A stretch of DNA of 64,000 bases from Siniperca chuatsi (taxonomy: Eukaryota; Chordata; Actinopteri; Centrarchiformes; Sinipercidae), in contig NC_058046.1 in assembly GCF_020085105.1 (NCBI RefSeq), positions 26,606,175 to 26,670,174 of the forward strand, read 5' to 3'. Positions 1 through 64,000 of the stretch are shown here, piece by piece (the first letter of the stretch is position 1; each line of letters opens with the position of its first letter). The notes beneath the pieces are model-generated. The model saw only the letters and a list, made by a program, of their open reading frames with translations, did no database searches and was not told the origin of the DNA. Position numbers and translations under genes: made by a program.

Positions 1-42
1 GACATTTAATCAGTGCCATGTCTCTGCCTCTCTCCCTCATAG

Positions 43-1027
43 GGGGTGATATCCCTCGAGCCTCTTGGAAAGAAAGGATACAGCATACCCAAAGCAGGGA
101 CCATTCAAGTGGTAAGTTTGTCTTTTCTTTCATCCTCATCTCATAATTGGCTCAGGAAAATACCAGGTTGCCTATGAAAAATTAAAAATCTTTCAGAGAT
201 ATCTCATCTGTGCTACCACAATGTTTTAATATGATGGCATGATATTCATACTATAAGGCTCATGTACTGTTAAAACCACTGCCAGCAGTCTTGTTTTTGC
301 TGTTTGAAATGCTGACTTTTGGTCTGACATCTGTTCTCAGACCTTATTTAATCCCAACAAAACTGTGGTGAAGATGTTCCTGGTGACCTACAACTTCAGC
401 GACATGCCTGTCAATCACATGACCTTCCTGCGCCACCGTATCTTCCTGGTGCCTGTAGAGGAGGGGGTTGAGGGGAAAGGCGAGGCGTCTCCAGGGGGCG
501 GAGTGCTAGACAGGAAGAAGATTCTCTGTTACCTGATACATCTCAGGTATGGTTTCAGCTGTCTGCATTACTTTTTATACCTGACGTTTTTGTTAACACT
601 TTATTTTTTTTATTATTTATTAGCTTGTGTTGTCTGGAAAAGTATCATAAGATTAAAATAATAACTTAAAAAGCTTAATTGAAATATCCCTAATAAGCAA
701 GAGTGTTACAACACAGAGGAATTACAGTGTAAACAAAATGTTTATTCTTAATTATATTATGTTGTTGCCTGCAGGTATATAATGCCTTTGCAAATTTTTA
801 ATTGAATACTTTTCCACGTTTGAGTAGTGTTAAGTGTTTTGCTAACACATTTTCTTGGTTCTGTGTTTCTCAGATTCCAGAGCTCCAAATCTGGGAAGAT
901 CTACTTGCACAATGATATCCGGCTGCTATTCTCCCGCAAATCCATCGAAGTGGACACAGGGATCCCTTATGAGCTGAAATCTTTCACCGAGGTGCCAAGA
1001 AACCCTAAATACTCCCCCCGCGTGTGA
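43..1027 (+). CDS. atosb: Atos homolog (probably B), C-terminal part
   Basis: The window opens inside this gene. Three coding exons are visible: 43-111, 341-546 and 874-1027 (stop TGA at 1025-1027), giving the last 142 residues. All borders fit AG/GT and the phases join cleanly. Seen: the segments GYSIPKAGTIQV, TLFNPNKTVVKMF and FQSSKSGKIYLHNDIRLLFS, which are hallmarks of the conserved C-terminal domain of the Atos (FAM214) family. The ending DTGIPYELKSFTEVPRNPKYS resembles the B paralogue more than A, from memory of both. A Gly-rich acidic insert lies at about 460-515. Family knowledge: Atos proteins are nuclear regulators related to Drosophila Atossa, which controls genes for metabolism in invading macrophages; the biochemical role in fish is not known. 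The N-terminal part lies upstream of the window. Confident about the family, less so about A versus B. Confidence 0.87.
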
Positions 1028-2340
1028 CCCCAGCTTGACCCTTTGACCCTCCCCAAAGCCAACACAGCCCCTCCTGTGCTTCCTAAAGAGGAGGGAGGGA
1101 AACAGACAGACTGCTAGAATGATGGACACAAAACTCGATAAGACTTTATGAGACACGTCAACATGCATACAAGACACATGTGCACATAGGATACAATGTT
1201 GGTAAAAGTCCTGCTTTTTATGCGTTTATTCTCCATTGAAAGTAGAAACAAATTGGTGATAGAAAATGTCACTCAACCAAACACGGCATTCCTTGTATCT
1301 TCCATTCACTGAAAATATTCAAAATATTAGAAATATTAGTGTAGGAGCATTCCAGCATGCATGCAGTCAAAGGCAGGACTTTTATAACACCTTCATCTGT
1401 TCAATGAAAGAAATGCACAAACACTGACACACACACCAAAACAGACTGACAAGACTCATGCACAGCACAATACCACACACGTCACAGCTGAAAAACTTCT
1501 GGCGGAGACTCTCTGAGTTCAGTGTTAACATGCATGCCTTGTGACTTAAACACCTGAAGTTTCCTCTAGTGCCGTATCACACTGTCCTTCACTCTGCCTG
1601 CAGCTCCAACTGTCTCATCTGACCAATTACTTCCACAGCTTTTGATTTGACAAAAATGCCACAAACAATAAGCACATCCCTGATTGTGGGGTGAATAAAA
1701 TGATTACCCCATCTCCACTTTTCACACACTCACGCACTTTCTGACCAGCAGTCAGAAGATGAGCGGAGACACAAACACTAGTGACAGCAAAGGCTGAAAT
1801 GGAATTTGCCATTTTGATCGGATGTCTTATCATTTAACCCATGACAAACAACACACCAACATGATTTGACCAAACTCAGGACATCTGGTGAAGAATACAT
1901 TTCTCTTCTTACCATTTCACCCATGATACAGACCACTGTGTACACCTCAAGCCAGGAGGATCATACCATGTCATGAAAAAGAGGGGAATCCAGTTCATTT
2001 TATGTAGCCAGACTGAGGGACACTGTGCTGTTTTCTTTTGTTTTAATTTTCTTTTTTTTAGATTCTGTTCAGATCAGTCTGACGAAAGAAAAAAACAAAA
2101 AGCTGTAGTATTTTTAATTTATGTTTTCGCAAATGTCTTAATAAGCAATATGCTGCACAAAGTAGAGTGTGTTTTTCAGCCGGACAAGCTTTCTCTCTGG
2201 AGGGGGGAACAGAGAAAGTGGAAAGTGAGTGAGGGAAGGAATGGGGGGAGGGAAGATAGGGGAGGGAAGGGTGGTGGGGTATTTAATATGGGGAAAAAGT
2301 CTATGTATATTTAAAAGAATAAACTCTGCGACTGGCGAGT
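1028..2340 (+). other. 3' UTR of the Atos gene with poly(A) signal
   Basis: Sequence after the stop codon runs without a splice acceptor or coding signal to an AATAAA at 2318-2323, so the 3' UTR is about 1.3 kb. Just before the signal lies a purine tract (about 2198-2279) with six G-runs. A further AATAAA at about 2510 could serve as a later cleavage signal. Confidence 0.6.
2318..2323 (+). promoter_or_regulatory. Poly(A) signal, Atos gene
   Basis: AATAAA lies about 1.29 kb after the stop codon, directly after a G-rich purine tract. It is the first canonical signal downstream of the gene on this strand. Confidence 0.55.
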
Positions 2341-5300
2341 AGAACCTGTGTTTGTTGTTTTTGATTGACAATCACTGTGGAAATCCTACTTTTTACCGAG
2401 AAAAAATTGCTAAAAACAAGTATTTTGTGCTATAATTTAAGGAGCTTTTTCCTCTACTTACACATTTTTGAGTACACTCTTACATCAGTAATTCTTTTAA
2501 GTAAATTCTTAATAAAGTGTGTTACTTAACTACTTTTGGACAAGCCATCATCAGAGCGGCCTACATTTGAGTTTCATGTTACAGTGAGGAGGAAAACCAA
2601 TTAAATTTACTTTTAATCACTTTTATTTTGAAAAGCTTCGCGAGAAGGAAAAGACGGTCACAACTTTGGAGAGCATCACTGAATTGGAGAGAGATTATAG
2701 GTCATATTCACATTGAAATGGTTATGTTTAGGGTACTACATTGGACTTTTGGTGATGACCATTTAACTTGAGGGATAATCCAGCGATTTAAATAAAGTTG
2801 GGGGTCTTGTGAGTAACAGATTTTTAAAAAGAATGGTGGAAATTGAAGCAGCAGAGGCTAAGATATCCTGATTCTTTTGTCCCTAGTACAAGTCACACAA
2901 CAAAAACTTGGAGTGTCCCTTTAAAACTAAGTTTTCTTCAAAACAGTATCATATTCAAAAAAAGAGAAGTTGAGTAAATACTTATGTGTCGACAGGCCAT
3001 TCTATTTCCACCCCTACTTGAGACAAACCAGAAATTTGTGTTATACTACAATGTTTTTGTTCCATTGTGTAACATCTGAGAATGATCTGCAATGAAAAGC
3101 ATCAGTTTACAAAGAAAGTCATGTCCCATCAATCTTACAGAAGTTGTTAATTTACAGTACACTTAGCACGAGCTTTTCAAACTGTGTGTGCACTGTGTGT
3201 TTTGATAAAAGCAAATTAGAGACATAATGTCAGGCCAATGTTCACTAGAAACAGACAGAGGATTCTGATACCACATATGATACAATAAAGGAAGCAGCTG
3301 ACTAATAGTCACAAAGGAAGCCTGAGAACTGAGAATCAGTTTGATTTCCATTCTTGCAGATTATTTACAAAAAGGCATGCAACCTTTAAGCTAGAAAGTG
3401 CTTCCTCCCCTGGCTTCTACTGCACCACTGAAACTGCTCAGTGGCAATGAACAGACAGACTTTGGTTGTTCTGGGCAGTTCTGCAAATATTAATGTCAAA
3501 CTGTGTAAATGTCAAGTACGGAATTGCTAAAGAAGAGAATCCATCCTCTGTAAATATTTCCCAGCTAAAAATACTGTGGAACATCTATATATATATCTCA
3601 CCAACAAAACAGCCAGTCACTCCTTTAATACACTGTTCATAATGTCAGAAGAATTTACTTAAAGCAAGATAAAAAATATGGGTTATGTAAAAAGATTTTG
3701 TGTCTTCCACTAATGAGGTCACTGTGTAGTCTGTGCGACATCCAAAAGATGGTTTCCACAATGGTGTGTTTTCAAACATACAGAGGGTAGACAAAATCAC
3801 ATAAACAAAATTTAACGAAAAATACTGCTACAAATGTGACTCATATTAGGTTGCTTGTCAACTGGTATATACTGCACATGTCCACTTTATCCCTGTCAGT
3901 TGCTTTTAAATCATATCTTAGGTTCCTCTTTGTTGGACATATTAACATACTGTACATTTTGTGGGTTTTGTAACTGATACTGATACACCTGCAGCTTGCC
4001 TCTAGAGCTCTGTTAGGTGTCTCGTGTTGCTTTGAAGGCATCTTTTAAACCTTATCATGCTGCTAAATGACATTTAACTTCATTTGACCCACCTTTATAG
4101 CAGTGTTTGTAATTGAAGAATTATCAAGAACCAAAGGAGCCCATCTTTTTCATGGAGAATAAAGGTTAAAAATAAATGAACCCACTCACCTCTCTCATCC
4201 ACCAACCCACACAAACACACAGTTATTCATTTACACACCAGTGTTACCCCCAAGTTGTGCTTCTGCAGGAGCTGAAAGGGCTCAGATGGGTGTGACTAAC
4301 ACTGTAAACTTTAACCAGAGGAGAGGGGGAGGATAAAACCAGCAGTCCTGGTGAGACCAGTGGTTACAGGAGAGAAAGTTAAGGAGAAGTGTAGTCAGAG
4401 AAGAACAGTTTTTCAGGCTTCCTCTTCTTTCCCATCTCACTCAGTAGCCTTTTCCTCCTTTCTTACACTTCTTCATTATACGTGACTATTTTCTAGGCTC
4501 AACAGCATTACTGGCAGCATTATCATAAGGTGGATCCGTGAAATTAATTACCTTTCCAGACGGCTGATTTGACTGGGTTTGTAGCCACTGCTGTCACTCA
4601 GTTTTATGACAGCAACAATTGTAATCCCAACTGCTGACTTGGCCCATAGGATCGTCATAAAAAGCATTTTATGACACCTGGTGGCAGGAGTTAGTATTGC
4701 GGCTCCACATCCAGGGCAGGGCAGCCGGCTGCAACAGAATGCAACTGAGGTCCTTAGAGTAGATGCAGATTTTTGATGAGGTGCAGTTTGTCAGTGCTGT
4801 CGAAATTTTCCAGACTGAACCTTTTGATGTTTTCAATAATTAGCATTGATTGCACCCACAGTTAGGGTACAGATGATTTAGCCTCTTTGGATCTCTGACA
4901 GTCATCTTGTGTTGCTGTGAACACATACTGTACATATCAAAGTGCTGATTGCCAGATATCCTTGGCAGCTGACAAATGCTAATAGGCATTCATTCTATGA
5001 AAAAACTTTGCACCAATCTTTCTAATTTAAACCGTATCCCTCTGTATGCCATTACATCGCCCTATACATGCATTGGAGGATGGTCTTGATCCATTAACTC
5101 CTGAATCATAAACCCAATAAATTTACATTGCATCATTCTGCTATAATGGCTCTGCAGCGTCTGTCTGCTTTCCTCATTTCCATACAGACTGCTTACTTCT
5201 CCTGTCAGATGAAATAGTTTGGGCACACATAGATTATGTTAATGTATGAAAAAATAGTCATCATCCCTCATTGATTGTGACTCATTCTTGCTCAAGCAGA

Positions 5301-5992
5301 AATGTGCTGTGTTTGACCTTTGGAATTTAAAAAATACCATCATATGTCTTTGTCAAGACCCTAAAATGTTGATTATCAAAAAATTGGGTCTTTGCCATTA
5401 GAACAGAAAACTATTCTGGAAATATTCTGCTATTACTCAGCTCTTCATATTTAAATAAACAACCTGAATTAGTTTACTGTTAAATACTAACAGGCATCAG
5501 CAACATTTAAAAGCTGGTTTAGACATAATTTTACAAATTTAGATGTAATTCCAACATTGACTTGGAGATATTCAGCTATCCTGTCATCTCTTCAGTTTTG
5601 ATGAGGGGGTTACTGTTGAGATACAAACTCCATTAAGTTTAACATTAGTAAATGGTAGTAGTAAAGAAAAATGTGTGCTGCCAAATGCAGGTACTTTTAA
5701 CCGTTGTAGGTGAAAGCAAATTGAACTGTTGGTGTACACTTAAAACAATAACTACAATTGTATTAACAACAGCTTTAATGGAAAAGATGAATCATATTTA
5801 AATATTTTAATCCTGTGATAAAGATAGAAGACATCATTCATGTTACTGTTTATCATCCATAAATAGTTTCATCATGGCCCAGCTGATCACATACAGTCAT
5901 TGTGTGTGTATGTATCAGTGTTCAGTGGCTGCAGGTCCCTGTCTTTTCATTAAATTCCTGAGTTAGTGCAGTTCCTTGCTCCTCATCTATGT
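2341..5992. other. Intergenic stretch, tail-to-tail between atos and naaladl1
   Basis: The two flanking genes converge here. No coding exon, RNA gene or clear transposon was recognised; open frames are short and without similarity. The last few hundred bases must include the naaladl1 3' UTR. A minus-strand ATTAAA (plus-strand TTTAAT at 5806-5811), 182 bases beyond the naaladl1 stop, is a candidate poly(A) signal but is weak evidence on its own. Confidence 0.5.
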
Positions 5993-8900
5993 CTATATGA
6001 CGTCAACCAGTGTGTTGGCGGCACCCTCGATGGCCTGGCTCAGGACTGACAGGTGGTAGTGCACTTTGTCCCAGTCGCTGGACTGTCCTGATGACTCAGC
6101 GTTGGCATAGGCATCAGCCAGACCTGGGAAGGTTGGCTTGCCAGCACTACTTGAGGCCCAGATAACATGTCTGTGTATCGCATAGGGAAATAAAGAGTGA
6201 TTTAACTAATGACAGGCAGCTGAACAATTGATAGAGATGCTAAGTCATTATGAAGCAGGTAATCTCTTGTCAAGAGACTGTGGCTAATGCAATGAGGAGA
6301 GGAGTGTAAGAGGGAATAAGAAAAGAAGAGAAATAGGACGGAAAAGATTTTTAGCAGAAAAGAAACTATCTTTAGAAAGGTTTACAAGCATAGTTATATT
6401 ATTATAACAAGACTAAGAGTCTATGGCCATGCTAGCTGCTCTGTGAGGCTGTACTTAGGCACAGCGGTGCTTTGAACTAAATACTAATGTTAGCATACAG
6501 CATGCAGACATGAGACTGGCTAATCATCTTCTTACCTGTATGCATATTTATCTGGAAAGGCCAGAGGGTCCAAGAAAGCTCGGTCCAGCAGCATGAGTTG
6601 GTCGTTGATCCTTCTAACCTTCAGCGGTCTGAGAGAAGAGAGATGGAGAGAGAGGGAGGTGACTGGCATTAATTTCTACGTGGACGGCAAAGGAGATAAC
6701 AATATGTCTGTAAATGTATGTTTGTGCTCTTACGTTTCATTTGCCAGGTCTGAACTGAGAATCACCTGGTCCAAATCAGTAGCTGCTCTCCGAAAGCTGG
6801 CCACTGCACGTTTTAGAGGTTCTGAAACAAGACACAGATCAGCTGTGCAGCCTCTCTACAAAGATTTCACCCTCTTTAATCCTCTGTGACTGCTGGTAGG
6901 AGAAACAAATGCTGCTTCTGTTGTTTGTTCTGTTCTTAAGTGCAGCCTGAAGAGCATTTCCTCAGTCAATGACATTGTCAATCTTAGGTCCAACAATTAG
7001 AAGTAATGGAATAAGTCAAGCGATTATTCCAGCTGCCTTGGCCCAAGATGGAAGCACACAAGTCAAAACCATAAAAACATAACATTCACTGCCCCATTTG
7101 AAACAGTGAAGTCTTGTCTTGACATGCTGAAACATAAAATGAAATAGATTCACCTGCATAGTATTTATTAGTATGTGATGTGTACTGCAATATTCCTGTG
7201 CATCACTGAAACATCTCTAACTATCCTGTGCTTACCCATGGAGATACTCCTAGTTTGCAATTCATGCTGATATAAGGTCACTGCTGTGTTGAGGTAGTCC
7301 TCCAGACTCTCAGCGTAGTCACTGCAGTTTAATGGCAACACCAGGCTGTCAGCCAGTCGGATCAGGACGTTTCCTGCTGTCCTTGCAATGGCCTGGTGAC
7401 TGAAAAATCCTGAGATGAGGAAGTGGTAGAATGAGATGTTATACACAAGAGGAATAGTTGGGAAATTGTTTTGCTGGCGAAATTGAGTAGAAACTGTTTG
7501 GCTGAGAAATACAAAGGTTTTTGTTAAAATATACCAAATTTTCCAGTGGTATCCATGAAAGAAAGCATAATCTGCAGTACCATGACAGACAAATGCAAGG
7601 ACCAGGAGTTCTACCATTGACTGGCTGTACAAGAAGTACAATACAAGAAAATCCAATATGGGATAACATGTGAGACATCATTACTCACCAGAATCAATGA
7701 ACTTTGAGGCATAGTCAAAGGTGTCATATGCTGTGTGGTATGCAGGGTAAATCCGAGCATTTGTTTTACTCTGTATGAAGAAAAATATACATATGATAGG
7801 AGTTACATGACTCAATGAGCTCAGTTCAGACAGGTAGACAGGAAACAGGGAGAGAGAGAGAGGCATGCAACAAATGTAACCACGCAGCATGCACTGTAAC
7901 CATTTGGCTACCAAGGTGCTCCAGTTCAATTCACTTCTGACTTCTCCTCACACATGTGCACACCGAAAAGAAAAAAAGTTTAATTGGGTGACAGCTTATT
8001 TCAAACATAAGGTCAAATGAAACAGCTTAAAAGTAAACAGTGCAGCAAGACAGCAAGGTGCAACAAATTTAAGATGCAGTTGGCAGGGAGGAGGAATGTG
8101 TCTTGGACTCAGTGAAGAGAAACTAAATGACAAACAAGGCTTTCATTTGTGGCCACAACATTGCACCACAGACTGAGCAGATTTGTTGTGCTAGTTGCTG
8201 CTGCCTTCCACGGTCTGCATATTTAGATGAAAAAATCAAACTGCATTCTTTTTCTGAAATTAGAATTGTTACCATGTAATGTTTCATCCTACATACAGCA
8301 CTCACATTGTCATCAGACAAAAATCTATCACAGGAAGTCAAAAGCAGCAAGTTTATGAGGACTTCTTGCTTACCCTGTCGTATGTGTAAGAAATGTCCAT
8401 GGAAGTAATTCCCAGGTAATGGACAAAGGCAGCGTAATCGCTCCCTGCACCTGACAGGTATCCCATCCTGTCAAAGGAAGACAGAAAACAAGAAGCATCT
8501 TTCATTGAGAACATGGCAGAGCTGAGATTTCTGTGGGGACACATACGGTATGCTTAAATATGAACATGTACACGATGCAAATCACCTCACAACACAGGTA
8601 ATAAACCACATACTGTATGGAAGGTACTACTCAGCTTGGCAAAACTGCAATGATTTGTTGGATCTTTTTCAACTGCACACAGTTACATACAGTATAGATC
8701 CACACATTTAGATCCATATGGTCATACTCTTCCTTTGTTGGACATCTGATGCAGAATTTGAACAGTTAACCCTATTGTTTCAAATGTCCAATCACAAGCC
8801 TGTTCTTCTCCAAAAACCTATTGACTAAAGATTATGAATTTTTGGTCTACATCAGTAATGGGCAAACAACCAATCAGTTCTGCAAACCAGAGATGGGGGA

Positions 8901-11900
8901 TTTGGAATAAATATCTTGATAACTCTTCTCCCAGGATGCAATGCAAGATGTGGGGAAATAAGAGAGGTGTAACTGTAGCTCATTACTTGGGAATGGGTCC
9001 ATGGGCCGGGCTTGTCCTGTTGGAATATTGGATCCAGTTGTCGTACACAGATGTGGAGTCCAGTCCAGGTGCATCGACCTGGAGAACAAACACACGTTTA
9101 TGCGGCAGGTTCCTGGTGGTGCGTGGACAATAGTTTTGTTCAAGTTAAAATGCGGGTGGAGAGAAACACCTGAACTGACACATGAGTTAATTTTTTAACG
9201 AGCTCACCTGTTTTGCAGCTTTGAAGATGACATTCTGGACTGATGGCATCCCAGAAGCCCTGAGAGTGGCGTTTGCTGAGGAGTGGAGGATGAATGCGTG
9301 TTTTGGATTAGTATCACTATTAACTTTTCCAACATACAAGACTTGCTGTCAGTGAACACAAGCCACAGTTGCAGAATTCTTCTTCATGCATTTAACATTT
9401 TATACCACAAAGTAATTAGTGTCAGTCAACAATATAGTTTCAAGAACATTCCTACAAACATCTGAAGGCTGACAAATTAGCAAAAATGTTTTTCCAAACC
9501 ATGTAGTTGTTTGTGATAATTTGTCCAACAATGGCTGCATCTGTCCAGGTGAACCCAAGGACTGTGACTAATACAAAGCATTAGATATTTTCATTTACTC
9601 CAGGTAGTACTGACAGGTAGTGCTTGTGGAGCTTCTTACCAAAAACAGCTATATCCACATTGATGTAAGCAACGGTTCGTTCACTGAGCTTGGTGAAGTA
9701 TTGCTGGAGAAAAGACAAGATCAAAGTCTATTTGTCACTGTAAGTAAGTATACAAGCAATACTTATATGGAACTTGCCACTGCAGTGACAAATAACTGAA
9801 TAATGGTAAATCTAGTGTAACAGTAGCACAAGTAGAGCATTAGCACATTAGCTAACATCAGTCACCATAAGCTACTGGTCATACCAGACCAAGAAAGCAA
9901 AACTCCTGAGTATTGAACTGAGTAATGGTGCATTTTTTTGCTTGTTAATTCATCTTTTCATTTGTAAAGAAAGACTTACATAGTCTTGCTTTAAAACAAA
10001 AACATCAGAATTAGATTTACATTTTGCTCAGTGTTATGTCTTAGCTTGTGGATTAATTATAAATCACCTCTGTGTATTCTGCAGACCCAATAAGGCCGAA
10101 CTCCTCCGCTCCCCAGCTTCCAAAGATAATGGACCTGCGAGGCCTCCATTTGCCTGCCACAGAGAGGAACGGAGATGAACTCTTTATCCAGCACTATAAA
10201 CAAAACAATTAGGCAGCCATTCATTCAGCTATGACTCTCCTCACCCTGCTTGACCATCATGCCCAGCACTCTGCTCAGTTCCAGCATGACAGACGTCCCA
10301 CTGCTCGGGTCAATGGCACCGTGAACCCAACTGTCCCTGTGGTTCCCATAGATCACATACCTGTCTGTGGACATAAACAGACACAAAGCACAAACACAGA
10401 GCAGCCGCAGAGTAATTACAAGCTGAAAACAAGTGGTATCGAATGGCAGATTTGGAAATGGTCTCCAGTCTCACCTGGCTCGACACTCCCTCTGATAACT
10501 CCCATCACATTGGAAGAGTTCTTCACCTCTTCATGGTTGAAGATGTCCATTTTCACATCACTGGAACAGAGGTTGAACTTCAGAAGTATGAAGCAGCACT
10601 GCAACACTGCTGCTCGAGGATGCATTTGGAAAAATGTAATTTTACTCCCTACTCTCGAAGATGTAAAAGATTTAATATGCCATTGAAAAGTAAAGAAAAA
10701 TAATCAGACTGGCTTGCCATTTCATTTTCACATATATATTTTCTATATATTTGAATCATTGGAAAAGAAAAGCAGTGATTCAGAGGTGTGGAACATTAAA
10801 AAATGTTTGAAAACAAGAGAAACCTTAACACTACATATAATGTAAAAAAAGGAAGTTTTGATGAAGTTTATTTTGTAATTTATTGTTTTAAAAGAAGTTA
10901 TTTCATATTTTCAGTGAAGAGCTAATATTGAAAGTTTTTCTTGTTACTTCTTAGTAAGTTGTGGGACTGAAAGTGCCTCCTTCTGAAATTTTATCTGGGT
11001 AAATAAGGTGAAACTCAGCTAATGCCTGAATTTGTCTGGTAGTTTACTACCTGTTGCTGAAAGCAGATGCATGTTTGAACCCCGGGCCGCCAAAGTTGTA
11101 GGTACAGTTAAATGCTCCCTGCCATTCGGCTGGAGCTGCTTCTCCACCTAGCTCACTGAAATGACCAATGGAAAGACAAAGTTAGTTAATTAGTTCATAT
11201 CCAACCATTTTGGGCTGTATTAATTCCACAAGCAAATTCATCTTATCACAAACCAGATAAGTTTGTAGGCATCCTCAAATCCGATTGGTTGAATTGGAAT
11301 GGGAGGGATCCCTGTAATGTCCTTGGCTGGAATTCTGTAGGTTTCCTCTGGAAAGAGATTTATAATTCAGACAAATTCATAGAAAAGTTAAATATTAAAA
11401 TAAAATGATTAAAAATGACCAGATTTTATCTATATATGTGTGTTTGAAGCTGCTCATAGCTGTAAAAGTCCCTCCTCAGATGGTATTGGAGTTAAAGTGC
11501 AGCGTAAACACACAATAAAAAAGAAATACACTGCTGTGTGTGATACCTTGTGTACTATTTTTACACAAGTCACTGGTTACCTTTGGCAGCCAGGTAGGGT
11601 GTGAGCATGTCTCCAAATTGACTGTTAAAGGATCCTCTCTCCACACCAGAGGGCGGCATGTACCAGGAGTGAGGATACGTCTCATTGATGTCTGACATGA
11701 GACCATCATTGATGTCCAATGGGTCTGTGTAGACGAGCACACCAATGACACCGAAGGGTGCTGCATTGATGGCCTGAATGAGACACAAATGCACGGCATT
11801 TGGTTGACAACTGAATTTTCTTTACATTGATTTACACATTTACACATACAACAGGCATTTCCACCTGGAAGCATTGCAGAACAACCGTTTTTCTACTGAT

Positions 11901-14900
11901 GGCCATAAACTGTGACAACACTCTGTATGCATGCTTAACCCAACCTTATTTTTTGTGCTTGCCATTTATGCATATTTGTCCTTGTGTTCAGTGTTGATCC
12001 ATCTGGGGTTTTGCTGGATAAAAATATTACCTGTAGCTGATATTAGGTAGAAAGTGATTCAACCCGTGGGGGTACATCCTACTTACGTGGTGCTGATTGT
12101 TGATTTTCACTATAAAGAGTCACTGAGTCATAATTATTGAATGTGCTTCTTCGGAGCATTCGGAGTCATGGGTAGCTTTACATATAGAAGCTTGAATCCT
12201 GCTGAGATAATAAACACATTTTCTTGATGTTTTGCACATTTTGTGGACTTTAAGTACATTAAAGTCCCTGTTGTCTGCTGCTAGCAGTAGATCATTGTGA
12301 ACTTTTAAAAGAGCAGATTTAGTGCTATGGTGCTCCCTAAAACCAGACTGGTAAGCTTCAAATATTTTATTCTTGTGTAAAAAGGGACTGAGTTGCTGGT
12401 AGACTACTTTTTCCAGAATTCTGGATAAAAATGGAAGCTTTGAAATCGGCCTAAAATTAGATAAGACATTTGGGTCCAAGTTGGGTTTTTTAAGAAGCGT
12501 GTGAACCACTGCGTGTTTAAAACAAGAGGGAAAACAACCTGTGGAAAGGCAACAATTAATGCTGGACAGATGTGAAGATTTAAACTGTTGACTTTATTGG
12601 TGACACTTGCCAAAGTATTCAAAGCTCACTAGCATGTAACTGCCACTTTTGGCACTGACGTTTTGACTCTCCTTGACAGATTGTTTCTTCTTGTTTTTTT
12701 TTTTTAATAAAACATACCCAAACACAAACAGGATAATATAATAGTCTAAAAATCACCCATTGGTTAGCACAACAAGTAAGTGCAACTCACTTTAACAGCT
12801 CTTCCTGCTCCACCATATCTGGTGATAGCGATGGTTCCTCTGAGGTCCACTGTCTGATTCAGCTTCTGGTAGTCACTTGGTTTCCCCTGGTTGGCATACA
12901 CCAGTTTCCCCTAAAAGCATCAGAAAAAATCAACAATTGGCCAATAGAAGCAACACAAGTGATGCCAATCAAAATCATCATGCAACTCTCTGAGAATCTT
13001 TTTCACTAAAATATTGTGCTGTGATTTCAAAAATAATTCTGACTAACAAGAGACTGTTAGTGTGCATCTTTAATGTATCCCTTATCACAGTCTCCTCTGC
13101 TGTTTTTTATGGCCTCCTCCTCCCCTGATATAGATGGTCACAGATTGAAAAACATTACAGGTAAACCACTCTTTACGACCCTTAACAGATGGGCTCTTAT
13201 TTGTTTATTATCTCAGTCTACATCATACCTTGTAATGGTATCGGTACTTGATAAGACATACAAAAGGTTTTAGCCTTGAGGATGACATCTGTTTTGTGGC
13301 ACCAGTAATCCACCAGTCATATCTGATTTTGACTAAAAAAATTAAACAGCTAAAAAAACAATCATTCCAAGTTATTATTCTCTTATTGCCAAATTGCTCC
13401 TGAGGGGTGTGCCTTCGGTGTGTGAGTGTGTGTGAGTGATTAGTTTCTTTGTACTGATGAGCCTTCCATCAGTGTTTGAATGTGTGTGAATGGGGTGAAT
13501 GTGATGTGTAGTGTGTGAAGCGCTTTGAGTGCTTTTTCTCTTTCCTTTTTAAAGGTTTCACATTGTACAGACATATACAATATAAACTAAACCTTCCCCC
13601 AAGCTTCAGCTCACTACCACTTTAAGATCTTAAATTCTTAAATCATCATTACAGTCAAGTAGCTAATGACTTGCATATCAAACACACGCTTTGCCCTGAC
13701 AGTAGAAGTAGTAAAATGAGCCTACAATGACTATGAATAACAGATAAATGTCCCTTATCTGCCCTTTGTCAGAATATGTAAGAACTTACGAAAGGCGCCT
13801 GAAAGGTTATGACCATGGTTATGACATGTAAGCTTGTGTTGTGTGAGACAGGGATGTGACAATCATGTGATTTTTATAGTTTCAGTGAATTACTTCCCAG
13901 ATATTATATATGCTTCATTTAAACACGAAGTCCCATAAACACAGACTCTTATCTTTTTATTCGTCCATTTATCTGCCAATCCATATCTGTGCAATAAAAT
14001 ATTGAATGCTTCTTCTCTGACTATATTCTATTATTTGGTTTCTTTAGGGTGTACAGATGTTACTTTATGTCCTCATGAGCTTGGCTAAGTGCTAGAGAAT
14101 TGGTTTCCAAGACAACGGTTGTCAATTCATTTTTGTTTTAAACAAGCCTTCTTTGGCGTTTTCCTAAAAATAGTACTTTACCCATAGGGGGGAAATCTGG
14201 AAATTTGGTTAAACGTTCATTCACTTGAGCGGAAATTAGATTTACCTTCCTGATTAACATCAAGTGAGGACTTGCAGAACTATACGCAATGCTTTAAGGT
14301 TAAAATGACCCCCACAGAGCATAAGGCCCATACTGTTCATCCCATTAAATACATTCATTGTAGGAGGTCGGTGTACCAGCATATACACAATAAATTACAA
14401 TATCTTGAATTCTTTGGAGTATTTTAAAGTACAATTATATGTTACATAGCTATTTTCCTGATTTGTTTTTTCTCTGTAATCCTGCACTGAATGCCAGGCT
14501 ATGGTCAGCTCGCTTGGTGCTAACTTGGACCTAGGTTAATAGTGATAAAGCAACTTCTTTAAAAATGCTGAAGGGGGGTGTCGGGGATCTTTAAGCAAGC
14601 TTTAAACAGAATTGCAGATATGTCAGGATGCAGTTTTTTACCTTTGGGTGTCCAGCAGGGGAGTATGCAGCGTATGGCTGAACCACGGCAGGATCATTTT
14701 GGTCCGGAGTATAAATCTTCTCTTTTTCTCTGGCAGTGTACAGCACAGATTCAGATGGGCTCACTGAAATTAACAACACATGGTGACTGGTCTGCTAGTA
14801 AGTAAAATTGAAACTCATAAACTTGTAAAAATGTAGTCAAAATCAAAATCTATCAGACTGTGGACTTTTTTAGATTAGTTCCAGTTTTCTTGGGAAGCTG

Positions 14901-16107
14901 GATTGAGTATGGAACATAAATGTTAACAAATACTATGTCCAGCTAAAGTTGTTTTTTATGCAACATGATGGGAAACATGTTTATTTCATTTAGTAATTTA
15001 TGAGTGGCTTGAGGACTTTGGCTTCCCTGGGATGGTCCTGCAGATGTAACAGAAAATTTAAACCGGTTTTACTGCAGTTTCCCTGCATTACACCATGCAG
15101 CAAAACACAAAAGACAAGCCTATTGACTCACTCCATCTAATATTGTGATTTATAATTTGGAGAGTTTCTATTAATTCATTGTTAATTCATTAATTACCCT
15201 TGATCCCTATAACAGGATCATTTGATTTAGACCGGTGAATTTGATTAAAAACGTGCTGAATGGAGAGGGATGGTGTGACTGTCCCCACTTTCATTCCAAC
15301 ACATTCAACAACCTGTTGACCCACCTACAGTGACCTTGTTGGGGTTCTTGGGGTCAGGGAAAGACAGGTAGACCATGTACTCCTCTCTCCAGGCCTGGTC
15401 CAGGCCGGTTTCAGGGTCCTGCCATCTCTTTAGCATAAACTGCACTGTCTGCTCATCTCCAGCTGTGGTGGCCATATGGGGCACTTTGGTCAACTCCCTG
15501 TGGAGGAAGATGAGGATAAAGAAAAGTTTGATTGAATAATGTGTTGGATATTGTCTAAAACCTAAAAGGGCTGTGAGGAAACCACAAAGGGATCTTGAGA
15601 CCATGGAGCTTTTTCAAGAAGGAATATGCTATAGGGAAAAATTAAGATCCGAAATTAATCCCATGACCAAGAATGTGAATGAGCCTTCAGTTTATGTAGA
15701 GTGAGACACTTCATTGCGAAACCCAAACATAAAAGCTGCTTGAACATTTTAGTAGGCTGAAATCTCTAATTCCCCTCTTTTTTCTCACTTTCCATTTTTG
15801 ACTTCCTGTTCTCACATTTCTTATCACTTGAACAAATAAACAAAATGAAAAGAATAATTGCGTGCCCAACATAATCTTTGTTCGATCATTCATAAACTTG
15901 CCTTAGGTTTTCCCGAATCTGAATGTTGTCCACCTCAGACAGGAACTCCTCAATGAGGCTCTCGTCCACATCCTTCGCCACATCCTTCACCCAGGATGGT
16001 GCAGAGCTGCTGCTCGTGCTGCTGGTGATACCGTAGTGGCCGATTAGGATACCTGCGGTCAGTACGGCAGCACCACACAGAATCCCAATCAACACCTGCT
16101 TTATCAT
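5993..16107 (-). CDS. naaladl1: N-acetylated alpha-linked acidic dipeptidase-like 1 (M28 metallopeptidase)
   Basis: Complete gene of 19 coding exons (minus strand, 5' to 3'): 16107-15902, 15497-15325, 14763-14642, 12910-12791, 11773-11581, 11347-11254, 11155-11051, 10560-10475, 10364-10245, 10153-10068, 9703-9640, 9275-9208, 9078-8987, 8467-8374, 7770-7689, 7409-7236, 6821-6734, 6628-6536, 6170-5993. The product is 745 aa, close to the 740 aa I recall for human. Seen: a short cytosolic start and a signal-anchor helix (about residues 4-25, [19 protein letters not shown]), then a PA-type insert ([26 protein letters not shown]) inside the M28 fold. The co-catalytic zinc set is complete: H375 (NHRDSW), D385 (AIDPSSG), catalytic E423 and ligand E424 (WGAEEF), D452 (INVDIAVF), H553 (YPAYHTAYD). 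Family knowledge: type II membrane exopeptidases related to GCPII; NAALADL1 is an intestinal aminopeptidase/dipeptidase. Inference: an active ectoenzyme. Intron 1 appears to be GC-AG. Neighbour erap1 is divergent, about 3.3 kb away. Confidence 0.95.
6415..6512 (-). repeat. Fish dispersed repeat fragment
   Basis: Lies in the last intron of naaladl1. Read on the minus strand it contains the words CACCGCTGTGCCTAAGTACA and CTCACAGAGCAGCTAGCATG, which I recognise from memory as the end of a very common teleost dispersed repeat rich in 'gctaacatgctaac' words. Only about 100 bp survive here. Family name not assigned. Confidence 0.5.
12120..12600 (-). mobile_element. L2/CR1-like LINE reverse-transcriptase fragment
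   Basis: Lies in naaladl1 intron 4, on the same strand as the gene. The minus-strand frame from about 12600 to 12240 reads through [38 protein letters not shown] and [19 protein letters not shown], the N-terminal finger region of fish L2/CR1-clade reverse transcriptases. The match stops after [10 protein letters not shown], before the catalytic YxDD block, and the sequence beyond is unrelated. The endonuclease and the rest of the RT are missing, so this is a dead truncated copy. Clade assignment is from memory. Confidence 0.8.
13395..13545 (+). repeat. LINE/SINE 3'-tail type repeat
   Basis: Lies in naaladl1 intron 3. GTGTGAATGGGGTGAATGTG followed closely by GAAGCGCTTTGAGTGCTTTT resembles the '...aaagcgctttgagtgg...' tail shared by many fish retroposons. 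It is degenerate and without coding potential. Confidence 0.5.
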
Positions 16108-16779
16108 TCTCCTCCCTGGAATTAGGTCTTCAAAAAAGAAAGTTCACCTTCTCTTTGGACCTGAAGCTTGTCTTCAAAGTCCAGGAATGTTGCTTGATGT
16201 TGCTTATGAATCGAGGGCTTATGTTAAAGAAAATCCTCGCATCTGATTCACAAATGATCACTGCAACACCAGTGCAGCTGCTGAAGTGACCTCCCATAAG
16301 AAATAGACATGCTCATTGTAAAGTTTACTCATTAATGTTTGCAGATGGGATGGACTTTATCCCTTTGTGTATGTGGGTGAGGGGGGGTAAATCTATTTAT
16401 TTTCAATGTTAACACCCACACTGTGTGAGTATGTTAAAAATATATTTGGATTTCATTTGATAGTCAGTATTTATTTTGTTTGAAAGTTTAAATCCTCACC
16501 AGTTTCCAAAGTGAGATTAGGATTTGGAGAGTGATTTCTGAAAAGGGGGTTCTGGATGCAAAAGTGGCCATTTACAGAGGGTTAAGTACAAAATGAAAGA
16601 CTTGACATGTTTTACCAAAGCAAAATTAATTAGCTAACTGGATTCATAAAAATACTTTGAAAAGCTGAATGAGCAGTTGTTTTGTCAAAGCTGTGGCAAG
16701 TTTGGAATGATGGAGTGGAAACATCTATCTTTACTACTACAATCCTGTATTCTGTATTTTAGTCTACGTTAGTCAGTTT
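16108..16779. other. Upstream region of naaladl1
   Basis: Holds the naaladl1 5' UTR and presumed promoter on the minus strand. No TATA box at a convincing position and no further exon was seen. AT-rich sequence continues into the inverted repeat that begins at 16780. Confidence 0.4.
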
Positions 16780-17176
16780 ATTGACTTAAATATAACATTA
16801 CAAACATATAAAATAACTTTATGTGATCAAAACACTAGACATATATTAAAACTATATTCCATATACAATACAATTCCGTCAGGACATAAATAACAATACT
16901 TACATGGTCCTGTTTCAACGTTTTTAGGCAAGTATGCAAAATGACTAAGACCTCCTTGTCTGTGCCTATGAATAATGGTCTAAGATCATTTGAGTTATGC
17001 TAAACATTTTACAGGAATCTAGAGCCTAAGGCCATAATATTATGTCTTTCATTCTGTATGCCAATGCCACATGAGCGCTATCTTTGTTAAGGTTGCGTAT
17101 AACTTCCTCTTTCAAGTTCAACATGCAACCTGTGTGATGATACTCCTGTGAAAACTTTACTTGAAAGAATCTGTAA

Positions 17177-17721
17177 CATTTTATAATACAGCCCGCAATT
17201 TACAGTGTAACTGTTGTATGCATTAGTTACCAATAAAGTACTTACTGGTTCCTACTGCTACAGGTACAGAGGAACTAAACAAGACTATGGGGAACAAGGG
17301 AGTAACAACTGACCATTTTAGAGGAAAGGAGAAATAAATCATCCTCTGTTTTTGTAAATACTGGGTACCTTTGTGGTACAGTACTGGGAAACAAAACAGT
17401 TACTGTACTGTACCCCCACACTGTTGGTAGTATATTATAACTCTATATACTTACTTGATATTCTGCAGAATATCAGTATTGTTAACAATACTGACAATAC
17501 AGAATGTGAGTATTGTTAACACCATTTTTCCCAAATCTCAGTTTTGTTTTCCAGTACTGTACCCCATAAGTAGTATTTATAAAAATGCTGAAATTATAAT
17601 ATATTTCTCCTTTTCTCCCTTGTTCCCCATAGTCTTATTTTTAAGTATCATTAAGTACTTTATTGGTACTTGATTCATACAACGAAATTACACTGTAAAT
17701 TGCAGGCTGTATTATAAAGTG
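17177..17721. mobile_element. Palindromic MITE-like element, full copy
   Basis: The outer ends are inverted: TTATAATACAGCC near 17181 pairs with GGCTGTATTATAA near 17705, and ACCAATAAAGTACTTA near 17230 pairs with AAGTACTTTATTGGTA near 17655. Inverted matches continue inward (ACTATGGGGAACAAGGGAG near 17283 with CTCCCTTGTTCCCCATAGT near 17617). With about 545 bp of mostly self-complementary, non-coding DNA, it has the build of a miniature inverted-repeat element. Family not assigned. Confidence 0.65.
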
Positions 17722-18203
17722 TCAGCATGTTGACATGGATTACAGGTGTGACTTTTGATCAACAAGGAAACCATCTCCCACTTAGATTATTATAAAACTG
17801 GACCTTTTCCATGTTTTGTTTTACTTTAAGAACAACATAATAGATAAAAGAGTGTAATTTGTTATTGGTTTGTTTTTTTTACCTGAGAAATATAATGTTC
17901 ATGAAACAAAATGGTCAAATTTCAAGGCAGTTTATTTCATTTTATAATGAATTTAAATGTCACAGCACTGTGTAATATAGTGAAAAAGCAATCAGAACTT
18001 TTAACATTTTAGTTGACTACATGACTGTTAGTGTAAGACAATGTTAACAGTTTGCTATGTTGTCATGTATCCCAATTTTATTTTCTATGTTCTTTTGACT
18101 GTTAACCTTTGAACTGACCCGTGTGTTTTGCTGATGCTCACTGAGGATGGGCCAAAATGGGACAATTGGGTTTAGGAGAAAGTTTTTTGCAATAAACCCT
18201 GGT

Positions 18204-18645
18204 GTTGTATGCATTAGTTACCAATAAAGTACTTACTGGTTCCTACTGCTACAGGTACAGAGGAACTAAACAAGACTATGGTGAGCAAAGGAGTAACAAC
18301 TGACCATTTTAGAGGAAAGGAGAAATAAATCATCCTCTGTTTTTGTAAATACTGGGTACCTTTGTGGTACAGTACTGGGAAACAAAACAGTTACTGTACT
18401 GTACCCCCACACTGTTGGTAGTATATTATAACTCTATATACTTACTTGATATTCTGCAGAATATCAGTATTGTTAACAATGCTGACAATACAGAATGTGA
18501 ATATTGTTAACACCATTTTTCCCAAACCTCAGTTTTGTTTTCCAGTACTGTACCCCATAAGTAGTATTTATAAAAATGCTGAAATTATAATATATTTCTC
18601 CTTTTCTCCCTTGTTCCCCATAGTTTTATTTTTAAGTATCATTAA
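18204..18645. mobile_element. Second, truncated copy of the palindromic element
   Basis: Matches 17213-17654 at a constant offset of 991 bases from start to end, so without a net gap over 442 bp, with only a handful of substitutions noticed (for example near 18284, 18480, 18500, 18527 and 18624). It lacks the outermost ~36 bp on the left and ~67 bp on the right of the full copy, and its right end runs straight into the right arm of the larger inverted repeat. Confidence 0.75.
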
Positions 18646-18868
18646 CTCAAATGATCAAATGATCTTAGACCATTATTCATAGGCACAGACAAGGAGGTCT
18701 TAGTCATTTTGCATACTTGCCTAAAAACGTTGAAACAGGACCATGTAAGTATTGTTATTTATGTTCTGACGGAATTGTATTGTATATGGAATATAGTTTT
18801 AATATATATCTAGTGTTTTGATCACATAAAGTTATTTTATATGTTTGTAATGTTATATTTAAGTCAAT

Positions 18869-19367
18869 CAAGCTCAATTCAATTCATTCATTTAGTTCAG
18901 TAAAATGTAATTGGTATATGAGGTACGACTGGACTATCATCAGACAGAAAATGACATGAACCCAAAGGAAACAGTTAATCAAAGCAATGGCACACTCTAG
19001 TGGTGAAATATATCATTGCAGATCATAACAACACGGAACTTCCTGTTCACAGTGGATGTTTCCCTCTATGTCCTACTTTAATACATGATCACTCTCGCTT
19101 TGGTACGTTTTTATAGCCATGGAGTGATACAATTGCTTCTTATTTGATGGTCGTGAAAACGTTTCGCATGTCTTTCATATTTCCTGGACTGTCTGTATAA
19201 GCTGCAGACATGACAAGACGACCTGGAATGACAAATCATCTTATCTCAAATTTACAGTCATGTCACCACAGCTGCAAGTATTGGAGTTACACTGAATGAC
19301 CTGAAGGGTATCTAACGCAGTGGACGTTTCCTCTGGTTTCTCCCAGCATGCAACTCCTCCTTCGTCT
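18869..19367. other. Upstream region of erap1
   Basis: About 500 bases between the inverted repeat and the ISRE. No exon or repeat was recognised. It presumably carries distal promoter sequence of erap1. Confidence 0.35.
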
Positions 19368-19382
19368 GTTTCACTTTCACTC
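19368..19382 (-). promoter_or_regulatory. Interferon-stimulated response element (ISRE/IRF site), erap1 promoter
   Basis: GTTTCACTTTCACT on the + strand is AGTGAAAGTGAAAC on the other: two GAAA half-sites separated by two bases, matching the ISRE/IRF-binding consensus. It ends about 40 bases before the end of the presumed first exon (donor ACG/GTAAGT at 19423/19424) of erap1. Known: mammalian ERAP1 is induced by interferon-gamma. Inferred: the same control in this fish. Confidence 0.7.
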
Positions 19383-19932
19383 TTGAATTATTTGTACTAA
19401 ATCGGCGTGCAGAAGACGACACGGTAAGTTGATTATAGTACTCAGTTGACTGATGTTAAGAATGTAAGATAAAAAAGATATACCATTCTCAGTTTTGGTG
19501 AAATATGAGGGTTTTTTTCGATAGGGATTTGTGACCATAAATAAATGGAAATGTGTGGAATCGAAAGTGTTGCACTTCCAGCTCGTTCTAGAGTCAGTTT
19601 GTGCGTTGTCATTGTCTTATTTACTGTGTGTTTGCGTAGCAGTAGTTTGATTAACTATTCAACTATCACTGAGCATTTAGAAAAATGAGATACATGTTAA
19701 GAATGTGACACCTACGCCTAAGAAATGTGATGCTAAATGCTTTCTCAGTGGGCAATAAAGTCAGTCTTGAGTGTTCTGTAAGAACTGTCTGTGATCCCTG
19801 GTCCTTAGGAAATAAGATTTGTTATTTAAATAAAATGTAGAAAATGTACAAGCCAAAGTATTTCTGAACATAATCATGCATTTATGTTATTTGTATTACA
19901 GGTGAAAAGAACTTCCTGCTTTCATTGTCACC

Positions 19933-22900
19933 ATGTTAGCGGCTCCTCTCCTGTTGCTGCTGTTCGTTCCCTTTCCTTCCTCATCAGGAGCACAGCTGCC
20001 AAATCAAGGCCAAGCCAAGGTCGTCCCCATAGCCACCAATGGCCAGCCATTCCCCTGGGAGCACATGAGACTTCCTAAAACCATCTCCCCCCTCCACTAT
20101 GACCTGACCATCCACCCCAACCTGACCACCCTCGACTTTGTAGGCGTTGCTCGTATCCGGCTGGACGTGCACGAAGACACCAGCACCATCGTTCTCCATG
20201 CCAAGCAGATGCAGATATCCAATGTGCTGCTCCTTGCGCCTGAAGGTGTGAGGCCTCTCCGGGTGTTGGAGTATCCTCCTTTCCACCAGCTTGCGTTGTT
20301 GTCAGACTCGGTGCTGACCAAAGGTAGGAAGTATGAAGTTCAGCTGGAGTTTGCTGCCAACTTGTCTGACAGCTTTCACGGTTTCTACAAGAGCAGCTAC
20401 CGCACCAGCAGTGGGGAGGTCCGGTAAGAGCACGAATAACTTATTTTTCTATGTTTCTTTCAAAGGAGCTGCATGTAGCATTTTAACATCACTGAATCAG
20501 TCCCACATTATTTTGAGATTTAATGTAAATGCAATAAATCAAGAGTGACAAGATTGTCTGCTTTTCTAACTGCTTTTCGTTGGATATTACGGGATACTGC
20601 TCATGTGATGATGTTGTTTGTCCAGACAAATATGCAACTGGAAGCACCAGAGTTGATGGGAAATGTAGTCTTAACTTTCACAGCACTACCAACAGTACCA
20701 CAAGTATGAGACATGCTATGATTAATGTTGATGAAGGTCTCTTTTGTTTATGGTAATTATGCAACAAACTTAGATTTTATAGATTTTTGAAAATGCTACA
20801 TATAGCAGCTTTAATTATCCTTTTAGTCTTCTTACATCATGTTATGTTAAACATAATATAACTTTTTGACTGTTATTTATTTACATATTTAGGGTTCTGG
20901 CATCCACGCAGTTTGAAGCCACCTTTGCTCGTGGAGCCTTCCCCTGTTTTGACGAGCCCGCCTTCAAAGCCAACTTCACCATACGTATGATACGAGAGCC
21001 ACGCCACATAACCATATCCAACATGCCCAAGGTACACATGAATGCAGCAATATCAGTTTACTTTGTTTTAAGTACAAGTGCGGAATAATTATAAATAAGA
21101 ACTGGTTGACAAAATTGAACTTTAATAATGAAGCGCACTACACAGAAAAGAAGCATTCTGATTTTTAAAAAGATACTAATTCACCCTACTCCAATTGTAA
21201 TTGACCTGTTTCTTTTCTTCATTTCTATCACTACGCACCTGTGTTTCTCAGGTAAAAACAGTGGAGTTGCCAGGCGGTTTGCTTGAGGATCATTTTGACA
21301 CCACTGTAAAAATGAGCACTTACCTGGTGGCCTACATTGTGTCTGACTTCCTGTCTGTGAGCAAGACCACCCAGCACGGTGTCAAGGTGAGGAGGACAAC
21401 AGATGCTGGCCATGCCATCATTTAGTTCTCTCACTCAGAAACTGTGTATACAGAAATATTTGTACATTTTTAATTTAAAGTATTTTGGAGAGACATCCTC
21501 GTCAGTGTATACAGTACAGTATACATTTGAAAGTGTCACATAACAACATGCATCCATTGATAAAACGTAACATATTGCTGTAACATTAATACTGAGGAGT
21601 TCTTTACTTTGATTACCATCAGATTTCAGTCTACGCTGTACCTGAGAGGATCGACCAGACAGCCTTTGCGCTGGATGCTGCTGTCAAGCTGTTGGACTTC
21701 TACGATGACTATTTTGATATTCCTTACCCGCTTCCCAAACAGGGTCAGTGGAAATACATGTTATTACCATGTTTTAAGACGTAGCCACTTGAGTAGCAGT
21801 AGCTGCAGTATTTATTTTGCAAAATTAAGTTTTCTGTTTTGACTTGACAAAGAACTGACTAAGCTAGTGAGAGTTTAATGATTTAATGTACTTTTTTTTT
21901 TTCTACTTAAGAAAAGACATGTTAATGCCATATGCCAGAAATGCCATAGGGCAGAATTAGCATTAATGACCTCTGACCCTGTTAACCGTTGAAAACAGTG
22001 TGTCAAAGTCACAGGTCTGTGTCTGTTTGTGATCTCTCATTCGTCTGTGGAAATTGTGTGGTTTGGATGGCAAATGTCTGTCCTTTGTGCAGACATCCAG
22101 GATCACATCTTATCTCATGTCTTACTGCTTGGAGTGAGGTCACTTTGACCGACCAGCATATACTACATATGTACATTTAAAGTTAGGCATTTAACAGTGC
22201 AAGTGCTCTGTGCCCTGAATAGATAAAACATTTGTCTACTCTTGAATGAACGGCTGTAGGAAAGTACACATATTTAAAAAAAAAAAAAAAAAAGAAATAA
22301 AGAGAGGGGGGCTCAGTTGAAGTTTTGTTAAACACATTAAAACGGCAATACGTACAGACAATAATTAACATCTAAAAAATGATTTGTGTTAGTACATATT
22401 TCAAAGGAGAATTGAAGAGACTAGTTTGACCAGCAGGTGACGTGAATGTACCATATTTAGTTGTATTTATGTGCTTGCTGTTGTTCCCTGCAGACCTGGC
22501 TGCTATCCCTGACTTCCAGTCAGGTGCGATGGAGAACTGGGGGCTGACCACTTATCGGGAGGCGGGCCTCCTCTTCGACCCTGTCAAGTCCTCAGCTTCA
22601 GACAAACTGGGTATCACCAAGGTCATCGCCCATGAGCTCGCACACCAGGTAGCTGGCCTACATCTGTTTTGGAAACTAAAAATAACTAGTTGGTGTCAAA
22701 GTTCATCATTCTGTACAAGAAAACTTGCTTCACTTTTATGGGTCGAGGATTGAAGTTGGAAGCCGCAGTCTCATGCTACAAGCTGTACAGTACCGTAGTA
22801 CACTACAGTACAGTAGTTACAGATCTGTTACATCCAGAGTCTTTAGTGCAGGTTAACAGGACTAAATGTGAAGATGCATTTGTATGTTAAACACTGTTCT

Positions 22901-23870
22901 TGCAAATGAAGCTGTTCTTACATGTTCTCCTGCCTGTCCAGTGGTTTGGGAACCTGGTGACAATGGAGTGGTGGAATGACCTGTGGCTCAATGAGGGTTT
23001 CGCCAAGTTCATGGAGTTTGTTTCTCTCGACATCACCTACCCAGAGCTGCACGTGGTGAGAGCTGAGCACAGGGAACTGACTTGTATCTTAGTTAGAACG
23101 TGTGAACGAGCGGTCAGAGCATACAGATCAGCCTGATCCTCTAGTCTGCCATATAGTACAGTGCATCTTTTTCTTATTCATACTCTCTCTCGATTTCTGT
23201 GTCTCCAAGTTAAATTCAGAAATTGTTTACTGTCATAACAAAAAAGATATGAATGGTACTGTGTAGTACAAAAGTATAATACTGTACATTAGCTGAATAA
23301 CTCTTATGCCATCAGCTTTTTGTTAGATATGACTACAAAGAGTCATAAAAACAACCTCAAACTACAGTATTTGTGGATTATTTCGACATTGCGATGAGTG
23401 TGTTACTGTAAACACACTTTCTTTCTCCCAGGATGACTTCTTCTTGGGGAAATGTTTCGAGGCCATGGAGGTAGACTCCCTCAGCTCCTCCCATCCAGTC
23501 TCCACCCACGTGGAAAACCCCACGCAGATCCAGGAGATGTTCGACGATGTATCATATGACAAGGTCAGCCTCATTCTGTCCAACCATTTGGTGTTGATGC
23601 ACTTGGATATTGGAACTGTTCAGTTTTCTGGGAAAAAGTAGACTCATGAAAAGGTGTGCAATAATCACACAACAGAAAGTATTTAGATGGTTCATTTTCA
23701 GCATGCCTGTGTTTTGTTTTTATTGTTTTAGGGAGCATGTATTCTGAATATGCTGCGGGACTTCCTGACTCCTGAGGCCTTTGAGATTGGGATCATCCGA
23801 TACCTCAAGCGCTATAGCTACCAAAACACTGTCAACAGCCACCTGTGGGAGAGCCTGACTAATGTGAGTG

Positions 23871-23949
<79 letters not shown>

Positions 23950-26900
23950 TATTCCTAAGTGGTTGAGGGATACACTGCAATGTTTGGTGTCACAGTTACA
24001 TTAGAGCTTAAAATAAGTCATTCACTGTTAAACTGGTAAAGCCCAGAGTATACACAGTGCTTGTTTTGTCGACTGTCACGATGCTTAAATTTTAATACCA
24101 ATCCATTTTAGTGAGGTGGTCACTTGGAGGTTAGAAAATCATGCTGAAAATTTGGGATTTGAAAACCAAAATCAGTCAGCTTTAATAAATAAGACATGTA
24201 ACTAATGCTTTTGGCCAGGATACTTCTGCATGATGGTTAACATCTGGTCAAACTGACCAGTTTTCAGAATGTGCCTGTTGATGGGGTGACCCTGTCTCAG
24301 TAGTTAATATGGCGTGTCCCAGTTATCTATTATAAGATTTAAAACATTCCCATTTTCAGTTTGCGAATCTTTTTTGGAGGACACCCTCCCTAACCCTTAA
24401 GTATCAATAGAACAGTTGTAAATACATCATTTGGGACCTGGTGTGTTTAAGATTGTTTGCTAAATGTGTCTGCCAGTGTTAGCACTGTTTATGATTCTCT
24501 GCTAACGTTTTATGCGCCTCCCAACCAGATCTGCAACTCAGATGATCTGGACGAAGGCCGAATGAAACACAAACAATTCTGCACCAAGCGCGACCTCCAG
24601 TCTGGAGCCTCTGTAAGTCTTCATGCTTTGTAGCAAGAAGGTTCAACAAAGCACTCTGGCTGAGCAAACTCCAGTAATTACAATTACATTAAGCTCAGAA
24701 AGCATGATTAAATTAATTAAATTATTAATTAGTGGAATTTCATGTATGTAAATCTTTTATGGTTCACAGCAGAAATCTCAGTTTCTTTTTTTGCTATTTT
24801 ACATACATGATACTTTGCTACTTAATATACAAATTCAGTATTTCTCTATTTCCCAAATGTTTCTATACTCTCATGTCCATGGCACAATGCTACAAATCTG
24901 TCACTGTTTATGATGTTAAATCATTACTAAATGTGTGATGTGTGTGTGCATACGCAGAAATGGTACTCTGGTGATGAGCTTGATGTCAGGGCCATCATGG
25001 ACACCTGGACGCTGCAGGAGGGCTTCCCCCTGGTCACTGTGGAGGTCAGAGGTCGTGAGGTCAGGCTCAGTCAGGAGCGGTACCTGAAGACAGACGACCC
25101 CTCCCTCACTGAAGGGTAAAATGTCAGATTAAGAGTGTTATGGCAGATAATGAGTGTACAGTATCAGTCATTGATCCCTCTAACTGCATTTGAAGTATAT
25201 TTTAAAGCCACGGTGTCATTCTTTATACTACTACCAATTTTAAGTTTATCATCTTAAATAGTTTGATCATTTATATTTTCATAATTTAATTTTTTTTATT
25301 AGATTCCTGTGGCAGATCCCGCTGACCTACATGACCAGCGCCTCCAACACCATCCACCGTTTCCTGCTTAAGACCAAGACTGGTAAGTGTGTTGCTCAGT
25401 GTGATGAGGCTGATTTTTTTTTGATTGCTATATTTATATCCTTTATCCACATACATAACATTTTTATTCTACAAGTCCTCTTCACTTCAAAGCTTGTCTT
25501 TACTTCTCCTCCATGCAGATGTCCTGTACCTGCCGGAGGAGGTGGACTGGGTGAAGTTCAATGTGGACATGAACGGCTACTACATGGTCCACTACGCAGG
25601 CGAGGGGTGGAACTCCATTATCAAACTGCTGCAACACAACCACACAGCTCTGACCAGCAACGACCGCGCCAGCCTCATCCACAATGTCTTCCAGCTGGTC
25701 AGGTCTGTTTAAAAATCAGATAATAACAGTTGTACCTGCTCTTTGTCCTGCACCACACAATAACTAGTTTTAGTGAAGGAATCTGATTGGCTCTAAGTAA
25801 AATGTTAATCACGCTGACAAATCCCATAAAGAACATTTGGCCAACTTTGTGGTAAAAAAGTGGTAAAAATTTAAGATATGAACCTAAAATGGACAAAACT
25901 GCTGCATGGTGTTGATTTGAAGCCTGTCGTGTGTGTTGCAGTATAGGGAAGGTGAGGCTGGATACAGCTCTGGATCTGTCTCTGTACCTGTCCAGAGAGA
26001 CTGAGATCATGGCCGTGACTCAGGGCTTTGGAGAGCTCGTACCTCTCTACAAACTGATGGAGAAGAGAGACATGGCTGTTCTGGAGAACCAGATGAAGGT
26101 TAGTGAAGGCAGCATTCATGGCACATCACAAAACGGACAGTATTCCGTGTATGTCAATAAAATGCGAAATGCAATGCAAAATCTCGCATAGCGGTCTGTC
26201 TTAAGGTTGAAACAGTTTGAACTCTAAATGGGGGTTCATGTTGTCACACTGCTTTAAAAGGTTTTGGGACTCTAAAGCTTGTCTATGAATATGATAAATC
26301 CAAAATGTCGATTTAAACACCCCCTTAGAGTAGAGCAAGGTAGTTAATGGGCTCAGATTGCACTAGTCTACAGTTTAGAGAAGTAAGTCTTGCACTCAGA
26401 AAAACCTAGGCAATGAAATTAAGAGAGAAATGCGTTCTTAAAGCTCGTAAATATGAAATGTTCTTGTAAACAAACAAAAGTTATGTTTACAGTATTACTC
26501 ACCAGAACTTATTGTGTGTATGCTTGAGGTCTAAAAAAACTTGTTGAATGCATTTCCTTGCTCAAAACATTTGCAAAGCCGATTTATTTGAGGTATTTTA
26601 AATCCAGCATCGTTTGCATCCATGTTAACTGGCTTGCTGTCATCTTCATCCCTGCCCTTGCTGGCGCATTGCTGCGTTTCTTGGCCCATTACCGCCACCT
26701 GTGGCATAGTGTGAAACCATTGGGAGGAATGTGTATCATGTCACCCGCGTGTGTGCACGAGAAAAACTAAACAGGGACCCACTCATGTAAAACCTGCTCC
26801 ATAGTAATATGAGAGGTCAAACTCTCCACAAGGAAGTACTGAAAGAGCCTGAAAAACAATGGACTGTGCACATGTTGTATAAGCAAAGAGCTCCTTTTAA

Positions 26901-27193
26901 GTTCTGGCAGTTCAAACAAAGCAAAATTCCCCTCAGGCATAGAACCTGAATATGTTCAGTAACATACAATTGAAACTTTATCCTTTTTTATAATCAAAAT
27001 GAATGGTTATTTTCAGTTTATCACTAATTTTGTTATTTTAGTTATTTTCTTTTGTAAATGATTATAGTTTACACATTAATAAAAAAAAAAGGTTTTAAGT
27101 ATAGATGTAGGGCTGAAACTGACAATTATTTTCAACATGTCTTTGATTGATTAATTGACTATTTTGTCAGTAAAAAAAACAGTCAAAAAACAC

Positions 27194-27227
<34 letters not shown>

Positions 27228-29647
27228 ATATATATATCTATATATATATATAGATATATATATCTATATATATAGATATATATACATGAAGTCATTTTTT
27301 TGTTCATAAATGTCCTAATGGAATAATCAATATTAAAAATTGTAATTTCTTAATTATCTGTCTTTCTAAAAGATTAATTGACAACACACCAGTGAGTCAA
27401 TTGTTTACTTACATCCAACCATCAAATAATATCGATTTATAGTGTCGTGAAACTTTTACTTATAAATTACTAAAACTAAAACATTAGTAAAACAGTTAAT
27501 CAATTGTCAAAATTTGAACATACATGTTCAGTATGTCTAACTGACAACCCCTGTCAGATTCATACACTGACTGCATGTGTTTCTCAGGGCTACATTGTGG
27601 ATCTGTTCCGGGGTCTGATTGATCGGCAGGAGTGGACTGACTCTGGATCAGTGTCTGAGCGAGTGCTGAGGAGTTACCTGCTGCTGTTCGCCTGCGTCAG
27701 GAACTACGCTCCCTGTTTGACCAAAGCCACCCAGCTCTTTAACAAGTGGAAGGACTCCGATGGCAACATGAGGTCAGGGGTCGTAGTCCTAAATAGCACG
27801 ACAACAGTTTCCTTTATGAGTCTTCCTCACAAAACCTGTCTGTAGTCAGAGCTGCACTTTTTCAATATTGATAAGCACTTATATGTCGAGATGAAAAGTT
27901 TTCAGATAGTTGTTACTGAACTTTGAACTCTTTGTTTTTCAGCCTGCCTGTTGACATCACCATGGCAGTGTTTGTGATTGGAGCTCGAACACCAGAGGGG
28001 TGGGACTTCCTGTTTGAGAAGTACCGCCATTCATTGCAATTGTCTGCAAAGAGCCGCATGAAGACTGCAATGGCTGTCAGCCCACTGCAGGACAAGCTCA
28101 AGTGGTGGGTACATTATATAGCACTTCTGCAAGCATGTTTCCCATTCTTTTTATACTCTCCGACTCTCTCCCCCTAATTTCTCAATTTCCTTTTCTTTCT
28201 GCCCTTTCATTATCCTCTTTCCTCTTGTTTTCCGCTCTATTTTTCTCCTTTTACCCTTATTGCTGTCTGCAGGATGATGGAGCAGAGCCTCCACGGCGAG
28301 GTGATGAAGACTCAGGACCTCCCAGATGTGGTCGTCTCTGTCAGCAAGAACCCCCGTGGCTACAAACTGGCCTGGGACTTCCTCCGAGCCAACTGGCACA
28401 CCCTGATTAAGAAGTCAGTCAGCCCCATCATGCATATACTATACATTCCTCTCTAATTTTAAAGTTTAGCAACTATATGTATGCCAAAAATGCTTCATGT
28501 TAGTAAAATATTTGTTAAATCAAGCTTCACTGCAGTTTAAAATAACTCAGTGTCAAAAAAGTCATGTAGATATTTAAATCGCATGCATCTAAATTTCAGT
28601 ATTTTTGCTGACAGTTGAGGGTTTTGCTAGGCTGTCATGTTATAAGAAAGACCCAAATGGGATTCCCTCAAGATTTAAAAGGAGTCAGTAACAGCTTTTT
28701 TTGAAAAACCCCATATGTTAGCTTTTGTTAGTAGCTTAAATATGTAGAGCCTTAGAATGCTTGTTTTTCCAACAAAATGTTAGGAGAGTTGTGTATTCAG
28801 AATTTTTAATTGTGTCTCTGTTTACTTCGATGCCACAGGTTTGACTTGGGCTCTCACTCCATATCATACATGGTGACTGGGGTGACCAACCAGTATTCTA
28901 CCAGGGAGATGATAGATGAGGTAAGCAAGGCTGTGTGTCCATTATGGACCACACTTTTGGTCTTCCATTACTTATGTCTGTCTGTAGAAAGTGTGTGCTG
29001 ATGCCCCAAGATTTTATCTAAAAAAAAAAAAAAAAAAATCTCATTAATTATCTATGTAAATAAGTGTAAATCCACTCATGGGTCTATGTCCCACATGTTT
29101 TCTTTGTCTCCTGTCTTTTCTTTTTTTGCTGTAATTTTGTTGCTAATTTAAATGAAAAGCTCAAAAACAAAACTCTTAAGAAACACTGATTCAAATGTGA
29201 AAAATGATTAGTAGCCATGAACAGCAGTAAATTGATCTGTTGAGCACTGGTTGCAAAATAAAACAACATTGTGACTACTTTTAACAACAAGAGGGCATTC
29301 TAAGTAGCTGAATACAGTATGTTCATCTGAATTTGTCACTTAGTAATTATAGATGTAGTCTGACTGCACAAAATTAACTTTGCTGCTCTAGGTTAGCTTG
29401 TTTATTACATGAATTGGTGGAAGTCAGGTTAAATATTGGATATGTTTTTAAGTCTACCTACCCTGTATGTGCTCAGGTACGAAACTTCTTTGGCTCCCTG
29501 ACCGAGGAGACAGGCTCAGAGATGAGATGTATCCGGCAGACCTATGAGACCATTGAGGATAACATCCGTTGGATGGACACCAACCTTCCCCTGCTGCAGG
29601 CCTGGCTGAACAAACACAGCCACAAAGCCGTGCATGAAGATTTGTAG
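19933..29647 (+). CDS. erap1: Endoplasmic reticulum aminopeptidase 1 (M1 family)
   Basis: Complete gene. A non-coding first exon ends at 19423. The second exon starts at 19902, with the start codon at 19933. Coding exons: 19933-20423, 20893-21031, 21252-21386, 21623-21743, 22494-22648, 22942-23055, 23432-23563, 23732-23863, 24529-24612, 24958-25115, 25303-25382, 25519-25702, 25942-26098, 27588-27772, 27943-28104, 28273-28413, 28839-28920, 29477-29647; 940 aa (human ERAP1 941). Seen: a hydrophobic signal peptide ([18 protein letters not shown]); GAMEN at 306-310; HELAH with H342, H346 and catalytic E343; third zinc ligand E365 in NEGFAKF. Q170 in STQFEAT corresponds to human ERAP1 Q181, where ERAP2 has Asp, so this is ERAP1-type. 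No transmembrane anchor before the catalytic domain, unlike LNPEP. Family knowledge: trims N-terminally extended peptides in the ER lumen for MHC class I loading. A (TG)n tract sits just inside intron 9. Confidence 0.95.
22277..22294 (+). repeat. Poly(A) tract in erap1 intron
   Basis: An uninterrupted A-run of roughly 17 bases in the intron before the GAMEN exon. It could be the tail of an old retroposon, but no body was recognised upstream. Confidence 0.4.
23872..23947 (+). repeat. (TG)n microsatellite next to a splice donor
   Basis: About 38 uninterrupted TG units begin 9 bases into the intron that follows the erap1 exon 23732-23863 (donor AAT/GTGAGT). The tract is UG in the transcript. 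Confidence 0.98.
27195..27285. repeat. (TA)n microsatellite
   Basis: About 90 bp of alternating TA with a few CTA/TAG interruptions that make it palindromic. It lies in the 1.5-kb intron before the erap1 exon 27588-27772. Confidence 0.95.
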
Positions 29648-30905
29648 CTCCAGGGGAAACAAAAAAGCCTAGATTGGACAATTATGTCGCTAAAAGCAGA
29701 AACTACGAGAGGCGTGGATGCGACTCACAAGACTTGGAGCATCTCTTGGAGTCAGACATGAATCGCAAATTTAATGACTTTTTAATTGAAGACAAAATTC
29801 AGTGACTCCTGACTTAGCCTCGCTAAATGTAAAGACTAAAAAAACAAAACATAACCAACAATCAAAAACATTTGGATCCTGCGTCATCTCAAAATCTTAA
29901 TTACCCCAAACCTGACTGACCTGAATTGGCACTTATGCACCAACACTTAGGACTTACTTGTGACTTGCAAAACAATGACTTTCTGCCACCTCTGTAAACT
30001 ACAGCCTAAGTGCTGTTCATTGGAGGTGTTTCACAGGTTCAAAGAGATAGTAAGTAAAGAAAGAGAAGTAATTGTAGATTTCCCCCCATAAGGTTTGAGG
30101 AGGTAACATCAATTCCTCATTGTTGTGTTTCAAAGCAATCTGCAATATTCATGACACCGAAACATTTGTGCTCAGAACTGTCAGTGTGTGTTTGTATATA
30201 TATGTTTGTTTTGGGTGAAGTGGGTTGTGTGAGTTTTCACCAGCAATTTTCAAGATGTTCGAAGATGAGTGCAGTGTTTCCTGTGTGAAGTAAGTAAGTG
30301 AATATTTAATTTTTCTCAGATATTTAGGTACCAGACCACTCCTCACCTAACATGAAAAGCAAAAAAAAAAAAAAAAAAAGATTGGACAGTCCCTCTAGAG
30401 AAAGAAGGCTTACTGCCTCCAGCCTTCATAAAAATACTGCAAAATGTTGGAATATCTGAAACGGCTACACCTGAATGAATTCTGAAACAATTGTTTGTAA
30501 CAAAAGTTACCCTAATGCACTAGTTAGATTTTTGCATGGGGTAAGGGTTGTTGAACCATAACTGATTTACAACTCAACATCACACTGCTGTAAGATCAGA
30601 GCACATACAGTTTTTGTTTGTTTGAGTTTCCAATATTGGGAACATAAATATAAATTCTGACACCACTGGTCCTTCTTGGTAGCATTTTTAACTTTATTGA
30701 AATTCTCATATAGATGTCAAAAGAAAGTGCACTAAAAGTAATGTGTTGTCACCAAAAAGTCTTTGGTTTATTCAACACAGTATTTTATGCTACTGTAAAA
30801 TCCCTGTTTTGTGGGATAGGATTCATAGCAATTCTGTTATTGTGTAAAGAGAATATGTGTTGGTTGAATTAAATATTGGACCAATAAAGTTAATTTGACT
30901 TATTT
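29648..30905 (+). other. 3' UTR of erap1
   Basis: Sequence after the TAG at 29645-29647 shows no coding signal or acceptor. An A-run lies at about 30360-30379, and AATAAA at 30883-30888 fits as the poly(A) signal, giving a 3' UTR of about 1.25 kb. Confidence 0.6.
30883..30888 (+). promoter_or_regulatory. Poly(A) signal, erap1
   Basis: AATAAA inside GGACCAATAAAGTTAATTTG, about 1.24 kb after the stop codon. It is the first canonical signal found downstream of the gene in a suitable context. Confidence 0.55.
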
Positions 30906-32199
30906 CCATTTGTATTTCTATTATTGTTATTATAGTAATATTGGTAATTCTTGCATGTTAAGCCCTGGTAATTATATGGATATAACCTTTGTACCGTTTC
31001 ATTCCGCTGATCAGTAGGTGAAACACTTTGCCAGTAGTAAAGATAAAATTTCCAGGTTTGTGGTGTTTATAGTCATTTCACCTGTGTTTCTATTCAGTCA
31101 CACAAACACAAGAAGGAGGAGTATTTGTCTTTAAAGGGAAACTCCATTAAGATCACTTTACTTGTCAGGGGAGTACTATTCTGCCAATGACAACAGTTGC
31201 ATAATATACTCTTGTGCTCTGAAGGACATTTGTCAAGTGTATGAAAATAACCTCTGATGATGTCATAGTGATGTCATCAGGGGTTATCTCGGCTTGGATT
31301 TGAAGACTACAAGTTTTTAACAGAAAGCCTGCTTGACAAACAGGGATGGTGTGTGGAGTTTGTAAGACAGGCTTTAACTTGCATTATGGTAAATGTAAGA
31401 TGCAGGGGTTTTGGAGCTTGACCCATACTGGGGACTACAACTCAGGATATCTAAATTCTGACAGTTTCTCTGTCTCAGTCTTTTGCAAGTGTCCCAACTT
31501 TAAACCTGATCCAGGCGCCATTAGCCTGTTTCAAAATGGTAGAGCGCCTGTGAAAAACAATGAATGAAATTATAGAAGAAACGCTTTAATTTAGTCAAAG
31601 AAAATCCCATGAATCCATGCTTTAACCCAGATTAAGCTAACTGTGTCAAAGTGGCATGAGCACTCAACCAATCACACGCATACATGGCTTTACAAGTGTT
31701 TTAGCAGCCGTCTGAACTGTTGCTTTGACTCCGGAGCACCAATACTCTATGCTCATGGAGGAGCCTCAAGATAAAGGTGCTCTTGAATTCGGAAACAGGC
31801 TTGTAGCCTTTTTTTCTCTCTCCTGCAGGTTTTAATCTTTCTGGTTAATCTCTATGTAAAAATTTATTTTACTGCTCTTCTTCTGCTGCTCTTGTTTCTA
31901 AGGCAATTTACCTCTCAGCTGAGGCTTTGTGGAGAAAGGTAGCTGTTATTTTAAATCTTCTAATGCTGCCATAAATTCTTCTGATGGACCTTTAACACAA
32001 ACTAATAAAACACACCACCCAACTAATAAAACACACGCATACATTCATATATGTGAGCATATATTCATACACATAACACCTGTGTATGAGCTTAGCACAA
32101 GCTTAAACACACCGTTGATATAACAAATAATACTTCAATTTCTGAAGGTGTTTCAGGGACTCATATACATGCTGGGCTTTGCACTCACTGCCAGGCACC
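30906..32199. other. Intergenic stretch between erap1 and the PPxY membrane protein gene
   Basis: No host gene recognised. The block near 31245-31290 with repeated TGATGTCAT words (GATGATGTCATAGTGATGTC) resembles fish non-autonomous DNA-transposon sequence, but no terminal repeats could be placed. A 73-codon open frame at 31346-31567 has no recognisable domain and is not called a gene. Confidence 0.35.
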
Positions 32200-32297
32200 A
32201 CCCCCTCATCAGCACACCCACAATAGAAACTGCACTCTGCTCCAGTGAGTTTACTCTCCCAGTAAAACACCTGAGGAGAGCCGTCTCTGGACTGGAG
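32200..32297 (+). other. Candidate non-coding first exon, PPxY protein gene
   Basis: CTGGACTGGAG/GTAAGAGCC at 32297/32298 is a good splice donor with no coding frame that continues into the next exon. The start of the exon is not determined; the position given is nominal. It would splice to the acceptor at 33378/33379. Confidence 0.35.
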
Positions 32298-33443
32298 GTA
32301 AGAGCCTGAAGTTTGTCTGTCTTCTTCTGCTTCCTGTTAATGAAACTTACTACTCGATTACTAAAAACTGATCAAATTTAATCTCATTATGACGTATCTC
32401 AAATGAAACATATTAGGAGCTGTTTATTTGTTTAGTCAGTATTTACAGACCTGGCCCCTCTTCCAATATGCTCACTGAACATGTGTTGTGAATTTTGACC
32501 TCACCCGCCTCTCGTGATTTATGTGGTCTGTTATGTCAGAATAAAAATAGGGGAAATGTTAGTTTTAGTTAGTTTCGGGTTTTAATCTGAGGCTGTTGAT
32601 ATGAATGACATGAGCAGTGAATCAAAGCAATAATCTATCTGTTGACTAATATCATGTGACGGAACTATATGACCCTGATTGCCTACCTTATCAGTTTAAT
32701 TGTGCTGTCCTGTGAAAACAATGCATCTCCAAAACATCTACTTTTCGTGAACAGCCCTCTTCTCAGCTTTGTGGCAAGGTAATCCAATGGGTTTTTAAAT
32801 GGTCTACATAGCTTAAGAGTTATGAGATGAAGAGTTTTATGCTAAATTCAATTTAGACCACATCTTATGCTGTGTCAGGCTTTGATATCGATGCCTCTGA
32901 CCTCCTTATACACTATTACCTCAATATTCCTGTTGATCGCCTAATAGGTTTCCACAGTGTTCCATAGTGGAGCAAATGTAATCATCATATCTTTGCGTAA
33001 TAACCCCAACCAGGTAGATTGAATGACAGTAAACCTTATGAGGTTACTGCAGGATAAACTGTTTTCCTGTAACAGATGTGCTTCCGTAACTATATTATCT
33101 GTCCGCCTACAAGTAGAGACAGGCAATAAAATATTCTTGGATCATGGTGTCTTGGACAAAACATTTATGGGTCTTAAGTTCAAAGTATACTTTCCTGTTG
33201 ATCCAGAAAGAGGGCATCAACTTGGGCCTACCATAAAGTAGTGTACAAGACAAGCATGTTTAAAGTCTATAAAGTTAAGCAGCTATAGAGGATAAAAGGA
33301 CAGAGGATTTTTTAGACAAATAAAACATTTAATTGATGGCAAAATCAATATGCAATGTTTTGCCTGTTTCCCCTTCAGGTTTGTGGTTTCTGACTCCACT
33401 TCCATTTTTGGTCCATCAAGAGTTCATCCACACAGCTCTAAGG

Positions 33444-35532
33444 ATGTCATCTCACTACATTCCCATTCTAGAGTAAGACACATTTCTTTTCATCTACAAG
33501 TTTCTTGGGTAATTAAGTCAACCATTTTTTGTTTTGTTGACACTGGCTTTACTTCCTCATTGAGTGGTCCCACAGACCCGACAGCTGCATGTACTGCGTA
33601 AGATTGATAATAATTGAAAAATCTGACCTTGTTAAAACTGAACAGTATGAAAGTGTAAACCCTGCCCTTTACCACAAACTGAGCTTTCACTATTGATGAA
33701 AGTGACGAAATATGGAAATGACCACAAATAATTGTATTTACATTAAGTAAGGACATATTTCATGTTTTATATGTTATATTGGCTATGCATTACAAATATA
33801 GTATTCTTTTTCTTTGACAAAAAGTCACTCACAGAGAAAGAAATGTATAGTTTATTATCCTACATAGTGATGTAGCTGGGTCAGTTAAACCCTAGAGAGG
33901 TCTAAGTCTGTGTCATACCTCTTATGAATAAACTATAGTAAAATTCCAATAACAGAAATTCAAATAAACTTATTCGGAATTTGGGAGGGGTTGCGATGTG
34001 CAAAAAGAACTGTCAACACCAATCACAGCTGGGGTCTCTGAGATCCCAAACAGAAGTAATGTGTTGTTTTCTGTAGTGGAACCCTGAAACATGTCATCAG
34101 TTCAAAATTATTTTTATAAGCACTTCTCATAAAACCAATAAAATAGCATCAGTATAATAATATGTTATATAATAAAATGATAAAACTAGTACAGTCTGTT
34201 TTTTAGCTCTTAAGAGGACCCGGGATCTCCAGGACCCTAAACACAACATTTAAAATCATTATAACTTAAAAGGCATAACTATTTCATCATCAATAATGTC
34301 TTTTTAAATACAAATGGATTTGGACAGAGTAAGGCCATATATACTGTATATACAGTATACTGTATGTATGTGTGTGTGTTTCTTGTTCTTATATCCCGGT
34401 GGGGACTTTAACCTGAATGCACACCAACCCATGGGGACTTGTGTCAGAGTGGGAGTGGAGACAGCTTTCTGAGGGTTTAGACTTGGTTTTAGGGTTCAGG
34501 TTGCAATCAGGTTAGGGTTAGGGTCAGGGTTAAGGTTAGGCATTTAGATGTGATGGTTAAGGTTAGGGTAAGGGGCTAAGGAAAGCATTATGTCAATGAC
34601 TGTCCCCCACAGGGATAGTGAAACAAATGTGTGTGTGTATGTGTGTGTGTGTGAATTTGCTCTGGTGTTTGAAGAAAGTTTTTCTTCTTAATTTTTGCCT
34701 ACCTCCACTTCCCTCTCCCTCCCTTTCTTTCCTTTCACTCCTCCACCTTCCCATTGACACTTCCTTCATTGCCTCTTCTCTTTCCTATCATCCTCATCTA
34801 TCTCTCACCTTCAAACCATTTCCCACACTCTCTCTGTCTTCCTCTGTTTTGCACCCATCTCAATCTTTCTCATCCTCCTCTCACCCATCTCCTCCTCTTC
34901 CTCTTCAAGGATCTTCCTGGGCATCCTGGGCTTCGGCCTCTCCATCATGTTCTGCACGACCTTCTGCAGGGCGTGCAGTCGCTTAAGGGAGGAGCATATA
35001 GAGAGGGAGGCGTGGAGACGCAGTGAGCAGGACGGGTGCCCTCGTTCGATATATTTCATCCCCTACCCTAGAAGAATGTCACAGCAGGACAGTGAAGACC
35101 ACCACAGGGTGTCTCAACACAGCCAGGAGCTCCACACACCACCACAATACAGTACTGCTGTCTACTGTGGGCCCCCACCTTCCTATAATGAGGTGATTCT
35201 GGAACAAAACCACTCAATGACAGATCAAAACTGAAAACTTTACTAGCCAGACCAGGATGCATCAGATTGTGTCCCATTTTGATTTTGCCTTCAGCACTTC
35301 CTGTCCCCAAAACCCTGAATTCAATGCAAAAATAATTCACATAACATCTACTTCAATGTGTATTTCCTGGTATTTAATTTTTTTACTTTGTGTTTCTTCC
35401 TGTGTATTTCAGCTGGGATTCAAGCCTGAGGATCTTCCCCCTGCTTATACAGAATATAACACTCCTGTGTATCCCATCACACCTCCACCTCTCACAGACA
35501 TGGTTCAACCACAAACACAGTCACAACCATAA
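33444..35532 (+). CDS. Predicted small single-pass membrane protein with PPxY motifs
   Basis: Gene model: exon 33379-33472 (start codon 33444), exon 34910-35192, exon 35413-35532 (stop TAA); 143 aa. Borders are CTAGA/GTAAGA, TTCAAG/GATC, AATGAG/GTGATT and TTTCAG/CTGG; phases join. Seen: a short start (MSSHYIPILE), then a hydrophobic helix ending in cysteines (IFLGILGFGLSIMFCTTFCR), a basic/acidic juxtamembrane stretch with more Cys, and a Pro/Tyr-rich tail: TPPQYST, GPPPSYNE, LPPAYTEY. PPSY and PPAY are PPxY motifs, which bind WW domains such as those of NEDD4-family ubiquitin ligases. Inference: a type III-like membrane adaptor with a cytosolic tail, possibly palmitoylated. The plan resembles TMEM92, WBP1, VOPP1 and TMEM139, but no specific orthologue could be named. 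If the last intron is retained, the frame continues from 35193 to a TGA after SYNEVILEQNHSMTDQN. Confidence 0.65.
34370..34640 (+). repeat. Fish dispersed repeat with TTAGGG-like words
   Basis: In the intron before exon 34910-35192. GTGTGTGTTTCTTGTTCTTA and CCCGGTGGGGACTTTAACCT start the unit, several GGTTAGGGTTAGGG-type words lie in the middle (34495-34580), and CACAGGGATAGTGAAACAAA then (TG)n end it. I recognise this layout from memory as a common teleost dispersed element. The TTAGGG words are part of it and do not form a telomere. Confidence 0.65.
34690..34907 (+). other. Long polypyrimidine tract before a splice acceptor
   Basis: Roughly 215 bases of mostly C and T lead into the acceptor CTCTTCAAG at 34909. 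The tract is far longer than a normal acceptor tract needs. Confidence 0.85.
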
Positions 35533-37423
35533 CCCAGGACCATCACACTGTGCCTGTGTTGAGGTTATGGACAGTCTTGATTATTGAACTGCCTCATGGA
35601 CTTGAGTGATATAATGTTTTTATGTTTTAAAGCTTCTTCTTATTTTGTTATTGTTTTTTTGTTCATTGTGGTAATGAATGTGATGATGGCACAGACAGGA
35701 TGAAAGCTGCAGAGATGACATGAGGTTTAAAGCTACAACGCCATGAGTATACAGCACATTGTCCGAGCCACTAAAACACTTAAGACCCAAAATACATTTT
35801 ATACCCATATGATGATTGTTGAAATGGGATCTGTGCACATAATTTCCCCACTTGCTGTTCTCCAACAAACAGATTATGCTTTTGGTCCTGTTTGTTTGCA
35901 TGTTTTTTCATTAGCAGGATATCTCAAAAAACACTTTATAGGTATTAATGAAATTAGTGTAAATTCAGGTGGCAATGTGTATCTAATTGTGCCATCATGT
36001 GGCCATTTATGAAGCACTTTGTTTTGGGTCATGTCTACTGAATCATGAGGACTGGGTGCCATTTTCCCCCTTGGTCTCTCCGTTTTCCAACATTAATGAG
36101 TGCCAGCACAGATTTTCCATTAAATGTTTTCTTGCCACTTCTACCAATTTATCCTATCTTCACAAAATCTGGTACGTTATAAATTTGGGTGAGCCGCATA
36201 TGTAGTACAATTTTCCTGGTTGCCAGAGTCTTGTAGTTGTGGCCTATTTGACATAAATTGGTATAACTCTTGAACACATTGTGAAGTTTCAACCAAATTT
36301 ATATTGCACATATGAATTCTGTGCAGTTGATAGTATTTTGCAGATAGGTGGCACAACAACATGATGAACTGAAATGACCTTAACTCAATGTTCATGAGTC
36401 GCTTGATTTCATGGCGCAATTTATCCCTTTTTTGAACCCAAATATCCATAGACAGGATTTTGATTTTTTTCTTTCAGGAAAATTACAAGTTGAGAAGATT
36501 GTTCAGCCTTAGATAGGTATTGTTTAAATAGTGTATAATATATAATATAACAGATAATACTGAACTGAGTAGCAGGCTTGAGACAAAAGCAGAGACACAC
36601 AGGGTGTGTGAAAAGCATGTGTTTTTACATGTCGCATACATGTGTTTTCAGGGACTGAATGATGTATTCATGTTGCATTCAAATAGTAGGAACAACTTTC
36701 AGAAAAACTTGTTGGTCCAAAGCAACAACTTGTTCTCAGGTAATCAAACTTGACTGAAGTTTTCTGTAGATTTTAATACGATTATATTGTGTCATTGCAT
36801 GTTAAGAGACATGACCTGAAATTGGATCATATTTTTTTTTCCTTTCTCTGTTGTTGTCTTTCTTATTTTCTTTTTAGTGACACTAGACAAACCTACTGCT
36901 TTATACCGCGGCCCCAAAGTATTTACCTGCTCAGAGGAGTGTAAACCAAGACAGCTGCTTTTTGTGAGATTAATGGAGACTTTGATTTAAGTCTTTAATT
37001 AAACAATGACGATACTATAAATGAAATGTGTAAATGTGCAAATAGCACATAAGAAGTGTTCGAATCTCAGGACATATAGTAGCTGGTCTACTAACAGATC
37101 TCTGACTAGAATGACAAAACATACGTGTCACTGTATGTCTGTAATATCACCCAAAGTAGATTTGCTTTTGAGAAAAATAAAATTAGAAATACAGATAAAA
37201 TATGTCTATATATTTAATTTTATGCCATATTTCTATGTCAATGTAAGATGTTCATCATATGTTTTTCAACAAACAATAAATACAGCACTGTAACTGAACT
37301 TTCTGTTGTATGTTAACATTTAGGCACATTTTTGCTCATTGTGCATGAGAGATACATTGGTCCTTGTTTAATTTGCAGAATAATGGTGTTCTTGGTTATT
37401 ATTTGATTTTATGTGCCATCCAT
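35533..37423. other. Gene-poor stretch after the PPxY protein gene
   Basis: The first part must be the 3' UTR of the PPxY gene; no AATAAA was found close after the stop. The next one noticed is at about 37275. The remainder holds no recognised exon or transposon. Confidence 0.35.
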
Positions 37424-37505
37424 CCATCCTTCCAGCCATCCAGCCATCCATCCATTAACATTCGGCGAGAGGCGGGGTACACCCTGGATAGGTCGCCAGT
37501 CATGT
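37424..37505 (+). repeat. Fish dispersed repeat fragment (CATC-rich)
   Basis: CATCCATCCATCC-type repeats followed by CGAGAGGCGGGGTACACCCT and GGATAGGTCGCCAGTC, which I recognise from memory as the tail of a very common teleost retroposon-type repeat. Confidence 0.65.
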
Positions 37506-38412
37506 GCCATCCAGTCTGACTTTTCAAAATTTTCCACTCGTGCACCAAAAGTATTTCCTACGCACATGTTAGCCAGGCACTTCTTCAAGGAACAACCTTT
37601 ACTCTACTTTACTTAAGTCAACGTTCATCCTAACTTCTATGTACATGTTTTGTCTTCGTTATGCACTCACAATTAAGCTTTTCCCACTTTTTTAACTGCT
37701 TAAAGTTACAAGAAAGGCCTTCTAAATAGTGGGTGGAGAGTCATAAATCAGAGATATACTAGACTGTGCCGGTGGAATGCAAACACAGACCAGATTGAAT
37801 GAAACAAACTCACTGCGGGAGTAGAAGGGTTTACAGTTTACAAGTAAATATTCCAGATCAGGAGAACAGTGCTGTTGAATCACGGTATCGATCCACACAG
37901 CCACGTCTCCGTGAAGCATGGTCCAACATGTGTCCCAGACATTCACACATGATCTGTTATCCTATATATGTCAAGAGGGCTTGAACATGTTGTTTCTCTC
38001 TGTTTTAAGGCAATGGGATGTGGTGTCGTCTGCCAGCCTCTATAAGGGGAAATCCTCTCCTCTCATGCATATCTCTACTGCGCTATGCTATCACTTATGT
38101 GTGTCTATGTGGATGTGTGCATTAGTTTAAATCCCAGAATATCTTTCTTCCTGTACACGTTTTAGAGCCAGAGTCTAATTTTATGACAACAGCTGTTCCT
38201 GATTCATGACACCAAAGTCTGTGAGAGAGTTAAGCACTGTGGGTCTCAACACCCCTAAGCATGTTATTTAGAGGAGTGTTGTCTGCAAGTCATTCAGAAT
38301 ACAACACAAAAAACATGAGTCCAGGGGAGACCATGTGAGGTTCTTGGAAGCTTTCACAGCAGAAACCAATAACCCATAAATGGAACACACACACACACAC
38401 GCACACACACAG

Positions 38413-38443
<31 letters not shown>

Positions 38444-39773
38444 AAGGATTTTGTTTGTGGGGAGGAAAGGAGGCTGGTAGAATAGCCAAGAATGTAGAAA
38501 GTGTGTATTGTTTCATAGTGCAAATTAAACACTAGAGGGCAGTGTGTAAACATGCTCATGCCCAGTGTATATTTTTATTTATATTATTTCAGGCAGTTCT
38601 TGCAAATCTTCAGCACAACCACACTGCAGCTGGTGGGTACGTGCCTTTCCCAAGAGCAGATTCACAGTAGATTTTTAGCAAAGAAAAAACACACACACAC
38701 ACTAAAAAAAACACACTTTCCCATCCAGTCAAGGATTAACAACGGACATGTTGTCATATGTGTTGACATCTATATTACAGGGATGATTATAGCTTCCACT
38801 ATTTAATTGTTTGTATTTAACTGCTTGGTGATTTCAATAGTTTGGCACATGTACACAGGCCAACCAGCCCAGTACTAGACTCTGTACCAAAAATGTATTG
38901 ATTTTGGAAATGTGTAAGAAGTTATCAGTGGGAAAATATGATTCAGAAAGTTGCTGGCGCAAGTACGTTTACAAGCTTAATTGAGTGGAGGAGGTTCAAG
39001 GTTCACACGAATCAGCAGACCTGCTAATCACTCACCTTTTTTTTTTTAACTTGCTGAATCATTGCTGATTGCTCTCACCATCTTCCTGAATAAGTGGCTT
39101 GTTGTTTGTATTTTTAGATCTCTGCAAGTTGTGTAGTTGTGCTTGTGTTTTGAAGTCTGAATTTTCCCTTGTCCTCGCAGAATATAAACAATATTTCTCT
39201 GAAGCAGTGACAGCAGCAGGAGAAATGCATGAGGGGGGACCTATTGAGGTTTCTGCGTGGCACCAGAAAGTATTCAGACCAATAACCCCTGAAATCAAAA
39301 ACTCCTCCTCTTCTACTATTACACCATATGTCCTGTCTCACATTTGTTTCTCTCTCTTCCCCCCTCTCTTTCTGGCTCTGTCCATACTTAGTGCCCTGCA
39401 ATGGTATTTCATTCAGCTTACCTGACTTTGAACTAACTTGCTAGGGCTTGGTATCACAATAGACCCTGTAGCTTTAAGTGATTGATTGGCTGATTCTATG
39501 GTTTAATTTCTTTCAAATCACTTAGTAGTAAATTTTCAGTGAGAGGGCAGATGCAGTGAAAATTTACAAAACAATTCACACAAAGATATCTGTCAATTAT
39601 TATCATATACTGTAGCTTTGTTCTTTATATTCATGTAGGCTATGTAAACGCTGCGTACAGTATAGTGTTCGTTTACTGTGCATTCAAGCGTGTATATGTA
39701 GGCCTATGCACGTTTTTACGCATATTTGGGGAGTTATTTTTGTATATAAACACATGTGACTTCCTTACATTTC
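37506..39773. other. Gene-free stretch with a (CA)n tract
   Basis: No exon with similarity to a known protein was found. It contains the (CA)n tract at 38389-38442 and a short (CA)n near 38690. The open frame at 39099-39425 has a hydrophobic end but no recognised domain and no splice context, and is not called. Confidence 0.35.
38389..38442 (+). repeat. (CA)n microsatellite
   Basis: Imperfect CA repeat with G interruptions, about 54 bp. Confidence 0.95.
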
Positions 39774-39832
39774 AGAATCAGAATCAGAAATACTTCATTG
39801 ATCCCCGAGGGGAAACTCTTTTGTTACAGCAG
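39774..39832 (+). repeat. Fish retroposon tail fragment
   Basis: CAGAATCAGAATCAGAAATA then TTCATTGATCCCCGAGGGGA: the recurrent 'tcagaatcagaaatactttattgatccccgag' tail of fish retroposons. Recognised from memory. Confidence 0.65.
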
Positions 39833-41755
39833 CAGCTCACCTTTACGTCAGTGCAGACAGAAGGAGAGTTTTTATCATATAATTTATTTTAATCCCAAAC
39901 CATAACTACATAGGGCACATGCTGACCATTGCATTTCTTAAGTGTAGCTACTGCTAAGCACTACCCTAAGTAGGAATTGTTTTCCCTTTCCACACACTCA
40001 CACACAGGTGAAACTGTTTAGTCTGTTTGAGGTCGTGAGTTTGGTTCATTTGCGCTTTGTGTGCATGCGTGAAGGAGACTTCTTTAATGTGTTGGCACAA
40101 CAAGTTTAATGAAGGAATGAAGTTGCTATCCTGATTATTCTGTACTTCTTATACAGTATGTCACAATAAGTTTTACAAGTAGGCCTATAGTCAAAACTAT
40201 TTTCTAAAACTGCTGATAAACCTTGAAAACTTTCCTCAAATGTTTCCTTAAAAAGTTTTTCTGTATCTGAATTCTGATGCATTTTCATAGTAGTACTGAG
40301 TTAAACACTCAAACCCAATGGAATTTTTTTAACGACATGCGTGCACTATTGCATCAAAGGGAAATGTAAATGTTCTGTCCATAACACTTTTCTCTGTCTT
40401 TTATCTGGATTTGTTATGGTCAGACTCTGTGATCTGGACTACAATTTAAAGCATTGTTCTGTGGGTTTTAATAATGCATGCATCGACGTGCCTTTGTATT
40501 AATGACACACATGTGGGCAGTTTGAGAGGTCAGTCTGTCCACTAAACTGCAATGAAATCTGTTCATTAGTGTTTAAGAAATCCTGCTGGAAGATGGACAA
40601 ACAGAAACAGAGAGAGACCAGTTAAGGGAAGTTAAGTGCAGGACTAAAAGTTAGTTTTGGACATGGAGTTATTGAGAAAAGGTAGAAGATTGTTAAAGTC
40701 TTCTGTTCAGTTTGAGTTTGAATACTGCTGGTCTGGAAGAAACATGTGGGATCCTGGAATAGATTTAGAGGAAGAAAACCCCTGAGGGCTGCGCAGATAA
40801 TATAAAAAGGAATGGATGGGATGTTTTGTGTCTGTTAGTGTGAGCATGTTGGTCAAAGAGTGTCAGAGCAAGAGAGCTGCTAAAGGTATGCAGAGAGAAA
40901 AATGTGTTTGTATATTCAAGTCTGTTCTCTGCTGAATGATAGCTGAGCACAGTTGCTTTTATTACCAGGATGACCCATCTCTCTCCTTACCTCCTCCCTT
41001 TCTCTCCCCCACTGCTTTATGATATGAACTCACACTGGAGAGTCCCTGGCATTACACTGTCTGATGACATTCTCAGTGAGGCTTACCCTGCACTGCTATC
41101 TTTGTCTGGCCTTCATCACCACTGGGGCTGTGACTCTTTATTAACACACTCTAAACTGTCTGCGCATGTGTGGTTTGTCAGTCTGTATCTGCTTTCAGTT
41201 TGGCAAAACTATGAAATGTGTCCCAGGAAAAATTATTCACACTGATAAATGCTAACATATGTTGAGTGACAGGAGGTGATTGGCACTATCCGGCTTTTAG
41301 TAACATTTTTTTTAAAATGAATGTACCATACACAGGTTGCAGTTTTCTTTATCTTAATCTTAGATTTCTCAATTCGACTGCTGAAGCTCTGGTTTGTTTT
41401 TGGATCTATTTCTTGTGTGAGCAAACATATTCATCCACTGTGCAGTGATTTTAACCTCACTTTTACCAATCTTCTAGCAATTGCTGATATCTGACCAACT
41501 CTAACGTGCAATTGAAATACTTTTTGAAACAAAATTACAATATTGAGTTCTAAAAACAACCAAAAGAAAACATACATACAATTTATACAAATCTTTACAT
41601 TTATATACAGACTATGCATATGCAGGGAATGGCTTGCATTTTATTATGACATCAAGACGGTCTGATGTGCCATGTCCCCTTATGTGAAAACAAACAGTGG
41701 CACCTTTCAGATTACACGTTGTGTATGTGCATATGCATATGATCTTGTGCATACA
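39833..41755. other. Gene-free stretch
   Basis: No recognised exon, RNA gene or transposon. Sequence is AT-rich and of mixed composition. Confidence 0.35.
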
Positions 41756-41925
41756 CAATAATAAAATAATAATAATAATAATAATGAACTTTATGTGTAC
41801 AGCACTTTTCAGTGAGGCAAATAAAATCAGACAATTAAATAATAAAAAATTGAATAAAATACCTAATAACAGAATACAAAATAAAAACAATTGTAATAAT
41901 AATAAAACAGATAAGAAATGTTGGA
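41756..41925 (+). repeat. (AAT)n microsatellite and retroposon-like tail
   Basis: AATAATAATAATAATAATGA followed by ACTTTATGTGTACAGCACTT and AT-rich DNA resembles the 'taataataataactttatttatatagcactt' tail of fish retroposons. Confidence 0.5.
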
Positions 41926-42499
41926 AATAAAACAGCGTGCTAGCATTAATAAAAAGCTTTTTTTAGATAAGTGGTCATGTCTGTGTGTACGTGGGTGGAA
42001 TTCTGTTGGTGGAATTCAGGAAGGTCAGGGGTCACAAGAATTGGTGAGAGTTGGAGGCTCTAGAGGGAGTGAGGTCAGGGGTTGGAGGTCAGTGGATATC
42101 ATCTTTACAGCAGGAGGGGCAGGGTCACAGACTTAAGGAGCCCTTCTCATTAAACACTGTTTTTAAGTTTGCTGGGTAACTTTATGAACTGAAACACGAT
42201 TTACAGAATCACAAATCAGTTTTTGCCAAGTAGGAATTGGCATGGTACTTTTCTGCATAACGGTCACAATAAACATAGTAAGAGAAAAGAAAAAACAAGC
42301 ACTGAAAAAGTCAAGAATCATAAATATAAAATAGAAATTGACAATAACAAAATGAAAAGAGCTGTACGGCATTTCAAACGAAGAGGATGGAATGTACAAA
42401 CCATTGATTAAAGAATGTGCAACTGTTCACTGCATGAAGAACGTGCAATGTGCGAAAATAATAACCCAAGATTTGGAAAAATGTGCGTTAATGTAACGT

Positions 42500-43600
42500 A
42501 TTGAGTTATATTTGGAGACTTGTAATGTGGAGTGTCCATAGGGCGGGACAAGAATCAGTGTCGGGGGGGTCCCGGGCCTTGTTCATGAGGCCAGCTGCAG
42601 TCAGGGAGAAAGTGTTCTTGTGGTGTGAAGTTTTGGTCTTGGTCTCGTGTTTCAAAAGGTTTCTGTCCAGGGTGGGAGGGGTCGGCCACAATCTTCCCTG
42701 CTCACCTCACTTTCCTGGAGGCGTATAGGTCCTGGAGGGGTGGCAGATTGCAGCCAATCACCCTCTCAGTGGACTGAATGATACACTGAAGTCTGCCCTT
42801 GTCCTTGGCAGCAGTATACCAGATGGTGATGGAAGAGGTGAGGATGTGTAGAAGTGCACCATCATTGACTCTGGCAGGTTGAACTTCTTCAGCTGCCACA
42901 GGAAGTACATCTTCTGCTGTGCCTTCTTGGTGAGGGAGCGCATGTACAATGTGCTCAAATGACTTCATTACCACAGAGATCAGGGTGACGGCTCTGTAGA
43001 CATTAAGTCCTGTGGTCCTTGGTTTTTGGAGGCTGGGGATGATGGTGGCGGTTTTGAAGCAGGCTGGCACATGGCATGTCTCCAGTGAGGTGTTAAAGAT
43101 GTCTGTGAATACCGGAGACAGCGGTTGCTCCAGGGTGAAAGGAGAGACAGAGTCTGGTCCTGCTACATTGCGGGGGGTCTGTACCTTGAACAACCTGTGA
43201 AGGTCCCTCTCAGGAAGTTTAACAGAGGGCCAGCTCCACACCACAGTGTGGGAGCTGGAGCTGGTGGCTGGAGTCACATGGAAAGGTATCGGAAAAGTCT
43301 TTTGAAAGACAAAGTCCTGTGGTCTTTCATATCGATAGTAGAACTCATTCAGATCGTTGGTCAGGCGCAAATTGTTAATGGAGTGAAATACTTGTATTCT
43401 GCCTCTTTAAACCTGTCCCTGTCCCCTTTTTACTTTTCCAGCTTTAGCTGTCTGAGCTTAGCTGTGAACACAGAAGCTGATGTAGGACGTCACAACCTCT
43501 GTGTGCTCATCCAGACTGTTGGAGCAGCCCTGAAATGGAAGATCCACGAAGATCCTCTACAACTTCACTGTTCCACTTCTTTGATATTCTAACAACAGTT
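42500..43600 (-). mobile_element. Internally deleted LINE (non-LTR) reverse-transcriptase relic
   Basis: The minus-strand frame 43370-42702 starts with RT N-terminal blocks (LTNDLNEFYYRYERPQD, AGPDSVSPFTL, LSPVFTDIFNTSLETCHVPA, RAVTLISVVMKSFEHIV). At about 42940 it jumps directly to the C-terminal blocks: LTKKAQQKMYFLWQLKKFNL in one frame, LTSSITIWYTAAKDKGRLQ and VIGCNLPPLQDLYASR in another. After a stop the tail continues at 42691-42506 (NTFSLTAAGLMNKARDPPDT). The middle of the RT with the catalytic aspartates is gone and there are frameshifts, so it is inactive. Similar sequences are abundant in teleosts. The outer limits are approximate. Confidence 0.85.
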
Positions 43601-46589
43601 TTAGAGAGCTTTACAGAGGAGAAAAAAGTTTTGAAATGCTTACAGTGTGCCTACATATCTTTGGCATTTTGAAATTCCACAGATAGCAATAACATGAAGT
43701 AGTGAAGCTAATGTCTCCTCTTCCTCTCCGGTCTCATCCAAAAATAAGATTTGGGAATGTAAAAAAAAATCACAATTTACCATGAAACGAAACAAAATAT
43801 TAGCAAGAAAATCAAATAAAAGTGACCATCTGCATCACTGGTGAGTAAAAACACATAGGACCCTCTTTCCCCCAGTGTGCATTTGGGTATAAGTGTTGTG
43901 TTTTCAAATGACCTAGTTAAATGCAAATAAACGTTTCTCTAAAATGTTTTTATTAATGTATAGTCTGCCTTGAAGTGGCCAAAATTTTTCTCTAGGGACC
44001 ATTATTTCTGAAAACCTCAAACCTCAAACTAGCTATTTAGGGTGTGTGTGTGTGTGGTGTGTTTGCATTGCTGGGACAGGGGTGGTAACCATGGAGCTGA
44101 CCTGGGGAGGGGTGTTTGTTGACAACATTCCAGTGTGTGCCTGATGTGTGTCTGTGACAGCACAGGTAAACATCATGGGTCTATTTAAAGACGGTGACTC
44201 TCCTCTGACCAGCTGATAGCCACAGTGTTTCAGCACTTGTTGTGTTGCCTGCAGTCTTTAGGAGAAACCTCTGTATTAGGCCTCTGTATTATTCTGCATG
44301 GATACTGAACAGAAACTCTCAGTGGACACACATATTTTGGAAAAACTATCTTGTGTTTCACACTGTATTAAAAGGAGGGTTAACTTCCTCTTTTCCTGCA
44401 GTTTTATTAAATTCCCTGTTGTCTATGAAACACATCTGCAAGGTTTAGGGTTTTTTTTTTATTTCATTAGCAGTTGTTTTATAGTTTTAATGAGTGCATT
44501 TTTCACACTCACAAGTGAACAGGCCATGTGGAGCAACAATTCATATCAACCAGCTACCTCTCTAACATCTGTTGGGCTGCAGGCAAATTCCACTTTTTTC
44601 TCAAATCCATTCTCCCGGACCTGACTGTCCACATCGTAATTTGCAAGAGACTGGTCAGACTTGTTTCAGGTATTGTTAGAATGTAAGCATTGTAAACAAC
44701 GTATGCATGTATACCTATGCTGGCTGGGTTTTTAGAAGTGATACCAAATCAAAAAGCTGCTAGCTGGAGGGAGAGGGGCAGTTTGTCCATTGGACCATGC
44801 CTCCATCAAAGACTGGATTGGTGACTGTGCTTAATTCTAGCGCCACTGGAGCATGTTTCTAAACATAATTATTTCTGTTTCACTTCGTCCTACAGTGGCA
44901 AGACTTTTCTTTGGATTCAGGGTTAGGGTCATAGTTGATTATGATGTGGCTTACACTTTTTTGACCGTTAAAACACTAAAACCTCCAGGGTGCCTCATAG
45001 ATCAGTAAACTATTCTTCGGCTACATTTATTTGCAGCAGCACTGTTAACCCTTCAGCCATATGATCTGTCAAACCTGCTTAACTAACTTTGCTCAGCAGC
45101 AGCAAATGTTTAAGTACACACATACTCAAGGTATAGAAAGATTGATGAATATATAATCTAAGTCTTGAAGTTGCCTAGCCCTGAAAACATATAACACCAT
45201 ATTTGGTACTTTCATATTTTATCCATATTTCAACTCTTTAAATATTCAGTCAAATTCTCTGAGCTTAAAACTTTATAAACTCTATCTATAAATACATAAC
45301 GGTCAAACTAAAAACAAGATTGTTTTTCCAAATTTCTAAGCAGAATAGTTACATTGATAAAGTGCTGAAAATGCCCTGAATGTGTTAAACCAGCCAAAAC
45401 AGGATCCAAACTCACAATGATTATTGGGATAAATAACTAACTTTGCATTGGCCCAATCAATTAAATCAGAAGAATAATAGCCATTCAAGAAATTCCACAC
45501 TACTGAGCCGTAGATGGGTGGGGTGGTGGAGGGGTGAAGCTGCATACAATGCAATACAATTATGTAACAGGTAGTTTGAATACTTCTCTGATAGGCTGAT
45601 CACTTCACGTTTCGCGTTCACTGATAATAACTAAGAGGGGGGAAACTGGTGTGATGAGGATGTTAGAATGATAATTGTCTTCCTTCTTAAAGTTACTGTA
45701 TTTAATATAAGGAAAATTCTATTTAGAGGCCAGGAATAGCAAGACTTCAACTCCTCTGAGCCCAAGTGTGACACTGTTTGTCCTCAGCAACTAATCCGGG
45801 CTGACTGAGTAAACATGTTGACATTGCTCTACTGTAAGTTCTATGTACTCAGTAAAATGCATCCCACCAGAACGATGTGTGATTAATTATTGATTTCAAA
45901 ACATACAATCAACATTTGGAAGGAGGATGAAGTACAAAGCAAGTCATATCAAAGAAAGATAGTGAGATGAATACTCTAATACTAAAGCCTCACCCTCGTT
46001 ATAGTTTACACCTGAACCAATTTGAATATAACAGAAGTTAACAAGGTTTGTGCTTTTCATCACAAAACACTGGCTGTTCACAGTGTTTTGACAATTACTC
46101 TTGGATGGAATCACATCTCAGCAGTTGAGCAAGTATGTGCTAACACATGTTGTGTAAAATCTGGATATGACTGCAAAATTCAGACTGTAACTCAAATAGA
46201 CAGACATTTAGAACATGTGGCATCTGACTCTGTGTGACAGTGATACAGTCTGACTTTCATAGAAAAGGTTTCAGTCGTAGTCATCTGGACACTGTTTTCA
46301 GAATCAAGACGTTTCGGCTCCCAGCCGGAAGTCATTCTCAATTGTGAAAATGGTCTGAGAAATTTAAGCTACTCTGTGTTGCCCTCAGGGAGGACAGTCT
46401 GACTGTTATTCTGTAACTGAAGCCTCCTCAAACACAGACACACACTAGACCGGGCATACAAATAAAGCCTAAATTGCTCTCTTACACACACAAACACACA
46501 ATACTTCTTTCCCTAGCTTCATACATACAGCAATGTGAGTGTGGCTGGATCACATATACAATATACAGGTCCATTCACTGTCATACAAG
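43601..46589. other. Gene-free stretch
   Basis: No supported exon. Includes short (TG)n at about 44042-44060, a TATTTAAAG element near 44183 and a perfect CArg-type word CCATATTTGG at 45197-45206. None is tied to a transcript here. It could hold distal control elements of the gene that starts at 48646, but this is only position-based inference. Confidence 0.3.
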
Positions 46590-47065
46590 TCCAGAGTGAA
46601 ATATCTTGACAAGTATTAGATACATTTCCATGAAATTTGGTAGAAACATTCATGGACCCAAGAGGATGAATTCTAATGAATCAGTTGATCCACTAAGTTT
46701 TCATCAAGTGACACCAACAGACTAATATTTCCACTTAAGTTAATATTTTCTTGTTGATTTTCTCCTAGGAATAAGAAATTGAATGATAGCTTTACAATAT
46801 GTTCTGTATGTTACAAAACTGACTAAAGAGAAAAACAGAGGAGAAGAATAAAAAATATTTTAGCATATGTGCTACATTGCCATGTGGTCACATTTTTCCC
46901 ACTTGTCCAACACTTTAATTTAACATTCCTCAAGAACTAATGACTGAATTTCTATTAACATGTTAATTATAGAATGCTAACATGCTTAATGATAACTGTA
47001 AGCATGTGAAAATGCTATGTTGCCATTAAGCTCACAAAGTAGAGCTAAGGTGGATGAAAGTGTAG
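46590..47065 (+). repeat. Diverged copy of a common fish dispersed repeat
   Basis: CATGAAATTTGGTAGAAACA and TTCATGGACCCAAGAGGATG near 46630-46670, then AAGAACTAATGACTGAATTT and ATAGAATGCTAACATGCTTA near 46930-46990, follow the order of the repeat whose other end is seen at 6415-6512. Degenerate; recognised from memory. Confidence 0.6.
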
Positions 47066-48325
47066 AGTTGAGTATCAGTCATTTCCTAAAAAGATGGCTG
47101 TTTAGAGGATGAACCCATCTATTTAGGTGACAACATAGCTCATACTCAGCTATGACCATCAGGCCAAATGTTTTGCAACACTTCTGGTAGCCTATCTAAG
47201 AAAGCAACTTTAAAATACAATATTTATTTTTCATCCATCCAACAATTTTGTTGTTGCTTCACAGGTCTGCTAAAATGGCTATAGACTTTTAATCTTGTTA
47301 TCAACAACCATCATAAAAAGATGAATCTCAAAAGCTGTTAACCAACTCAAACTAGCATTTCTAACTGTGGGCTACAACATCTCTAAATTCCCCTTGAGCT
47401 CTTTCTATGGGGCTGACTGTAAGGCACCTAGAGTTACACTATATAATCTGACATTATTTTAAGATTTGCTGTCTGGTGACTTCCTGGCTACGGTGAGTAA
47501 CTGAAAGGTCACAGTTCCTGCAGCAGCTGTATGTTCTGCTGAAGTTTTCTTGAGCTTCAGTGACTATAATGGAAAGTTCACCAGTTCAACATGGACATGC
47601 TGGTGACATGTAGAAGCACTGTACGCATGGAATCTGTCTGCACTCACACTTGTGAGGAGTAAATCAAGTTGCAAGCCTTCAGGCGAGACTGCCACGTTGT
47701 ATAACGTCAACTCAGTTTGTGTATAGAAGCATCAACACTAAAATCACTCCCCTCAAAAAGGAAAACTTTCCCTCACTGCACAACCTGTGTGAAGTATTAA
47801 AACATGTTTATAGAAGTTCAATGTTTCCATTACACAATTAGGCAATTAGGACAATAAATGACACAATAAAGCATATTTCTTCTTTTCTGTAATTATGCAC
47901 GAGTACGGCTGTACCCAGGGAGTTGGACACAATGGGTGCTCACAGCTGATGCAGGGGGGGGGGCTGTGGGTGTAAACAGATATACAAGCTTTCTTTCTCT
48001 TTATTCCCTGGATGAGACAATGAAAACTATTCTCTAGGCTTCATGATTTTAATGAATTTAAAAAAGTTGACAGAGACACACGCTGTTATGTATGCGAGAG
48101 TGGCTGTTTGTGCTTATTTTCCTCTTGTTGGTTTTCTCTCAAGAAAAATTAATTGAATGGTGGCATGCTTTATGTTCTGTATATGACAGGACTGACTCTG
48201 AGAAACTCTCAAAGAAGAATAAAGTAGAGAGGAAAAGGTAGAAAAAATATTTTGCAGTGCTTGAGTCAAAAAATATTTCTAACTGATCCAGGAAAGGGGG
48301 TGTGGCACTTTGCAAGCCCATAGGC

Positions 48326-48330
<5 letters not shown>
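47066..48330. other. Gene-free stretch upstream of the acidic-protein gene
   Basis: No exon or transposon recognised. It ends in a (CT)n tract and is presumably distal promoter sequence of the next gene. Confidence 0.35.

Positions 48331-48362
<32 letters not shown>
48331..48362 (+). repeat. (CT)n microsatellite
   Basis: Uninterrupted CT/TC repeat of about 32 bases, some 200 bases upstream of the TATA box of the acidic-protein gene. A GAGA-type tract at this distance may affect promoter chromatin. Confidence 0.95.
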
Positions 48363-48365
<3 letters not shown>

Positions 48366-48451
48366 TTTCATGGCGTGGTTACACAACATAACCCACTATT
48401 CAGCCTGTAGGAAGAACGACCCTGGTTCAATCATCTCACTGAGCTGCCATG

Positions 48452-48463
48452 CACGTGCACGTG
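48452..48463. promoter_or_regulatory. Tandem CACGTG E-boxes
   Basis: Two CACGTG hexamers in direct contact (48452-48457 and 48458-48463), about 100 bases upstream of the TATA box. CACGTG is bound by USF, MYC/MAX and MITF/TFE-type factors and contains the ACGTG core of hypoxia elements. No choice can be made from sequence. Confidence 0.55.
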
Positions 48464-48563
48464 TGTTGGGTGTGGGTGTGTGTGTGTGTGTCTCCACGCC
48501 CCCCATCTTTCATCCCAGTTCTCCTATAGGTTCGGTGCAAAGGTAACAGACAGACGGGGGCTC

Positions 48564-48569
48564 TATAAA
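48564..48569 (+). promoter_or_regulatory. TATA box of the acidic-protein gene
   Basis: TATAAA within GGGGGCTCTATAAAGACCC, 77 bases upstream of the start codon, which would place the transcription start near 48595 and leave a 5' UTR of about 50 bases. The sequence next to the ATG (CACACCAAAATGCC) is a good initiation context. Confidence 0.75.
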
Positions 48570-48645
48570 GACCCACTTTGTTCAATCCTCCACTCTGTTC
48601 GTTTAATTTCTTCGGTCTGTCTTGTTTCCATCAGCACACACCAAA

Positions 48646-51600
48646 ATGCCCAGCAAGAGGAAGAAGAACAAGCGTCGCATGAGGAGGGTGGTAAGTGGTG
48701 GCAGGCGCACTTTTCTCCCACTAGGTTTTTATTCTCATCACGATCATATCCAGAGTCTCTTGGACTTCATTCGAATATGAACCCAGGTCAGTTAATGGGG
48801 ACCTTCTTCTCTCGGAAAATGTTGGAGGAAAATTACCTTTTTGATAGTTTGTGATGGTGTTTTTTTCCCCTTGTTCTCTCTAACACTGTATTTCCAAAAG
48901 ACAAAACCCTGTTTTTGTTCACTTAACCCATGGCGATTACTGATGCGTAAAAATACAAATACTGCTAATAGTATTGCTTAATATTGATGCAAAATCCGTG
49001 TGTTTTGCACCTATGATCAAATTAAGCAAATAAACGAGTACTTAAAAAAAAATCGAAATTTCAACAGGAAATGGAAAAAATGGACAAGATGTTTTCTTTT
49101 AATTGGCAAGTCGGGTTTGTGTTAATTCCCTTAGTCAATCATTGCTTATTTGACTGCAAACACTCACACTTTGATGTTGCTTTTCCTGTGACGCACTCAA
49201 CTCCGAGGACGTCCAAGCTCCGTGCGTAAAATCTCGCAAAGACAGAAGGCTGCACCATCAAATAAAATAAAAAGGATTCTATCGAAATTATACAATCAAT
49301 TTCAGTAGCACGACACTTCAGATGCTTCTGGCTCTGCCATTAGGTGCGAGAGACACAGAAACTCCTTGGCTTACGGTAACTCTCGTGTGCCATTTGCGTT
49401 CTCAGTGCGCTTGCGCTGGGAACGTACGCTTAAAAGGTAAATATGCTGGGATGGAGATTCCAGGTTGATATAATTCTGTGGTTTATAGTAATTAAACGTG
49501 AAAAAGTACCATATTCCTAAATATGTATTCACTTATCATGCACTATACCCATTACATAATTCAATATGCAGAAGCAGTGGCGTAAATGACATGATAATTG
49601 ACTATTAACTGAATCCTACCCTCTCTACACTCGTCTTAGGTAAGTGTTTTACTTCTGAACATTGAGTGCCCAAAGAGGAGTGGGTGTGGCAGAGAGGGGA
49701 GGGAAGGGGAGTGGTGTATAATGAGTGAGAAAGTAGCACAGACGTTCCAATATCTCAGAGGGCAAAGGTTACTCCATCACCAAACACTGTTCTCCATCAT
49801 TTATCATTGTGTGTTTCATTTCCTAATCATAATAATTAATTATAGCCCTGCTCTTGTTTAAAATTTCAACTTGATTACTTATTTCACCACTAAAGGCTCA
49901 CTCGAAGCCTGGTCCTCCAGCTCTGGCAAGACTTCTCGGTATGGAGTTTGTGGCATTCTTCCCCCAACCCCTCCCCCTTCTTAAGCCTTAGCTGGCTGGC
50001 TAGTCCATGACTCTCAACACCACACAACTGTATTTGGTAGTGTGTTGTCTGGAGGAATTTCTTGCATTAGTTTTGCCAGATTGGAGTCTGCACAATCTCT
50101 CTGAGTCTGCCAGAGACACATAGATAAAAATGGGCCCTGAAGTCACTTACAGCTCTGTGTTATCACCAATTCCCTCAGAGATATCAGAGCAGAGAGGGAA
50201 GGAGCTGCTGGATACTTTAAAAAGTCAAGCTGAGTGCTCCTCTTTGGCCACACATGCCTTTGTATGTAAGCACCCAAACTTTGATAAAGGGTTTCTCTCC
50301 AAGGGTGGCTGGGCCTCCTCAATACAGCCTGAGGAACACAATTAATAAATATGATTGATTGATATGTGTATTACTCTGTAGTAGTGAGGTTTGGAGTTCT
50401 AGACAGTGAGCTATTTGGGGGCAAAGATGAGGGAGGGGTTGTTTTGACAGTGGCTAGGTGGACAGGCATAGACATATGCACTTATACACACATGCCTCAT
50501 TGGCTTACAGCATTGGTCTAGCACTGCGAATGCCTAACTGGCTGTCGGCCTAACAAAAGCATTTTCAGTGAGTGATTGTAACCTGATAATAACCTGATTA
50601 TGATGTGATTATGCCCACTGTCTGGCCCGCGGGGCACCCATCAGTGCTGCTGACTCGCACGGTTTCCATTCCCGCTTCACCAGACCTGTCAGTACCGCTC
50701 TGATTCAACTAATTAGCTCCCATTATCTAACTAGCTTTGCTGGGCCCACTCCCAGTTACCCAGCCCCTCCCTCCAGTAGTCTGCACTCCTAAAACCTCCA
50801 TTAAAGCCTGAGGGGGTTTTGTCCGGAGCTGAAAAACATGTTGGATCTGGCTGGGGTGGCATGTCTGATATCCTTGCACTGACAACAACATCAGTATCTG
50901 AACACGATGAGGGCCTCAGTAGCATTCAGACCCCTGAAACTCCCATTTGTTACTTATGTTTGTTTATGCTACAGAAAGTACCAAAGAGGAATCGTGTGGA
51001 AAGATCAAGTTTCACACACTCTTTAGCTATCAAACTTTTCAAGGATCAGTTGTTTGAGCTAAACATTAGTTTAGGGTTGAATTTATATTGTACAAATGAA
51101 ATAAAATAACAATATCTGCAGCAGAATGAGTTATAACTGCAGGATGAATGCATGAAAGAATCAAAAAAAGAATTGCTCCCATTGTAATGACAATACAACA
51201 ATCATTAACTTGTGTCTTTTCCCTCTTGCAGCAGGCCCAGAGGAGAGCCCTTGAAGAGCAACATGCAGCCAACCCGCCGGTCAAAGCGAGCCCCGGGATT
51301 GCAGTGAGTGCGCCCCCTGCAGCAGCCCCAAAGAAAGTGGCTAAAACTCCAGCACCAGCTCCAGAAAAGATCCCAGAGGCCATTCCTATTGCTGTCCCCA
51401 TTGTGGAGACCCCCAAAGTAGAACCAGAACCAGTAGTGATAGAACCTGTCGCCGAGCCCGTCCCTGTTGAGGTAGAGGCACCTGAGCCTGAGGCTGTGGT
51501 GTTCGAACAGACTCCAGTTGAGGTTGAAGTCCCAGCCCCGATCACTGAAGAAGCGCCGGTCATTGAGACTCCACCAGCGGAGCCCTCAATTGTTGAAGCT

Positions 51601-54600
51601 GCAATAGTACAGGAGGCTGAACCTATCATTCCTGAAACAGAACCAGTAACTGAGGTAAGCACTGCTTTGTTTCATACATGTATAGACATTTGACTGGGTA
51701 ATAAAAAGTGCTGTTCTCAAATGGACTTTCTGAACCAGTGGAGTCCAAAATTAACCAACAAGTATCTTTATAATTCTCATTAGAAAACATCCCCATGTGA
51801 TCTGATGTGATGGCTCTTCAAATGCCATTAACTGTATGAGCATAGATTTTAGCAGGAGAATAAGGCATGGAAATTTACCTGCCAATTCTGAAGCAATCTG
51901 ATCTTGAAAATTTGTAGAGATCCCAGAATGTGCCTTTTCACATTTTATGACATGTCACCAAGTTGGTTCCTTCTTGGGGCAATGAGCTGCATAGGGTTGA
52001 ACATGTACCTTCATTAAACGTGCATGCAGTTGCCAAGGAGGGGTATTTCTTGCCAGGTTAGATGCTTGTTATATGGGAATGTCCTGATTGAGAAATAATC
52101 TGAAGTAGGTTTCATTTTGCATATGGTTTGCAGGAAAGATACTTTTCACTGACTGTTTCTGTATATAGTATGTAAATAGTATGTCTGTCTGTAAGTTTTG
52201 AGTTTTGTGGACGACCGCTTTAGATGCTGTTTGGTCAAATGGCATGTGCTGTGGCTGGGTCCTTATGGGAGAAGGGAGGTGGAATTGGTGGGGGGTGGCA
52301 GGCAAAGGGAACAGCATGTTCCATTTAGCAAAGAGGTGGAAAGTAGAGTGATTGTAGGCTACATCAGTGGGAGACTGGGCAGAGCCTTTTTCGGCAGTCA
52401 TTATACATTATCACCTACATTAAAACATGCCAATAAGCACGTGTCGTCTGAAATATTACTACTTTGGATAAGAAGAAAAATTGGCTGATTGGATAAGAAA
52501 GATGCCAGATAGTTATCACCATGGTGTTGGACTGCTTTTGTTTTTCATTTTATTGCACCACAAGAAGAGGTTGACCAAATTTAATGTGCTGTATTATAAT
52601 ATAAAACTTTTTTGCGATATGCTATCAATGAAGTTGGTTTTGAGTTTTAAAGTCAATGAAGTTAGTGAATAGGATGAAAAAGCTTGCTGTCCTCTGTTGT
52701 ATTTAAAGAAATTCATGGCTTTTGACTATTTGCACATGCTCCATATCTATATTGCATTTTTACTATACAGAGCGTTGTACCAAAAAATATATCACTAAAT
52801 AATTCCAGATATTGCTTTTCCTCCCAAATCAATACATTTTAATTAGTAAGTTGAAAAATGATGGATCACATAGTCTTTGTTGTTCATGCAGCCATCATGC
52901 ATGCACTTTGGGAACATAATGTTCTGTTTCAGCCACTAGACTGCAAGCTATGCGCAGGCGCACACATGAGCTACAAATACATGTACATCCGTCTGCCTAA
53001 ACTCAGTGCACATACACATTTGCAAATGGATACACACACATGCACATGTGAGCATATGGTCTTTCATATGCTCACATGTGTGTACGTGTGTTAGTGTGCC
53101 AATGAGTGCATGATGGGATGGATGTTTAGTTGGAGGTTTGGATTGTAACCTCTAACCCCCAAGTTTTGTGCTCTACACACTGAGCTATACAGGACCAATA
53201 AAGAAGCTTCTTTTCTCTAGTTGTTAAGCCACACCACTCCACCCATCTTTTTCCTCCCTTCTTGCCTTGCTTCTTATCTGCTCCTTCACCGCTTGCACAT
53301 GTGCCAGATTCAGCTCGGACGCTCACAATCACGCGCACACTCGTGCACTTTTGCAAAACTGAAAATTAGTCTGTGCTGGCTGTAACTCCAAAGACATACA
53401 GTAGCATGTTAAATATATGGTGCAAGTAATGTTTTATGAACTTTCCCAATTTTGACTTTGTGGCCACAGTTCTGCAAGAAAGTGTTCACTCTGTGACACC
53501 ACGTGTCAGACTAGAGTTGGACATCACTCGGTCAGTTGATCGATTGATGATAGAATCAGAGCAGGTATAAATGGGTCTCATATTCAGCTGGCTTTGGGAC
53601 CAAAGAGATGTGGCCCCTTAGCTTCTGGTTGTCACCACGGAGACTCAGGTGAGTATAAACCCACCACCCAATCTACAGATCTGTTGAGTGTTTCATTTTT
53701 CGTGGCCTGAAGCAACAGTGGGTGTGGCTCCTGCTGAAGCTGAACATTTTGTACCATCTTGCTTCCTCTGTGTTCCTGCAGCCATCCACTCCTCCCCCCT
53801 CCATTCCCTCACCCCTCTTTCCCTTGTTAATTTACTCTCCCTCACCACCCATCCTTCCCTCCCACCACTTGTTCCTCTCTGTCTCTCCTTTGTCCCTCCT
53901 CAGCCCTCCCTCTTTTACTTTTCTCTTCACCCTTCTTCTTCCTCCTTCCCATCTTCCATCCTCCCCCTCCCCTCTTCCCCTCCTGTCCTATGGCAGCCTA
54001 TGTGCCCCTTTTTTAGATGTTAAGTCAGCATGTGCACTTGTTCATCTGTTTCTTCCTTTACAAATGGGTCTTTGCTGGGAGTACTGGGAGTAGACAGGAT
54101 TGATATTGATATATATAGGTAGGATATTGAGTTTTATGTTGGGACGTGGGGGGTGCATCTGCCTCTAGTAGTGTAATTTAGCCTTTGGTATTTGTGTGTT
54201 GAAGAGGAGCTTACAGACAGCTGTCACAACCTTTTTAAAGTCTGACAAATATGTAGTGAAGGGATGACTTGGGGTACATTTGCTTTCAGGTTGCTCACAA
54301 TGAAAATGCTTACAACCTGCTTACAAATTATTGGTAAGCATATTTGCTTTTATCACATTTGACATGATGAGAGAAAATAGTGGGTGACAAAGATGTGCAA
54401 AGTGATACTTTTAACGTTTTTGGACTTGGGGTGGAAAAATTATCACCTTGTGGCAAAGTATGTGAGGACATCAACCCCCTTGCCCCAGTGTCCAGCCTTC
54501 CTCCACAGACATGTGCACATGCAACCCCACACACACACACATTTCCTGGTAACTTTTATGGGTTTGTTTTCAGGGACACTGTAGAGCTTTGTTAGCTAAA

Positions 54601-57600
54601 CCATACACTTTTGCAAACTCGGTTCACAGACATCCTGAAAAAGCCAAAATGAGAGTTGTTTATTTGAGAGCATAAAGTTACAGATCATTGCATTGCAGGT
54701 ACACTATGTCCTTGTCTATGGATTTAAATGGTCTGTGTAAAAGGTGACCGTTTCTAGATCTGCTATGATTTGCACTGAATTTGTCTCTTAGTAGGACTGT
54801 GGAGGCAGCATCTGTGTGCAGATCAGTTTGGTACATAGTGTTCTAGTGACAGACTGGAGGGGGTGTGTATACTTTATATATGTTTCTGTCAAGCAAAGGA
54901 AGGCCTGTAGTCCACCCCTCCCCCTCTTTCCTTCCCTCCTCCTTTCTCTCCCCTATACCTCCCAAGGTTATATCTGGAGTATATATTGACCCTTCCCAAC
55001 CATACGTGCATTTTTGCCCACTTGGCTTTTGTTCAGAAGTTGTTAAAATCCAGGAGAACAGGGTTCCACACCTCTCAGTAGCACAGCCCAGAGAAAGAGG
55101 TGGAGATGGTTAAGTAACTCGAGTGTAACCACAAGCATTTTAATTGTCCTCTGTGAGTTTTCACTCTGTTCTAACTACTGTAGATGGATGGATTTAGGTG
55201 ATTTTGGCCAATGGCTGATCGGCTCGTTCCTGACTGCATGCACCAGTCTTGTCCTACATTGAAGACGGGCTGTACAAGACAGTCTAAATAATTTACTGTC
55301 AGACTATGAAGATTTACAATATTTATGTGCTGCTCCCTGTGATTGCCACTATGGCTCAACACACTTGGATGCGCAGTGGGTGCCGCCAGTGACCATTTAG
55401 GCTACTGCCAACTGTTCAGTAAATTGATGGCAAGGCTACAAACGTGGCCCTGGCATAGAAAAACAAGGAAAATATGGTTGACTTCTGGCATTTTCTGGGC
55501 ATAAGTGTTTAGAAAGTAAGTATTTCTATGAGTAATACTATGAGTTAATTAGTTAAATAGTAATACAAGTAGGTCTAAAAGCAGTGCTGACTACAGAACA
55601 TCGCCTCTTGTTCTGGTAAAGATTCAGTGTCTTGCTGAGGGACTCTCTCTAGAAAGATTAAATGATGTAAAAGATGTTGGCGTTTTTGGAGTAAGGACCT
55701 GATGATGAAAGTAGTTTAGGTGAATAATTAAGTTTTCTGAATCTGAGCTGGATTATAGAAAAGGGGGTGAGAAATGGGTGTACCAGCTTCCCATTATGCA
55801 ATTGGTTGTAACATTCCTGTAGGATGTATAATGTTCCTCCCCCTTCTCCTGAACCACATCTACACTCACACAATAAGCATACTCTTAAAAAGAGTGTGTG
55901 CATTTGTTGTTTGTGTGTTGGTAGACTGCCAATGCAAATTTATGATCCAAAAACACTAATTTTGGCAAACGTTTCCTTTTTTGGACACAGTAAACCTGCT
56001 TAGACTCTCACTGGGTTCTTTGTTAAATGCCTCGGGGCAATCACAGCTACAGTTTGGCTGTCAAACTGTTGTGTAGTGTGTGAGCGCTCCTTCCAAAGCT
56101 TGACCTTTTAACTGTTCGGAGAAAAAAAAATAGGATAATGGCAGCAGCGTAACATGAGGCAAAGATTTTTAATCGCTTGTTAATGTATCCCTGGGTGCCT
56201 TTTTAAAAAAATGAGATGTACTTTCTGCCATCTCTGCTCTATTTTATTAGATTAAATACGTGTATATCTTTATGATTGTTTTGTGGACTCATGAATAAAC
56301 TCTTTCCTTCATAGGCCGTACCCCCAGCTGAGGCTCCAGTGGTGGCTCCTGCTGAGACTGAGGTAAAACAAACCTGCATGTTACATTTATACACACACCC
56401 AACCCCTTTTCTGTCCCCCTAACCTCATCTTGCTATGGCAGTATATCTTTGTGGTGTAAGCCAGAGGCAAAGTACACAGCTATGAAGCAGTACGAGTGGA
56501 ACATAACTCAACATGACATTTCAAGTGAGACCTGCTTTGATTTTTGAACAGCATATCACAGAGACCACTTTAAATGTCTAGAACAAGTTGTTAAAGCAGT
56601 GTTGTATCTTGGAGATTTGCAGGTTTAATTCCAGAGCTGTCTGGAAAATGTTTCTTACAAAGGAAAACTATTTAAAAACATGATTCCCTCTATATTAAAA
56701 AAGAAAGTGTTGTAGTGACGTAAAATCACTAGTCTTAATTGATTAGTGGCTATTCAAGCTAACCACACATATAAAGCATAATAGAGTACATTCATTGAGC
56801 ACAAGAAACTGCCTGTAATGTAACACATTTCAGTGGAAAAGTGCTGAAAGTTTCTGTGACTTACGCTTCACACCTTACAAATAATGACCACACTTTGCCT
56901 CAGGTCTCTTTCTCTTGCATAACACAGTGCTCCAATCACAACCTGGCTCACCTACTCCAGATGTTTTCAGGGAAAACGCCTAAGAAATGCATCTCGTTAA
57001 GATATAATTTATGGTTTCTTTAAAGTATAAATAATTTTTTATGGATCTGCAAACAAAAAAGAAGAAATCAAAACCACCTAAAATTGCAGTTAATAGGGCT
57101 TTGATGTGACATAAGTGCTGCAAATGGTGTGAAAGTTGTAATTAGGCAAGTCCCTAGAAACACAGCTAGGTATGATCAGTTAAATTTTATCGTAATATTG
57201 CTTTACGCTGTAGTCTAATATTTGCTGTTAATGTTTAACAGGTAAACAGCCATTGTCTTGTTGTTCTTTTCATCCATCTATTGATTCTATATATCTATTT
57301 GCTATAGTGTTTTTATTTTTCACTCTCCAGATTCAGACAGAGGAGACTACAATCATAGCCACAGAGACTGAACAGGTGAGGCGGATCTTCTTTATCGTAG
57401 CATTCATTTGTAGTCTTGATCGTGCATGATAGATCAGTATAATTTCGTCTACCTTAATTTGCATTATATGCATTATTCATATGGACAAATCGTTACCTAT
57501 TTGTTCCATTGTTGCATGTTGCATGGTTTCTTAATGTGTGCCATGTTGATTTTGCATGTGCAGACGCATAATGTCTGCGCACCAGAGACTAAAGTGGAGG

Positions 57601-60600
57601 CTGAGGCCTTAGCAGAGGAAGACGCACCCTTTGAGGCTGAGGTGGAAGTGGCCGTCACAGAAGCCACTGAAGAACCGGTGGTAGAAGCACTTACTAGTGA
57701 CAAAGTTTTTGCTGAAGCAAAACCCACTTCAGACGAGGTGGTTACAGAAACAGTGGTGGAATCGGTGGAGGAGGTTATCGCAGAGATACCTGAACCAGAA
57801 CAGGTGACTGAAGCCGTTGTCAGTCCTGCAGCCCCAGAAGAAGATGTCGCTGAAGAAGATGAACCTGAAGTCCCCACTGAGCCTGTTACAATGACAGAGG
57901 TGCCACATTGATAAAAATACTTAACTCTTCTCTCTTGAATTCTTTATCTCCTTCCAAGAACACACAATGATACACGTGCATTTTTGACTTTTATGTAGTT
58001 TTTACATTTTTATTTTGTGATCGTCTGTGTGCAGCATGTGGCTTGGAACAGTTGTTGTGGAAGTTCCCATCACTCATTTATCATTCAGTAGTATTGCTGT
58101 AAATGCTTTCTTGAATATCAAACAAGATAGGGATAGCTATTTTCTAATCTTTTTAACAGCTGACAGCGCAAAAGAGTGACGATTTGTTTTTTCTTTCATT
58201 GGTTAGGAACCAAACCTCTCCTGCAGTAGCCCTTGTCCTGCTGTGTTGGAGCAGGGAAAGATCTAAAACATGCAGGACAAGGGGTACTCCAGGAGAGGTT
58301 TGGAAAACCCTGGGTTAGGTTATCAAGCAGGTGGTCAAAAGTAGAACTTCCTCTATGGCTACAATGGTAAATGGTGTTCTGGCATGTTTCTTACTTTGCA
58401 TAATTTCTTTAAAATTTTAACTTAACAGCAAAGACTAATGACATACTGTGTCCTTTTTGTTTTGCGTACATCAGGATGCCCCTGCCCAAGCTGTGGAAAT
58501 CCCAGTGGTGAGTATTTTATTTATTTATTTTCCCCCCATCCAGAAATACATTATATGGTTGATAACAATTATAACACAGTTTACTTATTAGCTTCCTCTT
58601 GCTGGAGCCTTTGCTTTGCAGCATTTGAGTAACAGGTTTTTCTATAAATGGTAATACTTCAGAAGTAGACATTTGACTTTGGCCACGGCTGTGTGTGTTG
58701 TCCTAAATAATGACATGGCAGTATCTGTTGTCTCACCAGGTGCCAGTCACGGTCCCCGAGGCTCCGGTAGAAGAGGCTGAAGCCCCCGTAACTGAAGTCA
58801 AGGAGGTAAAACCTAAACTGAAACCTAAACAATTTTAATCTACACATTATGTAAAAATGCACTCCAATCTTGATGGATGAATCACGTTTATGGGTTATGC
58901 TATTAATAAATTATGTTCTTAAAAGGTAGCCAGCTATTTCTACCCATATTTAAATTGATACAAAATTCAACATCCCTGTCTTAAATTTGTGATGTAGCAT
59001 TTAAATTAATGATACAGTTCAGAAGCTTCAGTTGACATTTTCTCCTGGGATGCTTAATAATTAATTGCCCTCATTCATTTGGTCTATGTTTTGTGTGTGC
59101 TGGTATGTGGAAAATCATTCTTATCGTGTTCTCCTCTTCTCTCTCCAGGCACCTGCCACCCAGGAGACTGCCGCCAGCCTAGTTGATGACTTTGTTGTCA
59201 CAGAATCTGCCTCAGCAGTGGAGGTCGCCATTGCAGAGTCTGCAGCTGTCGAGCCGGTGAGAACTACACAAACAGGAATTCATCATTAGACACTACTACA
59301 ATTGTTACAGTTAATAAACAACATCTTTTAAGTCCCAAGAAATTTCACATTTCATTGGCATCCTCGCTGATGTAAAATGGTCCCTGTTAAAACAGCAAAG
59401 CTAACCTGAGCAGTTGCTTAGGGTCCCATGGCCACCAGAGGGCTACAAAACACATATCATCATCTAAATTTTTTTTTTTTTTTTTTTTACATAATGCACA
59501 TCTGTACATATGTATAAAAACCAAAATTATATTTTAGTATCATTCATCTTTAATTTAATCCACACCTTGTTTATTGTTCTACATGATTCAGAATTGGCTT
59601 TATTGGCCAGGTATGTGTACACATACAAGGAATTTGACTCCAGTTTTTTGCTCTCAATGTACATACACAGAAATAGACATAAATACAGCTAAAAACAAGG
59701 ACAACAAGTTAAACAAACATTAAGCTACTATGTGCAAAGATATATATATATTTTTTTTTTTTTTTTTTTTAAGTATAAAAAACAACTAACATTTGTATTA
59801 GTAAGACAATTAGTGAAATGGTGCTGAAATAAATATGATTAATGTAACCGGTTGCTTTATATATGGCGGCACATATTAAAGTTAATTTTAAAACTATTAA
59901 CCACATTAAATTACAGTTTGATGTGTTACATCAGGATATACCACATTCCTAATGGATATTGTGGGGTAACACAGTGTGATGAGCTACCATTTTTAATAGT
60001 GTGCAGGTTACAGTGAAGCCAGATGCATTCTTGTAGTTACAAAAGTGACTTGCTGTCAACTCAGCGCAATTTTGGTTATTTCATTTTGACATAAATCTGA
60101 CTGAAATGTTGCTGCGACCTTAAGATTCAAAGACCAAGGGCATGTTTATTGCACATAATACATTTGTACAAATTTTATGCTCAGCTTTTTTAACGGGCAC
60201 CTCTCTCTGCTTGCTATATTTAGGAAATTGTGGAAATGCGTGACACCCTCAACACCCAATCAGAATCTGTGGATGTGATGCCCACTGAGCCTGAGCCTGC
60301 TGCTGCTCCTGCAGAGGAAATGGTCATTGTGAGTTACTGTCAGGCTTTTACCATGTTATACAGACAGTAACTGAAATCTGGTTTATTGTATTGTATAAAA
60401 TGTTTAATATATAGCTTGAAACCTAATTTGGTGTAGCTTTGTATATGATGCATGTAATTAAAAACACATTTAGTAGTAAACCACTATATGAAGAGATTGT
60501 GCAAGTCTTCCCGTGTTACTTCCCTCTTTTATTCTGCTTATGCAAAGAGTATGTGGGGCTTTCTTCACTGTGGTTCTGGTTACGATCTACTCTGTCTCCT

Positions 60601-61014
60601 AACCGCACTCTCTCCCCTCCCTTCCTTTCCAGGATGCCACTGCTGAGCAGACATGTCCGGATGTGCTGTCAGAAGAGCCTAAGTCAGAAATCTGTGACAT
60701 GCCATGTCAGATGCAGCTCGCTGTAGAATCTGTGCAAATCAGCTCAATGGTAGGCATGGCTTAAAAAACTGGGGTCACAAATACACATGTTCCAGTTATT
60801 TAGAGTTGACATGTACTAATTAGAGTGTTTGTTCATTTAACATAGATTTGTGGATATTCAAAATATCTTTAACTGGGAAGTTTATCAGATATTATCAATA
60901 TTGGGGATTTGCAGTGAACTCACCTGATCTAATGTCTTGTTTTCTGCTCAGGAGATGTCAGTGGAGCCATCGCTGAATGGACACATTGTTCCAGAGGTCT
61001 CCATTGAGGGCTAG
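48646..61014 (+). CDS. Acidic Glu/Pro/Ala/Val-rich protein of unknown family, modular exons
   Basis: Gene model of 11 coding exons: 48646-48690, 51232-51654, 56315-56362, 57331-57375, 57564-57899, 58475-58507, 58740-58805, 59149-59256, 60224-60328, 60633-60749, 60952-61014 (stop TAG); 462 aa. Every exon is a multiple of three and phase 0-0. Seen: a strongly basic first exon (MPSKRKKNKRRMRRV), a short charged segment (QAQRRALEEQH), then a long low-complexity chain rich in E, P, A, V and T with repeated EAPV-, PVEVE- and EPV-type words. Only a few Cys, no transmembrane helix, no signal peptide, no catalytic motif. It ends EPSLNGHIVPEVSIEG. Likely intrinsically disordered with a nucleic-acid- or membrane-binding basic head (inference). 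I do not recognise the family. Calpastatin, the ERAP1 neighbour in human, is not supported: no TIPPxYR motif. A TATA promoter suggests restricted or inducible expression. Confidence 0.8.
49640..51231 (+). other. Intron 1 of the acidic-protein gene, downstream part
   Basis: No coding exon recognised. GC-box/CACCC-like words (GAGTGGGTGTGGCAGAG near 49678) and a block with homeodomain-type TAATTA/ATTATC words (50560-50830) make it a candidate regulatory intron. It ends at a tandem CAGCAG splice acceptor at 51229-51234. Confidence 0.35.
53622..53648 (+). other. Candidate 27-base microexon
   Basis: CCCCTTAG/ precedes and /GTGAGT follows a 27-base segment that reads LLVVTTETQ in the frame of the flanking exons, like exon 4 (IIATETEQ). 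Strong donor, weak polypyrimidine tract. Not included in the 462-aa model. Confidence 0.35.
53778..53993 (+). other. Polypyrimidine/polypurine tract
   Basis: About 215 bases almost wholly C and T on the + strand, rich in CCTCCC and CTTCC words, in intron 2 of the acidic-protein gene. Not a simple tandem repeat. Confidence 0.85.
58210..58303. repeat. Short palindromic repeat (MITE-like hairpin)
   Basis: The 32-base left arm (58210-58241, CCAAACCTCTCCTGCAG...) pairs with the right arm 58272-58303 (...CCAGGAGAGGTTTGG), with few mismatches and a 30-base loop containing GGAGCAGGGAAAGATCTAAA. These words occur in a common teleost non-autonomous repeat. It lies in the intron before exon 58475-58507. 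Confidence 0.75.
59589..59665 (+). repeat. Fish retroposon tail fragment
   Basis: CAGAATTGGCTTTATTGGCC then GGTATGTGTACACATACAAG and GAATTTGACTCCAGTTTTTT: the recurrent 'tcagctttattggccaagtatgt' fish tail. T-runs of about 20 bases lie on both sides (near 59468 and 59752). In the intron before exon 60224-60328. Confidence 0.65.
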
Positions 61015-62130
61015 ATACACATCACACAGCTTGGAAGACTTTTTGTCTTTGTAAGTTTCTCACAATACTGAATCAGTGCTTTATCACAAAGATTGAATCT
61101 CATTTCTTAGTTGTTGTTTTTTTTTTTTACTCTCTGACCCTGTTAACCTCTTTTTAAAATGACTGTTTCCACTACTTCCAGCAGCCACTAACCAGGTCCC
61201 TGTCTTATTCTTTGTCTCTTTCAGATTCCCCTTTGGTCATTTGGAGGGCTTGAGGCTTTACAGGGAGGCAACCAGAACCACCAGGAAATCGAAGGGACAT
61301 CCACACTTTGAAGTGCCTTTCCGGCCCTTGTTCCTGTCAAAATACCAAACCAGATGTCAACATGCCAAAACTGCTGCATTCAAGGCAGCACAACCGACTG
61401 TTGTCATAAGTGCGCAGAAATGGAAACAAACACATTGTGGCTCCTTTTTTAACTGTTTCTCCCCAAAAGTACGTACAGTAGTTTTGCATTAACAGTGGAA
61501 GAAGAAGTGCTTGAGAGATGGAGATTCATAAAACACGATAAATGGCAGTGCCTGATATTTCTTGGCGTGTTCCCATCTCTTCAGAACATCTTCTTCCATA
61601 CTACATACATTCAGTGCTTGTGAATACTGTAGCTTCGATGAATGTGTCTACAGTTTGTACTTGAGCCAATGGGTGGGAGGGACAACTTTGTCATTTATTT
61701 TGTTTGTTTGTTTTGGTTTCACATTTAAAAATCACAGATTTTACCTATCAGGCCCTTTTTATATCCTCAAAGACACATCTACAAACTCCCCCCTTACCTC
61801 CATTTCTGTCCTCCAGTTCTCCCCTCTGCCACAATTAAGTGCCAATGCTAAGGTTAGTGTGATGCTAAAACACATCCTAAAGCTAGAGTTTCAGATCATA
61901 TGGCCACTGGAGAATGACAGTTTGAGGAGATAAGCGGAGAAGTCATTTTCTGTTTCTTCTGTTCCTTGCTTTATCTGTTTTTTAAGTCCTTTTGTAAAGA
62001 CCATATGATGTGCTACAGTTTTGTGTTCAAAGTCTGTGCTCTGGAGGGGAAATGTAATGTGATCTGGTGATGAGGATCGCTGTTTATGGGCTGACTTGAT
62101 CCATTTTTGAAATAAAGCTGTAACACATCA
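61015..62130 (+). other. 3' UTR of the acidic-protein gene, probably with an intron
   Basis: After the TAG at 61012-61014 a donor-like TTT/GTAAGTTTC occurs at 61050/61051 and an acceptor TTGTCTCTTTCAG at 61224, so a 174-base intron in the 3' UTR is likely. The UTR then continues to AATAAA at 62111-62116. Confidence 0.55.
62111..62116 (+). promoter_or_regulatory. Poly(A) signal, acidic-protein gene
   Basis: AATAAA in TTTTTGAAATAAAGCTGTAA, followed within 40 bases by a GT-rich stretch (GTCCTTGTGTTAC), a good cleavage-site context. Confidence 0.7.
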
Positions 62131-64000
62131 TGATGCAGGAGTCCTTGTGTTACATTCTATACACTATTTCACTCACATAAAATACACTGATTGGAGAAAC
62201 TGTCTGAAATGCATCCATTTTGGAGTGGGGCTAAAGGGAAACAAATATGTAAAATACTGTATCTTTTGGCTTCATTTTCCAGGTCAGTTGTGCACTGGCA
62301 ATAACGATCCTTTGATAACTTTCAAAGATGCAACCTCTATGAAAGACTTTATTGTATGAGGTGTATTAACTGCAGCGCTGTTTTCTGGCCCATGGAAAAT
62401 GATTTACATACATTTTTGATCACTAATAATTGTAGCTGAAGGGGGCAAAGAATAAACTGGATAAAGCTCAAATTTCATCTGACTGAAAAAAAAAGCCATA
62501 CAGGCTTTGACAATGTGACATTTACACTGTCACAATAATATACCAAAGTTTTGTGTTAACCCAGAAGATGGTCTGTCAGGTGTGATGACTGTCAGGTGTA
62601 CTTTTATTTTGAAATTTCTAGTCATTAAAAGGGACAAGGGTATATAATTGGGCTTGTTACTAAATAACTCTCAACCCATTACCAAAGAGTTATACACCTA
62701 AAGTTGGTGGTAGCATCCACTTGGCTAATCAATATTTGAAAAGTCATTAACCATTCAAATACCCACTGGTCACAAACAAAAAGTTACGTGAACATGATTA
62801 CAGCCAGAACTAGAATAAGATACTTAAATTCTATTCAGTACCAAAGCAAACTGCGAGATGCTGCTTTTTCCATTGCAAAAGCAGCATCTTTCAAATGAGA
62901 CCAAAGAACAGATAAGTCAGTTACTCTTCCCAATTTTTAAATACATTCAACATTAAGATGATCTTTTTCTAATTTATCGTTAGTTGTGAATGTGAAGCCA
63001 CTGTCAATCTTCAAAGTAAGAACAATAAAACAGATCAAAAGTTTTTTTTATTATTTGTTTTTGCACTGAAATCTACATTCATATTAGTATGATGTAATTT
63101 GGTACAGTAAACACTGCCGATGTGTGGTTTCACCCCTATACTATGATCATACTGTCAAGAGTTTCAACTGAATTTCAAGCATCAGTTCATTTATTTTTTT
63201 CTTACTTAGGTTTACTGGCCCCATGTGTTGGAATTTTAACAAAATGTCAAAATGCAAAACAGAAGCAACAACTTCAGTTCTGCCTTAAGAGGAAAAAACA
63301 AAAAAAAAAGTAACAACAAAAAGACAAACTGAACAGACAAATGATGAACACATACCGCTTAACAACAGAGAGGATATATATTTGTAAAAGCACATTCGTA
63401 TTAATAATAGATGCTTTGGAATGAAAACAGCAACAGAGAGGCTCACTGTGATCACCCATCTGTCCCACTTGCACTCAGCACATTCCACTTATATATTATC
63501 TGACATTTTTCACCTCTGCTATTAATATGCCATTAATATGCATGAATACATGTCATTATAAACCCCAACCCTCCTGAAAAACATAATAATAAATAAGAAA
63601 ACAGGTGATTTGATTGGTCCATGAGGTAAAATGTGAAATGAAAAATGAAGAAAAAAAAACAAAACAGCAAAAGTTGGAAAGATTTTTGAAAAGACAAAAC
63701 ATCCACAAAAACAAACGCGTGGGAGAGGCTGAAAAAATTAAAAGAAGAAAGAAAAGATTGTGATTGCAGACAAGGAAGCATTATGTCCAACATGGTGTCA
63801 TTATCTTCCCCCAGAAGACACACACACACTCGCATACTGACTTGCACGCATGCACACACACACTCAGACAACCATTCACACAATCAAGCATGAAGCTCAA
63901 TAACAAATCAATTGCCCAGACTGTAATCTTAACAAAGCCACTTGATGGATGATAATATTTCTCTATTTACACTGAAGTGATGATTAACTGACAAAAATGC
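62131..64000. other. Gene-free end of the window
   Basis: No exon recognised on either strand. Contains a perfect 13-bp hairpin at 62856-62889 and a short (CA)n near 63822-63870. Open frames here are short and AT-driven. Confidence 0.4.

Follow-up and report, generated by a model that had tools for sequence, protein, structure and literature searches.

The locus studied here raises two questions: what kind of gene is built wholly of exons that begin and end between codons, and whether such a gene must have grown by exon duplication. The stretch of DNA examined, called the window below, comprises 64,000 nt of Siniperca chuatsi contig NC_058046.1 (positions 26,606,175-26,670,174), which is labelled C5 in the 719-Mb genome. 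The initial annotation had described a gene of 11 phase-0, multiple-of-three exons here, and the gene was rebuilt exon by exon from the sequence.

Gene model of the 11-exon locus

The rebuilt gene lies at 48646-61014 on the + strand and gave one open reading frame of 462 residues, with all 11 coding exons present at the lengths first described (45, 423, 48, 45, 336, 33, 66, 108, 105, 117 and 63 bases for exons 1-11). AG precedes exons 2-11, GT follows exons 1-10, every length is a multiple of three, and all the joins, which are predicted, are phase 0. From these lengths and phases it follows that any internal exon can be skipped without a frameshift, as had been claimed. Judged by its sequence, the locus looks like a genuine animal gene with predicted joins. 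Its features are as follows.

48564..48569, + strand: TATA box (TATAAA), 82 bases 5' of the ATG, from sequence
48646..48690, + strand: coding exon 1, basic head MPSKRKKNKRRMRRV, donor 9.6 bits
51232..51654, + strand: coding exon 2, 423 nt, first residues QAQRRALEEQ, tandem acceptor 51232/51235; frame, splice scores, model helix over exon residues 2-12
56315..56362, + strand: coding exon 3, 48 nt; frame, splice scores
57331..57375, + strand: coding exon 4, 45 nt; frame, splice scores
57564..57899, + strand: coding exon 5, 336 nt, or 240 nt with splicing at the stronger donor 57803; acceptor 5.4 bits; frame, splice scores, cassette scan
58475..58507, + strand: coding exon 6, 33 nt; frame, splice scores
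58740..58805, + strand: coding exon 7, 66 nt; frame, splice scores
59149..59256, + strand: coding exon 8, 108 nt; frame, splice scores
60224..60328, + strand: coding exon 9, 105 nt, weak acceptor 5.0 bits; frame, splice scores
60633..60749, + strand: coding exon 10, 117 nt; frame, splice scores
60952..61050, + strand: exon 11, closing 63 bases of the frame with the stop (61012-61014), followed by 36 3'UTR bases up to the likely donor
61225..62130, + strand: likely non-coding exon 12 in the 3'UTR, with an approximate end and AATAAA at 62111; acceptor 10.6 bits, poly(A) signal

Splice sites were scored with a generic consensus that was not trained on the Siniperca chuatsi genome, and by this measure 17 of the 20 sites exceeded the 95th percentile of sites of the same type in the window. 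The sites below it were the acceptors of exon 5 (5.4 bits) and exon 9 (5.0 bits) and the exon 5 donor at 57899, which is weak (3.8 bits against a 90th percentile of 4.1 for the window's 4003 GT sites). Inside exon 5 there is an in-frame donor at 57803 with 8.9 bits, compared with a window 99th percentile of 8.4, so on sequence grounds some or all transcripts may carry a 240-base exon 5 in place of the 336-base one. The 96 bases past 57803 are composed like the remainder of the protein, an argument for their being coding in at least some cases. When donor 57899 is not used the frame continues VPH to a stop TGA at 57909-57911, and no AATAAA or ATTAAA that would serve a shorter transcript terminating in exon 5 was found between 57901 and 58475.

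The exon 2 acceptor is a tandem CAGCAG, and the choice between 51232 and 51235 is frame-neutral. At the 3' end, a likely 3'UTR intron occupies 61051-61224 (donor 4.4 bits, acceptor 10.6 bits), with weaker alternative acceptors, for example at 61182. The original exon table was thus right for all 11 coding exons, but it had missed the likely 3'UTR exon, and the 3' end that it gave for exon 5 is uncertain. The stop ends 36 bases before the likely 3'UTR donor, and by the 50-base rule a stop this close to a downstream junction would not trigger decay.

Both strands of the window were also scanned for open AG...GT segments of 20-450 nt with an acidic, E/P/A/V/T/I-rich translation. On the + strand 21 of 482 segments were such acidic cassettes and all were inside the 11-exon gene, while the - strand had none (0/582). 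In the 50 kb around calpastatin on contig C2 the corresponding counts were 7/519 on the + strand and 0/371 on the - strand. The confinement to this gene within the window indicates that the exon set is no chance assembly. The 21 cassettes are overlapping variants that cover seven of the nine internal exons, exons 9 and 10 falling below the composition cut; 14 of them were phase 0 at both ends and all 21 were phase 0 at the end. Besides the known exons and their sub-variants, the scan found no extra intronic cassettes of like composition.

Surroundings of the gene

Several other features were seen in the window. An M1 aminopeptidase N-terminal exon, which we take to be ERAP-like, lies at 19906-20424 on the + strand (PF17900, E 5.5e-16), and 5' of it are two 300-nt direct copies, 98% identical and 991 bases apart (17212-17511 and 18203-18502). 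A reverse-transcriptase fragment of a retrotransposon was found at 12123-12593 on the - strand (Pfam RVT_1, E 6.6e-8). The open frames at 7171-16143 on the - strand resemble an NAALAD2/FOLH1-type peptidase, and of the four frames scanned there two had matches below threshold, one to a PA domain (E 0.0047) and the other to DUF3948 (E 0.043). The + strand frame at 34758-35231 resembles the final exon of a small membrane protein; it carries a PPSYNEV motif close to the end and has no Pfam match above cut-off. In the right flank, a - strand frame at 1397-1705 (flank numbering) has no Pfam match and resembles cyclin-G-associated kinase (GAK). Rfam gave 0 matches in the window at the gathering score.

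Properties of the predicted protein

The predicted 462-residue protein has a mass of 48.9 kDa and a pI of 4.05, starts with MPSKRKK, and consists largely of E (19.7%), V (14.9%), A (14.9%) and P (13.6%), with 3.2% lysine. Net charge was +10 over residues 1-33 and +2 over the next 33, and each 33-residue block from residue 67 carried -5 to -12. This split along the chain bore out the description of a basic head joined to an acidic Glu/Pro/Ala/Val chain.

Charge-hydropathy analysis put the whole chain on the boundary (H 0.480 vs 0.476). An AlphaFold2 single-sequence model of exon 2 alone, built without an alignment, had one helix (exon residues 2-12) and no other structure, with a mean pLDDT of 67.3 and a pTM of 0.13. 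Disorder of the acidic chain is plausible from these models, though not certain. No segment in the whole protein reached the hydrophobicity of a membrane helix: the maximum 19-residue mean was 1.21, and the usual limit is 1.6. In a short-motif test with 10 patterns, AKAP-type helix, PxxP, CK2, LC8, LIR, SUMO, 14-3-3 and EV showed no excess over shuffles; the only patterns that exceeded them, both uncorrected, were a basic NLS-like run (P=0.002) and RxxL (P=0.006), with 2 sites each.

The initial annotation could assign no known family, and our searches agreed with it: the protein had no Pfam match at E<=10 and no relative among PDB sequences at E<=1. The genome was then searched for paralogues with residues 1-156 and 369-462, a search in which the handling of low complexity may hide diverged relatives. 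The only match of residues 1-156 was their own locus (1/1 at E<=10), and for residues 369-462 three of four matches were the gene's own exons and the fourth was a chance-level match elsewhere (E 8.6). On the sequence searched, the gene would have no detected paralogue for these two regions, and no family is assigned.

Why all exons are phase 0

Taking the generic phase-0 share as 0.46, ten phase-0 joins out of ten have a chance of 4e-4, and the figure is about the same with the soft exon-side consensus of this gene (45.5%). The corresponding chance for nine symmetric internal exons out of nine is roughly 7e-4 to 3e-3, with exons taken as independent and with the symmetric-exon shares that an excerpt of PMC4838654 gives for mostly disordered proteins (44% without collagens and 53% with them). 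Genes with so many exons number some thousands, and at this chance a few to a few tens of all-symmetric ones would be expected.

Of the codons of this gene 53% start with G, and AG is a common ending. Over the coding sequence, junctions included, AG/G sites were phase 0 in 30 of 34 cases and AG/GT sites in 8 of 8, while the looser pattern [AC]AG[AG] was phase 0 in 16/48 and phase 1 in 32/48; three of the ten real junctions have the AG/G form. The soft exon-side consensus was phase 0 in 45.5% here vs 38.5% in the ERAP-like exon, and looser codon-usage measures put 33-46% of sites in phase 0. Among donor-like sites scoring 4 bits or more, 5 of 5 within single exons were phase 0, as were 5 of 6 over the spliced sequence. 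When the codons were shuffled, such sites averaged 7.96 in phase 0 vs 1.47 in the other two phases, a phase-0 share of about 84%. Against these shuffles the actual sequence, with 5 phase-0 sites and 1 other, had no excess (P=0.94 for a phase-0 count this high, P=0.53 for an other-phase count this low). Codon usage explains the phase-0 pattern in part, on the donor side, which the shuffling covered: strong donor-like sites fall between codons because the codons often start with G and end in AG. According to an excerpt of PMC4446445, the sequence of splice sites biases junctions towards residues that promote disorder, Glu and Gln among them, and this bias fits the codon-usage account.

One could go further and regard the sequence as a coding language proof against splice errors, in which codons that start with G and often end in AG make nearly every strong donor-like site within the arm frame-neutral, so that splicing noise and regulation alike could do no more than alter the arm's length, and in which such genes can gain exons without duplication. 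We consider this improbable. The gene showed no excess of such sites beyond what its codons predict, which gives no support to selection for frame-neutral donor sites.

Exon duplication and other explanations

The initial annotation regarded the exons as similar short modules that suggest growth by duplication, and the arm would then have grown by tandem duplication of phase-0 exons that now serve a family of splice isoforms. Symmetric phase-0 exons throughout would permit such growth, but part of the phasing is already accounted for by codon usage, and the likeness of the modules did not go beyond composition. When exons 2-11 were compared with shuffles, only 2 of 45 pairs as protein and 5 of 45 as DNA reached p<=0.05, with about 2 expected; the best ungapped internal self-match had P=0.11, and there were no tandem repeats at 48500-61300. 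The best DNA pair was exons 2 and 9 (p=0.005), and exons 6 and 7 were alike as protein (p=0.015), both values being uncorrected for 45 pairs and both in favour of duplication. Intron 2 contains a stretch (53724-53743) with 90% identity over 20 nt to exon 3, which may be a fossil exon or chance and counts on the same side, but it is too short to carry the claim. Since the exons are hardly more alike than composition predicts, duplication is left unsupported, and we hold this origin of the arm to be unlikely; the duplications could also be old and fully diverged. A still less likely origin, which we rejected, is a diverged calpastatin duplicate that retained only the non-inhibitory, L-like region. 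Mammalian CAST and ERAP1 are neighbours, and here an ERAP-like exon lies upstream of the 11-exon gene; moreover, the calpastatin of the same genome is apparently made of similar short phase-0 exons, since a crude scan of its locus kept 19 cassettes of which 10 were phase 0 at each end. However, all four listed Calpain_inhib (PF00748) matches were on another contig, C2, near 23.96 Mb, and the 462-residue protein has neither such repeats nor any other Pfam match at E<=10. None of the 9 genome matches to the ERAP-like exon was on C2, the others including C5 at 17.7 Mb, C15, C1 and C23, so this neighbour, the one compared, is not shared with the C2 locus. The calpastatin locus, with its short phase-0 exons for P/E/A/V-rich sequence, is a precedent within the same genome for the exon architecture, not a relative.

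A role in muscle has somewhat more in its favour, although it is doubtful and can be taken as a lead only. The protein would then be a fish striated-muscle protein that forms a PEVK-like spacer of the sarcoplasmic reticulum or the myofibril, of the kind named 'fibrous sheath CABYR-binding protein-like', a name that automated pipelines give to E/P/A/V-rich fish proteins. An entry of this name stands in a horse mackerel skeletal-muscle peptide table (excerpt of PMC6473766), but in that excerpt it is a name alone, with no sequence link to the 11-exon gene. The 1.5 kb before the ATG contains two CAGCTG E-boxes and no strict MEF2, CArG or MEF3 consensus, the latter speaking against this role. The zebrafish muscle marker si:ch211-266g18.10 was considered as a counterpart and set aside, as no link to the 11-exon sequence was established. 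It is listed under sarcoplasmic reticulum in an excerpt of PMC9748118.

Proposed role and comparison with known systems

Our preferred reading, to which we give a probability of about 0.5, is that the gene is genuine and encodes an intracellular protein with a basic helical docking head and a flexible acidic arm whose length is adjustable by splicing. The head (about residues 1-27) would dock on a negatively charged partner such as a membrane, a filament or a nucleic acid, and the long Pro/Glu/Ala/Val arm, having no stable fold, would act as a flexible spacer or brush; composition is the basis of both proposals. Because every exon is frame-neutral, the arm could be changed in length without damage through exon skipping, the alternative donor of exon 5 and the tandem acceptor of exon 2. 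The phase-0 pattern would arise partly from codon usage, with no need for exon duplication. The weakness of the annotated exon 5 donor, and a chain that is not clearly disordered by charge-hydropathy, were counted against this docking-head and acidic-arm reading.

MARCKS, BASP1 and GAP43 are also proteins with a basic head and an acidic tail whose remainder is A/E/P-rich, and the basic N-terminal stretch and acidic A/E/P-rich remainder of the present protein resemble them. It differs from them in its many exons and the lack of a family match, and an N-terminal myristoylation signal is absent, since it starts MP and not MG. The titin I-band and PEVK region offer a second likeness, a P/E/V-rich unfolded chain from frame-neutral exons (disorder of the present chain being plausible), and an excerpt of PMC12580133 reports that 93% of the alternatively spliced exons in the titin I-band are symmetric. 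In contrast to titin, the product of the 11-exon gene, as known from predicted joins, is a stand-alone protein of 462 aa with a basic head and little lysine in all (3.2%), and no Ig/Fn3 domain or titin match was found in it (Pfam E<=10; PDB sequences E<=1). With symmetric-exon genes at large it shares consecutive exons of equal phase, and the excess of symmetric exons among disordered ones is attributed to collagens (both from an excerpt of PMC4838654), whereas the present protein has no collagen match in Pfam. A frame-safe design of phase-0 exons is already familiar from other unfolded proteins.

A gene with phase-0 exons throughout need not imply exon shuffling or duplication, for codon usage alone can set most strong donor-like sites between codons. 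If real, the gene described here would be one more member, with no family assigned, of the class of unfolded proteins whose length is adjustable by splicing.
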